Source: Tetracentron sinense (Eukaryota; Streptophyta; Magnoliopsida; Trochodendrales; Trochodendraceae). From it: DNA of 64,000 bases. How positions within the stretch are numbered: the stretch's first letter is position 1; the number at the start of each line of letters is the position of its first letter. The notes beneath the pieces are model-generated. The model was given only the letters and a program-made list of their open reading frames with translations, ran no database searches and was not told the DNA's origin. The stretch covers positions 8,434,501 through 8,498,500 of the forward strand of contig CM026560.1 in the NCBI GenBank assembly GCA_015143295.1. The letters run 5' to 3'. Of the stretch, positions 1 through 64,000 are shown piece by piece. A program made the position numbers and the translations under genes.

Positions 1-2
1 AG

Positions 3-2609
3 GTCACGATCAAGAATCGTTATCCATTGCCTCGGATAGACGACTTGTTTGACCAATTGAAGAGTGCGCAGTTTTTCTCCAAGATTGACATTCGATCTGG
101 TTATCATCAGTTGAAGATCAAGAAAGAGGACATTCCGAAGACAGCATTCCGAACTCGATACGGCCATTACGAGTTTTTGGTCATGTCTTTTGGACTGACT
201 AACGCACCGGCAGCATTCATGGGTTTGATGAATCGGGTGTTCAGATCGTCTCTCGATCAATGTGTGATCGTGTTCGTAGATGATATCCTTGTGTATTCAC
301 AGTCACAGGAGGATCACACGAGAGATCTCCGTCTGGTCTTGCAGACACTTCGAGAGCATAGTCTGTATGCTAAGTTGAGCAAGTGCGAGTTCTGGCTGAA
401 CAAGGTGTCTTTTCTTGGACACGTGGTATCTGCTGAAGGTATTTCAGTTGATCCTGCAAAGATTGAAGCGGTGATGAATTGGGAAAGGCCGAAGAGTGTC
501 ACCGAGATTCGTAGTTTCCTCGGGTTGGCAGGGTATTACAGAAGGTTTGTGGAAGGATTTTCAAGTTTAGCAGCTCCACTTACCTATCTCACACGGAAGA
601 ACACGAGGTTCACTTGGAGTGATAAGTGCGAGGCTAGTTTCTTGGAGTTGAGAAAGAAGCTTACTTCGGCTCCTGTTCTTACAGTTCCATCTGGGAGCGG
701 TGGTTTCGAAGTCTATAGTGATGCTTCACTAGTGGGACTTGGATGTGTTTTGATGCAGCATAAAAAGGTGGTCGCCTATGCTTCTCGTCAGCTGAAGGAG
801 CATGAGCAAAACTACCCCACACATGACTTAGAGCTCGCTGCAGTCATCTTTGCACTGAAACTTTGGCGTCACTACCTCTACGGAGAAGAGTTCGTGGTGT
901 TCACAGACCACAAGAGCTTGAAGTATCTTTTCCTCCAGAAGGAGTTGAATATGAGGCAGCGTCGTTGGATGGAGTTCATGAAGGACTACGACTGTTCCAT
1001 CCAGTACCACCCGGGTAAGGCTAACGTGGTAGCCGATGCTCTTAGCAGAAAACCTTACGGAGTTATGGCTCAATTGAGAGTGCAAGAGTGGAAGTTATTA
1101 TATGATATGTGTCATTTGGACACTACTCTCAGGCATGTCACCTATGGGCCGATAATGTCCAATGTGGTGGTTAGGCCACAGATCCTGAGCCAGATCAAGG
1201 AGTTACAGAATTCAGATATGGAGTTGCTTGCTTACCGAGACAAGTCGGTGAGTAACGGCAATCAGGAGTTCACTTTAAATGGTGATGGTGCTATCACATT
1301 TAAGGGCAGGTTGTGTGTCCCCGCCGACACAGTTTTGAGGGATGAAATTTTGAATGAAGCTCACCGATCAAAGTACACGGTACATCCGGGAGGTACCAAG
1401 ATGTACCAGAATCTCAAGAAGCACTACTGGTGGCGAAACATGAAGAGGGAAGTCGCTGAGTACGTCGCCAGATGTTTGATTTGCCAGCAGGTAAAAGCCG
1501 AACATCAAAGGCCGGCAGGTCTTTTGCAGTCTCTTCCTATTCCGGAGTGGAAATGGGAGAACATCTCGATGGATTTCATTGTGGGTTTGCCGCGAACGGT
1601 GAAGGGCTCCGATGCTATTTGGGTGATTGTGGACAGGTTGACTAAGTCTGCACATTTCATTCCGTACCGAACTACTTTCAATGCAAATCAGTTGGTAGCC
1701 CTATATGTTAAGGAGGTGGTTCGACTGCACGGTGTGCCAGTTTCTATCGTGTCTGATCGAGATCCTCGGTTTACTTCCAGGTTTTGGAAAACTTTCCAGG
1801 ATGCTATGGGTTCTCGTTTAGAATTCAGTACCGCCTTCCATCCCCAGACCGATGGACAAACGGAGAGGGTGAATCAAGTAGTGGAGGATATGCTCCGAGC
1901 TTGTATGCTGGATTTTCAGGGTAGTTGGGAGGAACAGTTGCCGTTGGTTGAGTTTGCCTACAACAATAGCTATCAGGCAAGCATCCAGATGGCACCTTTT
2001 GAAGCTCTGTATGGTCGGAGTTGTCGATCACCGCTATACTGGGATGAAGTTGGTGAGAGGAAGATTCTTGGTCCTGAGTTGATAGAGCGGACCGCAGAAA
2101 GGGTCAAAATTATCCGAGAACGATTGAAAAGTGCTCAGGATAGGCAGAAGAGCTATGCGGATATACGCCGTAGAGATTTAGAGTTCCGAGTTGGAGATCG
2201 GGTCTTTGTGAAGATTTCGCCGAGTCGGGGAATCATGCGATTCGGGAAGAAGGGGAAGCTCAGTCCAAGGTATGTGGGACCATTTGAGATCGTCACAAGG
2301 GTTGGTGAGGTTGCTTACAGGGTAGCACTACCGCCTCACATGGCAGCGGTCCATAATGTATTTCACGTCTCTATGCTTAGAAAATACATTTCGGATCCGT
2401 CTCACGTCATCGCTCTTGATCCTGTTGAGATTCGAGAGGATCTTACGTTGGTTGAGCAACCAGTTCAGATTCTGGATCGTCGAGATCAAGTGTTGCGAAC
2501 CAAGACTATCCCTTTAGTCCTAGTGAAGTGGCAGCATCATTCCAAGGAAGAGGCTACATGGGAGCGAGAAGCCGAAGTACGAGAAAAGTACCCCCATTTA
2601 TTTGTTTAA
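3..2609 (+). CDS. gypsy pol polyprotein (RT-RNase H-integrase-chromodomain), partial
   Basis: The frame is open from the window edge to the stop at 2609. The RT palm begins within the first residues: [11 protein letters not shown], the [10 protein letters not shown] block and catalytic FVDD. RNase H carries the VYSDAS and TDHKSL blocks. Integrase shows a zinc-binding HHCC region ([11 protein letters not shown] to CLICQQ) and the DDE core ([28 protein letters not shown]). The end holds the [15 protein letters not shown] region and a chromodomain-like tail with EEATWERE. These enzymes copy the element's RNA to DNA and insert it into chromosomes. The true start lies upstream of the window. Confidence 0.93.
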
Positions 2610-2689
2610 GGCCATGGCATTCCCTTGTATTTTGCTATAGTTTTACACATGTATGTATCGTCCAAATTTCGGGGACGAAATTTTTGTAA

Positions 2690-2700
2690 GGGGGGGAGAA
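2690..2700 (+). other. polypurine tract of the left-edge gypsy element
   Basis: A purine run (AAGGGGGGGAGAA) ends exactly at the TG that opens the 3' LTR. It would prime plus-strand DNA synthesis. The same tract, with small changes, precedes the LTR at 19663 and, reversed, follows the LTR ending at 43278. Confidence 0.85.
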
Positions 2701-4569
2701 TGTAGCACCCCGGACTTTTTCATCATTAATGAATAGCACCTTCATAGCTAATTGGCCGTTTTCATAGTTTTCGTAGTCTAATTAATAATAAGGGAGAAAT
2801 CGGCAATTCCGAAACGTCAGAAATGTTCGTTTTCGAAAGACGGATCCAACGCAAGTTGAATCGTCGAAATCCGACAAGCGAGTAAAAAGATATGGTCGAA
2901 ACAGTCCGGACATCACAGAGCACCGATCGCTCGGTCATTACCTGCGATCGATCGGTCCACTACCGATCGCTCGATGGCTATCGCACGGTTAACTTTTTTG
3001 TATGGGGAAAAATTCCAGAGAGTGTGTTTTTGACCGATCTCTCGGTCATAACACCGATCGATCGGTAAGCCACCGATCGCTCGGTCCATACCACCGATCG
3101 ATCGGTCATACGCAATTTTTCTTCATTAAGGGTGTTTAAGACTTTAAACACAACCCCTTGCCTATAAATAGGCTGAGTTCGTGCCTTAGGGTTTCAGAAA
3201 CCCTCTGTGCCCTATCTTAGGAGATTTTGAGGGAGAGAAGAAGGAGAGGAACTACTTGTTGATCAAGCTTGTGGAAGATCAAGGTTCTTCCACTTCCCTT
3301 GGTGATTCTCAACCAAGAACACAAGGTTATTGCTTGTTCAAGCCTTTGGGAATCAAAATCTTTGATTTCACCAAGGTAGATACACTCTACTACAATCTTG
3401 CAATCCTACTAGTTACTAGATATGATTCTTCTTATATATGCCCTATCTAGATGTATTGATTCTATGTATGAAAAGGTGTGATTATATACTTGGATGAAGG
3501 ATTACTATTATGATGCACTCTAAGTGTTTGATAAAATACCTCTAAGGGATTCTATGCTTAAATACGATGATTTCTCTTATTAAGTGCATATGCTCGCATG
3601 CCTCGCATGAACCGATGGTTTCCATGGATTTCTCAAAGTACAAATAAAGGTTTTTCACGAAAAGACGAATAATGAATGATTCTAAGTAACTCTATGATTT
3701 CTCTAAGATCGTTTCACAAGCTCTAAGGATCCTACTATGCTCACAAGAGAACCCTATGATAATGCTCTAAGATCGTCTCACAAGCTCCACGGATCACAAT
3801 AAAATGCTCTAAGATCTCTAAGGTTATGCTCTATGGAAATGTTCTACGGTATTGCTCTATGCTCTATGCTCTATGTCTCTACGGATCATAATGACTCTAA
3901 GTAACTCCATGAACTCACAAGAACTCATAAGGCTATGATTATCGATTGACTCACACGGTTACAGTTTTGGTTTCGAATATTATCTCATATATGTTTTCAC
4001 GGTTTCCATGCTTTAAGGATTGTTCGGATTTCATTCTCCATGTCTTGTATGCTCCATGCCTAACCGCTTTATTGTTCTTAGTTTGTATACACTGAGTATT
4101 CCATGCTCAGTCGATATTGTTATGATCGGCAGGTGCTCGGGTTCCATTCGATTTGTGTGGCGACGAACCTTGGGTCGAGGAAGAGTACCGTGACCCGGAG
4201 CCTTCCATGGATCACTATCATGACGATGGTGCTCTAGATAGGAGTCGTGACTTCGATTTCTGTTGATCGACCGACTTAGAACTTGTGTCATTTTGTTATG
4301 TGAGTGTGGGGTTTGTCCACTCCACTTTTGGGTTTCTCACACTTGTATACTTGTTGGTTCTTACTTGAGCCAAGCTATAGGAGTATTCTTTTGCTTCCGC
4401 TATGTTTAGTATTTTATTTTCCGCTGTGCATTGTATTTCGTTTCCGTTATGTATATTCAGGTACTCTGACAGGTTTCCACGTGTGCCTTATGTATCATAC
4501 TGGAGGTATGGTACGGCGGTCACGAGTCAACTTACCCTTAACTCCTAGGGGGTATTTTGGGTCGCGACA
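2701..4569 (+). repeat. 3' LTR of the left-edge gypsy element (1869 bp)
   Basis: It opens TGTAGCACCCCGGAC and closes GGGTCGCGACA, the TG..CA ends seen in all gypsy LTRs here. In order it holds a conserved block around 2831-2905, a palindrome cluster (2922-3106), a TATA box (3163-3170), an AT-rich tandem region around 3690-3900 built on CTCTAAGATCG and CACAAGCTC, the CTGAG/CTCAG hairpin near 4090, and the terminal TAGGGGGTATTTTGGG motif. No host gene lies inside it. Confidence 0.9.
2922..3170 (+). promoter_or_regulatory. CGATCG palindrome cluster and TATA box of a gypsy LTR
   Basis: Repeated 14-mers of the form ACCGATCGATCGGT and ACCGATCGCTCGGT lie between 2922 and 3106. In their middle sits a spacer with GGCTATCG, TGTATGGGG and CCAGAGAG. 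A good TATA box (CCTATAAATAGG) follows about 57 bp downstream at 3163-3170. This is the expected U3 promoter position. That the palindromes bind a factor is inference. Confidence 0.7.
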
Positions 4570-6673
4570 ATATGTGCCACATATACAATTGAATTCAATT
4601 GCAATTGCAATTGGTTGTGATCCTATCTCGTGGATGAATAGTATTCCTTATTGTAATTCATTGGACTTCAGCAGGCAGCTATTGGTCTACTCCGATAAAG
4701 AATTCAAACATTTTTATTTTTAAAAAATGATTTAATGCTAAATTATATTTTATTAGAGTTGATTAAGAGTGTACCTGCTATAGCTCATTGGACCAATGCA
4801 CAGTGAGCAAATTTAGTAAATTTACCAAAGTAAATTTACTGTTCCAATAGTAAATTTACCAAAGTAAGATGTATGCATGACCCATCGAAATGACATTTTC
4901 ATCCCCTCTGTTATAGGTCTGACCCATAGATATGATATTGTTATCCTCCTTGCTATAGATTAGTAGTGGTTCCAAGAAACATTAATGAGCAGTGTTCAAA
5001 GGGAGCCTCTCAACAGTTCAGCGTTGCTGACACTCAACCTGCCACTCTAGGAGATCCTACTAATGGAGTCATATGTACCCGACCCACCAAATGAAGGGAA
5101 CTCCAAGAAAGAGATTCCTTTAGTAAAAACAAAGGTTGTCGTTTTGGTCTGAGTAAATGGCCTATAAAAACGCAAAAAATACAATGAAAGGAAGGGCGGC
5201 CCAACCTAAACCTTACAAGAGCCTAGAAAGTCATAAGCAAAGGCTGCTAGATCGCATCAGGGGAGAAGACAACAACTGTATGAAGGTACGTGATCCATCA
5301 AAGCCTGTTCCAAATGAGTTTTGCTTTCCAGAGAGATAGATAAAATCAGCAGGCATCATCAAACAATGGAGGAGGCCCTCAGGGAAGATAGAATTTAACA
5401 AATTTCCTCCTCGGCTTTGGATGTTCAACATATGATTTTCTCCTAGGTGAGAAATCTACTAAGAGGTAAGCCTTTACCTTTTTTTTTTTGAAATGTATTT
5501 TGGCTTTGCTATTTCTACTTAGTGTGGTTGCATCTTTTGCTTATAAAAGTATAAGTGAACATTGATTTCACATATGTGACAAGCATCTATCTGTGATGCG
5601 TTGATTGAATTTTACTTCAATGGATAATTTTTTGTCAAAACTTTCGTTAATAACCCCAGAATCAAACTCAGATTTACAGTTCAAAATCCTTGGCTTCCCA
5701 CTTCAGTGTTTATGAAGTTTATAAATTCACAGTAAGATAATGAGTACTCAATTCAAAATTCAAGTCATAATTTGCATATGTAAACAGTAAAGCTATGCGA
5801 TAACTTGTTCATCAGTGTTGCTTTGATTTTTCATATCTATGCTAATGCCTATTACATGTTTGAATGAAGAACAAGAAAAATGTTTATTGGGACTCACTAA
5901 GGAAAAGTACTCTTTGAGAGATCATGGTTTTATTAAGGTTCTTCACATTATTTAATCATCCATGCAGGATAAGTGCATGGCATTATTATTGTTCTTTCCA
6001 TGCTTTCTTACATACAATAGAAGGGTATTGGATTTTATCTCATGGTGACCTACAGCTCGCAATGTGGCTTGCCATACTCTTCAGAACCTCATTTTCTGGT
6101 GAAATGCATAATGCATCCCATGATTTGAACTATTAGTGGGTACTATGGTATGGGTATTCTTTTGATGAGATGTGCACCTCTATTGTGTCAGTAAAATTAA
6201 AGAGATTTCGGTTAGTTAGCCCTGTTTCTTTTGAGATGCTAGTTCTGCTTTATGCTTGATTCATGGCTTTCAAGTAAAGCCCTCAATATGGCGTGAAATT
6301 GCTGAGATTTGGTGTGGTGTGCTGTTACTGATGTTTGCATGCATGTTAGTGATTGAATCTTTTTTGCATATTAATTATGAAATCTGTAAATTTTATCATT
6401 TCAATATTCTAATAAATAATTTTATTTAATTGTGTTGTAGGAGGGAGCAGGGAGCACACACTTGTCGAGTTTTAGAGGTGCAGGAGGGGAACCAGCAAGA
6501 TGAAGATAGTTAGACTTACGATTTATTGACACTTTTTTATGGACATGTGTATTGTATTATTACATTATGATGGGCACCTGTAATTGGATGTATTTATTTT
6601 ATTTTGATTTTCATGTCGAAAATTTCTTTTTATATATAATGTCATTATGGACAAGATTTTGTTTATTTAATAT
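4570..6673. other. about 2.1 kb with no recognised gene
   Basis: AT-rich sequence between the gypsy LTR and the CACTA end. An open frame of 60 codons at 5157-5339 has no recognisable domain. Local direct repeats of TAAATTTACCAAAGTAA occur near 4830-4880. A GGAGGGAGCAGGGAGCACAC stretch near 6440, followed by an AT-rich tail, could be the 3' end of the CACTA gene, but no transposase motif can be read. Some or all of this may be the interior of the CACTA element ending at 7293. Confidence 0.4.
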
Positions 6674-7293
6674 TGTTGACAGGTACAACACAGGTAAAAG
6701 AAATATTTATATTGTTGACAGGTACAAAACAGGTAAAAAATATTTATATTATTGACAGGTACAAAACAAGTTTAAAAAAAATTGAAAAAAATATTTTCAT
6801 TTTTTTTTATGTCATGACTATTCGCGGCATTTGGGAAATGCCATAATTGATATTGGTGACTATAATGGCATTTATGAATCGCCGTTAAATGTTTCGTCTA
6901 TGACGGCGTTTCTACAAATGCCGCCAAAGATTTGGTCTATAACGGCATTTATATAAACGCCGTGAAAGGTGAGTCTATTACAGCATTTATATAAACGCCG
7001 TGAAAGGTGAGTCTATTACGGCATTTTTAAAAACGCCGTGAAAGGTGAGTCTATTACAGCATTTATATAAACGCCGTGAAAGGTGAGTCTATTACGGCAT
7101 TTTTAAAAACGCCGTCATAGAGTGACATATAACGACGTTTTTAAAGTGCCGTCAAGATAAATGCCTCCTTTGCCTTCCCCGACGCGAGTAATAATGGCGT
7201 TTGGTTTGAAACGCCGTTATTGACTATAACGGCGTTTTTGAGATTTTTCACGGCGATTTAAAAACGCCGTTAAAAGTCTGAAATTTTGTAGTG
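6674..7293 (+). mobile_element. CACTA (En/Spm-type) DNA transposon, right end
   Basis: Reading inward from 7293 on the minus strand gives CACTACAAAATTTCAGAC, a typical plant CACTA terminus. From about 6820 inward the sequence is filled with short inverted and direct subterminal repeats of ACGGCGTTT and AAACGCCGT (several near-identical units of roughly 45 bp with GTGAAAGGTGAGTCTATTAC). Just inside these, at 6674-6770, are three tandem copies of a unit of about 40 bp with TTGTTGACAGGTACAA. Subterminal arrays of this kind bind TnpA-like protein in characterised CACTA elements. The left end was not found, so the element is partial or its other end is lost. Confidence 0.8.
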
Positions 7294-9369
7294 ATTAGTG
7301 ACCAAGTAATCTAATCCTTACATAATAAGAGATAATTAATTAGCAACTAATTAATTAGATAAGGTTATATTGAAGTGGGCATCCAACCCTAGATGGGCCC
7401 CACAATTCTCATGCCCTTTTGAGTTCCAAACTCCTTGATGGTCAAGTTTTGATCTTTATCAAAATCTCATATGGATCCTACCCATTTGGTTAATCACATT
7501 TATGTGATTTCACCTATTAGAGCTTCACTATACCATATAGTGCTTTACATGGAGAAATTATTTAATTATTAATTAAATTAAAAGGCTTTAAGAAGGTCCT
7601 AGTGTGTGGGATCTAAAGGGATCTCCTATTTCCGGTTGTGGGATCATGTTCTTCACCTTTAGGTTGAAGCCTTGTTGCTGGGAATTATTTTCTTATAATA
7701 CCATTAGGATCATAGAATATTATCTATGTTCCTGGACTTCCACTAATCACAATAATGTCCATTAACACAATGTAACCCCTAGAAATTAGAGAATTACTTG
7801 CATGTATTATCTATTACAAGATTTGTTTACAGACACGTCCTTCCACCATCCAATATTGTTATAAGCTTACGGGACAATATCTTATACTGTCTGTAATCCC
7901 TAACTTATAATGAGAACCCTTTCTCTTTGATACTTTTAGTCAAACTTGGACTTTTAAAACTATTTAAAAGAAATAATAATAATTATTACTTTCCTTCTAC
8001 ATAGAAAATAACATTTTCGATAAAACCATTTCATCGATGAATGCCAATGCTGGTTTTCAAAGTCCGGTTAGATAAGTATCAACTCAATGTAATTTACTTC
8101 AAATGAAGAGTAGTAAAGTCCTTGTTGAGCATACACACACTTCTTCTAGTATAGCGTACATAACCCAACGAGCCCGTATTTAGTCCGGTGTGTTGGACAT
8201 TGACGATTGGCTACATCAAAGCTATATAGGCAAATACCAGAGAAGATGTCGACCTCTCAGGTTAAGGACATTCAGTCAAATGAACTACCCTAAATATATA
8301 GATAGTTTATTTCTAAGGGTATCCACTAAGCGATCCTATTTCAATATAAGTACTTCTTACTTATATCCACATCTTAGTCAAGAGATCCTTCTCTCAGTGC
8401 CTGTGATTCATCACTCCATCATATGAAACTAACAATGTGTAAGTTAGTAGGAATACATTGTCCAGATGTATCTTAAATAACTTAGAACAATTCTAGGTCT
8501 ACAAGGAACCGGAAAACCATATCTTTTTAGCAATTGGTTCAAAACTAATTGGATGGCTTTCCTACAATGTTACTTAAGGTACAAAGTAATCTCATCTTAT
8601 AAGATACTTTTAATATGTTACCCAATATAGAAGAAAATGTGTGAATGTAAATATGCTTCTATTAATAAAGTAGATTAACACAGTTCCAGAATAGCTTTTG
8701 TGGATATATATGTCTGACAATCTCCCACTTGCACTCAAAGCCAATCTCCTATATATCTAATACCCATCATCTCTAGATGTTTCTCAAACATCTTCTGAGG
8801 AAGAGCTTTAGTAAATGGGTCTGCTACATTATCTGCTAACGTAATCTTGGATAACTTGATGTCTCTTCTCTTGACAATGTCTCAAATCAGATGGAATCTC
8901 CTTTCAATGTGCTTAGTCCTCTGATGTGCTCTAGGCTCTATGGCCTGAGCAACTGCACCACTATTATCACAATAAAGTGTAATAGGAGATTTAATTGAGG
9001 AAACAACACCAAGTTCAAGAATGACCTTCTTTATCCTTACTGCTTCCTTTGCAGCATCACTTGCGATAATGTACTCCACTTCAGTTGTTGAGTCAACAGT
9101 TGTTGTTTCCTTGCAACTCCTCCAATTAAAGGCTCCTTTCCCGAGAGTAAATATAAACCCTGAGATGGACTTTCTATCATTTATATATGCCTGAAAATTT
9201 GAATCTATGTACCCTACAACAGTCAAATCTTCTATACTGTAAACCAAACAGTGATGCATAGTCCTTCTCAGATACTTGAAAATGTGCTTAACTATTGTCC
9301 AATGCTCAAGACCAGGGTTTGATTGATATCTACTCACGATACTCACTACGTGACAAATATCAAGTCTTG
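7294..9369 (-). mobile_element. Ty1/copia retrotransposon, 3' part with LTR (Tork/Angela-like)
   Basis: On the minus strand the C-terminal RNase H region (blocks GYIDSNFQAYINDRKSISGF, STTEVEYIIAS and LYCDNSGAV, then KHIERRFHLI) runs from 9369 towards 8730. A purine tract follows (GTGCAAGTGGGAGAT), then an LTR opening TGTCAGACATATATATCC at 8719 and reaching to about 7294, where the CACTA end abuts it. Upstream copia parts are absent because a gypsy LTR interrupts at 9370. It is an old, broken copy with a few breaks in the visible coding part. The left LTR edge is approximate. Confidence 0.8.
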
Positions 9370-10110
9370 TGTTGCGACCTAAAATACCCCCTAGGACATA
9401 GGGATACTCTAGCTCGTGACTGTCGTTCCATACCATCCTGTATGACACATAAGGCATATATACCACCCTATGAGAGTACACAAGGTATAAAATATAGTGG
9501 AAACAAAGCGCATAAAATTTATAATAAAACACTCCTATCACTAGGTTCAAGTCTGAATCAAGAGAACAAAGCAAAATATGAAGTATGAAGTAGACAAGTC
9601 CTACTCTCAACATACACAAAATCCCCTCTCCTATTTCTCCCAGCAATAGTCTAGATAGGACCACCTATCTAGAGCTTCATCATCCTGATGATGATCCATG
9701 GTAGGCTCCGGCTCATAGTACTCCTCCTCTATCCAAGGTTCAGGAGCACACTCATCAAAACCTGCCAAAGATAACAACTTCTGCTGAGCATGGAATACTC
9801 AGCATGTACACAACACTAGCTAATAATGTCGTGCCCCAAAATACCCCCTAGGAGTTAGGATTCTTTGGTGACATGACTTGTACTAAAACTAACCTACAAA
9901 GAGTATACAAGGCTTGCAAAAATAGTGAACAAAAATTTCTTTAATGAATACATGTAATTCCAAGTGTTACATAAACTAACGACTTACTAAAAATACAATA
10001 AGTACAAAAGAGTCCAATGCCTGAATTACCAACTCAAACCTACATGAAAATCCCCAAGGAAAAATGACCCAAAATACATGTCTCTCTCTCTCTCACTCAT
10101 CCTGGCCAGT

Positions 10111-10179
10111 GGCCATATGCCAAGCTTCCTAATATCTAGGTGAGAAGCCTCCGAATATTAGGAAGCTTGGCATATGGCC
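10111..10179. repeat. perfect 25-bp inverted repeat in solo LTR 1
   Basis: Arms 10111-10135 and 10155-10179 (GGCCATATGCCAAGCTTCCT then AATAT, and its exact complement) are separated by 19 nt. The spacer sequence CTAGGTGAGAAGCCT also recurs directly after the right arm. In solo LTR 2 the matching place (about 62865-62895) has a single copy, so the inverted copy arose in this LTR. Confidence 0.9.
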
Positions 10180-10674
10180 TATCTAGGTGAGAAGCCTGCT
10201 CACCCTGAGCTACCTCGATCCAAGGGACAATAGTCCATATACCACATAATGTACCTACCGACATAAAAGTACTGCTGAGCATGGAATACTCAACGAGTAC
10301 AAGCTACTAACTAACAATAGTAATAATGATAAAATAACATACATCATACAGTTCATCATCATATTTCACAAATCAGAGTGCAGAGGTAATAACAAATAAC
10401 AAACAAAATCTTAAGCATCATATTTAAACTCATACTTAGGGTTCATGCTTTGACTAAAACCTCTTTTACCTTCCTTGTGATTCTTGTAATTTACACTTTA
10501 CATTTTATGTTTCTTGTGGGTGCCTTACATGTCTTATGAGGTTCTTTTCGTTGGCTAGTACCCGAACTATGGAATGGATGGACATACTAGGTTCTTATCC
10601 GGTTCTTGTCTCGTGACTATCATGTGTGTTTTCTGGTCGACTTGCTTGTGAATTTCCTTGTTTACCTGGGAACA

Positions 10675-11104
10675 GATGATAATGCCCGTACCTGGTCTTA
10701 GTACATTATCACCCTTCCATTATTTCTTGATTCTTGCTTGGAGACAGATACTAGTACCCTTACCTGGTCTTACTATACTAGTATCCTCTCATACTTGTTG
10801 GAAATATATGTTAATGCCCGTACCTAATCTTAGTACATTAACACCCTTTCATGCATGCCTTGGAAACATATGCTAGTGCCCGTACCTAGTCTTAGTACAC
10901 TAGCATACTTTCATATTATTCTTGTCTTGGAAACAGATACTAGTGCCCGTACCTGGTCTTAGTACACTAGTACCCTTTCATGCTTGTTATTTTACTTGGA
11001 GATAGATGCTAGTACCCATACCTGGTCTTCGTATACCAGTATCCTCTCATACTGGGTTGGGAACAGATGTTAGTGCCCGTACCTGGTCTTAGTACACTAA
11101 CATC
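10675..11104 (-). repeat. tandem hairpin array in solo LTR 1 (7 copies)
   Basis: Seven units of about 60-72 bp each hold two 10-nt arms around a 19-nt loop. On the sense (minus) strand the loop reads TACTAAGACCAGGTACGGG with small changes. First copy arms are 10675-10684 and 10704-10713; last copy arms are 11066-11075 and 11095-11104. Arm sequences differ between copies yet remain complementary within each copy. See findings. Confidence 0.88.
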
Positions 11105-12133
11105 CTTCCATACTTCGTGGTTCTTGCTTGTCATGTTTTCTTTTGAGCCAGGTATGACATATCTTAGGGATATGCCCTACCCTTGACATCCATATCTGTT
11201 TAACTTGTGAGCCAGAGGCTAGCACCCGAACATCCCTGGGCTACCAACCTCCTTGACATTTCATTTTCTTATTCTTGTTGTTTCATCTACTCATATAGGG
11301 AAAACCTCGGTTTATGCATACGTGCTTGGTGTGTGTGGCATTTGTGACGATCATACTATCATAAATAAATCAAGGGACACACATTGCATTTAAATTATCA
11401 GGTTAACATGAACAATAAAGCATGATGTCACATTTCTTGCAATTGCATAGGCATGGGGAATTAAATGAAAACATATAGAGCATTTGTTTTGAAATCACCC
11501 TTTAAGGAAAGCTACACAAGTCATATTTCCAAATCCTCCATTTACACTTGACAATCTCATTTATGCATTTTGTCGAACACCTAATGTGCAACACATTCAT
11601 AGCCACATTATTTCAAGTTCTTTAAGTTCATAAGTTTCATCATACACATGGTGTGCGTGTATTATGCATACAATGCTCATCCACCATTTTCCATCACACA
11701 CATCCCACAATACGGCATCTAATCACCTCCACATCCAACATTCCCCACCTCATTCACAACATAATTATGTTGTATAATTAGGGCATTATTACTTTAAATG
11801 TAGAACCTTGGGTTTACACAAACTCAAACCATTCTCAATTCAAGATAACTAGGTTATTACTAGGGAAGTTAGTAGGGTGTACTAACCTTGATTAAGAAGA
11901 GAAAACCCTTAAAAAAATGCCATGGAGAACGCTGCCCTAGCTTGGGGTGGGACTCCACACGTTCTTGAGGGTGGATTTGAGAAATCCAAGCTTTTGGGAT
12001 GATCTTGGGTTCCGAAACCCTTGATTTCTCTCAAGATGCAACCCTATGAGAAAACCCCTCTTCCTCTCCTCTACTCTCTCTCTCTCAAAATGCTGCCCTA
12101 AGGGTTTATGAAACCCTTAGGCTCAAGCAAGCC

Positions 12134-12429
12134 TTTATAGGCAAGGTGGAAATGCCCAAAAGACGAAAAAGCCCTTAATGAAATTTATGCAAAAACGCGA
12201 AGACCAAGCGATCGGTGGTTATGACCGATCGATCGGTTGCCTACCGAGCGACCGGTGTTCTTGACCGAGCGATTGGTCAAAAACAAGCTCTCTGGAAACT
12301 TTTTCCATACAAAAAAGTTAATCAGTCGATAGCTACCGATCGATTGGTTTTGGACCGATCAATCGCTATTAATGACCGAGCGATTAGTTATGAACCGATC
12401 GATCACTACATTGGACCGAGCGATTGGTG
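12134..12429 (-). promoter_or_regulatory. CGATCG palindrome cluster and TATA box of solo LTR 1
   Basis: On the minus strand, variants of ACCGATCGATCGGT lie between 12429 and 12203, with the spacer holding TATGGAAAAAG and CCAGAGAG. They are followed by TATAAAGG at 12141-12134. The layout matches the other gypsy LTRs. Several palindromes have decayed by single changes. Confidence 0.65.
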
Positions 12430-12856
12430 ATCTGCAGGTCCAAACTGTTTTGGCCATATCTTTTGACTCGTTCGTCGGATTTTGACGATTCAACTTACAT
12501 TGGATTCTTCTTTCGAAAGTGGACATTCCTAACATTCAGAATTTCCAATTTCTCCTTTATTTATTAATTAGACTACTTGAAAGGCCAATTGGCTACGAAA
12601 ATGCTATTAATTAAGTATAGAAAAGTCTGGGGTGCTACAAATAATGTCATAACAAAACATGCTTTCATAATTGCAGTTCATCAAATACAAAGGTAATTCA
12701 TTTCATATACACTTGCAAATACTGTAACAATTTCAAAAATCCCTTTTCAATTACACTGTGCATACATATGGTATATATACTTCTTTTGCTTCTTTTTATA
12801 TGCTTTTTTTTTCTTTCATATCAATTCACTTGCTTTACACATGGCTTTTTCATTTA

Positions 12857-13235
12857 GAATCAGATGACAATGCTTACCTTGCTTGTGGTAAGAGCCCACG
12901 GTCATCCTTCCAATGCATATACTTTTCCTTGGAATCAGAACATAATGCTCGCCCTGGTTGTGGTGAGAGTCCACTATCATCCTTACAATACAATTGCTTT
13001 TACTTTGAACCAGAAGATAATGCTCACCCTGCTTGTGATGAGAGCCCACTATCCTCCTTCCAATACATATGCTTGTTCATGGTTTTACTTGGAATCAGAT
13101 GATAATGCTCACCCTGCTTGTAGTGAGAGTCCACTATCATCCTTCCAATACAAATGTTTTTACTTGGAATCAGAAGATAATGCTCACCCTACTTGTGGTG
13201 AGAGCCCACTATCATCCTTCCAATACAAATACTTT
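12857..13235 (-). repeat. tandem array of about 83-bp units in a gypsy LTR fragment
   Basis: About five units built on GGAATCAGATGATAATGCTC and AGCCCACTATCATCCTTCCA. On the sense (minus) strand GATGATAGTG can pair with CATTATCATC around an inner CTCAC/GGTGAG stem. Long open frames on both strands here are by-products of the repeat and are not genes. Confidence 0.8.
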
Positions 13236-13672
13236 CTTATCATCTTTTATCTTACTTTTACAATACATGTATATATACAAAAGCTTGATCATGCATATAC
13301 GGTGTTCATATACAATGGTGAGTGAACATGATAAGCAAAGGGAAACACTTACATATGGCACATGCTTTGTTCATTTCATCATCACATAACAATTACATAT
13401 TCTAATATACTTGAATTCATCATCAATTACTTTTCTTTTCTTAGTTTCAATCATAGAAACATCACATCAAGACAAGTAGGAGTCCCTACTAGTTCACATC
13501 GAAGCACAAAGGCTTCCATCTTGGTTTTCCCCAAAATTTAGTCTTTTAATCATGCTTTTCATAACTGAAATTAGATTTTCTAAAATCAAAAAGGCTCTGG
13601 AGGTGCAAGTTAGCAAGCTAATCTTTTAGGTGCATGTTAGCAAGTTCTGTAGCAAGTTTTGCCTAGGGTTTC
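13236..13672. other. LTR/LINE border region without a gene
   Basis: Decayed gypsy LTR sequence passes into what is probably the LINE 5' untranslated region. The LINE start cannot be placed: no target duplication is visible, and the LTR's own end is missing. CTAGGGTTTCATGGAAAACC just before 13700 marks the ORF1 start. Confidence 0.4.
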
Positions 13673-15618
13673 ATGGAAAACCCTAGGGCAGCCGGCAGCA
13701 ATGAGGGAGATCCCCCTGGCCGGCAGCCCAACTCCTCCTTCTCCTATGCGGAAATAGTAGGAAAACATTCCCACACCCCTTTCTCTTCTTCTATCCCTCT
13801 CAAATCCCCTTCTTCGTATAAGGGAGAGCCGGCTATCTTCATCACGGAAGAAGAAAACGCTGTTCTAGCTAAACCACATGCCCTTTCCCTTGTGGCTAAA
13901 TGTGCTTATGGTCAGCCTTCCCTTGATGATATCAAGGCTCATATGATGAAATCCGAAGGGCTTTGAATGGGTTTTACAGTGGGGATTCTAGATTCGAGAC
14001 ACTTATGTTTCGGTTTTCTTCGGAGGATGACTACTTAATGATATGGATCAAAGAGGTGATATATATCAAAGGATTCCTATTCCGGTTTTTCAAATGGATG
14101 ACTTCCTTCATCTCAGGGGCAGAAGCTTCCATAGTACCGATCTGGGTTTGCTTCCCCAATCTTCCTCTACACCTATTCAATGATTCAGCACTTCAATATA
14201 TCTGAAGTATTTTTGGAAAAGTATTGAAAATCGATGGCGCCACAAAATCAATCTCAAGACCGAGTGCAGCACGGATTTGTATCGAGATTGATCTACTAAA
14301 ACAAAACCCGGACAGATTCTGGTTGGGATTGGGGACTCATGGTCGGTGGCAAACGGTGGAATATGAAAAGAAATTTCTGTTTTGCACTAAGTGTAAGAAG
14401 CTTGGTCATGCCGAAAATTTGTGTGGAAAGGGAATCAAAAATAGATCAAAGTATAGATCTAACATTCCAGATAGCAAAGAGAAGGCTGTGGAACAAAAGG
14501 AAACTGAAGAGGGATCACAAAAGATCACCACCAAACAATGGGTGGTGAAACAGTATGCTGGAAAAAAAAATTCTGAAGATGTTTCGGATCCCCTATTATT
14601 GATTCAGATTCAAGATCTTAACTCAAAAGATAACTCAGATCTCAATACTCATCTTCAAATTCAAAAAAATATCCTTTTGGATGTGGATACAGGTAACGGA
14701 AATACTAATGGTATTCCCCTTCAAACTATAGTTATCGGTGAAGCTGGTACAGACTATTCTGGGGGAACTGAGCAGTGCTTCGAAGAACCTATCCAGTCCC
14801 CTACCTCAGTTACTGATCCTTTGAATAATAATCATTATCAGAAAACAAGTCCACTGGATGCCGCAACAGGTAAAGATAATAGTTTTGATTCTCAAACCCA
14901 TATCTCAAATCTCCATGAGACTGTTACAGTCATTGCAAGGGGCACCGAACAGTGTTTTGCAGAAGATACTTTGGCTCATTCATCAAGTAAGTTACTATTT
15001 ACCCATCCTCAAGATATTATTTTTTTGTAAACAACACCTACACAATATAATGCAGATATCCATAAACTTAAAGATGCTATACCCGAACCTAACAGTGATC
15101 TTATTAACGTTCAAGTTGCTGATCCTTTCATTAGCTTGGATGCTTATAATTATGATTCGGATGAAACTCTTATAAATAGAACTTTGCTCACTCATAAAAT
15201 CAATTTTTCTAATTCGAATATGAGAATTCTTAGGAATAATTATATAAGATAGTGGCACGCTAATGCTATTCCTTTGCATTATCGCATGTGGGAGCAAACG
15301 TTTAAATCTATAGAAGAATATCCAAAAACAAGGAAAAATTTGAAATCAGATTATATTTTGTGGGAAAATTCCCAATCCTTTGAACATCACTCCAAAAAAA
15401 CCCCTTGTTTATTAAAAGATATTGAAATTTACAAGGCTGCAGGAAAAAACTTCTCTCAACGATTGCTAAAGTCTAAACTTTTTTCTTCTTGTCAGGAGAA
15501 ATTAGATAAGAACAAAGTAAAAGCTGATAATATTATGAATGCATCCGGTAGAATAACTCGCTCTAGATCAGCGATCCTTTCTTTGGTTACCAACTCTCTC
15601 AATGTTATTAAAGAATAA
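13673..15618 (+). pseudogene. LINE ORF1 (DUF4283-like, CCHC zinc knuckle), broken
   Basis: ORF1 of plant L1 elements is a nucleic-acid-binding protein. Here it is spread over several frames: an N-terminal part from 13673, a DUF4283-like part (LMFRFSSEDDYLMIWI, IPIWV-like core PIWVCFPNLPLHLF) to 14205, and a part from 14224 with a zinc knuckle CTKCKKLGHAENLC near residue 60. A C-terminal part from 15274 ends with the basic GRITRSRS stretch. It overlaps the ORF2 start by 17 nt. A stop follows MKSEGL near 13964, another follows LQYI near 14203, and further breaks lie between 15030 and 15270. Confidence 0.85.
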
Positions 15619-17844
15619 GTTTCTTCTTTGGAATATTCGTGGTATAGGCAATCTTGCTTCTAAAGCTCGCCTAAAACAATTGATATCTTCTAATCAAATT
15701 GATTTATCGGCCATTATTGAACCTAAAAAGAATAAGGATATTCTTCAAGAAGTCTGTTCATTTATTAATATGGATTCTCACTTAGATGCCCATCTTACTC
15801 ATGCAAAAATTTGGTTATTTTGGAATAAAAATCTTCAAGTTCAATATGTTTCAAATTCTGATCAAATGCTTGTAGTAGATGTTTCTTCTTTAGAATTTAA
15901 CACTATTAGATGTGCTTTCATCTATGCTAAATGCTCTAGAAGGGAGCGTCTTTTGCTCTGGGAAGATCTTTGTGTGGCCTTTTCTGCCTTTTCAGGTCCT
16001 TTCTTTATAGGTGGTGACTTCAATGCTATCTCTTCTTCTGAGGAAAAGTTGGGTGGCAGAGACGTTAACAGGGAATCCATGGAAGATTTTAACAATATGA
16101 TAAATGATTTGGGTTTGATGGATATGGGCTTCTCAGGTAATAGATTCACATGGTGCAATAACCAGGTAGGTATGCATCGTATATATGCTCGTTTAGATCG
16201 CATTTTGTTTGACCCTATCTGGACTAATACTTTCAATCTTACTTTGGTTAATCACTTATCTAGAATTGCTTCGGATCATGCTCCGATTTTACTAGAGTTT
16301 GGGAATAAGCTTAATAGAAAGCCCTCTTCTTTTAAATTTCAGCAAATGTGGATTAACCACCCGGATTTTTCCAGACTTGTTTCTGATTCTTGGGGGCCTC
16401 CAATATTAGCTATTCCCCTCATATCCTTTTTTCTTAAGCTTAAAAGACTCAAAATCTCTTTAAAAATTTGGAATAGAGATGTCTTTGGTAACATTTTTCT
16501 TAAGATAAAATCTCTTGAGAGTCAAATTGCTGCATTGGAAGATGATATTCAAAGATCTTGGGATGATGATAAAAATACCTCTTTATCTAATCTCAAAGTT
16601 GATCTTCAGACTGTTCTTCTTTATGAAGAAATTTTCCGGAGACAAAAATCTAGAGTCCAATGGTTAAAGGAAGGTGATAACAATACAAAATTCTTTCATT
16701 TGACTACTAAATCTAGAAGGGGCCGTAATTGCATTCCTAGAATTAAAGATGCCCAAGGTAATTGGCTTGAATCTCAAGAAGACATTGGAAATGAAGTGGT
16801 TAATTTTTTTACAAATTTGCTCTCTTCTGATAACTCTCCTCTTGATAATAATATCTTGAAACATATTCCCTGCATCATTTCTGAGGAAATTAACAATTCC
16901 ATATCTTCTCTCCCTTCTTCAGAAGAAATTAAAAAAGTTGTTTTTAGCATGTCTGCGGATAGTGCTCCTGGTCCAGATGGATTTTCGGGTTATTTTTTTC
17001 ATTCTTGCTGGAATATTATTAAGGAGGACTTATTTCATGCTATTCATTATTTTTTCTTGTCTACTGAAATTCCTAGAGCTATAAATGCTACAGCCATTGC
17101 TTTAATTCCTAAATGCACCTCCCCAATGACTTTTTCGGATTTCAAACCTATCAGCCTTTGCAACTTTCTCTACAAGATTATATCTCGAATTTTGGCTGAT
17201 CGTATTGGTTTAATTCTTCCCAACCTTATCTCGGATGAGCAAAGTGCATTTGTTAAAGGTAGAAATATTTTAGACAATGTTAGTATAGCGCAGGAGATGG
17301 TACAAGATATTGATAGAAAAATTCCTCGAGGTAATATTATTTTCAAACTTGATATGTCTAAAGCTTATGATAGAATGAAATGGAACTTCATTTTTTCTGT
17401 TGTCAAAAAAATCAGATTTAAAGAGGACTCCATTAGATTGATCCATGGTTGCCTTATCAATCAATCTTTCTCTATTCTTATTAATGATTGTCTTCAAGGT
17501 TTTTTTCAGAGCTCGCGGGGTCTCCGTTAAGGTGATCCTTTATCTCCAGCGCTTTTTATCATTGCAGAAGAAGTCCTCAGTAGGGGTCTTAAATCCATCT
17601 TTGAACATCTCTCTTCAAATTATAAACTGGGAAGGTACGGAACTCCTGTTTCTCATTTGCTTTTTGCTGATGATACTCTTACTTTTTGTAATGGTAGGAA
17701 AAATAACATTCAGAAAATCTTTGAATTCATAACCAATTATGAGAAATCTTCAGGCCAATTGATTAATAGATGTAAAAGTTCATTTTATTGTTCTGACAAG
17801 ATGAACAGAAGAAAGTGGATAATATTTCTAACTGGGTGGGTATT
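15602..17844 (+). pseudogene. LINE ORF2 (AP endonuclease and reverse transcriptase), broken and truncated
   Basis: Starts ATG at 15602 followed by LLWNIRGIGN, the usual opening of plant L1 ORF2. The endonuclease domain has WNIRGIG, IIEPK, GGDFNAI, RLDRILF and SDHAPIL. The RT domain has APGPDGFSG, PISLCNFLYKIISRILADR, EQSAFVKGR, FKLDMSKAYDRM and catalytic LLFADDTL. An in-frame TAA at 17528 replaces the glutamine of the conserved RQGDPLSP motif (CAA to TAA is one transition). The enzyme would nick target DNA and copy the LINE RNA at the nick. It ends about 17844, where gypsy sequence begins. Confidence 0.9.
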
Positions 17845-17847
17845 GTA

Positions 17848-19561
17848 TGTGTATACGGACCACAAGAGCCTCAAGTACCTCTTTTCCCAAAAGGAATTGA
17901 ATCTAAGGCAACGGCGTTGGATGGAATTCCTAAAGGACTATGATTGTACCATTCAATACCACCCGGGTAAAGCAAATGTAGTGGCTGATGCTTTGAGTAG
18001 AAGACCTCAGGGGTTGTTAGCACACATGTTGGTTCAAGAATGGAAGCTACTAGAAGATTTGGCAAATCTGGACATCAGTGTAAATAACTCTGTCCGTGGT
18101 CCTACCTTGGCAAATGTGACGGTTCGGCCGTACATTATAGATTTGATCCAAGAATATCAAGCCATGGATGCGGAATTGTTGGCTTTCCGGGACAAGGAAG
18201 TTGCCAAGGGCAGTGAAGACTTTTCTCTCACTAGTCGGGGTGCTATCACATTCAAGGGAAGGCTGTGCGTCCCAGCCAATGCAGATCTTCGAAGAGAGAT
18301 TTTGGATGAAGCACACCGTTCGAAGTACACAGTGCATCCAGGGGGTACAAAGATGTACCGGAACCTCAAGAGTCACTTTTGGTGGCGGAATATGAAGAGG
18401 GAGGTTGCGGAATATGTAGCACGGTGCTTGGTGTGTCAACAGGTGAAAGCAGAACACATGCGGCCCGCAGGTCTATTACAGTCCCTTCCGATTCCCGAGT
18501 GGAAATGGGAGAACATATCCATGGATTTCATAGTTGGCTTGCCAAAGACGGCAAGGGGCTCAGATGCGATATGGGTAGTAGTGGATCGTTTGTCGAAATC
18601 CGCTCATTTCCTACCGTATCGAACTACTTTCAACTCTAGCCAGTTAGCCGCTTTGTACATCAAGGAAGTGGTGAGGTTGCACGGAGTGCCCGTTAGTATT
18701 GTGTCAGATCGGGATCCAAGATTCACATCGCGATTCTGGAAAAGCTTCCAGGAGGCTATGGGTTCCCGACTCGATTTCAGCACCGCTTTTCATCCACAGA
18801 CGGATGGACAAACCGAGAGAGTGAACCAAGTCATTGAAGACATGCTTAGGGCTTGTATGATGGATTTCAGAGGCAGTTGGGAAGAGCATTTGCCTTTGGT
18901 TGAATTCGCCTACAATAACAGCTATCAGGCAAGTATCCAAATGGCACCATTTGAGGCCTTGTATGGGCGAAGTTGTAGGTCTCCTCTCTATTGGGATGAG
19001 GTAGGAGAAAGGAAATTACTTGGTCCAGAATTGATTGAGCAAACTGCAAACACAGTTAAGATCATTCGGGATCGATTGAAAGCCGCTCAAGATCGCCAGA
19101 AAATTTATGCGGACACGCGCCGTAGGGACTTGGAATTTCAAGTAGGGGATCAAGTTTTTGTGAAAGTATCTCCTAGCAAAGGGATCATGAGATTTGGCAA
19201 GCGAGGCAAGCTCAGTCCTCGCTATGTTGGACCGTTTGAGATTATCACGCGGGTTGGTGAAGTTGCTTATCGAGTAGCTCTCCCACCTCACATGGCCGCG
19301 GTTCACAACGTTTTCCACGTTTCTATGCTTCGGAAGTACATTGCGGACCCTTCGCATGTACTAGAATTGGAACCGTTGGAAATTCGAGAAGATCTCACGT
19401 TGGTTGAGAAGCCGATTCACATATTGGATCGAAGAGATCAAGTGCTTCGCAACAAGACTATCCCTTTGGTTCTAGTGCAATGGCAACACCATGCTCGAGA
19501 AGAAGCTACATGGGAGCGTGAAGCCGAAGTCAAAGCGAAGTACCCAGAAATATTTGAATGA
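17848..19561 (+). CDS. gypsy pol fragment (RNase H-integrase-chromodomain)
   Basis: One open frame, with TDHKSL and [15 protein letters not shown] of RNase H, the zinc-binding region [11 protein letters not shown] to CLVCQQ, and integrase core [16 protein letters not shown] and [13 protein letters not shown]. The tail has [17 protein letters not shown] and EEATWERE. The frame stays open upstream across the junction into LINE RT sequence (from 17657), giving a 634-codon accidental fusion frame. Nothing suggests that the fusion is used. Confidence 0.9.
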
Positions 19562-19875
19562 GTTTTTGTATAAGTTTGTATATGACTTGTAATTTTCATG
19601 TTGATTTGTAATGCAAGTAGCGTCTAAATTTTGAGGACGAAATTTTTGTAAGGGGGGGAGGATGTAGAGCCCCGGACCCTTTTCACATTTAATGCATGAC
19701 TTTTAAGTTGCCATTTTGCCTTTAAAGAGGTATAATTAATAAACAAGGGAGAAATCAGAAATTCAAAAACGTCAGAAATGTTCATTTTCGAAAGACGGAC
19801 CCAACGCAAGTTGAATCGTCAAAATCCGTCGAGTGAGTCAAAAGATATGGCCAAAACAGTCTGGACCTGCAGGCA

Positions 19876-20059
19876 ACCGATCGCTCTGTCCATGGAGCGA
19901 TCGATCGGTCCAAAACCGATCGCTCGGAGGCTATCGACTGGTCAAGATTTTTCTATGGGGAAATTTTCCAGAGAGTGAAATTTTAACCGATCGCTCGGTT
20001 ATGAAACCGATCGATCGGTAGGCAACCGATCGATCGGTCATTAACACCGATCGCTCGGT
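19876..20059 (+). promoter_or_regulatory. CGATCG palindrome cluster in a gypsy LTR
   Basis: Several ACCGATCGCTCGGT and ACCGATCGATCGGT copies flank a spacer with GGCTATCGACTGG, CTATGGGG and CCAGAGAG. The TATA box expected about 60 bp downstream has decayed to CTTAAAGG. Confidence 0.65.
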
Positions 20060-20917
20060 ACTCGCGTTTTTGCAGAAAATTTAGTAAGGGTGTTTTCATC
20101 TTTTGGGCGTTTCACTCATACCTTAAAGGCTTTGCCCGATCATTTGAGGGTTCATACACAACCCTTAGAGTCTTTTGAGAGATAGAGAGAAAGGAGAAGG
20201 TTTTCCAAAACCTAGGTTTCCATTTTGGAGAGAAATCAAAGGGTTTTGAAACCCTAGATCAACCTCAAGCTCGATTTCTTCAAGATTTCGGTTCAAGCAT
20301 TCGTGGAGCTCGTGTGGGGCACTCTCCTCAAGCTAGGGCAGCAACTCACGTGCGTTTGGTGGAGGATTTCTTCTCCCATTTGTCAAGGTCGGTACTTCTT
20401 ACTACCCTCCTAGTTATAGCTTCTCTTTTCCTTTATTTCTTCTTGTTTTCCTTCACATATATATGTGTTATGAGATTGGTGGTATGAATGGTGAATGGAG
20501 ATGGATGTTGGCGAATGGATGCCGTGTGGATGATGTGATGAACGAATGGGAAAGGGCATTGTACTAATAATGAACATACAAGTGTGATGTGAGCATAACC
20601 CACCTAGAAAAGCATGATCTAGGTTTAAGTGAATAATGAACACACCCCATGTTTGATGAAATGCCAAGGTGAACAAAATAAATGATAAATTAAGGGAACC
20701 TACGCTTGATTGCTCTTTAAATTGTTAGGGTTCATGATAGTGTGTTTCCTACATTTCTTAAATTGCGTAGATTATTACTCAATTAAATTGCTATATGCTA
20801 TGCTTTGTGAATTACCCCAAATTGCTATATTTAATTCCAAATGCAAGTATGCACACGATCTCACGAGCACGCATGAAATGACGTGATTTACCGATGTTTT
20901 AAGTATGGGGCGTAGAG

Positions 20918-20945
20918 GTGGGGCATATCCTAAGATATGTTTCAC
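20918..20945 (+). other. stem-loop with G-U pairs in a gypsy LTR
   Basis: GTGGGGCATATC (20918-20929) faces GATATGTTTCAC (20934-20945). All 12 positions pair on the sense strand if three G-U pairs are allowed. Equivalents sit in the LTRs at 41869-41896 and 59048-59075, and a diverged one near 11148-11190, 36979-37105 and 61940-61975. Confidence 0.65.
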
Positions 20946-21085
20946 TTCGCTTTTGACAAGGGCAAGACAATCATGCATTTCATAGGGAAAGGTCTCCCAT
21001 CCCCTCGCATGACATGCATAGCATCGCATGACACGCATAGCATAGCATGGCATGACACGCATAGCATAGCATCACACATCACGCA

Positions 21086-21287
21086 TGGATGCTAGTTGCG
21101 ACGGGCTATGAACGGCAACTAGGCATTCACATTCCGTATGGATGCTAGTTGCGACGGGCTATGAACGGCAACTAGGCATTCACATTCTGCATGGATGCTA
21201 GTTGCGACGGGCTATGAACGGCAACTAGGCATACCCATCTGCATATAGGGTACTAGTTGTGACGGACTATGAACGGCAACTAGGCAT
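21086..21287 (+). repeat. tandem hairpin array in the 19663-22047 LTR (4 copies)
   Basis: Four units of about 52 bp with CTAGTTGC and GCAACTAG arms (first copy 21092-21099 and 21115-21122) around a loop GACGGGCTATGAACG. The last copy has CTAGTTGT, which still pairs through one G-U. It lies at the same relative place as the arrays in the other gypsy LTRs but is unrelated in sequence. Confidence 0.85.
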
Positions 21288-21597
21288 GTGAACATGTTTA
21301 AATTATGAACAAGCAAGCATGATACTCGCATGACACGCATGACATGACATGACACGCATGATATGACAAGATAAGACAACATAACAAGTTTCAAGCACGG
21401 AAATGGTATTTTCAAGTCAAGTCAAGTGCACGATGTTTTCAAGAGGTTTCATCGGCTTTCTACGAAATACAAGCATGATTATAAATTGTTTTGCTTCCTT
21501 GTATGATATAAATTGTTCATGTTCTATATATGCAACTTGCTTCCTCCTTTATGTATGCTATCTGTATGCTATGACTATTGGTTAGTGCTTAGTACCC

Positions 21598-21618
21598 GCT
21601 GAGTATTCCATGCTCAGC
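21598..21618 (+). other. conserved GCTGAG/CTCAGC hairpin near the gypsy LTR end
   Basis: Six-base arms GCTGAG and CTCAGC enclose the nine bases TATTCCATG. A GTCGGCAGGT motif follows closely. The same pair of motifs is found in nearly every gypsy LTR here (near 4087, 9780, 10270, 36465, 41322, 58472 and 62743). Confidence 0.7.
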
Positions 21619-22096
21619 CGTACTTCTTATGTCGGCAGGTGACGGCGGAGCAGCTGCTCCATTTGATATCTGTGCTCCGAGTCCATGGGTGGAGGAGGAG
21701 TACGTCGAGGAGCCTTTTGAGGAACCTCCAGTAGAGGGTTACCATTAGGTGGTTGTAGATTCTGAGTGGATTAGCTGTGGGTGAGATGAGAGATTATATC
21801 CATGTATTTTGGCGGGTCTGTCCACACTTTCTTCTGGTTACTTTTTGTATAAACTTGGACCATATGTATATACTTAGAGGTTTGTTAGACTTCCGCTGTG
21901 TTTTATAGTTATGTTTCCGCTATAATGTCCTCTATTGTATATGCTCTGTGGGTTTTTGCAGGTTGGTTTGTCAAGCAAGTCATGTAAGTCATGTTTGAGT
22001 CGTCCAAGATTCACTCTAACTCCTAGGGTGGGTCTTGGGTCGCGACATTATGTATTTATATCTAATTGGTATAATGTGATTAATGCAAAATCAAAC

Positions 22097-24548
22097 TTGT
22101 AAACGAGGGGAGGTCATAACACACCTTGAACTTTAGGAAGCTCTAGTTTTGGCACTTTTTATTGGAATTGAGTGATTCTTAAACCATTAGAAAGGTATTG
22201 AAACCCTCTTTGAGGTTCGTGTTTAATGTTTTTCCATATTTTTAGTTTAAGCTAAGTCAAAAGTGGGTTTTCCGATGTTTTGTCTAATGAAATTGCAGAT
22301 CAGTCCACTTGTGGGCCCATTTAGACCATTTAAAACTTAAAATTAGGATTTTTGTAAAACTTAAAAGTTGTTCCTCTTCGAAAGAAGAATCCAACACAAG
22401 TTGAATCATCAAAATCTGATGAGCGAGTCAAACGTTATAGTAAATACTAAAGCGGGTAAAATCTGTTTGAATACGGAAAATAGGGGTGCGATCTATTGCA
22501 AATAAGCTGCGATCAATTGTAAAATAGTTCAATCTATCGCAAATTTCTGCGATCGATCACATTCAGGCGAGTCTTATGATTACCTTTCGGGTCTAGGTGC
22601 GGTAGATCGCACGCGGGCCCAGATTTTTTCAAAAAAGTGTATTTTGGGGTTTTTAACCATTGGGGCTATAAATAGGGACCCTATTTCAAGATTTTTAGGG
22701 TTCTAAACTATTTTTTTTACCTAATTTGGTAAGGGAGAAGAGGAAACCTAGGATTTTTGAGGGAGATATTGCTTGGAGAAGAAGGAGATTGCTAGGAGAT
22801 TGCAAGGAGAGCTTGAAGATCTTCATCAAAGCTTCCTTGAAGCTTCTTGAGAACGATTTGGATCCAATGGAAGGATCCCTAAGGTCGATATACTATCCTA
22901 ATCAACTCTATTATAATGTTTTGTGAATGTTAATATTATAGAAATGATAGAAATAGAAATTAGATGTGTTTTCCCTATTTTTGTATGAAGTAAGCTATTA
23001 TGGATGGAAATATGGATTAATAATGTGGATGAAATGTATGGAGGATGGGAAATATTATAGAGGATGGGATGAATGTGTGGATGTGGATGGTATTTGGATT
23101 GTATAATGGATTATGGTTTGATGAAATGTTGGAAATGTGAAAGGGCAATGGATTCATAATCTACGTACCCAAGGTGTTTGTGAAAATGCATGAGAGGATA
23201 AATACTAATATATCACTATGAAATTGTTGGGAATTGACTATGAATTATGCTAAGAAATATGATAGGATATATATGTACATTATTGCTTGTCAAGTTATGT
23301 TTAATTATTTGCATGGTAATTGATATTTGAGGTAAAAACTTAGAGAAAAATCTCTCAAATCGGGAATTCTCTAACTATATGGTATGGGACAGCATAGTAG
23401 AGTTTCCATGGTGGGATATCGAAATCTAAGCAATTACCTACTCGAATGTTAATTACGACACTTATAGACAACGCACGTGTATGTTAAGATAAGCATCTCA
23501 CAAGTCACACATGTGGACCACAAGCATAAGCATTGCATACGCCTGTCATTCTGAATAAGCTCAATGAGTGATCTGAATAAGTGCATGTTCTGAATAAACT
23601 GCTCAAGACTCATAAGCATACGAATGACATATGTATGACATTCTGAAAAAGCATGGCTTGGGCATGATCCATATCCTCCAAGAGCGGCATGTCAGTTAAT
23701 TAATTGCATAGGCATGGTCAATATCCTCCAAGAGCGGCATGTCACTGTATGATCTGAATAAGTGCATAAGCATAAGCATCTCACAAGCATGTGGTCTCAC
23801 AAGCATAAGCATCTCATAAGTATATTGTCTTCTAAGTCTAAGGTTCACACAAGTACACGAGTCAAGGTGATGATATGATGTATATGAGCACATGTTCTTC
23901 TGCACTCTGATTATATTATTATGATATTGGATATGGTACTAACTAAGTGTTGGTATATTATGTTGTTGGTTGGATTTTATATACACCAAGTACTTTTGTA
24001 CTCAGCCGGACTTTGTCTTGGCAAGTTTAGGTATATTATGTTGTTGGTCGTTACAACTATGACCACGTACCGGCATTAGCATATGTCCCCAAAATAAGTA
24101 AGAAAGATGTTAGTGTACTATGACCAGGTATGAGCACTAACATCTAGTTACAAGTAAGCAAGAGATGATGCAAGTATACTATGACCAGGTATGGGTACTA
24201 GCATCTGTCTCAAAGCAGGAATAACACAAGACAAGAAACACGAGACAAGAAACATAAGATAAACATGAAATGAACAAGACAAGTACGAACTAGACATGAC
24301 AACCTTGATTCACGGAGAATAAGACAAGACAAGATGAAACAATCATGATTTACGCAAGAATGAGATAAAACAAGCACGAAGTACACATGACAAGAAAAGA
24401 CAAATAATTAGGATAAGAACTCAGACTAGACTACCATGATCCGCTCAAGAGCAAGACAAGACAAAATGAGTTCCACCAGTCAAAGATCAAGACAAGAATC
24501 AAGGCTTATAAAAATTATATTATGCTTCCGCACTCTGATTATTATTAT
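22097..24548 (+). repeat. decayed, chimeric gypsy LTR pieces
   Basis: A purine tract (CGAGGGGAGG) at about 22097 precedes an LTR-like start. Then come the gypsy block with CAAGTTGAATCATCAAAATC near 22395, the TGCGATCGATC-type palindromes (22490-22615), a TATA box (22667-22674) and a region of GCATAAGCATCTCACAAG repeats (23500-23850). At about 24030 it switches to a second LTR that carries the covarying hairpins (clear copy with arms 24106-24115 and 24135-24144) and ends near 24548 in CTTCCGCACTCTGATT. It is old and broken, with no coding region. Confidence 0.7.
22490..22674 (+). promoter_or_regulatory. TGCGATCGATC-type palindromes and TATA box in an LTR piece
   Basis: Decayed copies of GCGATCGATCGC-type words (GCGATCTATTGC, GCGATCAATTG, GCGATCGATCAC) lie at 22490-22615. 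GGCTATAAATAGGG follows, with TATAAATA at 22667-22674. Confidence 0.6.
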
Positions 24549-24551
24549 TGA

Positions 24552-25040
24552 TCATGCTATTTAGAATATTAACTTAGATCTATGCACAGATTCCTAACTA
24601 GGACTCCTTTTTCGATGATGTCTGTTCCAACGCTTTTGTGTCAATGTATCCTAACTTTTAGAATTGGCTACATTTAGTTTACACTTAGTTTACCCGCTCT
24701 GAGCAACAATGATCCTTCTTTGCAAAAATAGTTCAGCTTAAACCTAACAATGTGCCTGAAATTCAAATTGAGACTTGATTTTTGATGCAGCCTCTTCTAA
24801 CATGCGTATTTCAATATAACCTGTAAAGTCTATATTTGTGTTGGCTTAATTCCGAGACCAAAACAGTGTCTAATCTGTATCAATCATTGCCTCCAGTACT
24901 CTTGAAGTTAAGAAGAAAGTGAAGATGAAGACTGAAGAAAATACAATCAAACTTCGCTCTCTCAATAAGATGGTAGTTGAGATCTAGACACTTAGTTTCT
25001 ACTCATCAGGTGGAATTGATGACCTAGATACTTAGTTTGT
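24552..25040 (+). repeat. unnamed repeat, copy 1 (pairs with 63538-64000)
   Basis: About 490 bp that aligns along its length with 63538-64000, with scattered changes. Shared words include ACTCCTTTTTCGATG, TTTTGTGTCAATGTAT, GTTCAGCTTAAACCTAA, AACCTGTAAAGTC and TTGCCTCCAGTACTC. Neither copy has a usable open frame. It lies between an LTR piece and a decayed copia gag, so it could be copia LTR or leader, but that is unproven. Confidence 0.7.
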
Positions 25041-25379
25041 CCCTTTAATAGTAACTTAGAGTTCAAGTCAAGTTAAAATTAAAGATCAACTCCTTTCCCA
25101 TAGAAATATGTTATATTAAAGATATACTTAGTTTGTCTCTTTAATGGTAACTTAGTGCATGTGTAGTACTATCCTAAAATGGAAGATTACATGTGTATTA
25201 TAAGGATCTTAATACTCATCAGAAATAAATGATTTATTTCTTAATTTCATATAATGAAGAGACTTATGAAATTTGAAGAATGATGAGAGGATCACCGTAG
25301 ATTTAAAATCCCAAAATCCGATGAATATATGTGTGAATAATAATTTAATTATTTATGCTTTATTTTGTAGATAACTATG
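25041..25379. other. leader-like sequence before copia gag
   Basis: AT-rich sequence with a repeated ACTTAGTTTGTC motif and a TTTATTTTGTAGATAAC stretch just before the gag ATG region. No gene is seen. It may be the untranslated leader of the following copia element. Confidence 0.35.
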
Positions 25380-28300
25380 AATCCTCTTTCCAAGATTCTT
25401 GATGAGAATCGTTTGACTGGTCCTAATTATTTGGACTGGAAGAAAAACCTTGACATTGTGCTTACCTCTTAGAAAATTGTTTATGTTCTTACTTCTGATT
25501 ACCTCTGAGCAGGTTGAGAAAGCCTCTAAATTGCATGAGTCAAATAGTTTCGCCAAATGCTATATTCTTGCATCTATGTCTAATGTCCTACAACAGCAAC
25601 ACAAGGGTTTTGGTAATGCTATGGACATTATGACAAATCTCAGGTAGATGTTTGGGGAACAGAATAGGACTGTTAGGCAGTTGGCTATTAAACGACTCAT
25701 AGGAACCAGAATTTCTGATGGAAACCCAGTCTGGGAGCATGTCATCAGGATGATGGGGTTCATTAATGAACTCTTGACTCTTAGTGTAGATCTTGATCAA
25801 TAAAGTCAAACGGATGCAATCCTAAACTCTCTCCCGGAATCCTTTTCTGCATTTGTGTTGAATTACAACATGAAGAAATTGGAGGCTACTCTGCCAGAGC
25901 TCTTAAACATGTTACAAACAGCTGAAGACCTTATGATGCATACTAAGCTGTTTGCATATGTGGCAGAGGGAGTTTGACCTTCGAGGCCTAACCCTAAGGG
26001 CAAAGGGAAGAACAAGAAATCATCTTTCAAGAAGAAGGATAAGGATCAGAATCAGAATGTCTACTTCTATTATAAGAAACCAGGTAACTGGAAGAGGAAT
26101 TGTCGAGTTTACTTAGCATCCCTCAAGGACAAACCTTTGGAAGGTATGCTCGAATCATTTATCATTAAGTCCAACTTAATTGTTGGTTTCTCTAACTCTT
26201 GGTGTAGATACTGGATCTACCTCACACGTTTGCAATATATTGCAGGGGTTTTAGGAAAGCAGAAAGCTCAATATGGGGAAGTAAATATAAGGATGGAAAC
26301 GGAAGCAAGTGTTGTTGCAATCGCCATCGGGACTTATATTTTAGAATTTGCTTTCGATAGGATCTTAGTTTTGAAGGACAATTTATATGTGCCAGACATG
26401 CGCATAAATTTAATTTATGTTCTAGTGTAATCTATTTTGGTTATTCAGTTCATTTTGATACTAGTATAGTTATCAAGTACAATAATAAATTTATTGTTTC
26501 TGGCACATTGTTTAATGGTCTTTGTTATATTGATCATATATGCAATTCTATTAATAACATTGAGGATAATATGTCTACCAGTGTGATGCCTCATAAAAGA
26601 GGTAGAGATTCTGTGAATCCAACATACTTATGACATCTTCAGTTAGGCCATATCAATATGGATAGGATCAACAGATTGGTAAAAGATGGTCCTTTAAACC
26701 ATTTACATGTTGAACCTTATCCAACTTGTGAACCTTATTTGAAAGGTAAAATAACCAAAATGTCATTTTCAAGTAAACCGAAGAGAGTCACTAGTATATT
26801 GTAATTAATTCACACTGATGCATGTGGACCCATGAATCATTCAGCAAGAGGTGGCTTTATCTACTTCAAAACATTCACAGATGATTATTCTAGATATGGT
26901 TATATACATCTAATGAAACATAAATCAGAATTCTTTGAAAAGTTCAAAGAATTTTGTTTCAAAGAATTCCGGAATGAAGTAGAAAAAGCAATCAGGTAAA
27001 AGTATTAAAACTCTCAGATCCGACCGAGGAGGAGAGTACCTATTGAATGAGTTCATGGGTTATCTTAGAGATAATGGAATTTTATCCTAATGGACTCGCC
27101 CAGGAACACCTTAGCTTAATGGTGTTTCAGAAAGAAGAAATAGAACCTTATTGGATATGGTTCGTTCTATGATGAATGAAACTGATTTGCCTATTTATTT
27201 TTGGGGATATGCATTAGAGACTGCTATTTATCTATTAAATAAGGTACCTTCTAAGTCTATTTCCAAAACTCCTATTGAACTATGGATGAGACAAAAGCCC
27301 AGTCTAAAGCATGTCAGGATATGGGGTTGTCCAGTACATGTGCGAAAGCAGAACTTTGACAAGTTGGAATGTAGGACTGAAAAGTGCGTATTTATAAGAT
27401 ACCCAAAAAAAAACTCATGGATACTATTTCTATAATCCTGGAGAATGACATTTTTCTAGAAGATGATTTTATCCTCAATAGAGAAAGTGGATTTAGAATA
27501 GATCTGGAGGGGCAAAATCAGAATAAAATGGCCATGGTTAAACTTATCTTAACTGAGCCTTTAAGTATACAACAACCTAGGAGAAGTATAAGGATTAGTC
27601 AACCTCCAAATAGATTGTCTTATCAGCATGAGGTTTATACTAAGGAATTAGATTCCTTAGAAGATGATCCTTATTCTTATCAAGAGGCAATATGTGATAT
27701 TGATGCTGAGAATTGGCATAAGGCCATGGAATCTGAAATGGACTCCATGTACTCGAATGGTGTCTGAACCTTGGTTGAAAAACCTGAGGGTATAAGACCC
27801 ATTGGATGAAAATTGATCTATAAGAGAAAACGTGGATCTGATGGAAAGGTAGAGACCTTTAAAGCAAGGCTAGTGGCGAAGGGTTATAATCAAAGAGTTG
27901 GTATAGACTATGAGGAAACCTTTTCACTAGTAACAATACTTAAGTCTATCAGAATTCTATTATCATTTGCTTCTCACTATGATTATGAGATTTGGCAGAT
28001 GGATGTCAAAACCGCTTTTTTGAATGGAAACATTCAAGAGGATATTTATATGGACCAACCCAAAGGTTTTGAACTCCATAGCCAAAATAATAAAGTGTGC
28101 AAATTGATGAAATCGATATACGGCCTTAAGCAAGCTTCTCTGAGTTGGAACATCCGTTTTGATGAATCAATCAAATCATTTGATTTTTACCTAAACATGG
28201 ATGAAGCATGTGTGTACAAAAAGGTCAGTGAGAGTGCAATAAATTTCTTAGTTCTTTGTGTAGATAATATTTTACTCATTGGGAATGATGTAAGAATGTT

Positions 28301-28410
28301 ATCAATTGTTAAAAGCTGGTTGTCTTGTAACTTTGCTATGAAAGACCTTGGTGAAGCCTCCTATATTCTTGGTCTTAAATTGTTTAGAGATTGAAAGAAA
28401 ATGATGCTGG
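25380..28410 (+). mobile_element. Ty1/copia retrotransposon (Tork/Angela-like), gag to RT, decayed
   Basis: Parts in order are gag (opening LSKILDENRLTGPNYLDW, about 25380-26100, with a basic stretch and degraded zinc knuckle), protease remnant, integrase (about 26630-27430, with HINMDRINRL-like and SERRNRTLLDMVRSM blocks), and RT (about 27700-28395, with KTAFLNG, YMDQPKGF, YGLKQAS and LCVDNILLIG). RNase H and the 3' LTR are absent because a gypsy LTR remnant begins at 28411. It is old, with roughly ten or more breaks. No paired LTRs were identified. Confidence 0.85.
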
Positions 28411-29540
28411 TGTAACGCCCCAAAATACCCCCTATGAGTTAGGCGACATTTGGGCTCGTTACTTATCACAACCACCATCCTGCAGAAGCATATAAGGCGA
28501 GCTAAATAGTGAACTGAAAATTTCTTTAATAACTTAACCATATTCCAACTGCAATTATTTATAACTAGTGGGTGGCACGTGCTATGCACGTGGGAGCTAG
28601 GGGAAGGAGTTAACCACAGTTAATAGGAGTTAAAAGGGTCACGTGTTAACATGTGGGTGCGATTGAACTCTCCCCGAGTTCAATCGTGATTGATTGTGAT
28701 TCTATTCTTTAAATAGATAGATGAGGGTAGTTTGAGAATTAAAGTAAAACATTAAATTAAAGTTTTGTTTTATATAAGGGTAGTTTAGGAATTTTAGAAT
28801 ATTCAGGCTATGCCTACTTCTCCCATTATAATAGTAAAGATTAAAAGGGTCACGTGTTAACCCGTGGGTGCGATTGAACTCTGCCCTAGTTCAATCGTGA
28901 TTGACTGTGATTCTATTCTTTAAATAGATAGATGAGGTAGTTTGGGAATTAAAGTAAAACATTAAATTAAAGTTTTGTTTTATATAAGGGTAGTTTAGGA
29001 ATTTCAGAAAATTCAGGCTTCGCCTGCCTCTCCCATTATAATAGTAAAGAAGTAAAGAAATAGATAGATGAGGGTAGTTTGGGAATTAAAGTAAAACATT
29101 AAATTAAAGTTTTGTTTTATATAAGGATAGTTTAGGAATTTCAGAAAATTTAGGCTACGCCTGCCTCTCCCATTATAATAGTAAAGAAATAGATAGATGA
29201 GGGTAGTTTGGGAATTAAAGTAAAACATTAAATTAAAGTTTTGTTTTATATAAGGGTAGTTTAAGAATTTCGGAAAATTCAGGCGACGCCTGCCTCTCCC
29301 ATTATAATAGTAAAGATAACTAAATATAAACTAGGACATGTACATGAAATCCTTAACTTGGGTCATCAACTCCAGTGATACAAATATCCCTAGAAATAAA
29401 ACCCAAAATACATGTTTCTCCCTCTGTATCACTCAACAATGAGGTCAAATGTCAAGATCCCTATCATCCTCAAGGACATCCCAAGAAGGCTCCTGCCCTC
29501 CATAATCCACCTCAATCTAATGCACAGTTGGTGAGCATTT
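28411..29540 (-). repeat. gypsy LTR remnant carrying a Helitron
   Basis: Starts TGTAACGCCCCAAAATACCC, the reversed end of the TGTAGCACC gypsy LTR family, and matches solo LTR 1 up to 28564. It resumes at 29317 with TAAACTAGGACATG, then CCCAAAATACATGTTTCTCC, and fades near 29540. Only the terminal part of the LTR is present; palindromes, TATA and hairpin array are gone. Confidence 0.7.
28565..29316 (-). mobile_element. non-autonomous Helitron (752 bp) with tandem 5' ends
   Basis: On the minus strand it opens TCTTTACTATTATAATGGGA at 29316 and closes CACCCACTAG at 28565. A 7-bp hairpin (CACGTGC, loop ATA, GCACGTG; 28576-28592) sits 11 nt before the 3' end. The base before TC is A and the base after CTAG is T, as expected for insertion into AT. 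There is no coding capacity, so Rep/helicase would be supplied in trans. The 5' terminal sequence is repeated four times inside (ending at 28840, 29050, 29187 and 29316). It sits in a gypsy LTR remnant. Confidence 0.85.
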
Positions 29541-29798
29541 AAGAGGGGGGACATCCACCAATAGGTGGATGCCTTAGGTTAGCAAATGGGATCCATGGGT
29601 CCGCCTACCACTCTTGTTACAATTGCTTGTTTGTTGACATCATAAGAAAATTTGAATTCTTGTGAGTTGTGAGGTGTAGGTTTGTAAGATTTGTCTTTAA
29701 AATTGATTAGGTTATAATTTGTTTCTCCATCATCTCAAGGATAAGAGATTTTCCAAGTAACATAACCTATACCCATTGCCTCCACATTCGAGTAATCA
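29541..29798. other. P450 3' flank, no gene seen
   Basis: Non-repetitive-looking AT-rich sequence between the LTR remnant and the P450 3' end. No open frame or motif is recognised. Confidence 0.4.
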
Positions 29799-29804
29799 TT
29801 TATT
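29799..29804 (-). terminator. possible polyadenylation signal of the P450 gene
   Basis: AATAAA on the minus strand about 100 nt beyond the stop codon at 29902. Plant polyadenylation signals are loose, so this is suggestive only. Confidence 0.4.
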
Positions 29805-29901
29805 GTATTGAATATAACAGTATTAGTTACTAGGTCTGAAACCATACCACCATGCTTCCTAGGTGCCAGGAGCTGCCTGAGTATCATGGTAACCGTTACT
29901 C

Positions 29902-32900
29902 CTACTGGTATACAGAATCTGGAAGGCGAGGTTTTGGGATACCAACCAAGACCTTGGCCTTCTGCAGAGTAATTGCCACCTTCTCAGTCATGTCTTCCAA
30001 GATATCTGCGGGGAAGTTCCACTCAAAAGCATGGAGCAACGATGCTAGGGAATAGTGCACCATTCGATGACCAAGAGGCATGCCGACACACGATCGCCTC
30101 CCAGTCCCGAACGGCAATAACTCGAAGTCTTGCCCCTTCACGTCTATTTCTGATCCAAGGAACCTTTCTGGCTTGAATTCGTAAGGCTCGGACCACAGTT
30201 TGGAGTCCCTACCCATTCCCCATATGTTTACAAAGACAGTGGCATGTTTAGGGACATAATAGCCACACACCTCACATGCTTCATTAGCGCGGCGAGGGAT
30301 GAGGAGTGGAACACCTGGGTGGAGTCGAAAGACTTCCTTCACTGCAGCTTGGAAGTAGGGGAGCTTAGCAATGTCAGTTTCTTCAATAAACCGATTCTTT
30401 CCAACCACTTGATCGAGCTCTGAGACGATCTTCTTGTAGATTTCCGGTTTCCTGAGGATTTCAGTCATCCCCCATTCGACGGTGCTTGAACTAGTATCAG
30501 TGCCTGCAATAAACATGTCCTGGAAAACAAAATGACAGATTTTCATATTAAAATTGCTTTTTTTAATCAAGATAAGCTTGTCAGACCACTTGGTCATAGG
30601 GCAACCTGAGACCAAACGCAGGGATGTAGGATTCTAGATCATATTATTTCACGTTATTTTAGCTAAATCATATTATTTTAACTTAATCATGTTATTTTGA
30701 TTGAACCATACAAATTAACTGATTCAAATAACATAATATGGATCATGTCATTTTGGACGCCAATCTCTCCCAAAGGCAAACGGGTCTCGGGTTGCCCTAA
30801 GACTGCACGGTCTCAGTGGGCGCATTCTTTTTATCATGATTTTAGTTGTCGGGATCAGGTCCATGAATATCAAACTACTTACAGAGAGCATGCCCTTGAT
30901 GTCAACTCTAGAGAACTGCTTCAACTCATCGTCCTTCCTGTCGCTTCTATAGTTCAAGAACACATCCAACATGTCTAGCCTCCCATTCTCGTTCATCTTC
31001 AAACCTTCCTTTCTTTCCTCCAGCCTTTGGTCGATCAATTTCTCACAGAAATCATCTAACTTCTTTGCCAGCTTCTGTACTCTCCTCTTCACGCCTTGGG
31101 GGTCGAACAGTTTCAAGAATGGGATCAGGTCGGCGAGGTTCGGTGCACCTATATCCTCTAGGATTTCCCACACCATCTCTTTGAGCTCTCTTCCTTTCTT
31201 CTTTGTGGGGTCGAAGAGGGTCTTGGAGCATACGAGGTTGCTTATGAGGTTGGCAGATACGAAAAATGTGGAGTCTGCTATGTTCACAAAAGTCTCGGAT
31301 TTTGAGGCGGAGTAAAATGTGGAGAGTAAGCCATGGACCTATCAACAAGAAATGAGTAGTAAATTAAAAAGTACTACCTTTTGGAGGGGTTGCTTGGATT
31401 TACCATTATCGCACCTTAACGGTTACCTTAAATCTAATTGTATGTGTGTGTCAGGTGTTATATTACCTCTTATAACTCTTATAAAAGAAGAACAAAAAAA
31501 AAGTAAATTAGAAATTTGGAAAGCTAGCACCAATGACACCAAAGCAATCAACACTTAATCGGGTAAAACCTAGCAGCAATGACCTTGTAACCTTGAGTTC
31601 GGATGGGCAACAGCGCTTGCTTGCAGTTGCGCTGTTGCCCATATGTGTCTTATAAGGGCAACAGCGCAACACCAAGCACTGTTGCCCATCTGAACTCTGT
31701 AACCTTGGGATACAATTGCCCTTACATCAGTAAGAGGTCATACAGTCACATTTATTATTTGTTTGGCAGTGCTTAACTTTTTGTCGCCCAAGGCTGCAAA
31801 AATAATTGCTGCAAAGTTTCACTCCAATTAATTGTCCTATGAAGGCAAAGTTGAACCACTTTTAAATGTGAGCCACCAAAAGTAATTTGATTTTATTATT
31901 TAAAGAGCGATTAATAGTTGACGCGATTGCAGATAGGTCAGGCTAACTTTGCCCCTTAACCTTACCAAGGTTTTAAAATTCAACTCGTGTCAACCCAAAA
32001 AGCAAGTTTAACTCTATTTGGTTGACCTTTTGTAAGAATTATTTGAGAAACTTCCTATAAATTTCATTCCCTTCCCAAATAATTATGCAATTGCCACTGT
32101 ATTTTACAATGAAATGGGAATTCCGTCCATACTTATGAGGGTAGCTCGGGCTCATATGTAGAGTGGATTGGAGTCATTGGACGCATTTAATAAACCCTTA
32201 ATCCAAAACTAACCAATTAGATGGGTTTGGAAAAGCAAACTCCAATGCAACCCGATGGATCTTCAACCTTAACCTTCGTCCCTAACCTATTTAATTAAAC
32301 AAGTATTATTTTAATAAAATTCTGAAATTAATTATATCAAGAGCTACAATAACTTTTAAATCTACTAATATATACTAGTGGGCCGGGGAGAGGGAGTGGA
32401 AAGAGGGGCCCTAGTGAGACCCACGTCATGCATGTGTTAGAGTAAAGACGTGAGAGATAGAAAATGCATAGAAAAGGTGAGTTATGCGGTAGTTGAAAAC
32501 ATATAGAGAGTAGGAGAGAAAAAATAAGAGTAGATAATTGAGGGAATCAACCCTATTTAAAGGGATTGAAGTTAATAAATTTAATACCCTTAAATATCTA
32601 TTATCAAAATAGTAATAGAATAATATAGTATTTAACTTTTTTGTCATAGTAAAAACAAGTCAATAAATGAGGATATATATAGGGTTATATTATGATGGGC
32701 ACACCCAAGGGACCCACCTAAAGAGACAATTAGTATAAAATTATTTGGATCGGAGATTTCCAAGAGAACAACTATCAAGAGGAGTTCCGGTTGAACAGTG
32801 GAGCAACCCAAAATTTGCCTTAGGAATGTGTACTTAAGGAAAAAAAACTTGTTTTAAAAAAAATCTTCTTTATATTTGTAGTTACAAAACTTCCACTGCC

Positions 32901-33800
32901 CAAGGCTTTTTTTGGATTACTCCAGTTGATTGTTCAAGTGGAGCTCATGTTCACAGTTAATCTCGATTTTCAAACCTTTTGATTAAAAAAATTATATATA
33001 TTAAAAAAAGAAAAAAAACAAACAGGATCTCCGGTTGAACAAACAGTCGGACTAACCCAAGAAAACAAGCCCTGGGTAGTCCTAATTTAGTAATTATGAA
33101 CATAAAGAAGGGTATATCTTACTAAAAGTTCTAACGGGCAACTCCAGTAGAAGCACTCTCCCCTCCCTCTGTATATATAAGCTATTTATGAACTCCTCTC
33201 TCTCCCTGCCACCATCGGGAGCTCCGCTCAAACACCTAGCAGAGCTCCCCCTCGTGCGAGAGGGAATAAAGCATATATGGTGTGAGACAAACGTGTACTT
33301 AAAGAAATAAAACAAACCTGTTGCTTTCGAGCTGGCTGTAAAAGCTCAATGGCCCGAGTAGAGAAGAGCTCCGTCGTCAACATCTTGCGGAGCAGCCTCC
33401 ACCTAGTCCCGTAAGGAACAAACACCAGAGACGTTGCATTGTATGCTACACATCGTACCGCCTCGGTGATCGTTCGGCTGGAGAACATGGATTCCTTTTG
33501 CTTAAGGATCTCCCGGGCTATCTCTGGCGAGGATACCACGATGGCAGGCTTCTGGCCCATCTGGAGGCTGAATAATGGGCCATAGGTCTGGGCTAGGTGA
33601 AAGAGGTCTTCATGGAGGCGGTCACTAAGGTAAGGAAGATAGCCCAGGATGGGCAATCCGATGGGGCCAGGCGGGGAATTGCACCAGTTTCGACGGCGGA
33701 TGATGACTGGAAGAAGAAGGAAGGCTAGAATGGAGGTGGCAATGGCAAGGGTGGTTGTGAAGAGAGGGAGAGAGGAGAGGTAGGTGGTGATGGTCGACAT
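29902..33800 (-). CDS. cytochrome P450 (CYP71 clan, CYP76-like), 3 exons
   Basis: Exons on the minus strand are 33800-33318, 31338-30883 and 30519-29902, giving 518 codons plus stop. Both introns are phase 0 with clean borders (CAG/GTTTGT..GATAG/G and TCT/GTAAGT..TTCCAG/G). The protein has an N-terminal membrane anchor (about residues 10-35), a PPGP hinge, C-helix WRLLR, I-helix AGTDTSSS (about 318-325), ExxR as EVFR (375-378), PERF (430-433) and the haem loop FGTGRRSCVG with the cysteine ligand at about 457. All key residues are present, and it looks functional. P450s of this type sit on the endoplasmic reticulum and use NADPH-P450 reductase to hydroxylate small lipophilic molecules; CYP76 members often act on monoterpenols or related specialised metabolites. 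The KGQDFELLPFG and PLGHRMVH blocks favour CYP76, but the related CYP80 family is possible. The substrate cannot be read from sequence. Confidence 0.92.
31596..31697. mobile_element. 102-bp foldback MITE in P450 intron 1
   Basis: Terminal inverted repeats of about 24 bp (AGTTCGGATGGGCAACAGCG and its near complement, 22 of 24 matching) enclose a second perfect inverted repeat (GTTGCGCTGTTGCCC). The element is flanked by the direct repeat TGTAACCTTG (31586-31595 and 31698-31707). A 9-10 bp target duplication with a foldback structure suggests a miniature Mutator-like element. It lies in the intron and leaves both splice sites untouched. Confidence 0.8.
32375..32655 (-). mobile_element. possible decayed Helitron fragment in P450 intron 1
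   Basis: The minus strand ends in GGCCCACTAG followed by T, like the Helitron at 28565. The other side begins TTTTTACTATGAC, resembling TCTTTACTATTAT. The expected hairpin before CTAG is poor, and the base before the 5' end is not A. It may be coincidence. Confidence 0.3.
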
Positions 33801-35845
33801 TTCAGCTTTGAGCTTGTGAGGGATGGTATTGTTTTGGTATAGATTTTAACCTTTTATTGAGGACATTGAGGCATTAAATTACATTTATCATCCTTTCACA
33901 TGGAGCCATAGTCTAATTATACTTAATTAAGTTTGCAATTAATGCAACTACTAAATATAGTAACTTCCACCGAAGGTTATAAGTGAGGGAATCCAAATGA
34001 GTGACTTTTGGAAAGGAAAGTGGAAAGTGATTTAATAAAACTCTCATAGGGTAGCTGGCCCATCCGATTCAAAATCCAATGGCGCCAAGCTCCACAAGCA
34101 TTAAATGGTGGACCAACTCTCCATATAATACCTACTATTAAGAGTTTTAAATCACTTCCACGGAAATTAATCACCTCTTCGGGCTGAGGAGGTGATTTAC
34201 CGTCTCACACACCCTCTTTTTTACTGCCTTTAACTATGGTTAAGATGCACTAATTCTTATTATTAAAGTCTTTATCTTTATTTTAGAACTTATGAAAAAA
34301 AAATTAATCACAATATTTAAAACTTTTAACCATAATTCAAAGCGGCTTTGTGAGGACGAGGAGGAATAGTCCCGACTTGGTTGCGGAGGAGACTATTGCT
34401 CTTTTGCAAATACCAATTGTTGTTAGAAGATATGTTTATCAAATTGGACCCCTAGTTTTAATAAAAGCACATTGTGAACCCCATATTTGGAGCCATAATC
34501 TTCTATAGAAATCTATAGGAATTTTCCTATGTAGACACAACGGGCACCAATTACAATTCTAAGAAACCAATGTGTAGGCAACTTGGGAGAAAACAAAATT
34601 TCACTATATAAGAAAGAGTTTAATTTTGAGGCGGAGCTACTCTACTTCACAGTAAAAAAGTGGAGCTCCTCTTCTTAGTGTAAAAACAGTTAACACTTTT
34701 ATAATAGTAGAGACTGTCAGTTCTACAGACCACTTTCTTTCTATAATTATAACATTTCTACCACCATAGGTAAAAAGGAAAGATCAACTTTTCTGCTGCT
34801 TTATATTTTAACGGCCCTAAAATACCCTTCTCTTCATGGTGTTTTTCCAAAAACACCCTGCATGCGATGTGCATGGTTGATTGATTAGTGTGGATATGCT
34901 TCGCAGGGAAATTTGCTTTATTTTCCTCCCCTCTCCGCCTTCGATCGTTAGCATGTAGAGCATCAAACGAGCCTTTATGAACATCTATGGTGTAACGACG
35001 GTGTATGAAATATCATAAACACCTTTTTCAACCTCTATAAAATAGTGTAATGATATAAATAACGCTTAGTGATAGTGTAATCATATATATCCACTATATG
35101 GATAGGGAGCATGGACCTCAATGCTCCTGACAGGCTACATTGATTCCGTGTATAAAGGTATTCCTTGTTATAAAGGGTGGAATAGTCACTTTAGAACCCA
35201 TTGAAAAACGCAGGAGAAGAATTTCCAAAATAACTAAGGGTGTTTACAAAATATTTTTAAGAAAAACAAGAACAAAACAAATGAGGTATTTGAAAATGTT
35301 GGGTGTTCTCCCTTTTGTAGGGTTTAGTTGTTCCACAACCTTGGGGTTGCAAGATGATCAAGGCAACAAAGTGGTTGTGGGAAGTTGTCGCCTCTCTTTC
35401 AGTATAATGTTTGTTATATGGGGTGCTTCTTGGTGTGAAAATTCACGGAAAAACTTAGAGCCCATTGCATGAGAAAATAAAGTTAATTTAGGATCCGTGA
35501 GACTTATCTTAGCACTTTACACTTTGTCATGGTAGTTGGTAGGATATTTGAGTCACTTTCTCAAGGGTTTTAAAACCATTAATTCGTCCCATTTTTTTTG
35601 AGATTTTGCTGCGTAAAAAGTCTTTCGGGAATTGTAACCCAATAAATGAAAAGCATCCATACATCTATTTCTCAAAAGAAAATGCATATTGATCTTTGAC
35701 AAGAATGCAAACTGCTCAACTATATAAGTCTCCGCAAAAGAATGGACCCTTATAATCAATGCTAGTTATAAAATGTCCAATTTCCCTATCAATTTTGAAA
35801 CCCCTGATCCTTTTAAAGTGATGGGTAAATCCCTTCTTAACTACA
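33801..35845. other. P450 5' flank and intergenic sequence
   Basis: About 2 kb of AT-rich sequence without recognised repeats. The first 100 bp upstream of the P450 ATG would hold its promoter and 5' leader; no clear TATA box can be chosen (AATAAAAGG about 55 bp upstream on the minus strand is the best candidate). A 110-codon open frame at 35140-35472 has no recognisable domain and is probably chance. Confidence 0.45.
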
Positions 35846-36026
35846 CACTACAAGAAATCTACTGAGTAGTGACGGAAGATTTCTGTCACTAATGCTCAAT
35901 TTTGCGTACCTATTACTATTAGAGACGAAAATTCATCCGTCGCTAATCCATTACTAATGCGACCATGGCTAAAGGTTATTAGAGACGAAAATATCTTTTT
36001 GTCACTAATTAGCGATGGTAAGTTTC
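35846..36026 (+). mobile_element. CACTA-type transposon left end, truncated
   Basis: Opens CACTACAAGAAATCTACTGA, then has subterminal repeats of the form TTAGAGACGAAAAT and TGTCACTAAT on both strands. A gypsy LTR begins at 36027 and cuts it off. The terminal sequence differs from the CACTA end at 7293, so it is another family. Confidence 0.7.
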
Positions 36027-38089
36027 TGTCGTGCCCCAAAATACCCCCTAAGAGTTAAGGTATAATTTAGGTGTGACTATACTTAACCTGACAAACCATC
36101 CTGTAATGAACAAGACATAACATAATAAAATGAAATATGATACAAAGTGCGGAAGCTTACAACAATGCGGAAGCGTAACCAACTTTTTCTTTTCTATATA
36201 CCTGACTGGTATTCCAAGTTAGATACAAAACATGACAGTAAAGGTAGACATGCCCACCATCAAAATACAAAATAAAGATCAAGTCTCTCTCTCTCTCCAT
36301 AATACCTTACTAATAATAGTCTAGATATGGCCACACATCTAGATCTCTATCCTCTTATGGCTGCAACGGAATAGGCGGCTCCCTTTCTTCCACATACTCT
36401 TCCTCAACCTAAGGCTCAAGGCTGAAGGTATCTACCGAACCTGCCGACATGAAATGTACGACTGAGTATGGAATACTCAGCGAGTACAAGCTACTAGCTA
36501 ATAATAATAATAAGAAACTACAATAATAATAACTAACACAATTCATAACATCAAATTTAAAGCAATACAATGATCGTGACATGCATAGAACAAATGCAAA
36601 ATCTCCGATAAAACCCTTGTTCATAATCCATACTTATTCTTGAAAATATCTTTTCGTGTTTTTCAAAAACTTAATTGCCGTGTTAAAACTTGTCTTTTCT
36701 TGTTCTTGTTTCGTGGGAATCACACATGTCTTGTCTTGTTCGGAATTACTTGTCATGTCATCCTTGTCTTGACTTGTCTTGTCATGCTTAACTTGTGAGC
36801 CAGATGTTGGTGCCCTTGTAGCGACATGTGAGTCGGATACGTAAGTATCCTTCAAAACATAGAAAAGCAACTTGTGAGTCGGATACGTAAGTATCCTTCA
36901 GCGAAATAGAAAAGGTACACTAACATCCTTGATCGGCCCTCTGTCCGGCTTTATCAACTTGTCTTATTTTCTTGTGAGCCAGGTATGTCATATCCGGGGA
37001 TATGTCCTACCCTTGACCGGCCTGATGTTCGGCTTTATCATACTTGCTTGTTTAGCTGTGAGCCAAGTATGACATATCCGGGGGATATGCCCTACCCTTG
37101 ACCGGCCCGACGTCCGGCTTTATCATGCGTTTCGTGAATCACGTGTCTTATTCTTGTTTGGTTTCTCATATACATATACTTTAGAAAACCTCGGTTAATG
37201 CATGCATGCGTGTGTGTGTAGCAATTTGTAGTAATCATGATGACATGAACAATTCAAGAATGTCGTATAGCATTTCAATTTCTTCCATACTCATGTGAGA
37301 ATTTAGGAACTTATACATGGCATTTGGTCAAAATTATCATTTAGGAAAAACCACACAATTCATGCTTTCATAATCTTCATTAAATTCATTTAATTCTCAT
37401 TCATGCATTTCATCAAACACTTGGTGTGCAACAGTTACATAATCATTTTATTCGTGTTTTTATATTTATACATTTCATCAAACACATTGGGTGCGTTCAT
37501 TATGAGTACATTGTCCTTCCACCTTTTTCATCACACATCATTCGTCACACCACATGGCATCCAATTACCTCAACCATCCACAATTTATTGGTTAATCTTA
37601 TATATTTTTAGGGAACTTAAAAGATTTCCATAAAGAGGGAGTATACAAGATAAATCTATAATTATTCTCAAGAAATCCTAGGTTATTACTAAGTTAACTA
37701 GGAGGGTGTACTAACCTTGAGGATTCACTCCCAATCTTGAAGAAAACCCCCTTGATTGAAATTCCAAGCTTGAGGAAGAACACCACTTAAAAATGGAGGA
37801 GTCCTTGCTTGATGAGGAAGATCAACCTTGACTTGAGCTTCCTTAATCTTTAATTCCAAACCCCTCTTTGGATTCTCCCTAATCTCTCTTCTTCTTTCTC
37901 TCCCTTAGGTTTTGGCTAAACCCAAAAATGCTCAATTGAAGCCCTATTTATAGGCAAAGGGTTAAAAACCCTCAAATCTAGATTCAGCACCCGCGTGCGA
38001 TCGATCACACACTAACTACGATCGATCGCAGCTTGCAGTGCGATCTATCGCACCTAGGGACCACCTATCGCACATTCACCCGAAGATTT
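36027..38089 (-). repeat. gypsy LTR piece (R/U5 side plus palindromes)
   Basis: On the map it starts TGTCGTGCCCCAAAATACCC, the reversed LTR end. It then holds the hairpin GACTGAGTATGG/ACTCAGC near 36465, two stems with ATGTCATATCC/GGATATGTC-type arms (36979-37105), a TATA box (TATAAATA, 37952-37945) and TGCGATCGATC-type palindromes (37985-38085). A copia LTR piece interrupts at 38090, and the LTR start is not seen. Confidence 0.75.
37945..38085 (-). promoter_or_regulatory. GCGATCGATC-type palindromes and TATA box in an LTR piece
   Basis: On the minus strand, GCGATCGATC words at 38085-37995 precede GCCTATAAATAGGG (TATAAATA at 37952-37945). Spacing matches the other LTRs. Confidence 0.6.
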
Positions 38090-38459
38090 TGTTAGACATG
38101 ATGCCCAGAAAATTCATTTAGATTGTTAGATTCTTATTAATTTGATTAATAAAACTTCTTTATCTATTGTGTATTCATTATGGGTAACTGACCATGATCA
38201 TGAGATGATCTATACGATATGATTGGATTATTACAGGCAGATATAATCCTGTAATAAAACTTCTTTATGTGATTGGATTATTATAGGCAGATATAACTTT
38301 CTAGTTCCTTATACCTTCTATAGTCACAGCTATGGATGAAGTTGGGCACTTCACTTATATGGCTGCTACTATGCTAAGATGTTCTTAATAGTTGAGAAGT
38401 AGTTCTATCTCGAACTATTGTGGTGGAGATTACACATCAGCATATGGGTGCTTAAATGT
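38090..38459 (+). repeat. copia LTR-like fragment
   Basis: Opens TGTTAGACATGATGCCCAGA, which resembles plant copia LTR starts, then contains two near-direct copies of GTGATTGGATTATTAYAGGC (around 38225 and 38270). It is flanked on both sides by gypsy LTR pieces of different subtypes. It is a fragment without coding sequence, and family is tentative. Confidence 0.5.
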
Positions 38460-40130
38460 ACACTTCTTTACTTGTGAGCCAGAGGCTAGCACCCGAACCT
38501 CCTTGGGCTGCCAACCTCCTTGACATATGGTTTTCTTGTGAGCCAGAGGCTAGTACCCGAATACCCCTGGGCTACCAACCTCCTTGACATATAGTAGCTT
38601 TTAGTTTTCTTCTAAGCCAGAGACTAGTACCCGAATACCCCTGGGCTACCAACCTCCTTGACATATAGTATTTTCAGTTTTCTTGTGAGCCAGAGGCTAG
38701 TACCCGAATACCCCTGGGCTACCAACCTCCTTGACATGCAATGTTTTCTTGTTGATTTATTAATGCATATGCTCTTGTAAACTCGGTTCATGCATGCATG
38801 CGTGCTCGCGTGCGTGCCAATAATGACAGTCCTGGGAACACGTGTAACAAGAGTGATATCACATCACATTTCAATTCATAGTATAACATGTAAGCATTTA
38901 GGTGATCAACATAGCATTTGGTCAAGTCATCATTTACAAGCACAATTACATAGGGCTTACATCCATTTTCTTTATTAAATTCATGTATTCTTGGTTTAGG
39001 CATGTTATCAAACATCCGGTGTGTAACATTTTTATTAGTTTTTCTTTACCCTTTTTAACGCATATTTTCCATCAATCATCATGGTATGTTCATTATTTAT
39101 AGAATGCCCTCCCACCGTTTTCCATTTCACACATCACAACCACATCCAACGGCATCCAATCGCCACAATCCACATCCCATCGACACATTCGAACTTTTTT
39201 CTTATCTTTGTTTATATTTAGTAAAGGTGATACGTTTTATAAGAAAAGAAAGCATAATATCAAGAGTGAAAACCTAGGTTATTGCTAGGGAAGTTAGTAG
39301 AGTGTACTAACCTTGAATCAAGGCTTGATCTTGGGTGTAAACCTTGATTGAAGCTCCAACTTGGAAGAATGAGGACCCTTGCTTGAAGAAGGCTTGAGTG
39401 GAGGAATAAAGCCTCTTGAAAATACCTTGGAGAACGCCGCCTTAGCTTGGGAACATGCTCCTCACGAGTTAAACCTTGGATTTGAAGAATCCAAGCCTTG
39501 GAACAAATCTTGGTAGCCCAAACTCTTGATTTCTTCTCAAAAGGAAAACCTAACCTTCTCCTATCTCTCTATCTCTCAAAACCCTCTAAGTATAGTGAAT
39601 GAAGCCCTAAAGGCTCGGGCAAGCCTTTATGGGTAAGGGTTTAACACCCAAAAGACAAAAAAGCCCTTACTGAAATTTCTGCAAAACGCGATAGACCGAG
39701 TGATCGGTGGTTATGACCGATCGATCGGTTACCTACCGAGCGATTGGTGTTCTTGACCGAGCGATCGGTCAAAAACATACTCTGGAAAATTTCCCCATAC
39801 AAAAAAGTTAACCAGTCGATAGCCTTCGATCGATCGGTTTTGGACTGATCGATCGCTAATAATGACCGAGTGATCGGTTGTGAACCGATCGATCTCTACA
39901 TTAGACCGAGCAATCGGTGCTCTGCAGGTCCCCACTGTTTTGGCCATATCTTTTGACTCGCTCGTCGGATTTCGACAATTCAACTTGTGTTGCATTCGTC
40001 TTTCGAAAACGAACATTTCTGAATTTTCAGAATTTCTGATTTCTCCCTTATTTATTAATTAGACTACGAGAAAGGCCAATTAGCTATGAAAGTACTATTC
40101 ATTAAGTATAGAAAAGTCTAGGGTGCTACA
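38460..40130 (-). repeat. gypsy LTR piece (U3 side)
   Basis: On the minus strand it opens TGTAGCACCCTAGAC at 40130. It contains the palindrome cluster (39918-39695), the leader region, and four copies of a unit of about 72 bp with GAGCCAGAGGCTAG and GGGCTACCAACCTCCTTGAC (38464-38750). Within each unit GAGGTTGGTA can pair with TACTAGCCTC on the sense strand with two G-U pairs. The LTR's 3' end is missing. Confidence 0.75.
39695..39918 (-). promoter_or_regulatory. CGATCG palindrome cluster in an LTR piece
   Basis: Variants of ACCGATCGATCGGT with the spacer GGCTATCGACTGG, TGTATGGGG and CCAGAG. The TATA box has decayed to CATAAAGG about 70 bp downstream. Confidence 0.6.
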
Positions 40131-40898
40131 ATAGCCTTGCTTTTACCCACTTAGAGTATCTTTTATACTCTTTTTTTCATACTCAAAACATGTACCTAAT
40201 ACCCTCACTTGACTCACCATAATACCAAGAACAAAATGGAAGACCTTATGCCTTTATACACACCACACAAGGACACTATTCAGTGACACTACTCATAGCA
40301 CAGTGAACTCGGGTTCTGGGGTTCTACACCTACCGGGCCCAACCCTAGTCTACTGGACTAATCCTTTGGCCTCCTAGCTTAACCCTTGGCCTCCAGGCCC
40401 AATCTTGGCCTTCAGACCCAAACTTTTAAATCATGCACTTGACCAACCCGGTCAACCAAAACCTAGCCCCCGGGCTAGACCCTAAAGCCACCTTGGTGCA
40501 CACACACACTCCCCTTAGCCTTAGCATAGGCTCATGTGCTAGAACTACGATCGGTCTAATCTCACCCCATGTGAGTACGTAGGCAACCCAAGTCGGGTTT
40601 GACCCTAGTTAGCTTTTCACTTTCTTGAATTAATATAATCTAAAAACTAAGGCATTTGAATAAAACTCGACTTTAATTTGGTTTATACCTAGGGAGTAGG
40701 TAACCATTGTAAAATGGGGGTCCCAGGGTGCCTAACACCTTCCTTGAGACTTAATCAAACCTCTTACCTAGAAATCTAAATGCAGACTATAAAAACCTCA
40801 TCCATAACTTGGGACCTATCCCTTAAAATAAATAGGTAGCGACTCAAAAATCAAACCCAGCGAGTAAAATCCGTGCTCACAATCATGATAAGAGAATT
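40131..40898. other. LTR-like remnant of another gypsy lineage, no gene
   Basis: More GC-rich than its surroundings, with GTACGTAGGCAACCCAAGTC and GGGTGCCTAACACCTTCCTT, words I associate with non-chromovirus (Tat/Athila-type) gypsy LTRs. The element at 40899 is inserted into it. No ends or coding region are visible, so the family is only a suggestion. Confidence 0.4.
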
Positions 40899-43278
40899 TT
40901 TCGCAACCCAAAACCCACCCTAGGAGTTAGAGTGAATCTTGGACGACTCATCATGACTTGCTTGATCAAAATAACCTGCAACAGACCTAGTGCATACACA
41001 ATAGAGGACGATAATAGCGGAAACGTAAACTATAAAGCACAACGGAAGTCTAACAAACCTCTATGTATATATATACGTGATCCAAGTTTGATACAAAAGA
41101 AATCGAGACAAAGAAAGTGCGGGCAGGCTCGCCAAAATACATGAATACATCTCTCTCAACTCACCCACAGCTATCCACTCAGAATCTACCATAAGCTAAT
41201 AGTAACCCTCACCCTGAGGTTCCTCCACAGGCTCCTCCACGTAGTCCTCCTCCACCCATGGGCCAGGAGCACAGACATCGAATGGAGCAGCAACTCCCTC
41301 AGAACCTGCTGACATAAACATACGGCTGAGCATAGAATACTCAGCGTGTACCAAATACTAACCAACAGTCATAGCAAACAATAACTATATGGAAAGCAGG
41401 AAGCAGTTCACAGATATAAAGTAGGAACAATTCATATCATCACGCGATAGTAAAGCAGTTGATAATCATGCTTGCATTTCGTAAAAGCCGATAAAAATCC
41501 TTGAAAAACATCGTGCACTTGACTTGACTTAAAACATCATTTTCGTGCTTAAAAAAACTTGCCTTGTCATGTGTCTTGTTTTCTCATGTCGTGTCATGTC
41601 ATGCTTGTATCATGCGTGTCATGCGTGTACCATGCTTGTCATGCGTGCTTGCTTGGGAGTTCAACATGCTCATGTACTTGTGAGATGCGCTTGTGAGATG
41701 CCTTGAGAGGGAAGGGAGGCCCTTCTTTTGTGATATGCCTTGAGAGGGAAGGGAGACCCTTCTTTAATGCAATGAACTTGTGAGTGAGGGGAGACCCCTC
41801 ATGGAAGGGAGGGTAGTGTAAACTCTCTCCTAAGAAGTGTTTGTTCTTGTCCTCTTGTCAAAAGCGAAGTGAAACATATCGTAGGATATATCTCACCTCT
41901 AAGTCTCGTTCTTAAGAATACCGATAAAACATGTCATCATGCCGTGCTCGTGGGACCGTGTACAATTAAGTATGAAAATTGTATCGAAAACATTTCAATT
42001 GATCAATAATTAAATCAAACCAATAAGCAGTTAATCTATCAAGAAGTTCACACACACATTTTCTAAAATAAAGCCTCATCTTCTTCAATGAGTCATTTCA
42101 TCAAACACTTGGTATGCGCATTATGGTTAATACCTAAATCTTGAATTTCTAGCTGGGTTAAGCTCATCACATACATGTACGTTTGTTATTGGTCCAATGC
42201 CCTTCCCATTTCATTCATTTCAACAAACACACGGCATCCAATCGTCCATTCACATCCAACATCCATCCATCCATCCATTCTCCTTATCTTGTTTAGAAAT
42301 TTAGGAAAAATCATCAAATGAAAGAAAAACAAGGAGAATAGGTGAACTAGAAGGTTAGTATAGGGTACCGGCCTTGATTTGGGGTTGAATAACACCTTTG
42401 GTGTGTAGTTCCAACTCGAGGAAGAATCCCTCTTTGAGTTTGAGGAATTCTAGTTGCTTGAGGAAGGTCCTTTGCTTGAAAATCTTCAAGATGAGCTTCC
42501 CTTGATCTCCAATCCAAGCCTTCTTTGAAGGATTTCCCCAATATCCTCTCTTCCCCTTTCTCCCCTTTTCTCTCCTCTAGGTTAGAAATGCCCCAAAATG
42601 AGGATCCCTAACAAGAAAAGGGTTTAAGACCCTCAAATCTGGAATCTGCAACCGCATGCGATCGATCGCACACTTATCTACGATCGATCGCAGGTCCTTG
42701 CGATCGATCGCACCTGGATGCAATCTATCGCACATGAACCCAAACATTTCTGGTCTGATTTCCCCCTGCATGTGATCGATCGCACACTCTTGCGATCGAT
42801 CACAGATCCCTGTGATCTATTGCACCTGGGGATCCATCTATCGCATATGGCCTCGAGAGTTTAGGGCCCATTTCGCCTACATGCGATCGATTGCACCTGA
42901 CTTGCAATCGATCGCACCCTTCAGATTTTGTTGTTTTTCTCTTATTTTTCCACACTTTGGTAATTCGGCCATAACTTTTGACTCGGTTGCCCGATTTTGA
43001 CGATTCAACTTGCGTTGGATTCGTCTTTGGAAGGGGGACATTCCTGGTATTTTAAAATTTCCAATTTCTTCTTTATTTATTGACTAAATTGCCCCTACAT
43101 TCTACTGATCTGCAAATAGGTTTCAGTAACTCGGGTTTTCGATATATTCGACTTAGGAATACTACTTCTTAACACTTAGAGTTGTTCAAAATTTCTCATT
43201 TCATAGAAATGGAAGATTACAAAGGCTTCATGCCTTGGCATGGGTCCCAATACATGGCAAAAGTTCTGGGGCTCTACA
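40899..43278 (-). repeat. 3' LTR of the nested-host gypsy element (2380 bp)
   Basis: On the minus strand it opens TGTAGAGCCCCAGAAC at 43278 and ends ..TTGCGAAA at 40899, where the final bases have decayed from GCGACA. It holds TGCGATCGATCGCA palindromes (42920-42655), hairpin units GAAGGG-TCT-CCCTTC and GAGGGG-TCT-CCCCTC (about 41810-41686), a wobble-paired stem (41896-41869), and the GCTGAG/CTCAGC-type hairpin near 41322. Confidence 0.9.
42655..42920 (-). promoter_or_regulatory. TGCGATCGATCGCA palindrome cluster, 3' LTR
   Basis: About ten words of the form GCGATCGATCGC or decayed versions lie here, in the U3 place that ACCGATCG words occupy in other LTRs. No TATA box follows: the expected spot reads CTTTTCTTGTTAGGG. 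Confidence 0.6.
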
Positions 43279-43290
43279 TCCTCCCCCCCT
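43279..43290 (-). other. polypurine tract of the nested-host gypsy element
   Basis: AAGGGGGGGAGGA on the minus strand directly before the 3' LTR start, matching the tract at 19650-19662. Confidence 0.8.
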
Positions 43291-46200
43291 TATAAAAATT
43301 TCATCCCCGAAATTTGGACGACACATGCATTACAAGTCCCAAAACATCATTGCATAGCATAAACAAAACTTATTCAAATAACTCCGGGTATTTCGCTTTG
43401 GCTTCGGCTTCACGTTCCCATGTGGCCTCTTCCTGAGCATGATGTTGCCACTGAACGAGCACTAATGGAATAGTCTTGTTGTGAAGCACTTGATCTCTAC
43501 GGTCCAATATATGAACCGGCTTTTCAATCAAAGTGAGATCCTCTCGGATTTCCAACGGTTCCAAGTCTATGACATACGAAGGGTCCGCAATGTACTTCCG
43601 AAGCATAGATACGTGAAACACGTTATAGACCGCGGCCATGTGAGGTGGAAGAGCTACTCTGTAAGCAACTTCACCAACTTGCGTGATAATCTCAAAGGGC
43701 CCAACATACCGAGGACTAAGCTTGCCTCTCTTGCCAAATCTCATGATCCCCTTGCTAGGAGACACCTTCACAAAGACTTGATGCCCTACTTGGAATTCCA
43801 AGTCCCTACGGCGAGTGTCAGCATAGCTTTTCTGACGATCTTGGGCGGTTTTCAACCGATCCCGGATGATCTTAACTATATTCGCGGTTTGCTCGATCAA
43901 CTCCGGATCAAGTACTTTTCTTTCTCCTACCTCATCCCAGTAGAGAGGAGACTTGCAACTTTGCCCATACAAAGCCTCGAATGGAGCCATCTGGATACTC
44001 GCCTGATAGCTATTGTTGTAGGCGAACTCTACCAACGGCAAGTGCTCTTCCCAACTGCCTTTGAAATCCAGCATACAAGCTCGAAGCATGTCTTCGATAA
44101 CTTGGTTCACTCTCTCCGTTTTTCCAATCCGTTTGTGGATGAAAAGCAGTGTTGAACTCAGGTCGGGAACCCATTGTTTCCTGAAAACTTTTCCAGAATC
44201 TGGATGTAAATCTCGTATCCCGATCCGACACAATACTGACTGGCACTCCGTGTAACCTAACCACTTCCTTGATATATAGTGCGACCAACTGACTAGAGTT
44301 GAAAGTAGTCCGGTAGGGTAAGAAGTGCTCGGACTTTGTCAAACGGTCCACTACAACCCAAATCGCATCTGAGCCCCTTGCCGTTTTCGGCAAACCAACA
44401 ATGAAGTCCATGGATATGCGCTCCCATTTCCACTCGGGAATAGGGAGAGACTGTAATAGACCTACCGGTCGCATGTGTTCTGCCTTCACCTGTTGGCACA
44501 CCAAGCACCGTGCCACATACTCCGCAACATCCCTCTTCATATTCCGCCACCAAAAGTGACTCTTAAGATTCCGGTACATCTTTGTACCCCCAGGATGCAC
44601 TGTGTACTTCGAACGATGTGCTTCATCCATAATCTCTCGTCGAAGATCTGCATTGGCTGGAACACACAGCCTTCTTTTAAACGTAATAGCACCTCGACTA
44701 GTGAGAGAAAAATCTTCACTACTCTTGGCAACTTCCTTGTCCCGATAAGCTAACAATTTAGCATCCGTGGCTTGGTATTCTTGGATCAAATCTATAATGT
44801 ATGGCCGAACCGTGACATTTGCCAAAATAGGACCGCAGACGGAATCATTCACACTGATGTCCAAATCAGCCAAATCCTTCAATAATCTCCATTCTTGCAC
44901 AAACATGTGTGCTAATAACCCCGGAGGTCTTCTACTCAAGGCGTCCGCTACAATGTTTGCTTTGCCCGGGTGGTATTGGATGGTACAATCGTAGTCTTTC
45001 AAAAATTTCATCCAACGCCGTTGGCGTAGATTTAGCTCCTTTTGGGAAAAGAGATACTTGAGACTCTTGTGATCCGTATACACATAGAATTCTATACCGT
45101 AAAGGTAGTGTGGCCAAATCTTGAGTGCAAACACGACCGCCGCAAGCTCCAAGTCGTGCGTGGGATAATTCTTTTCATGCTCTTTCAATTGCCTCGATGC
45201 ATAGGCAATGACTTTGTTGTGTTGCATGAGCACACACCCAAGTCCAACATGCGAGGCATCACTGTACACCTCATAACCACCATGTCCGGATGGCACTGTA
45301 TGGACAGGAGCTGTGCTAAGTCTCTTCTTCAGTTCCGTGAAACTGATCTCGCACTTTTCACTCCATACAAACTTTGCATTTTTCCTTGTCAGGTAAGTGA
45401 GCGGTGCCACAAGGCTGGAGAAACCCTCTACGAATCTCCTGTAGTAGCCTACCAACCCAAGGAAACTGCGTATCTTTGTGACACTATTGGGCCTCGTCCA
45501 ACTCATGACTGCCTCTATCTTCTTCGGATCTACCGAAATACCTCCCGCGGATACAACGTGGCCTAGGAATGCCACCTCTTCCAACCAAAATTCACACTTG
45601 CTGAGTTTGGCGTATAGCTTGTGTTCTCTCAGCATTTCCAAAGCAAGGCAAAGGTCTTGCACGTGATCTTCCAGTGTCTGAGAATATATCAGTATGTCAT
45701 CGATAAACACGATCACGCATCGATCAAGATATGGCTGGAACACTCGGTTCATCAAATCCATAAAGGCTGCCGGCGCATTCGTGAGACCAAACGGCATCAC
45801 CAAGAACTCGTAGTGTCTGTACCGAGTTCGGAACACAGTTTTAGGCACATCCTCAGCCTTGATCTTCAACTGGTGGTAACTCAACCGAAGATCGATCTTA
45901 GAGAAAAATCTCACTCCCTTTAACTAATCGAACAAGTCATCAATCCTAGGCAATGGGTACCTATTCTTTATAGTGACTTTGTTCAACTGTCTGTAATCGA
46001 CGCACATACGCATCGAGCCATCCTTCTTCTTGACAAATAAAACTGGGGCACCTCACGGTGAGACACTTGGTCTAATGAAACCAAGGCCTTGCAATTCCTC
46101 CAACTGAGTCTTCAACTCTTTGATTTCAATCGGGGCCATCCTATACGAAGCCCGAAAGATGGGAGCTGTGCCTGGCGAAAGCTCGATCACAAACTCAATC

Positions 46201-47686
46201 TCCCTGTCTTGAGGTAACCCTGGCAACTCCTTTGGAAATACATCTAGGAATTCACTCACGACCGGGATAGTCGAAGAGTCCTTTGCCTCGGGGTTCGCTA
46301 AGCTTAGTGCCGTAAAGCGAACGATATCTCTACTTCTCAACCCCCGAAAATGGAATGGCTTCCCTTCCACCGGCCTAAAGAGGACCATTTTCTCGAAGCA
46401 AGCTACATGCCCATGATGAGCTGCTAACCAATCCATCCCCAAGATAACGTCAAAGTCCTGGAATCCAAGGACGACGAGGTCGACTGCCAATTCATGGCTT
46501 CCCACTTGGACCACACTGCCTCTGAAAACGCTATCTGTCACCACTATTTTTCCAAGAGGAGTTGAAATGAACAACTCCGGTTCTAATTGACTAGGCTCTG
46601 TGGAGAAGCCTTGAGAAAAGCTCGGTGAGACAAATGAATGCGTAGACCCGGTATCGATCAACACACGAGCCAAACACTCATTGATTAGTAAGGTTCCTGA
46701 AATTTTAACTAGCTAAGTCAATCCATGCATCAATCATTATACGTATAGATAGAGATATATATATAGCATGCCACATACGTACACAAGGAATAATGCACAA
46801 CATGAATCGCGGTAAAAGAATAACTCTAAACGCGTACCTTGCACCACATCATCAGATGCAAGTGCATCACCCTCTGTCAAGGCAAAAACTCGCCCCTGGT
46901 TCACCTGGTGAGATGTAGGTGTAGACTGGGTAGGCCGGGAGGATGCCTGGTAAGATCCTACTGGACGAGCTGGTGGCCTAATACCTTGAGACAAGCCTGG
47001 TAAATGCCGGCTAGGGCAATCCCTGATCATGTGACCCTGGCGACTGCAATGGAAACATCCACCCGATGCCCTTCGGCAATCTCCTGCCGGGTGCCTCTTG
47101 CCACACGAAGTGCAAGCCTCATATGTTTAAGTCGGAGGGGCCGGAGGTGGAGCATACCTCGCTACCTGAGGTGCAACAGGCCTTGGAGTCGAAAGAGCCT
47201 GAGTTCGTGGCACCTGAGGCATGAATGGCCGTGGAACTGGAGGCGCATAAGATGGCCTCATCGGTGGTGCTGGCCACGTGTACTAATAAGGGCCGGTACG
47301 AGCCCGCCTCTCTGGAGGTGCTGAACTACTGGCTTGGCCTATCGCCAATTCCCTCTTCTTGGACACGGTCTCTGAATTGGCCTCAACCAACAAGGCTTTA
47401 TCCACTACTTCAGCGTAAGTGGCGTGCCTGAAGACCGAGACTCTCTCCATAATAACATCTTTGAGCCCTTACTAAAACCTTCTCATCTTCATCACCTCAG
47501 TAGCGATCATATGAGTCGCGAAGCGTGATAGCTCCGAGAACTTCGCCTCATATTGCGCCACCGACATCGAACCTTGTTCTAGGTTGATGAATTCTCTCTC
47601 TTTCTTTTCCCGAGCTCCAACTGGGAAATAATTCTTGTAGAAGGTGTCCTTGAACTCCTCCTAAGTCCAGGGTTGACCTTGCATAG

Positions 47687-48915
47687 TGAAATTTATCCAG
47701 ATCAATGATCTCTAAGACCTAGAGGGGGGTGAATAGGTCTATCTAATAATTTCTAACCAATTTTAACAATTTTAATTTTTCAACAAATATGTTTAGAAAT
47801 CAATGAACAATTTACTCAGATAACCACACAAATCAAACACAGAAGATTTTTACGTGGAAAACCCTAACGGGAAAAAACCACGGGACCTCGTCCAGCAACA
47901 AACTTCACTATGAAAAGATTTTAAGTACAAGACAAGACCTTACCAAAACAAAAACGACGTTCCTAGGTATAGACTCTTACTCTTGATTTCCACGAACCAG
48001 TAGGTTCGATCTCCGCCGTAGCAGCTTCGGTTCCACACCGACCAAATCTTCTCAAGCTACTTCAAAACCACGATCACACACGATCGATCTCCTTCCACGA
48101 AGGCTCCGGATCAAACACCGGATACACACACAAGGTGTAGGGTTGTGAATCAATTTAGGAAGTTTCAAACCCTAGAGGGATCTCATATAGATCTGAGATC
48201 ACACAATGCAAGATCAAAGGGTTTAGATCTATACTTGCATTCTCTAGGATCAAAGAAAGAGGAGGGTCAACAAAGATCTAATAAGAACAATAGGAAAAAC
48301 CCTAGAGGAGTTTCTCAGACCTCTACTCTTTCAAAATTAAACAAAGATACGAATTAGGTCTCCAAAAAGTTGTTTATATAAGGTTTAAAAAAAGAATCCA
48401 GAAAAATAAAAATTCTTTTTACGGGGACCGATCGAGCGGTGCACATTACCGATCGCTCGGTCCAAAACGGATCGATCGGTGCTCATAACCGATTGAGCGG
48501 TTGAAAATCATCTCTCTGGAAAAATACCCCATACAAATTTTTTGTCCAGTCGATAGCCACCGATCGCTCGGTAGGCCACCGATCGATCGGTCTCAACACC
48601 GAGCGATCGGTTGAGACAGAATTTTTTCCAAACCATATTTCTTTTCATGTTTATTTGATTCAACTAAGATCAAACAACTTTGTTAGGTTTAAAACTATCC
48701 TCCTAGGTATGTTTAGAGTTATCTAAGTCAAATCCAACCTAGGTAGGGGTCACTAAGTCCATTACCTTTCTAGATCCAGAGTAGGAGCTTTTTCTTCACT
48801 TTCTTCAATCTTCTTGATGCTTTGCTCCTTCTCTTCTGACAAGTTTAATAACACACTCGACTCCATGACCTCTCTAATGATCACTGAATTTGCCAACACC
48901 TACTAGGGATTTACA
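47687..48915 (-). repeat. 3' LTR of the SIRE-like copia (1229 bp)
   Basis: On the minus strand it opens TGTAAATCCCTAGTAGG and closes GGATAAATTTCA. It carries the palindrome cluster (48611-48427) and TATA box (48380-48373). Confidence 0.93.
48373..48611 (-). promoter_or_regulatory. CGATCG palindrome cluster and TATA box, copia 3' LTR
   Basis: On the minus strand: ACCGATCG-type words, then the spacer GGCTATCGACTGG, TGTATGGGG, CCAGAGAG, then more ACCGATCG-type words, then CCTTATATAAACAAC (TATA at 48380-48373). Word order, spacer and orientation match the gypsy LTRs. Confidence 0.7.
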
Positions 48916-48931
48916 ATCTCCCCCTTTGGCA
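48916..48931 (-). other. polypurine tract of the SIRE-like copia
   Basis: TTGCCAAAGGGGGAGAT on the minus strand abuts the 3' LTR start. It would prime plus-strand synthesis. Confidence 0.85.
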
Positions 48932-50690
48932 ATTCCGGGACAAAAACAAGACTAACTCATATACTAGGTTTCAATTTTCCCAAATGATTTCAAAATGGAA
49001 AATTGACCTTTACATGACTCAAAAATAATTATATGACATTTGACATTTTAACTTGTCAGTTCATCCAAACTAGAACCTGTTTGCCTGCAATGCTAAATCA
49101 AACCTGTGAAGCATGGGAACTACAACTATGGATGGGAAGAAGTAAAACATGTATAACATCCACAATTCCACAATACATGATTTCAGTAGTAGAATCCACC
49201 ATTCTACGAATTGGTCGATCCCCTATTGAAATCCATGTCCTATTGGAGTGAAGGAAACGGGCTCTTGGTTTGCTTAGTCTCAGGAAGGTCCTCTTGTTGT
49301 TGAGGACCAACCTTCGAGTTTAGGAACGCCAGACATGAGATAGGCTAGTAGGATTAAGGATGAAATGAAAAGCCATGGATGAACAGACGATGCCCTAGAT
49401 GAGAAATTCAACCTATACGGAACAAAACGCACATGCTTACCTTTTTATGCTTGGGAAACCCTTAGAGTCGAATGGAATGACCGTAGGAAGGATTTGGAGG
49501 AGAAGTAACCGAGAGATCGCTCTGGAGTTCGGAGAAGAAGTGAACAGAAAAAGAAGAATGAGGGTTTTATACCCTGTTCACGAAAGACCGATCGATCGGT
49601 CTTTAACACCAGAGCGATCGGTGGTCTGAAAAAATTTTCAAAAATTTATTTTTTAAAACCATTTCTCCCCCCTCAACCAATGGTACAGTAAAAACTCATT
49701 TTCACCTCAAAATAACCAATTCACCAAAAAATTTGCAATAATTGATTTCATTAAAATCATAAAGAATAATCACCCAAGAATTGATATATCAAGTACAGTC
49801 ATAAATAAGGATTATGTTAACAATAATTGATTTTCACAGGTGATTAATTATGGTATTTGCATCAATTCACAATCAGAGTCAAGAAACAATTAGAAGTAAT
49901 GTTAGTGTGAAATCAAAATTCATTACTTGACTCTTGAATTGGTTTCCTTCCTTAAGCTAGATTTTGACATTATAGATCAAATGGGACTCTAAAATTTTCA
50001 AAAACTAGTTTTAAAACCAATAAACATCCATACTTATATGATGAGCAATTTTTACCCCAAATTTGACTAACAAATTTATTTCATTTCTTTTTCAGTCAAA
50101 TTGTACTCATTGTGAAAATTCTTTTTGGAGTACACATATATAGTTTTTAGCACATTGGTGACTTTCACACAAGTGAGAAGGTAGCTCTTTCTAATGACAG
50201 TGGGGGCTTTCACACTAGCAATCCATATAGATACCTACTGTTTGTCTAGGTAGCCATTACTCACTGTTTGCATTCACTAGTAGCTATCACACAAACTCAC
50301 AGGTAGTCCTCTCCATGTCAATAATTTTTATAACTAGGGGGCTCACCTTATGGAATTGTTTATTACATTGGTTATACTAGATTTGATTAATCTAGGGAAC
50401 CATATGGTATAATATCAGAACCTTTAAATAGGAACTAATACCATCTAAGGAATCAGTCAGAGTGCATGTGCAACATATAACATCTTGTTTACTCAACTCT
50501 AACTAAGATTAGTTAGCATGACCAAATTCAATCACAAGATCGAAACAACAGTTTACCTATCCTGATTTACTCAATCCTATGAAATATTTATCCTTGGATT
50601 ATATGTTCAAATATGAAAAAAAATATAAAAAATAGCTCTATGACATGAATAGAACATGAAGTATACATAGGCTATGAAACAAGTACACCT
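48932..50690 (-). other. non-coding stretch between copia RNase H and 3' LTR
   Basis: SIRE-type elements often carry an extra open frame here. No long frame is seen on the minus strand in this copy. The stretch is AT-rich and includes a perfect 22-bp palindrome centred on CGATCGATCG (49583-49604) and a second word AGAGCGATCGGTGG just beyond it. Confidence 0.6.
49583..49622. promoter_or_regulatory. 22-bp palindrome of the ACCGATCG type inside the copia
   Basis: ACCGATCGATCGGT at 49587-49600 is extended to a perfect palindrome by AAAG and CTTT on its sides. A second, half-matching word follows at 49609-49622. It lies upstream of the 3' LTR, outside the promoter itself. Confidence 0.6.
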
Positions 50691-53600
50691 TTACTCAACT
50701 CCGCACAAACCTATGGATTTCCTAAGGAGTTCAAACCTAAGGGAATCTAAGGGTTTTGTAAGAATGTTCGCAAATTGATTCTCTGTTTGGACATACTCTA
50801 TAGACATAATCTTTTGCTCAACAAGATCACGGATGAAGTGATGTCTAATGTCTATGTGTTTTGCGCGAGAATGTTGAACGGGATTTTTGGAAATATTGAT
50901 AGCACTTGAATTATCACAATACACAGTCATAGTGCTCTGTTCAATCCCGTAATCATTCAACATCTGCTTCATCCACAGAAGTTGAATGCAACAACTGTCA
51001 GCTGCTATGTACTCAGCTTCTGCAGTGGACAATGAAATTGAATTCTGCTTTTTGCTAAGCCAAGCAACTAAGCAGTTTCCAATATAGAAACATCCTCCTG
51101 AGGTGCTTTTCCTATCATCAGCATTTCCGACCCAATCGGCATCGGAATATCCAACTATCGTGGCATTTGTATCAAAAGAATACAAGAGGCCAAATGATAG
51201 AGTTCCACTCACATATCGAATGATACGCTTGACTGCAAGCAAGTGAGACTCTTTTGGGCTCGCTTGATTGCGGGCACATGCACCAACACTAAAGGCTATG
51301 TCAGGTCTAGTAGCAGTTAGGTAGAGTAAACTACCAATCATGCTTCTATAAGAAGTTTGATCAACATCTTTGCCTGTAGCATCTTTACTAAGTTTTGTAG
51401 TAGAACTCATAGGAGTCCTTACATGCTTAGCAGAGCTCATGCCAAATTTCTTCACTAGATTTTTAGCATATTTGATTTGAGATACTGAGATCCCAGAATC
51501 CAATTGCTTGATCTGAAGACCAAGGAAGAAACTTAGCTCACCAACCATGCTCATTTCAAATTCATTTTTCATTTGTTCAGCAAATGAAAGAGCATGTAAG
51601 TCTAATGTGGAACCAAACACTATGTCATCAACATATATCTGGGCGGTGACAATATCACCTTTCACATTCTTTATCAAAAGGGTTCTGTCTACTCCCCCTC
51701 TCGAAAATCCGTTTCCAAGAGATAAGTAGTCAGCCTCTCATACCAAGCTCTTGGAGCTTGCTTAAACCATAGAGGGCCCTTTTAGCCGATAGACTTTATC
51801 AAGATGATGTGGATCTTCAAACCCTTTTGGTTGTTCCACATAGACTTCCTCCTGTAGAATGCCATTCAGAAAGGCACTCTTAACATCCATTTGAAAAAGT
51901 TTGAATTTCATATGGCAAGCCACAGCTAGAAGAATTCTTATTGATTCTAGCCTGGCTACATGAGCAAAAGTTTCATCGAAGTCAATACCTTCAATTTGGG
52001 TGTATCCTTGTGCAACTAACCTAGCCTTATTTCTTATGATAGTACCTTTTTCATCAGATTTGTTCTTGAAAATCCATTTAGTACCTATCACATTTGTATT
52101 GTTAGGCCTAAGTACTAAATACCAAACATCATTCCTAGTAAACTGAAGTAACTCTTCTTGCATTGCATTTATCCAATTATCATCTGCAAGAGCTTCAGCT
52201 ACATTCTTGGGTTCAAAAGATGAAGTATAGCAAATGTAGCTAACTTCATTTTCAATTTGTTTCCTCGTTCTCACTCCACTTTCAAGATCACCAATTATAT
52301 CAGTGGGGTGTGAGGACTCATGACCCTAGAATGTGTAGGTTTTGATGGAGATGATTGCTTATTAATAAGTGGAGTTGAAACAGTTTCAGCATTTTCATTT
52401 TCAGCACTTTCATCATCCTCAAGTTGCACATTTTCAACACCGGAGTCATCCACAACTACATTTATGGACTCCATAATTGTAGAGGTTCTCAAGTTGTACA
52501 CTCGATAAGCTCTACTGTTGGTGAAATATCCAAGAAATATCCCTTCATCACTCCGGGATTCAAATTTGCCCAGTTGCTCTCTATCCTTAAGGATATAGCA
52601 TTTACTTCCGAATTCTCGAAAGTACTTGACACTGTGTTTCTTGTTATTCCACAACTCATATGGGGTTTTCCTTGTTCCAGGTCTTACAAAAACTCTATTA
52701 ACTATATAGCAAGCAGTGTTAACTGCCTCAGCCCAGAAATAAGAAGCTAGATTGTTGCTATGAAGCATAACTCTAGCCATCTCTTGGAGAACCCTGTTCT
52801 TCCTCTCTACTACACCATTCTGCTGAGGTGTAATAGGTGCAGAAAATTCATGTTTGATACCCGACTCAACACAAAAGTCGTTGTACTTAGAGTTTTCAAA
52901 CTCCTTTCCATGATCACTTCGAATTCGAGTGATTGGGCATCTTTTCTCATTTTGAATTTTCAAGCAAATACTTTTGAAATTGTCAAAAGCATCGGATTTC
53001 TCTCTTATAAATGCCACCCATGACATTCTTGAGAAATCATCAACCATGACTAGGATGTATCGCTTTCCACCTAGGCTTTCAGTTCTTGTAGGACCCATAA
53101 GATCCATATGAATTAATTCCAGTGGATATGAAGTAGCAATACTTGAAGTCTTCTTATGTGGGGTTCTAATTTGTTTACCAATTTGGCATGGCCCACACAC
53201 AGCAGTAGAAGGCTTTCCTAGTTTGGGAACACCTCTTACAAGCTCTTGCTTAGAGATTTTACATAGGTCTTTGAAGTTCATGTGACCTAGTCTTCGGTGC
53301 CACAAATCAACCTCCTCAATTTTAGTCTTATAACAGACATTTGAGGGATTAGGACTGGGAATTAAGCCGTAGCAATTGTCAGTGGTTCTTAACCCTTCTA
53401 GAACACACTTACCTTTACCATTAATGACTAAGCATTTATTTTGGGTAAAGTGCACAGCATGGTTATCATCACATAGTTGACTTATGCTAATTAAATTAGC
53501 TTTCAGTCCTTCAACAAACAAGGCATCTTTCAATTTTGGTATGCCTGGTGAATCGATGATACCCTTCCCTTTGACTAAAGACTTGCTTCCATCACCAAAT

Positions 53601-55811
53601 GTAACAGTCTCATCTGGACAGTCCTCAAATTGAGTAAATAAGGACTTGTTACCTGTCATATGCCGAGAACACCCACTGTCGAAATACCACATTTCTGTGT
53701 TTTTGGCTTTCAAGGTTGTGTGAATGACGAAGCACTTAAGGTCATCCTTTCTTACATACACAGTCTTTAAACTTTGTTTAGATCTTTGATCATTAAACTG
53801 TGTATTTGAAATCTTTTTCCTTTTTGTCCTCCTTGACCTTTTCCTATTTTGTTCAGTTCTAGCTTTTTGATTAGTCAAATTCTTTCCTCTTGAATAATCA
53901 TTTGGAATAAATTGACCAGTTCTTGTCATAGAGATTTGAGCAATTCTATTAACATCTTCGCTCAAAATTCTAGACTTTTCAGCCAGAACATGAATCTGCC
54001 TTTGAAGAGATCCTTGACTTTGATTTTGGTTCCATGAACCATTTTGGGGAGCTCTCCTAAAAGCATTACAATTTGGTCGAATGTGACCTATCACACCACA
54101 AAAGTGACATGTGGGTATGAATCTTGGGAGAGGAGGAGGATTTCTTCTAAAGGAATTTGATTCCTCATAGCATTCACTCTAGGAGCTGTATTTCTAGGCT
54201 TTATAAATTTTGTATAAACCTTAGTACTTGATGTAGAAGGTATATTCACTTTAGGATCAGAATGTATTGGCTCAAACACTGCACTAGCCATTGTACCAAC
54301 AGCTAAAGGACCAGCTGGTGTGTCAGCATGTCCTATCCCAGATCTACTCGAATTTGACCCATATTTTCTAACTAATTCATCTAAGCAGCTAGTGTTACCA
54401 AACATTCTTACTTCTTTTTCAAGAGTATAGACCTTCTGAATCAAGTCAGTCTTGTCTTTAAGGGTAATTTGATGTTCTTTTTCAAGAAATTTCACCTTAT
54501 CAACAAGAGAGTCTTTAAAAGTTTCCAGCTCCATTTACAGAGTTCTTAACTCTTCAATTTCTTTCATGGAAGTGTCTCTTTCAACTTCTAATTTTCTGAC
54601 CACATTAGTCAATGAGACATTCTCTTCCAAAAGACATTGAACTTTCATAACAAATGCTTCTTTTTCATTTTCCAACTGACTAACTAGAGCACTCTTCTCT
54701 TCTGCTACTAGTTTACAAGTATCTCTTTCATTTTGAATGATTTTGAGTTTTTTGCTCAAAGAGATTTTTGTTTTAGTCAGTTTCAAACTTTCAGCATACA
54801 ACTTATCATAAGTTGTTTTCAAATCTTCATCACTTTCAGAGTCAGTTTGACTCTTCTGTATGTCATCACTAGACTCAGTATGAACACTCTCATCACTTCT
54901 ATCATTTTCATCAACCGCAGAGGTAGTCTCAAGAATCCCAGAAAGGGAAACAGTAAACGCCGTATGATTTTCAGTATCTTCACTTGAAGAGGAACTGTCC
55001 GATTCTTCATTCTCGGAATCACTGTCATCCCAACAGGCATTCATCACCTTGCCCTTACTCTTCTTCTTGTTAGGGCAGTTAGGTGAAATATGACCGAAGC
55101 CATGGCATTCATAACATTGAACACCTTGGGATTTCTTGTCGCCACTCTTGGAATTTTTCTTGTTTTCCCAGGGCTTACACTTTGACTTCTCAAAAGATTT
55201 TCCTCCCTGTTTGGGATTGAACCTTTTTTTCGTTCTAAAAAATTTTTGAAATTTTTTAACGAAGAGAGCCATTTCTTCCTCATTCATATCTCCATCACTG
55301 TCATCCTCATCCAAAGATTCCTTGATAGATTTCAAGGCTAAAGATTTGTTCTTCTTGGATGGACGGAGATTGAGTTCATAGGTTTGGAGTGAACCAACCA
55401 ATTCCTCAATCTTCAGAGAGTCAACATTTTTACTCTCTTTGATTGCAATGACTTTGGGTTGAAATCTCTCTGGGAGAGATCTAAGGACTTTTCTAACTAT
55501 TTTGGACTCAGATATTTTTTCACCTAAATTGAAACTAGCGTTGACAATGTCACTAAGTTTTGCATAGAATTCATCAAAAGTGTCATTGTCATCCATGTTT
55601 AAATGTTCAAATTTGCTGGTTAACATTTGGAGTTTTGAGATTTTAACAGTGGTAGTACCCTCATGAGTAATTTCAAGAATGTCCCAAGCCTCCTTTGCTG
55701 TTTCACATGAAGAAATTCATCTGAATTCCTCAGCAGTGACTGCAGTAAAGATAGCATTGAGACCTTTATTGTTCCATCCACTTGACTCAAGCTCTTCTCT
55801 GGTCCATTCAT
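50691..55811 (-). pseudogene. gag-pol of the SIRE-like copia, broken
   Basis: Parts in order on the minus strand: gag (about 55811-54100) with a UBN2-like capsid region (LSDIVNASFNLGEKISESKIVRKVLRSLP), zinc knuckle CYECHGFGHISPNC, and a long charged coiled-coil; a second knuckle and protease region (WYFDSGCSRHMTG); integrase with LWHRRLGHMNF, HHCC zinc region, and DDE core (MDLMGP, RSDHGKEFEN, NGVVERKNR), about 54090-52300; RT ([44 protein letters not shown]) and RNase H (SDADWVGNADDRKSTSGGCF, AEAEYIAADSC, KHIDIRHHFIRD) ending at 50691. It is broken at roughly four or five places. Confidence 0.9.
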
Positions 55812-56054
55812 TAGAATATTTGACGATATTCAAATCACCTACAGTCTTTATGGGCGTAGTCCACCCATTCTGTATAGACATCCAATTTCTCTCGTCAATT
55901 GATTTGAGAAAGGCTCACATTCTAGCTTTCCAATATGCATAATTATTCCCATCAAAAAGTGGGGGACGAGAGACGGATCCACCTTCTCTTAGAGTACTCA
56001 TGATCACGGATAATACAGGATCACACTTAAGGGATTAGCCTTATCAGTGAACAA

Positions 56055-56066
56055 GCTTTGATACCA
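56055..56066 (-). other. primer binding site of the SIRE-like copia
   Basis: TGGTATCAAAGC on the minus strand, two bases after the 5' LTR. It matches the 3' end of plant initiator methionine tRNA (TGGTATCAGAGC) with one change. Confidence 0.85.
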
Positions 56067-56068
56067 TT

Positions 56069-57298
56069 TGAAATTTATCCAGATCAATGATCTCTAAGAC
56101 CTAGAGGGGGGGTGAATAGGTCTATCTAATAATTTCTAACCAATTTTAACAATTTTAATTTTTCAACAATATGTTTAGAAATCAATGAACAATTCACTCA
56201 GATTATCCACACAAATCAAACACAGAAGATTTTTACGTGGAAAACCCTAACGGGAAAAAACCACGGGACCTCGTCCAGCAACAAACTTCACTATGAAAAG
56301 ATTTTAAGTACAAGACAAGACCTTACCAAAACAAAAACGACGTTCCTAGGTATAGACTCTTACTCTTGATTTCCACGAACCAGCAGGTTCGATCTCCGCC
56401 GTAGCAGCTTCGGTTCCACACCGACCAAATCTTCTCAAGCTACTTCAAAACCACGATCACACACGATCGATCTCCTTCCACGAAGGCTTCGGATCAAACA
56501 CCGGACACACACACAAGGTGTAGGGTTGTGAATCAATTTAGGAAGTTTCAAACCCTAGAGGGATCTCATATAGATCTGAGATCACACAATGCAAGATCAA
56601 AGGTTTAGATCTATACTTGCATTCTCTAGGATCAAAGAAAGAGGAGGGATCAACAAAGATCTAATAAGAACAATAGGAAAAACCCTAGAGGAGTTTCTCA
56701 GACCTCTACTCTTTCAAAATTAAACAAAGATACGAATTAGGTCTCCAAAAAGTTGTTTATATAGGGTTTAAAAAAAGAATCCAGAAAAATAAAAATTCTT
56801 TTTACGGGGACCGATCGAGCGGTGCACATTACCGATCGCTCGGTCCAAAACGGATCGATCGGTGCTCATAACCGATCGAGCGGTTGAAAATCATCTCTCT
56901 GGAAAAATACCCCATACAAATTTTTTGTCAAGTCGATAGCCACCGATCGCTCGGTAGGCCACCGATCGATCGGTCTCAACACCGAGCGATCGGTTGAGGC
57001 AGAATTTTTTCCAAACCATATTTCTTTTCATGTTTATTTGATTCAACTAAGATCAAACAAATTTTTTAGGTTTAAAACTATCCTCCTAGGTATGTTTAGA
57101 GTTATCTAAGTCAAATCCAACCTAGGTAGGGGTCACTAAGTCCATTACCTTTCTAGATCCAGAGCAGGAGCTTTTTCTTCACTTTCTTCAATCTTCTTGA
57201 TGCTTTAGCTCTTCTCTTCTGACAAGTTGAACACGACTCGACTCACATGACCTATCTAATGATCACGGAATTTACCAACACCTACTTAGGGATTTACA
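56069..57298 (-). repeat. 5' LTR of the SIRE-like copia (1230 bp)
   Basis: Same ends as its partner at 47687-48915. It carries the palindrome cluster (56994-56810) and TATA box (56763-56756). Confidence 0.93.
56756..56994 (-). promoter_or_regulatory. CGATCG palindrome cluster and TATA box, copia 5' LTR
   Basis: Same layout as in the 3' LTR; TATATAAA lies 47 bp beyond the last palindrome on the sense strand. As the 5' LTR, this copy would drive transcription of the element. Confidence 0.7.
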
Positions 57299-58028
57299 CA
57301 TAGTCAACTCTCGAGTCCTCAAGGCGGACAACCACCAATGGTGTGCCTCACCCTCAAGCATGAAAACTGCCCATGCTACTCTATCCTCCTCTGAAGGTGA
57401 GAGGACCGCAAAGATCTTCTCCAATTGGAGGATCCAAGCCTCCGTGGCAAGAAGGTCCACACTCCCATGGAATGATGGAGGCCTCAATCTCTTGAATGCC
57501 TCAACCCCAGCTGTACGATGTACTGGAGCCGCAGGCGGTGGAGCAGGTGATGTAGACGATGGAGTAGCCTGCCTAGCCGCGAGTAAGGCTAAAGTCTCTG
57601 CCATAGAGCCGAGAACCTGTGAGAGGTCCGGCTGCTCATCCTCATCTCGAGAAGAAGATGAAGCCCTAGTGTGTGGTCCGCGACCCCGTGTGCCCCGCCT
57701 CATGACTAATGTCCTGAGATCAATAGCACCACATGAGTTTAACTTGGAACCAAAATTCATGATACTTTAATTTCACAATAATTCCAATTTGTATTAGTTG
57801 TATAATACTAATATACATCGCATCACAACCCGATGTGTATACATAATAGACTTAGTGTTCTAGCGTTTCTAGACACGCACTTGGTTGGAGCAACCATTTT
57901 GGACTAAGACTAAAATTTAGTCTCACACTTGGAATCATGACTCTCTTCCGACTTACTTCCTTCTTAACATATGCTCTTGTCAAGTCGTGGTACCAGATTC
58001 TAAGCGACCCTAAGGACCTAAAGCCTAA

Positions 58029-58040
58029 GCTCTGATACCA
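58029..58040 (-). other. primer binding site of the nested-host gypsy element
   Basis: TGGTATCAGAGC on the minus strand, four bases after the 5' LTR: the standard site for initiator methionine tRNA. Confidence 0.9.
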
Positions 58041-58727
58041 CTTCTGTCGCGACCCAAAACCCACCCTAGGAGTTAGAGTGAATCTTGGACGACTCATCAT
58101 GACTTGCTTGATCAAAATAACCTGCAACAGACCTAGTGCATACACAATAGAAGATGATAATTGCGGAAAGGTAAACTATAAAGCACAACGGAAGTCTAAC
58201 AAACCTCTATGTATATACATACGTGATCCAAGTTTGATACAAAAGAAATCAAGACAAAGAAAGTGCGGACAGGCCCGCCAAAATACATGAATATATCTCT
58301 CTCAACTCACCCACAGCTATCCACTCAGAATCTACCACAACCTAATAGTAACCCTCACCCTGAGGTTCCTCCCCAGGCTCCTCCATGTACTCCTCCTCCA
58401 CCCATGGGCCAGGAGCACAGACATCGAATGGAGCAGCAGCTCCCTCAGAACCTGCCGACATAAACGTACGGCTGAGCATGGAATACTCAACGTGTACCAA
58501 ATACTAACCAACAGTCATAGCAAACAATAACTATATGGAAAGCAGGAAGCAGTTCACAAATACAAAGTAAAAACAATTCATATCATCACGTGATAGTAAA
58601 GCAGTTGATAATCATGCTTGCATTTCGTAAAAGCCGATAAAATCCTTGAAAAACATTGTACACTTGACTTGACTTAAAACATCCTTTTCGTGCTTAAAAA
58701 AAATTGCCTTGTCATGTGTCTTGTTTT

Positions 58728-58767
58728 GTCGTGTCGTGTCGTGTCGTGTCGTGTCGTGTCGTGTCAT
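58728..58767. repeat. GTGTC pentanucleotide run
   Basis: About eight tandem copies in the 5' LTR. The partner LTR near 41590 has about two interrupted copies, so the run grew after insertion. Confidence 0.85.
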
Positions 58768-58860
58768 GTCATGCGTGTCATGCTTGTATCATGCGTGTCA
58801 TGCGTGTACCATGCTTGTCATGCGTGCTTGCTTGGGAGTTCAACATGCTCATGTACTTGT

Positions 58861-58985
58861 GAGATGCCCTTGTGAGATGCCTTGAGAGGGAAGGGAGACC
58901 CTTCTTTTGTGATATGCCTTGAGAGGGAAGGGAGACCCTTCTTTAATGCAATGCACTTGTGAGTGAGGGGAGACCCCTCATGGAA
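58861..58985 (-). repeat. short hairpin units in the 5' LTR (GAAGGG-TCT-CCCTTC)
   Basis: On the minus strand, two units with GAAGGG/CCCTTC arms and one with GAGGGG/CCCCTC arms share the loop TCT. They sit where other gypsy LTRs carry their longer hairpin arrays; the partner LTR has the same set at 41686-41810. Confidence 0.7.
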
Positions 58986-59834
58986 GGGAGGGTAGTGTAA
59001 ACTCTCTCCTAAGAAATTCTTGTTCTTGTCCTCTTGTCAAAAGCGAAGTGAAACATATCGTAGAATATGTCCCACCTCTAAGTCTCGTTCTTAAGAATAC
59101 CAATAAAACATGTCATGCATGCCGTGCTCGTGGGACCGTGTACAATTAAGTATGACAATTGTATCGAGAACATTTCAATTGATCAATAATTAAATCAAAC
59201 CAATAAGTAGTTAATCTATCAAGAAGTTCACAAACACATTTTCTGAAATAAAGCCTCATCTTCTTCAATGAGTCATTTCATCAAACACTTGGTATGCGCA
59301 TTATGGTTAATACCTAAATCTTGAATTTCTAGGTGGGTTAAACTCATCGCATACATGTACGTTTTTTATTGGTCCAATGCCCTTCCCATTTCATTCATTT
59401 CAACAAACACACGGCATCCAATCACCAATTCACATCCAACATCCATCCATCCATCCATTCTCCTTATCTTGTTTAGAAATTTAAGGAAAATCATCAAATG
59501 AAAGAAAAACAAGGCGAATATGTGAACTAAAAGGTTAGTATAGGGTACCGGCCTTGATTTGGGGTTGAATAACACCCTTGGTGTGTAGTTCCAACTCGAG
59601 GAAGAATCCCTCTTTGAGTTTGAGGAATTCTAGTTGCTTGAGGAAGGTCCTTTGCTTGAAAATCTTCAAGATGAGCTTTCCTTGATCTCCAATCCAAGCC
59701 TTCTTTGAAGGATTTCCCCAAAATCCTCTCTTCCCCTTTCTCCCCCTTTCTCTCCTCTAGGTTAGAAATGCCCCAAAATGAGGATCCCTAACAAGAAAAG
59801 GGTTTAAGACCCTCAAATCCAGAATCTGCTACCG

Positions 59835-60080
59835 CATGCGATTGATCGTACACTTATCTGCGATCGATCGCACCTGGATACGATCTATCGCACATGAACC
59901 CGAACATTTCTGGTCTGATTTCCCCCTACATGCGATCGATCGCACACCCTTGCGATCGATCGCAGATCCCTGCGATCTATCGTACCTGGGGATCCATCTA
60001 TCGCATATAGCCCTGAGAGTTTGGGACCCATTTCGCCTGCATACGATCGATCACACCTGACTTGCAATCAATCGCACCCT
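59835..60080 (-). promoter_or_regulatory. TGCGATCGATCGCA palindrome cluster, 5' LTR
   Basis: Seven or more GCGATCGATCGC-type words, some decayed, in the U3 position. No TATA box is found downstream, as in the partner LTR. Confidence 0.6.
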
Positions 60081-60709
60081 TCAGATTTTGTTGTTTTTCT
60101 CCTATTTTTCCACACTTTGGTAATTCGGCCATAACTTTTGATTCGGTTGCCCGATTTTGACGATTCAACTTGCGTTGGATTCGTCTTTCGAAGGGGGACA
60201 TTCCTGGTATTTTAGAATTTTCAATTTCTTCTTTATTTATTAACTAAATTGCCCCTGAAGTCAACTGATCCGCAAATAGGTTTCAGTAACTCGGGTTTTC
60301 GATATATTCGACTTAGGAATACTACTTCTTAACACTTAGAGTTGTTCAAAATTTCTCATTTCATAGAAATGGAAGATTACAAAGGCTTCTTGCCTTGGCA
60401 CGGGTCCCAATACATGGTAAAAGTTCCGAGGCTCTACAAAATTGAACTGTAATACTATATCATTATTGATGGATGTTACGATGTGGAAAAAAGTGTAGCA
60501 CCCCGGACTTTTCCGTACTTAATGAGTAGCACTTTCGTAGCCAATTGGTCTTTCTCGTAGTATAATTAATAAATAAGAGAGAAATTGAAGATTCTGAATT
60601 GCCAAAAATGTTCCTTTTCAACAGACGAATCCAACGCAAGTTGAATCGTTAAAATCCGACGAACGAGTTAAAAGTTATGGCCAAAGTACCGAAACGCGTT
60701 TTGTAGAGA

Positions 60710-60947
60710 ACCGATCGCTCGGTCCAAACTAGCGATCGATCGGTCCACAACCGATCGATCGGTAGCTATCGACTGGTGCACTTTTTTGTATGGAGAAAAA
60801 TTCTAGAGAGGGTGATTTTGACCGATCGACCGGTCAAGAACACCGATCGCTCGGTCTTGACCACCGATCGATCGGTCTATCGTGTTTTACAGAAATTTTA
60901 TTAAGGGCTTTTTTGTCTTTTGGGCATTTTCACCTTGCCTATAAAGG
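60710..60947 (+). promoter_or_regulatory. CGATCG palindrome cluster and TATA box of solo LTR 2
   Basis: ACCGATCGCTCGGT and ACCGATCGATCGGT copies with the spacer GGTAGCTATCGACTGG, TGTATGGAG and CTAGAGAG, then CCTATAAAGGC (TATA at 60940). Confidence 0.7.
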
Positions 60948-62023
60948 CTTGCTCGAGCCTAAGGGTTTCCAAAACCCTTAGGGCAGAAATTTGAGAGAGA
61001 GTGAGAGAAGAAGAAGAGGGTTTTTCTCCTAGGGCATCCTTGGTAAAGAGATCAAGGGTTTGAACATCCAAGGATCTTCACAAAGTTGGTTTCCTCCAAA
61101 GCCAAGCCTCAAACTCGTGGGGAATGTTTTCCAAAGCTAGGGCAGCGTTCTTCAAGGCTTTCCTCAAAAGGGTTTCTTCCCTCCTCAAGCATTCTTCAAG
61201 CAAGGGTCCTCCTTCTTCCAAGTTGGAGCTTCAAATCAAGGGTCTTCACCCAAGATCAAGTCTTGACTCAAGGTGAGTACACCCTACTAACTTCATTAGT
61301 AATAACCTTGATTTCTTCCGCAAATATGATGAGTTTATATGTTGTTTGTCCCTTTTCTTGAGTTATGATGTAATCCATATAATAAATAAGATAAATGGAT
61401 AAAGGTGTGGGAATGTGTGAATGGATGGTGGGTTGTGGCGAATGGATGCCGTGTGGGGTGATGTATGTAGTGTGATGGATAATGGTGGAAGGGCATTTTC
61501 AAACATAATGAACATATCTCTGTGGTGGATGAAAAACATACACTAAGCAACCTAAATAAAAAGGCTATAATTGTGATGCTTACCAAGTGTCTGAGAAAAT
61601 GTTTAAATGAAGATTTGAATAAGTGAACTTGAATTATGAAAGCATGCATTGAGTTATTCTTTCTAAATGTCTACCTTGATCAAATGCACTACATGTCATT
61701 TATATTTCCATATGCTCATATTAAGAATTGAAATGCTACGCTCATGTGATCCTCCTACTCAAGTACGTCACCATGCCTACTACCATTGCTACACACACGC
61801 ACGCATGCTTGCATGAATTGGGTTTTCACGGGTATTGGTACATGATAAATGAAATAAGAAATAAGCATATGTCAAAGAGGTTGGTAGCCCAGGGATGTGC
61901 GGGTGCTAGCCTCTGGCTCACAAGTTAAACTAACATGAATGTCAAGGGTAGGGCATATCCCTAGGATATGTCATACCTGGCTCATAAGAAAACATGACAA
62001 ACAAGAATCACGAAGCATGGAAG

Positions 62024-62454
62024 GATGTTAGTGTACTAAGACCAGGTACGGGCACTAACATCTATTCCCAAACATGTATGAGAGGATGCTGGTATACTAA
62101 GACCAGGTACGGGTACTAGCATCTATCTCCAAGTAAAATAACAAGCATGAAAGGATACTAGTGTACTATGACCAGGTATGGGCACTAGTATCTGTTTCCA
62201 AGACAAGAATAATATGAAAGTATGCTAGTGCACTAAGACCAGGTATGGGCACTAGCATATGTTTCCAATGCAAGTATGAAAGGGTGTTAATGTACTAAGG
62301 CCAAGTACGGGCATTAACACCTGTTTCCAACAAGTATGAGAGGATACTAGTATACTAAGACCAGGTACGGGTACTAGTATATATCTCCAAGCAAGAATCA
62401 AGAAATAATGGAAGGGTGATAATGTACTAAGACCAAGTACGGGCATTATCATCT
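62024..62454 (+). repeat. tandem hairpin array in solo LTR 2 (7 copies)
   Basis: First copy: arms GATGTTAGTG (62024-62033) and CACTAACATC (62053-62062) around the loop TACTAAGACCAGGTACGGG. Last copy: GGTGATAATG (62416-62425) and CATTATCATC (62445-62454). Arms vary between copies but stay complementary within each, with G-U pairs on the sense strand. Confidence 0.9.
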
Positions 62455-63175
62455 GTTCCCAAGCAAACAAGAAAATTCACAAGCAAGTAGACAAGAAAAC
62501 ATGCATGATACTCACGAGACATGTAAGGAACCCACAAGAAGCATAAAATGTAAAGTGTAATTTACAAAAATCACAAGGAAGGTGAAATATGTTTTAGTTA
62601 AAGCATGAACCTAGGTATGAGCTTAAATATGATGTTTAAGATTATACTTGTTATTTGTTATTGCTTCCGCACTCTGATTTTAGTAATGTAATGATGAACT
62701 GTATTATGTATATTAGTTTATTGTTAGCTAGTAGCTTGTACTTGCTGAGTATTCCATACTCAATCGTACTTTCATGTCGGCAGGTACATCATGCGATATA
62801 TGGGCTCTGGGTCTCCTTGGATATAGGCGGCTCATGTAGAGTAGGAGACCGCTCTGATTGTCACCCAGATATTAGGAGCCTTGGCATGTGGCCAATGGTT
62901 GGGATGAGTGAGAGAGAGACATGTATTTTGGGTTCTTATGTCTGGGGGGGTTTGTCTCATTTGGATTGGGACTCAAGTTAAGGAGTTCATGTTCATGTTG
63001 TTAATTTTATTCAATTATTGTAATCAATTGCACTTGGAATATAGTTAAGTTATTAAAGAAAATTTTAGTTCTCTATTTTGCATGCCTTGTATACCCTCTG
63101 CAGGTTAGTTTAAGTACAGGTCACGTCGCCAAAGTATCCTGACCCCTAGGGGGTATTTTGGGGCGCGACAAAAAG

Positions 63176-63537
63176 TCTAGATGGACTGTGGATTTTATTG
63201 GGCTTCATAGCTCACTGACATTAAATGTCAGCAAATTATGGTGCTACTGTCCTGAGAATAGAGGGTCCTAACAAGACGTTTGGGGCATATAAGGACCGCC
63301 GTATTAAGTGAAGGTAATGTATTTGCTTATGATGGTTTATTGTGATGACCAATTGTTATTACTTATGTAAGATCATAAGAAAAGTTGAAAAAAAATTCCC
63401 ACATTTTTCGCAAGTAAAGTCTTTTGTATGCGTGGTAATGACGAACAGGCGTGCGTTTTGGAACTTGATTCCCTAGGCACGGGTCGGGGCATCACAATTT
63501 TAAGTTACATGGAATTATAATAAAATTACTATAAAAA
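63176..63537. repeat. LTR-like remnant of another gypsy family
   Basis: Ends near 63494 in CACGGGTCGGGGCATCACA, whose reverse complement TGTGATGCCCCGACCC is a common plant gypsy LTR start. The rest is AT-rich and not recognisable; no gene is seen. Confidence 0.4.
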
Positions 63538-64000
63538 AACTTAACTTAGACATATGCACAGATTTCTAACTGGAACTCCTTTTTCGATGTTGTCTATTCC
63601 GACACTTTTGTGTCAATGTATACTAACTTTTAGAATTGACTGCGTTCAATTTACACCTCCTTTATCCGATTTGAACAATGAGGATCTTTCTTTTACTAAA
63701 ACAGTTCAGCTTAAACCTAATAGTGTGCCTCAAATCCTAATCGGGACTGGATTTTTGATGCGGTCTCTTCTAACATGTGTATTTCAATATAACCTGTAAA
63801 GTCCATATTTGTGTTGCCTCAATTTTGATACCGAAACAGTGTCTAGTCTGTATTAGTCCTTGCCTCCAGTACTCATGAAGTGAAGATGAAGTGAAGATAA
63901 AGACTGAAGAAAATGCAATCAAGCTTCTCTCTTTCATTACAATGGTAGGTGAGACCTATATACTTAGTTTGTACTCAACTGGAATTGAAGACCTAGATAC
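63538..64000 (+). repeat. unnamed repeat, copy 2 (pairs with 24552-25040)
   Basis: Runs to the window edge. It matches the first copy over its whole visible length, with scattered substitutions and small indels, in the same orientation. No open frame or transposon end is recognised. Confidence 0.7.

Follow-up and report, generated by a model that had tools for sequence, protein, structure and literature searches.

The locus and its host element

The window analysed here, 64 kb of Tetracentron sinense contig CM026560.1, contains two complete solo LTRs, each with an array of tandem hairpins. Solo LTR 2 (60494..63170, forward strand) belongs to a Tekay-like chromovirus family and carries the TSD AAAAG at each flank, while solo LTR 1 (9827..12639, reverse strand) has TTATT on both sides; the family name Tekay is presumed from the LTR ends and the PPT. 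The array of LTR 2, which we call type A, spans 62014..62465 on the forward strand, its seven hairpins with 10-nt arms starting at 62024, 62085, 62154, 62221, 62283, 62343 and 62415. The seven units of LTR 1 lie at 10663..11114 on the reverse strand, and a remnant with two clear units and a degraded one is found at 24055..24217 (forward strand). The seven units per LTR reported in the initial annotation were recovered at 62024-62453 (+) and 11104-10675 (-), and so were the 10-nt arms and the 19-nt loop, which are present in 14 of 14 units with 0-2 loop differences from TACTAAGACCAGGTACGGG. The remnant reported at 24106-24144 exists as well, however, it is just one of the two clear units at 24097-24217, with the degraded unit in addition.

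A two-LTR copy on contig C1 (sequences L009-L011) has a 3' LTR of 2611 bp (L011:88-2698) and the TSD CGCAT, and its LTRs are 99.3% identical across 2430 compared bases. The PPT GGGGGGGAGAA lies ahead of the 3' LTR and the PBS motif TGGTATCAGAGC, which we take to be of the tRNA-Met type, behind the 5' LTR, into which a copia-like element is nested; its own internal region measures about 2.8 kb. The copy L109 is 99.3% identical to it over 2934 bases, and L110 is 97.4% identical to L109. Gag ORFs in L109 (442 aa) and L110 (401 aa) match Retrotrans_gag, Ty3_capsid and zf-CCHC, whereas the shorter ORF of L010 (295 aa) matches only the first two, hence the zinc knuckle is present in two of the three scanned copies. 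Pol domains were absent from the scanned ORFs of L010, L109 and L110, a scan of ORFs and not of broken pieces outside them, and all other sense-strand ORFs in L109 and L110 are at most 111 aa long. The three array carriers whose interior was read look like gag-only elements.

In a related copy, the ORF at positions 27-2609 of the window encodes pol in gypsy order with RVT_1, RNaseH, Integrase_H2C2, SH3_Tf2-1 and Chromo (9e-6); the ORF ends at 2609, ahead of a PPT at 2688 and of an LTR that begins at 2701 and is 79.6% like LTR A over its first 535 bases. Terminal TG..CA, a 5-bp TSD, PBS and PPT, together with the gypsy-order pol and chromodomain of this related copy, place the family among the Ty3/gypsy chromoviruses. 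Some array places are spaced by about 5.43 kb, sometimes in chains of three, as expected for such short elements. Three array places at steps of about 5.43 kb occur at G000:C4:19698549-19709440 and at C5:25711741-25722670, possibly as LTR-internal-LTR-internal-LTR chains. At L012:5095 / L013:4908 a second Tekay-like element has inserted into unit 3 of a type A array with the apparent TSD ATACT, splitting the array 2+5.

Structure and abundance of the hairpin units

The 10-nt stem initially described is present, but it continues to 15 bp: beyond the ten pairs come an almost constant G.U pair, a bulge of one nucleotide and four further pairs. In 227 units selected for at most two loop mismatches, Watson-Crick pairing amounts to 73-98% at pairs 1-10, and pair 11 is G.U in 195 units. 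The four lower pairs skip one 3' base and read GAAA/TTTC, GAGA/TCTC or GGAA/TTCC in different units. Unaided, RNAalifold returned nearly the same stem plus a U.G closing pair, which is unbroken in 56 units and broken in 8 of 247. The few mismatches noted earlier are mostly G.U departures, however, true mismatches do occur, such as G-A at pair 10 of LTR 2 unit 6 and A-C at pair 7 of LTR 1 unit 2.

The exact loop has at least 2143 matches in the genome (1061 forward and 1082 reverse; 1.16 Gb in 1479 contigs), whereas the reversed pattern used as control has 0+0, and hairpins of the type A size class number 550 in the window against 155-186 in five Markov-shuffled windows. Type A hairpins are therefore not chance products. 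Out of 43 sampled arrays, 17 have seven units; the unit types 1 to 7 follow in order in nine of these 17, and the other eight deviate in at least one unit. The exact loop had no match in viral contigs. The 64-kb window gave no gathering-level match to 4227 Rfam families, and the Rfam scan of the LTRs found no ribozyme, its sole entry being mir-341 with 25.8 and 20.6 bits versus a threshold of 90.

In other LTRs of the window the type A model (R1, filters off) gave only weak scores, the best being 13.2 and 14.2 bits, and within 19650-24300 good scores were confined to the known remnants. Since not every LTR of this group within the window has a type A array, the array appears dispensable, unless H0 (see below) or other hairpins substitute for it.

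Related hairpins

Weak type A matches at 38472-38740 led to a further hairpin, H0, one of the related hairpin arrays of the window that had been overlooked initially. It shares the type A design and lies just upstream of both type A arrays in the window, at 61876..61914 (forward) in LTR 2, with an 11-bp stem containing several G.U pairs and the loop GCCCAGGGATGTGCGGG, and at 11214..11252 (reverse) in LTR 1. G.U is found at pairs 4, 6 and 11 and often at pair 2, and the loop follows GCCCAGGG..CGGG. Another LTR of the group (36399-40130) carries four tandem H0 copies at 38467..38748 on the reverse strand and no convincing type A unit. The H0 pattern GGAGGTTGGTAGCCCAGGG has 12,515 exact genome matches (6200+6315) and is in tandem at many of 100 places among the matches listed. 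From 169 loop-pattern matches, 80 with at least 8 of 11 pairs were kept and 89 dropped; with G.U counted as paired, this set is biased toward G.U over A.C. Its 16 distinct arm combinations, two of which look like chance matches, comprise 114 Watson-Crick, 52 G.U, 4 A.C and 6 other cells, and pair 2 occurs as TA, TG and CG. H0 forms its fold only in sense orientation (z -3.09 versus +0.67 antisense), two stretches of the fold set at 38550-38610 being uninformative, as they sever the hairpin.

Between H0 and the array of LTR 2, a hairpin H1 (GGCATATCC-CTA-GGATATGTC; 61952..61972, forward) is given by fold prediction only. The type C array (12857..13235, reverse) has the lower stem, G.U pair and bulge of type A below a different apical stem-loop, whose 6-bp stem shows one compensatory change (CTTACC/GGTAAG); the type A model finds three of its five window units (E 1.7e-4, 0.027 and 0.12). 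The type B array (21085..21287, forward) occupies the corresponding region of a diverged LTR; its kinship to type A was judged by eye, and it has no match to the type A model. Hairpin-forming tandem repeats of other kinds include an array of 38-bp units GTCTATTACGGCATTTATATAAACGCCGTGAAAGGTGA at 6722-7259 and, in both LTRs of a different family (58870-58976 and 41691-41797), a 37-bp repeat containing a GAAGGG-TCT-CCCTTC hairpin.

Position of the array within the LTR

In LTR 2 the TATA box (TATAAA; 60940..60945, forward) is situated about 1.1 kb upstream of the array. TATA sites with matching surroundings are present in all three compared LTRs, as TATAAA at offsets 447 (LTR 2) and 501 (LTR 1) and as TTATAAG at 461 in the LTR of L011, which has further TATA-like sites at 489 and 1154, both upstream of the array. 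The array occupies LTR offsets of about 1540-1860 compared with about 450-500 for the TATA box, so that it starts about 1.0-1.1 kb past the first TATA and ends before the PBS. Three-way identity among these LTRs peaks at 88% in the blocks 1457-1576, just upstream of the array, and 1681-1799, within it; the remaining blocks are at 13-73%, and two other array blocks reach 16 and 57% because units are missing. This arrangement suggests that the type A array would be part of the leader (R/U5, from TATA box to PBS) of the predicted transcript; we infer both the transcription start and the transcription of the leader.

Outside the hairpin array and upstream of the TATA box, LTR 2 carries a Sirevirus-box-like array of the palindrome ACCGATCGATCGGT (60709..60876, forward). 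Such palindrome arrays were seen in gypsy LTRs of the window at 12202-12425, 60709-60876, 39694-39918 and 19874-20064, and a 70-77% similar counterpart occurs in both LTRs of a Ty1/copia element (48426-48613 and 56809-56996); this block may be either shared or converged between the superfamilies.

Covariation and shared ancestry

Covariation of the arms was evaluated on two samples. The first comprised 247 units from the window and from exact-loop arrays (100 of 2143 places), after removal of 4 out of 251 units that had five loop mismatches, including one at window position 47284 (an unrelated place), and without the fragments L001-L008, which overlap L016-L018. The second comprised 60 loci obtained via the exact type 6 hairpin (from 100 of 193 places, close neighbours thinned); its 61 type 6 units, picked for a perfect hairpin, are included in the combined tree, single-pair and favourable-root sets. 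The two samples share lineages, hence the second confirms the allele spectrum and does not provide independent mutations.

In the tree null the substitutions were re-dealt on the unit tree. For the 226 distinct units among the 247, Watson-Crick pairing over the 15 pairs amounted to 80.2% versus 62.9% in the null (maximum 72.0) and compensated cells to 11.9% versus 1.5% (maximum 4.5), values reached in 0 of 300 simulations. This run was midpoint-rooted, and in the enlarged set such a root leaves 4 of 15 root pairs mis-paired, which flatters pairing. With a root favouring the null (15/15 root pairs paired) and 427 distinct of 598 units, pairing was 81.0 versus 70.0% and compensation 12.2 versus 1.6%, again with 0/300. 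The observed compensation was reached in that run by 0/300 simulations at pairs 6, 13/14 and 14/15, by 1/300 at pair 3, 2/300 at pair 7, 5/300 at pair 1 and 11/300 at pairs 9 and 10; there was no signal at pairs 2, 4, 5, 8 and 15/16 and no double change at pairs 11 and 12/13. Taken alone, the four lower pairs gave weak pairing percentages (reached by 17 and 32 of 300 simulations) and compensated cells at 0/300 in the 226-unit set.

A smaller alignment pointed in the same direction. It held 56 units drawn at random, eight per type and within 14 differences of the type, a selection that flatters pairing; 96.2% of 1008 cells were paired versus 87.3 in shuffles and 111 cells were doubly changed versus 34.3 (each 0/500), and slid-partner controls paired at 31-48%. 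Two of the five measures did not exceed the shuffles: the number of pairs with a double change (9/18 versus 7.7 shuffled; 65/500 shuffles), which is unremarkable alone, and further pair types (288/500). In an R-scape-like single-pair test, consisting of our own G-test with average-product correction and tree null, no pair attained E<0.05, the best being u6-d6 with E 0.27 (226 units) and 0.17 (427 units), because the deep signal derives from about seven unit types. Six of the top ten in the 427-unit ranking are stem pairs, and linked non-stem columns rank alongside them; significance of covariation is for this reason not claimed for individual pairs. The covariation proposed initially was hence upheld against the phylogenetic null for the structure as a whole, where compensatory change exceeds what phylogeny produces, but not for single pairs.

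Constraint on the loop

Substitutions on internal versus terminal branches numbered 37:148 in the loop compared with 80:114 in the spacer (p 8e-6) and 114:222 in the stem (p 8e-4), and in the enlarged set 62:265 in the loop against 124:156 in the spacer (p 2e-11), whereas stem and spacer did not differ (p 0.11). The loop is nearly constant and its changes seldom propagate, although part of this constancy is ascertainment, because the arrays were located by the exact loop or an exact hairpin. For a kissing loop via ACCAGGT, an interrupted palindrome, the states listed for 247 units include no compensated pair. Within the loop, a candidate inner TAC/GTA helix is paired in 94% of cells (56 units) with no double change and a mean ensemble probability of 0.19-0.33, and a candidate apical CC/GG helix has a probability of 0.16, with double changes in just 3 and 4 of 598 units.

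Strand preference

A G.U pair on the sense strand is an A.C mismatch on the opposite strand. Unit-type-specific states outside pair 11 were counted as G.U or A.C according to their spread among loci, the boundary at three loci being our choice, and in the first sample 225 of 247 units were used, those more than 14 differences from the nearest type being excluded. The G.U:A.C counts were 16:16 for states at one locus, 9:9 at two and 20:6 at three or more (p 0.028 versus the rarer 25:25); shared versus strictly private states gave p 0.056. In the 60 loci of the second sample, with type 6 and far units excluded, they were 16:19, 7:12 and 20:3 (Fisher p 0.0004 versus the rarer 23:31). Pooling both samples weakened the contrast, to 31:17 versus 28:35 (p 0.054) for three or more loci and 30:15 versus 25:31 (p 0.044) without type 6, perhaps because recurrent changes now attain three loci. 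Counted as tree events, G.U:A.C was 17:6 for deep, 25:18 for shallow and 94:82 for terminal branches, a contrast of deep versus terminal that is only suggestive (p 0.075). In a subfamily (L009, L011, L043, L045) unit 7 has two adjacent G.U pairs. A-to-I editing as a source of the G.U excess was considered and rejected, with A>G 18 versus T>C 14 on deep stem branches.

The folding energy is lower for the sense strand in 226 of 247 units, and a 621-nt array stretch folds with z -5.25 in sense versus -1.79 in antisense direction, none of the 20 shuffles for each strand being better. Sense-strand preference of the type A array is accordingly supported but not proved. The initial annotation regarded compensatory change with an almost constant loop as the mark of a selected structure, probably at the RNA level, and its objection of inverted-repeat copying indifferent to the RNA strand is answered by the sense preference. 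Structure-level covariation, the shared exceptions and the folds agree with a selected RNA structure, but the event-based strand contrast is just suggestive.

A probably selected leader RNA and its possible role

We favour the reading that the array forms sense-strand stem-loops in a transcribed leader, which are kept by selection on the RNA and serve as a multivalent Gag docking platform in packaging or dimerisation; we give this complete reading a probability of roughly 0.4. Its first part, a selected sense-RNA structure, is very probable. A Gag or packaging role, once such a structure is granted, falls a little short of an even chance. The leader RNA of this Ty3/gypsy chromovirus family would display about seven 15-bp stems with a near-constant loop, the stem being free to vary as long as pairing holds and the loop hardly allowed to change. 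The hairpins might then offer multivalent docking to a protein, above all to the element's own zinc-knuckle Gag, by which genomic RNA would be selected and/or dimerised for packaging. Gag recognition is suggested by the near-constant loop, the paired but variable stem, the several copies, the sense strand and the leader position in an element that seems to retain hardly anything beyond LTRs and a zinc-knuckle Gag; any other function of the leader RNA, however, would leave the same marks.

The main rival, which we consider unlikely, is an action of the array in translation of a long leader, where a short ORF plus hairpin would clear, stall or shunt ribosomes, as short ORFs with hairpins do in the shunting leaders of plant pararetroviruses. 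An ATG is found at the stem foot in the same columns of 212 out of 247 type A units, in 152 of these 212 exactly four codons ahead of a stop within the 5' arm; propagated changes are rarer in these ATG columns than elsewhere in the spacer (7:25 versus 75:99, p 0.030), and the leaders of three LTRs hold 72, 83 and 86 ATGs versus 51.6, 55.8 and 54.7 expected. Type C units, on the other hand, keep the stem with no ATG at the matching place, 21 of the 212 ATG units have 12 or more codons and four run without a stop through the 61 bases read, and the stop sits within the stem, unlike in the shunt design of pararetroviruses. Translation would also give no reason for the loop being under the strongest constraint. 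That constraint, taken together with arms varying while pairing is kept, also bears on a role as source or decoy for small RNAs, in which the host silencing machinery would process or match the hairpins: a silencing target would not be expected to covary around a fixed loop, and stems of 15 bp are short for plant Dicer-like enzymes. The palindromic LTR regions of maize Sireviruses do attract small RNAs (PMC10760457), nevertheless we regard this role as very improbable here.

The G.U pairs weigh on the two explanations that dispense with a leader RNA. Inverted-repeat copying, by template switching or hairpin correction during replication, could keep arms complementary with no selection; quasipalindrome correction is a known copying process, and an inverted duplication around CTAGGTGAGAAGCCTCCGA at 10111-10179, near the 3' end of solo LTR 1, looks like one template-switch event. 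Correction should, however, remove the G.U at pair 11 (195/227 units) and several G.U pairs of H0, and only 10 of the 346 changes that start from a Watson-Crick pair lead to another such pair on the same branch, so that we find this origin highly improbable. A DNA-level element of tandem dyad-symmetric sites bound by transcription factors of the host, the role suggested for Sirevirus boxes, also seems rather improbable. LTR regulatory regions with tandem palindromic boxes are known (PMC2829016, PMC10760457), and the same LTRs have a clear palindromic array upstream of the TATA box. The type A array, in contrast, lies downstream of it, its arms vary but still pair, and most of the widely shared exceptions are G.U on one strand, which would be invisible to a duplex site.

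Beyond the favoured reading of a selected leader RNA that might bind Gag, it is conceivable, if doubtful, that the tandem loop-constant, stem-free hairpin arrays (A, H0, C and possibly B) represent a new cis-acting RNA of plant chromovirus leaders for multivalent Gag recognition, with apical loops that diverge between element families and so provide a packaging code for self and non-self. In our judgement little is known of the RNA signals in the leaders of plant Ty3/gypsy elements, including those for packaging, and the thousands of natural variants in one genome (at least 2143 type A loops and 12,515 H0) offer a ready series for defining such a signal. If the reading is true, tandem repeats of LTRs can be selected RNA structure.

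Comparison with known systems

The initial annotation knew of no described LTR element of this kind, which holds only in part. Among open-licence papers, represented by titles and the beginnings of abstracts and hence weak evidence of novelty, no description of a gypsy LTR hairpin array with this design was found; however, tandem palindromic motifs able to form hairpins are reported from Sirevirus LTRs, at positions upstream of TATA (Bousios et al. 2010, PMC2829016; PMC10760457, citing Bousios et al. 2016), while a constant loop with covarying arms is not described in the portions of those papers available. Both systems are tandem, dyad-symmetric, hairpin-capable motifs of plant LTRs in many copies. 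Sirevirus boxes belong to Ty1/copia elements, lie upstream of the TATA box and have a conserved symmetric core CGG-CCG, whereas type A belongs to Ty3/gypsy, lies downstream of the TATA box and combines arms that vary and co-vary with a near-constant 19-nt loop and sense-strand G.U pairs. The host Gag is likewise of the gypsy type (Retrotrans_gag, Ty3_capsid) and not of Ty1/copia, and the palindrome array at LTR offsets of about 210-400 is a closer analogue of the Sirevirus boxes than type A.

With regard to packaging, BARE shows that a plant retroelement is able to sort RNA for this purpose; the paper speaks of conserved dimerisation and packaging signals and calls the packaged RNA of other LTR retrotransposons fairly little known (PMC3735527). 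Retrozymes, LTR elements with hammerhead ribozymes, likewise place structured RNA in plant LTRs (PMC4918200), but the window has no gathering-level Rfam match and the LTR scan no ribozyme. The array carriers also resemble TR-GAG, gag-only non-autonomous elements, in their LTRs, PBS, PPT, Gag ORF, interior of about 2.8 kb and the absence of pol from the scanned ORFs. In retroviruses, leader stem-loops such as psi and DIS expose conserved loops that are recognised by Gag, and packaging and dimerisation signals usually consist of few unlike hairpins. The array studied here sits between a TATA box and the PBS, in what is predicted to be the 5' leader, and its stem-loops would differ from psi and DIS in forming about seven similar tandem copies together with H0 and H1, with Gag as the putative partner.
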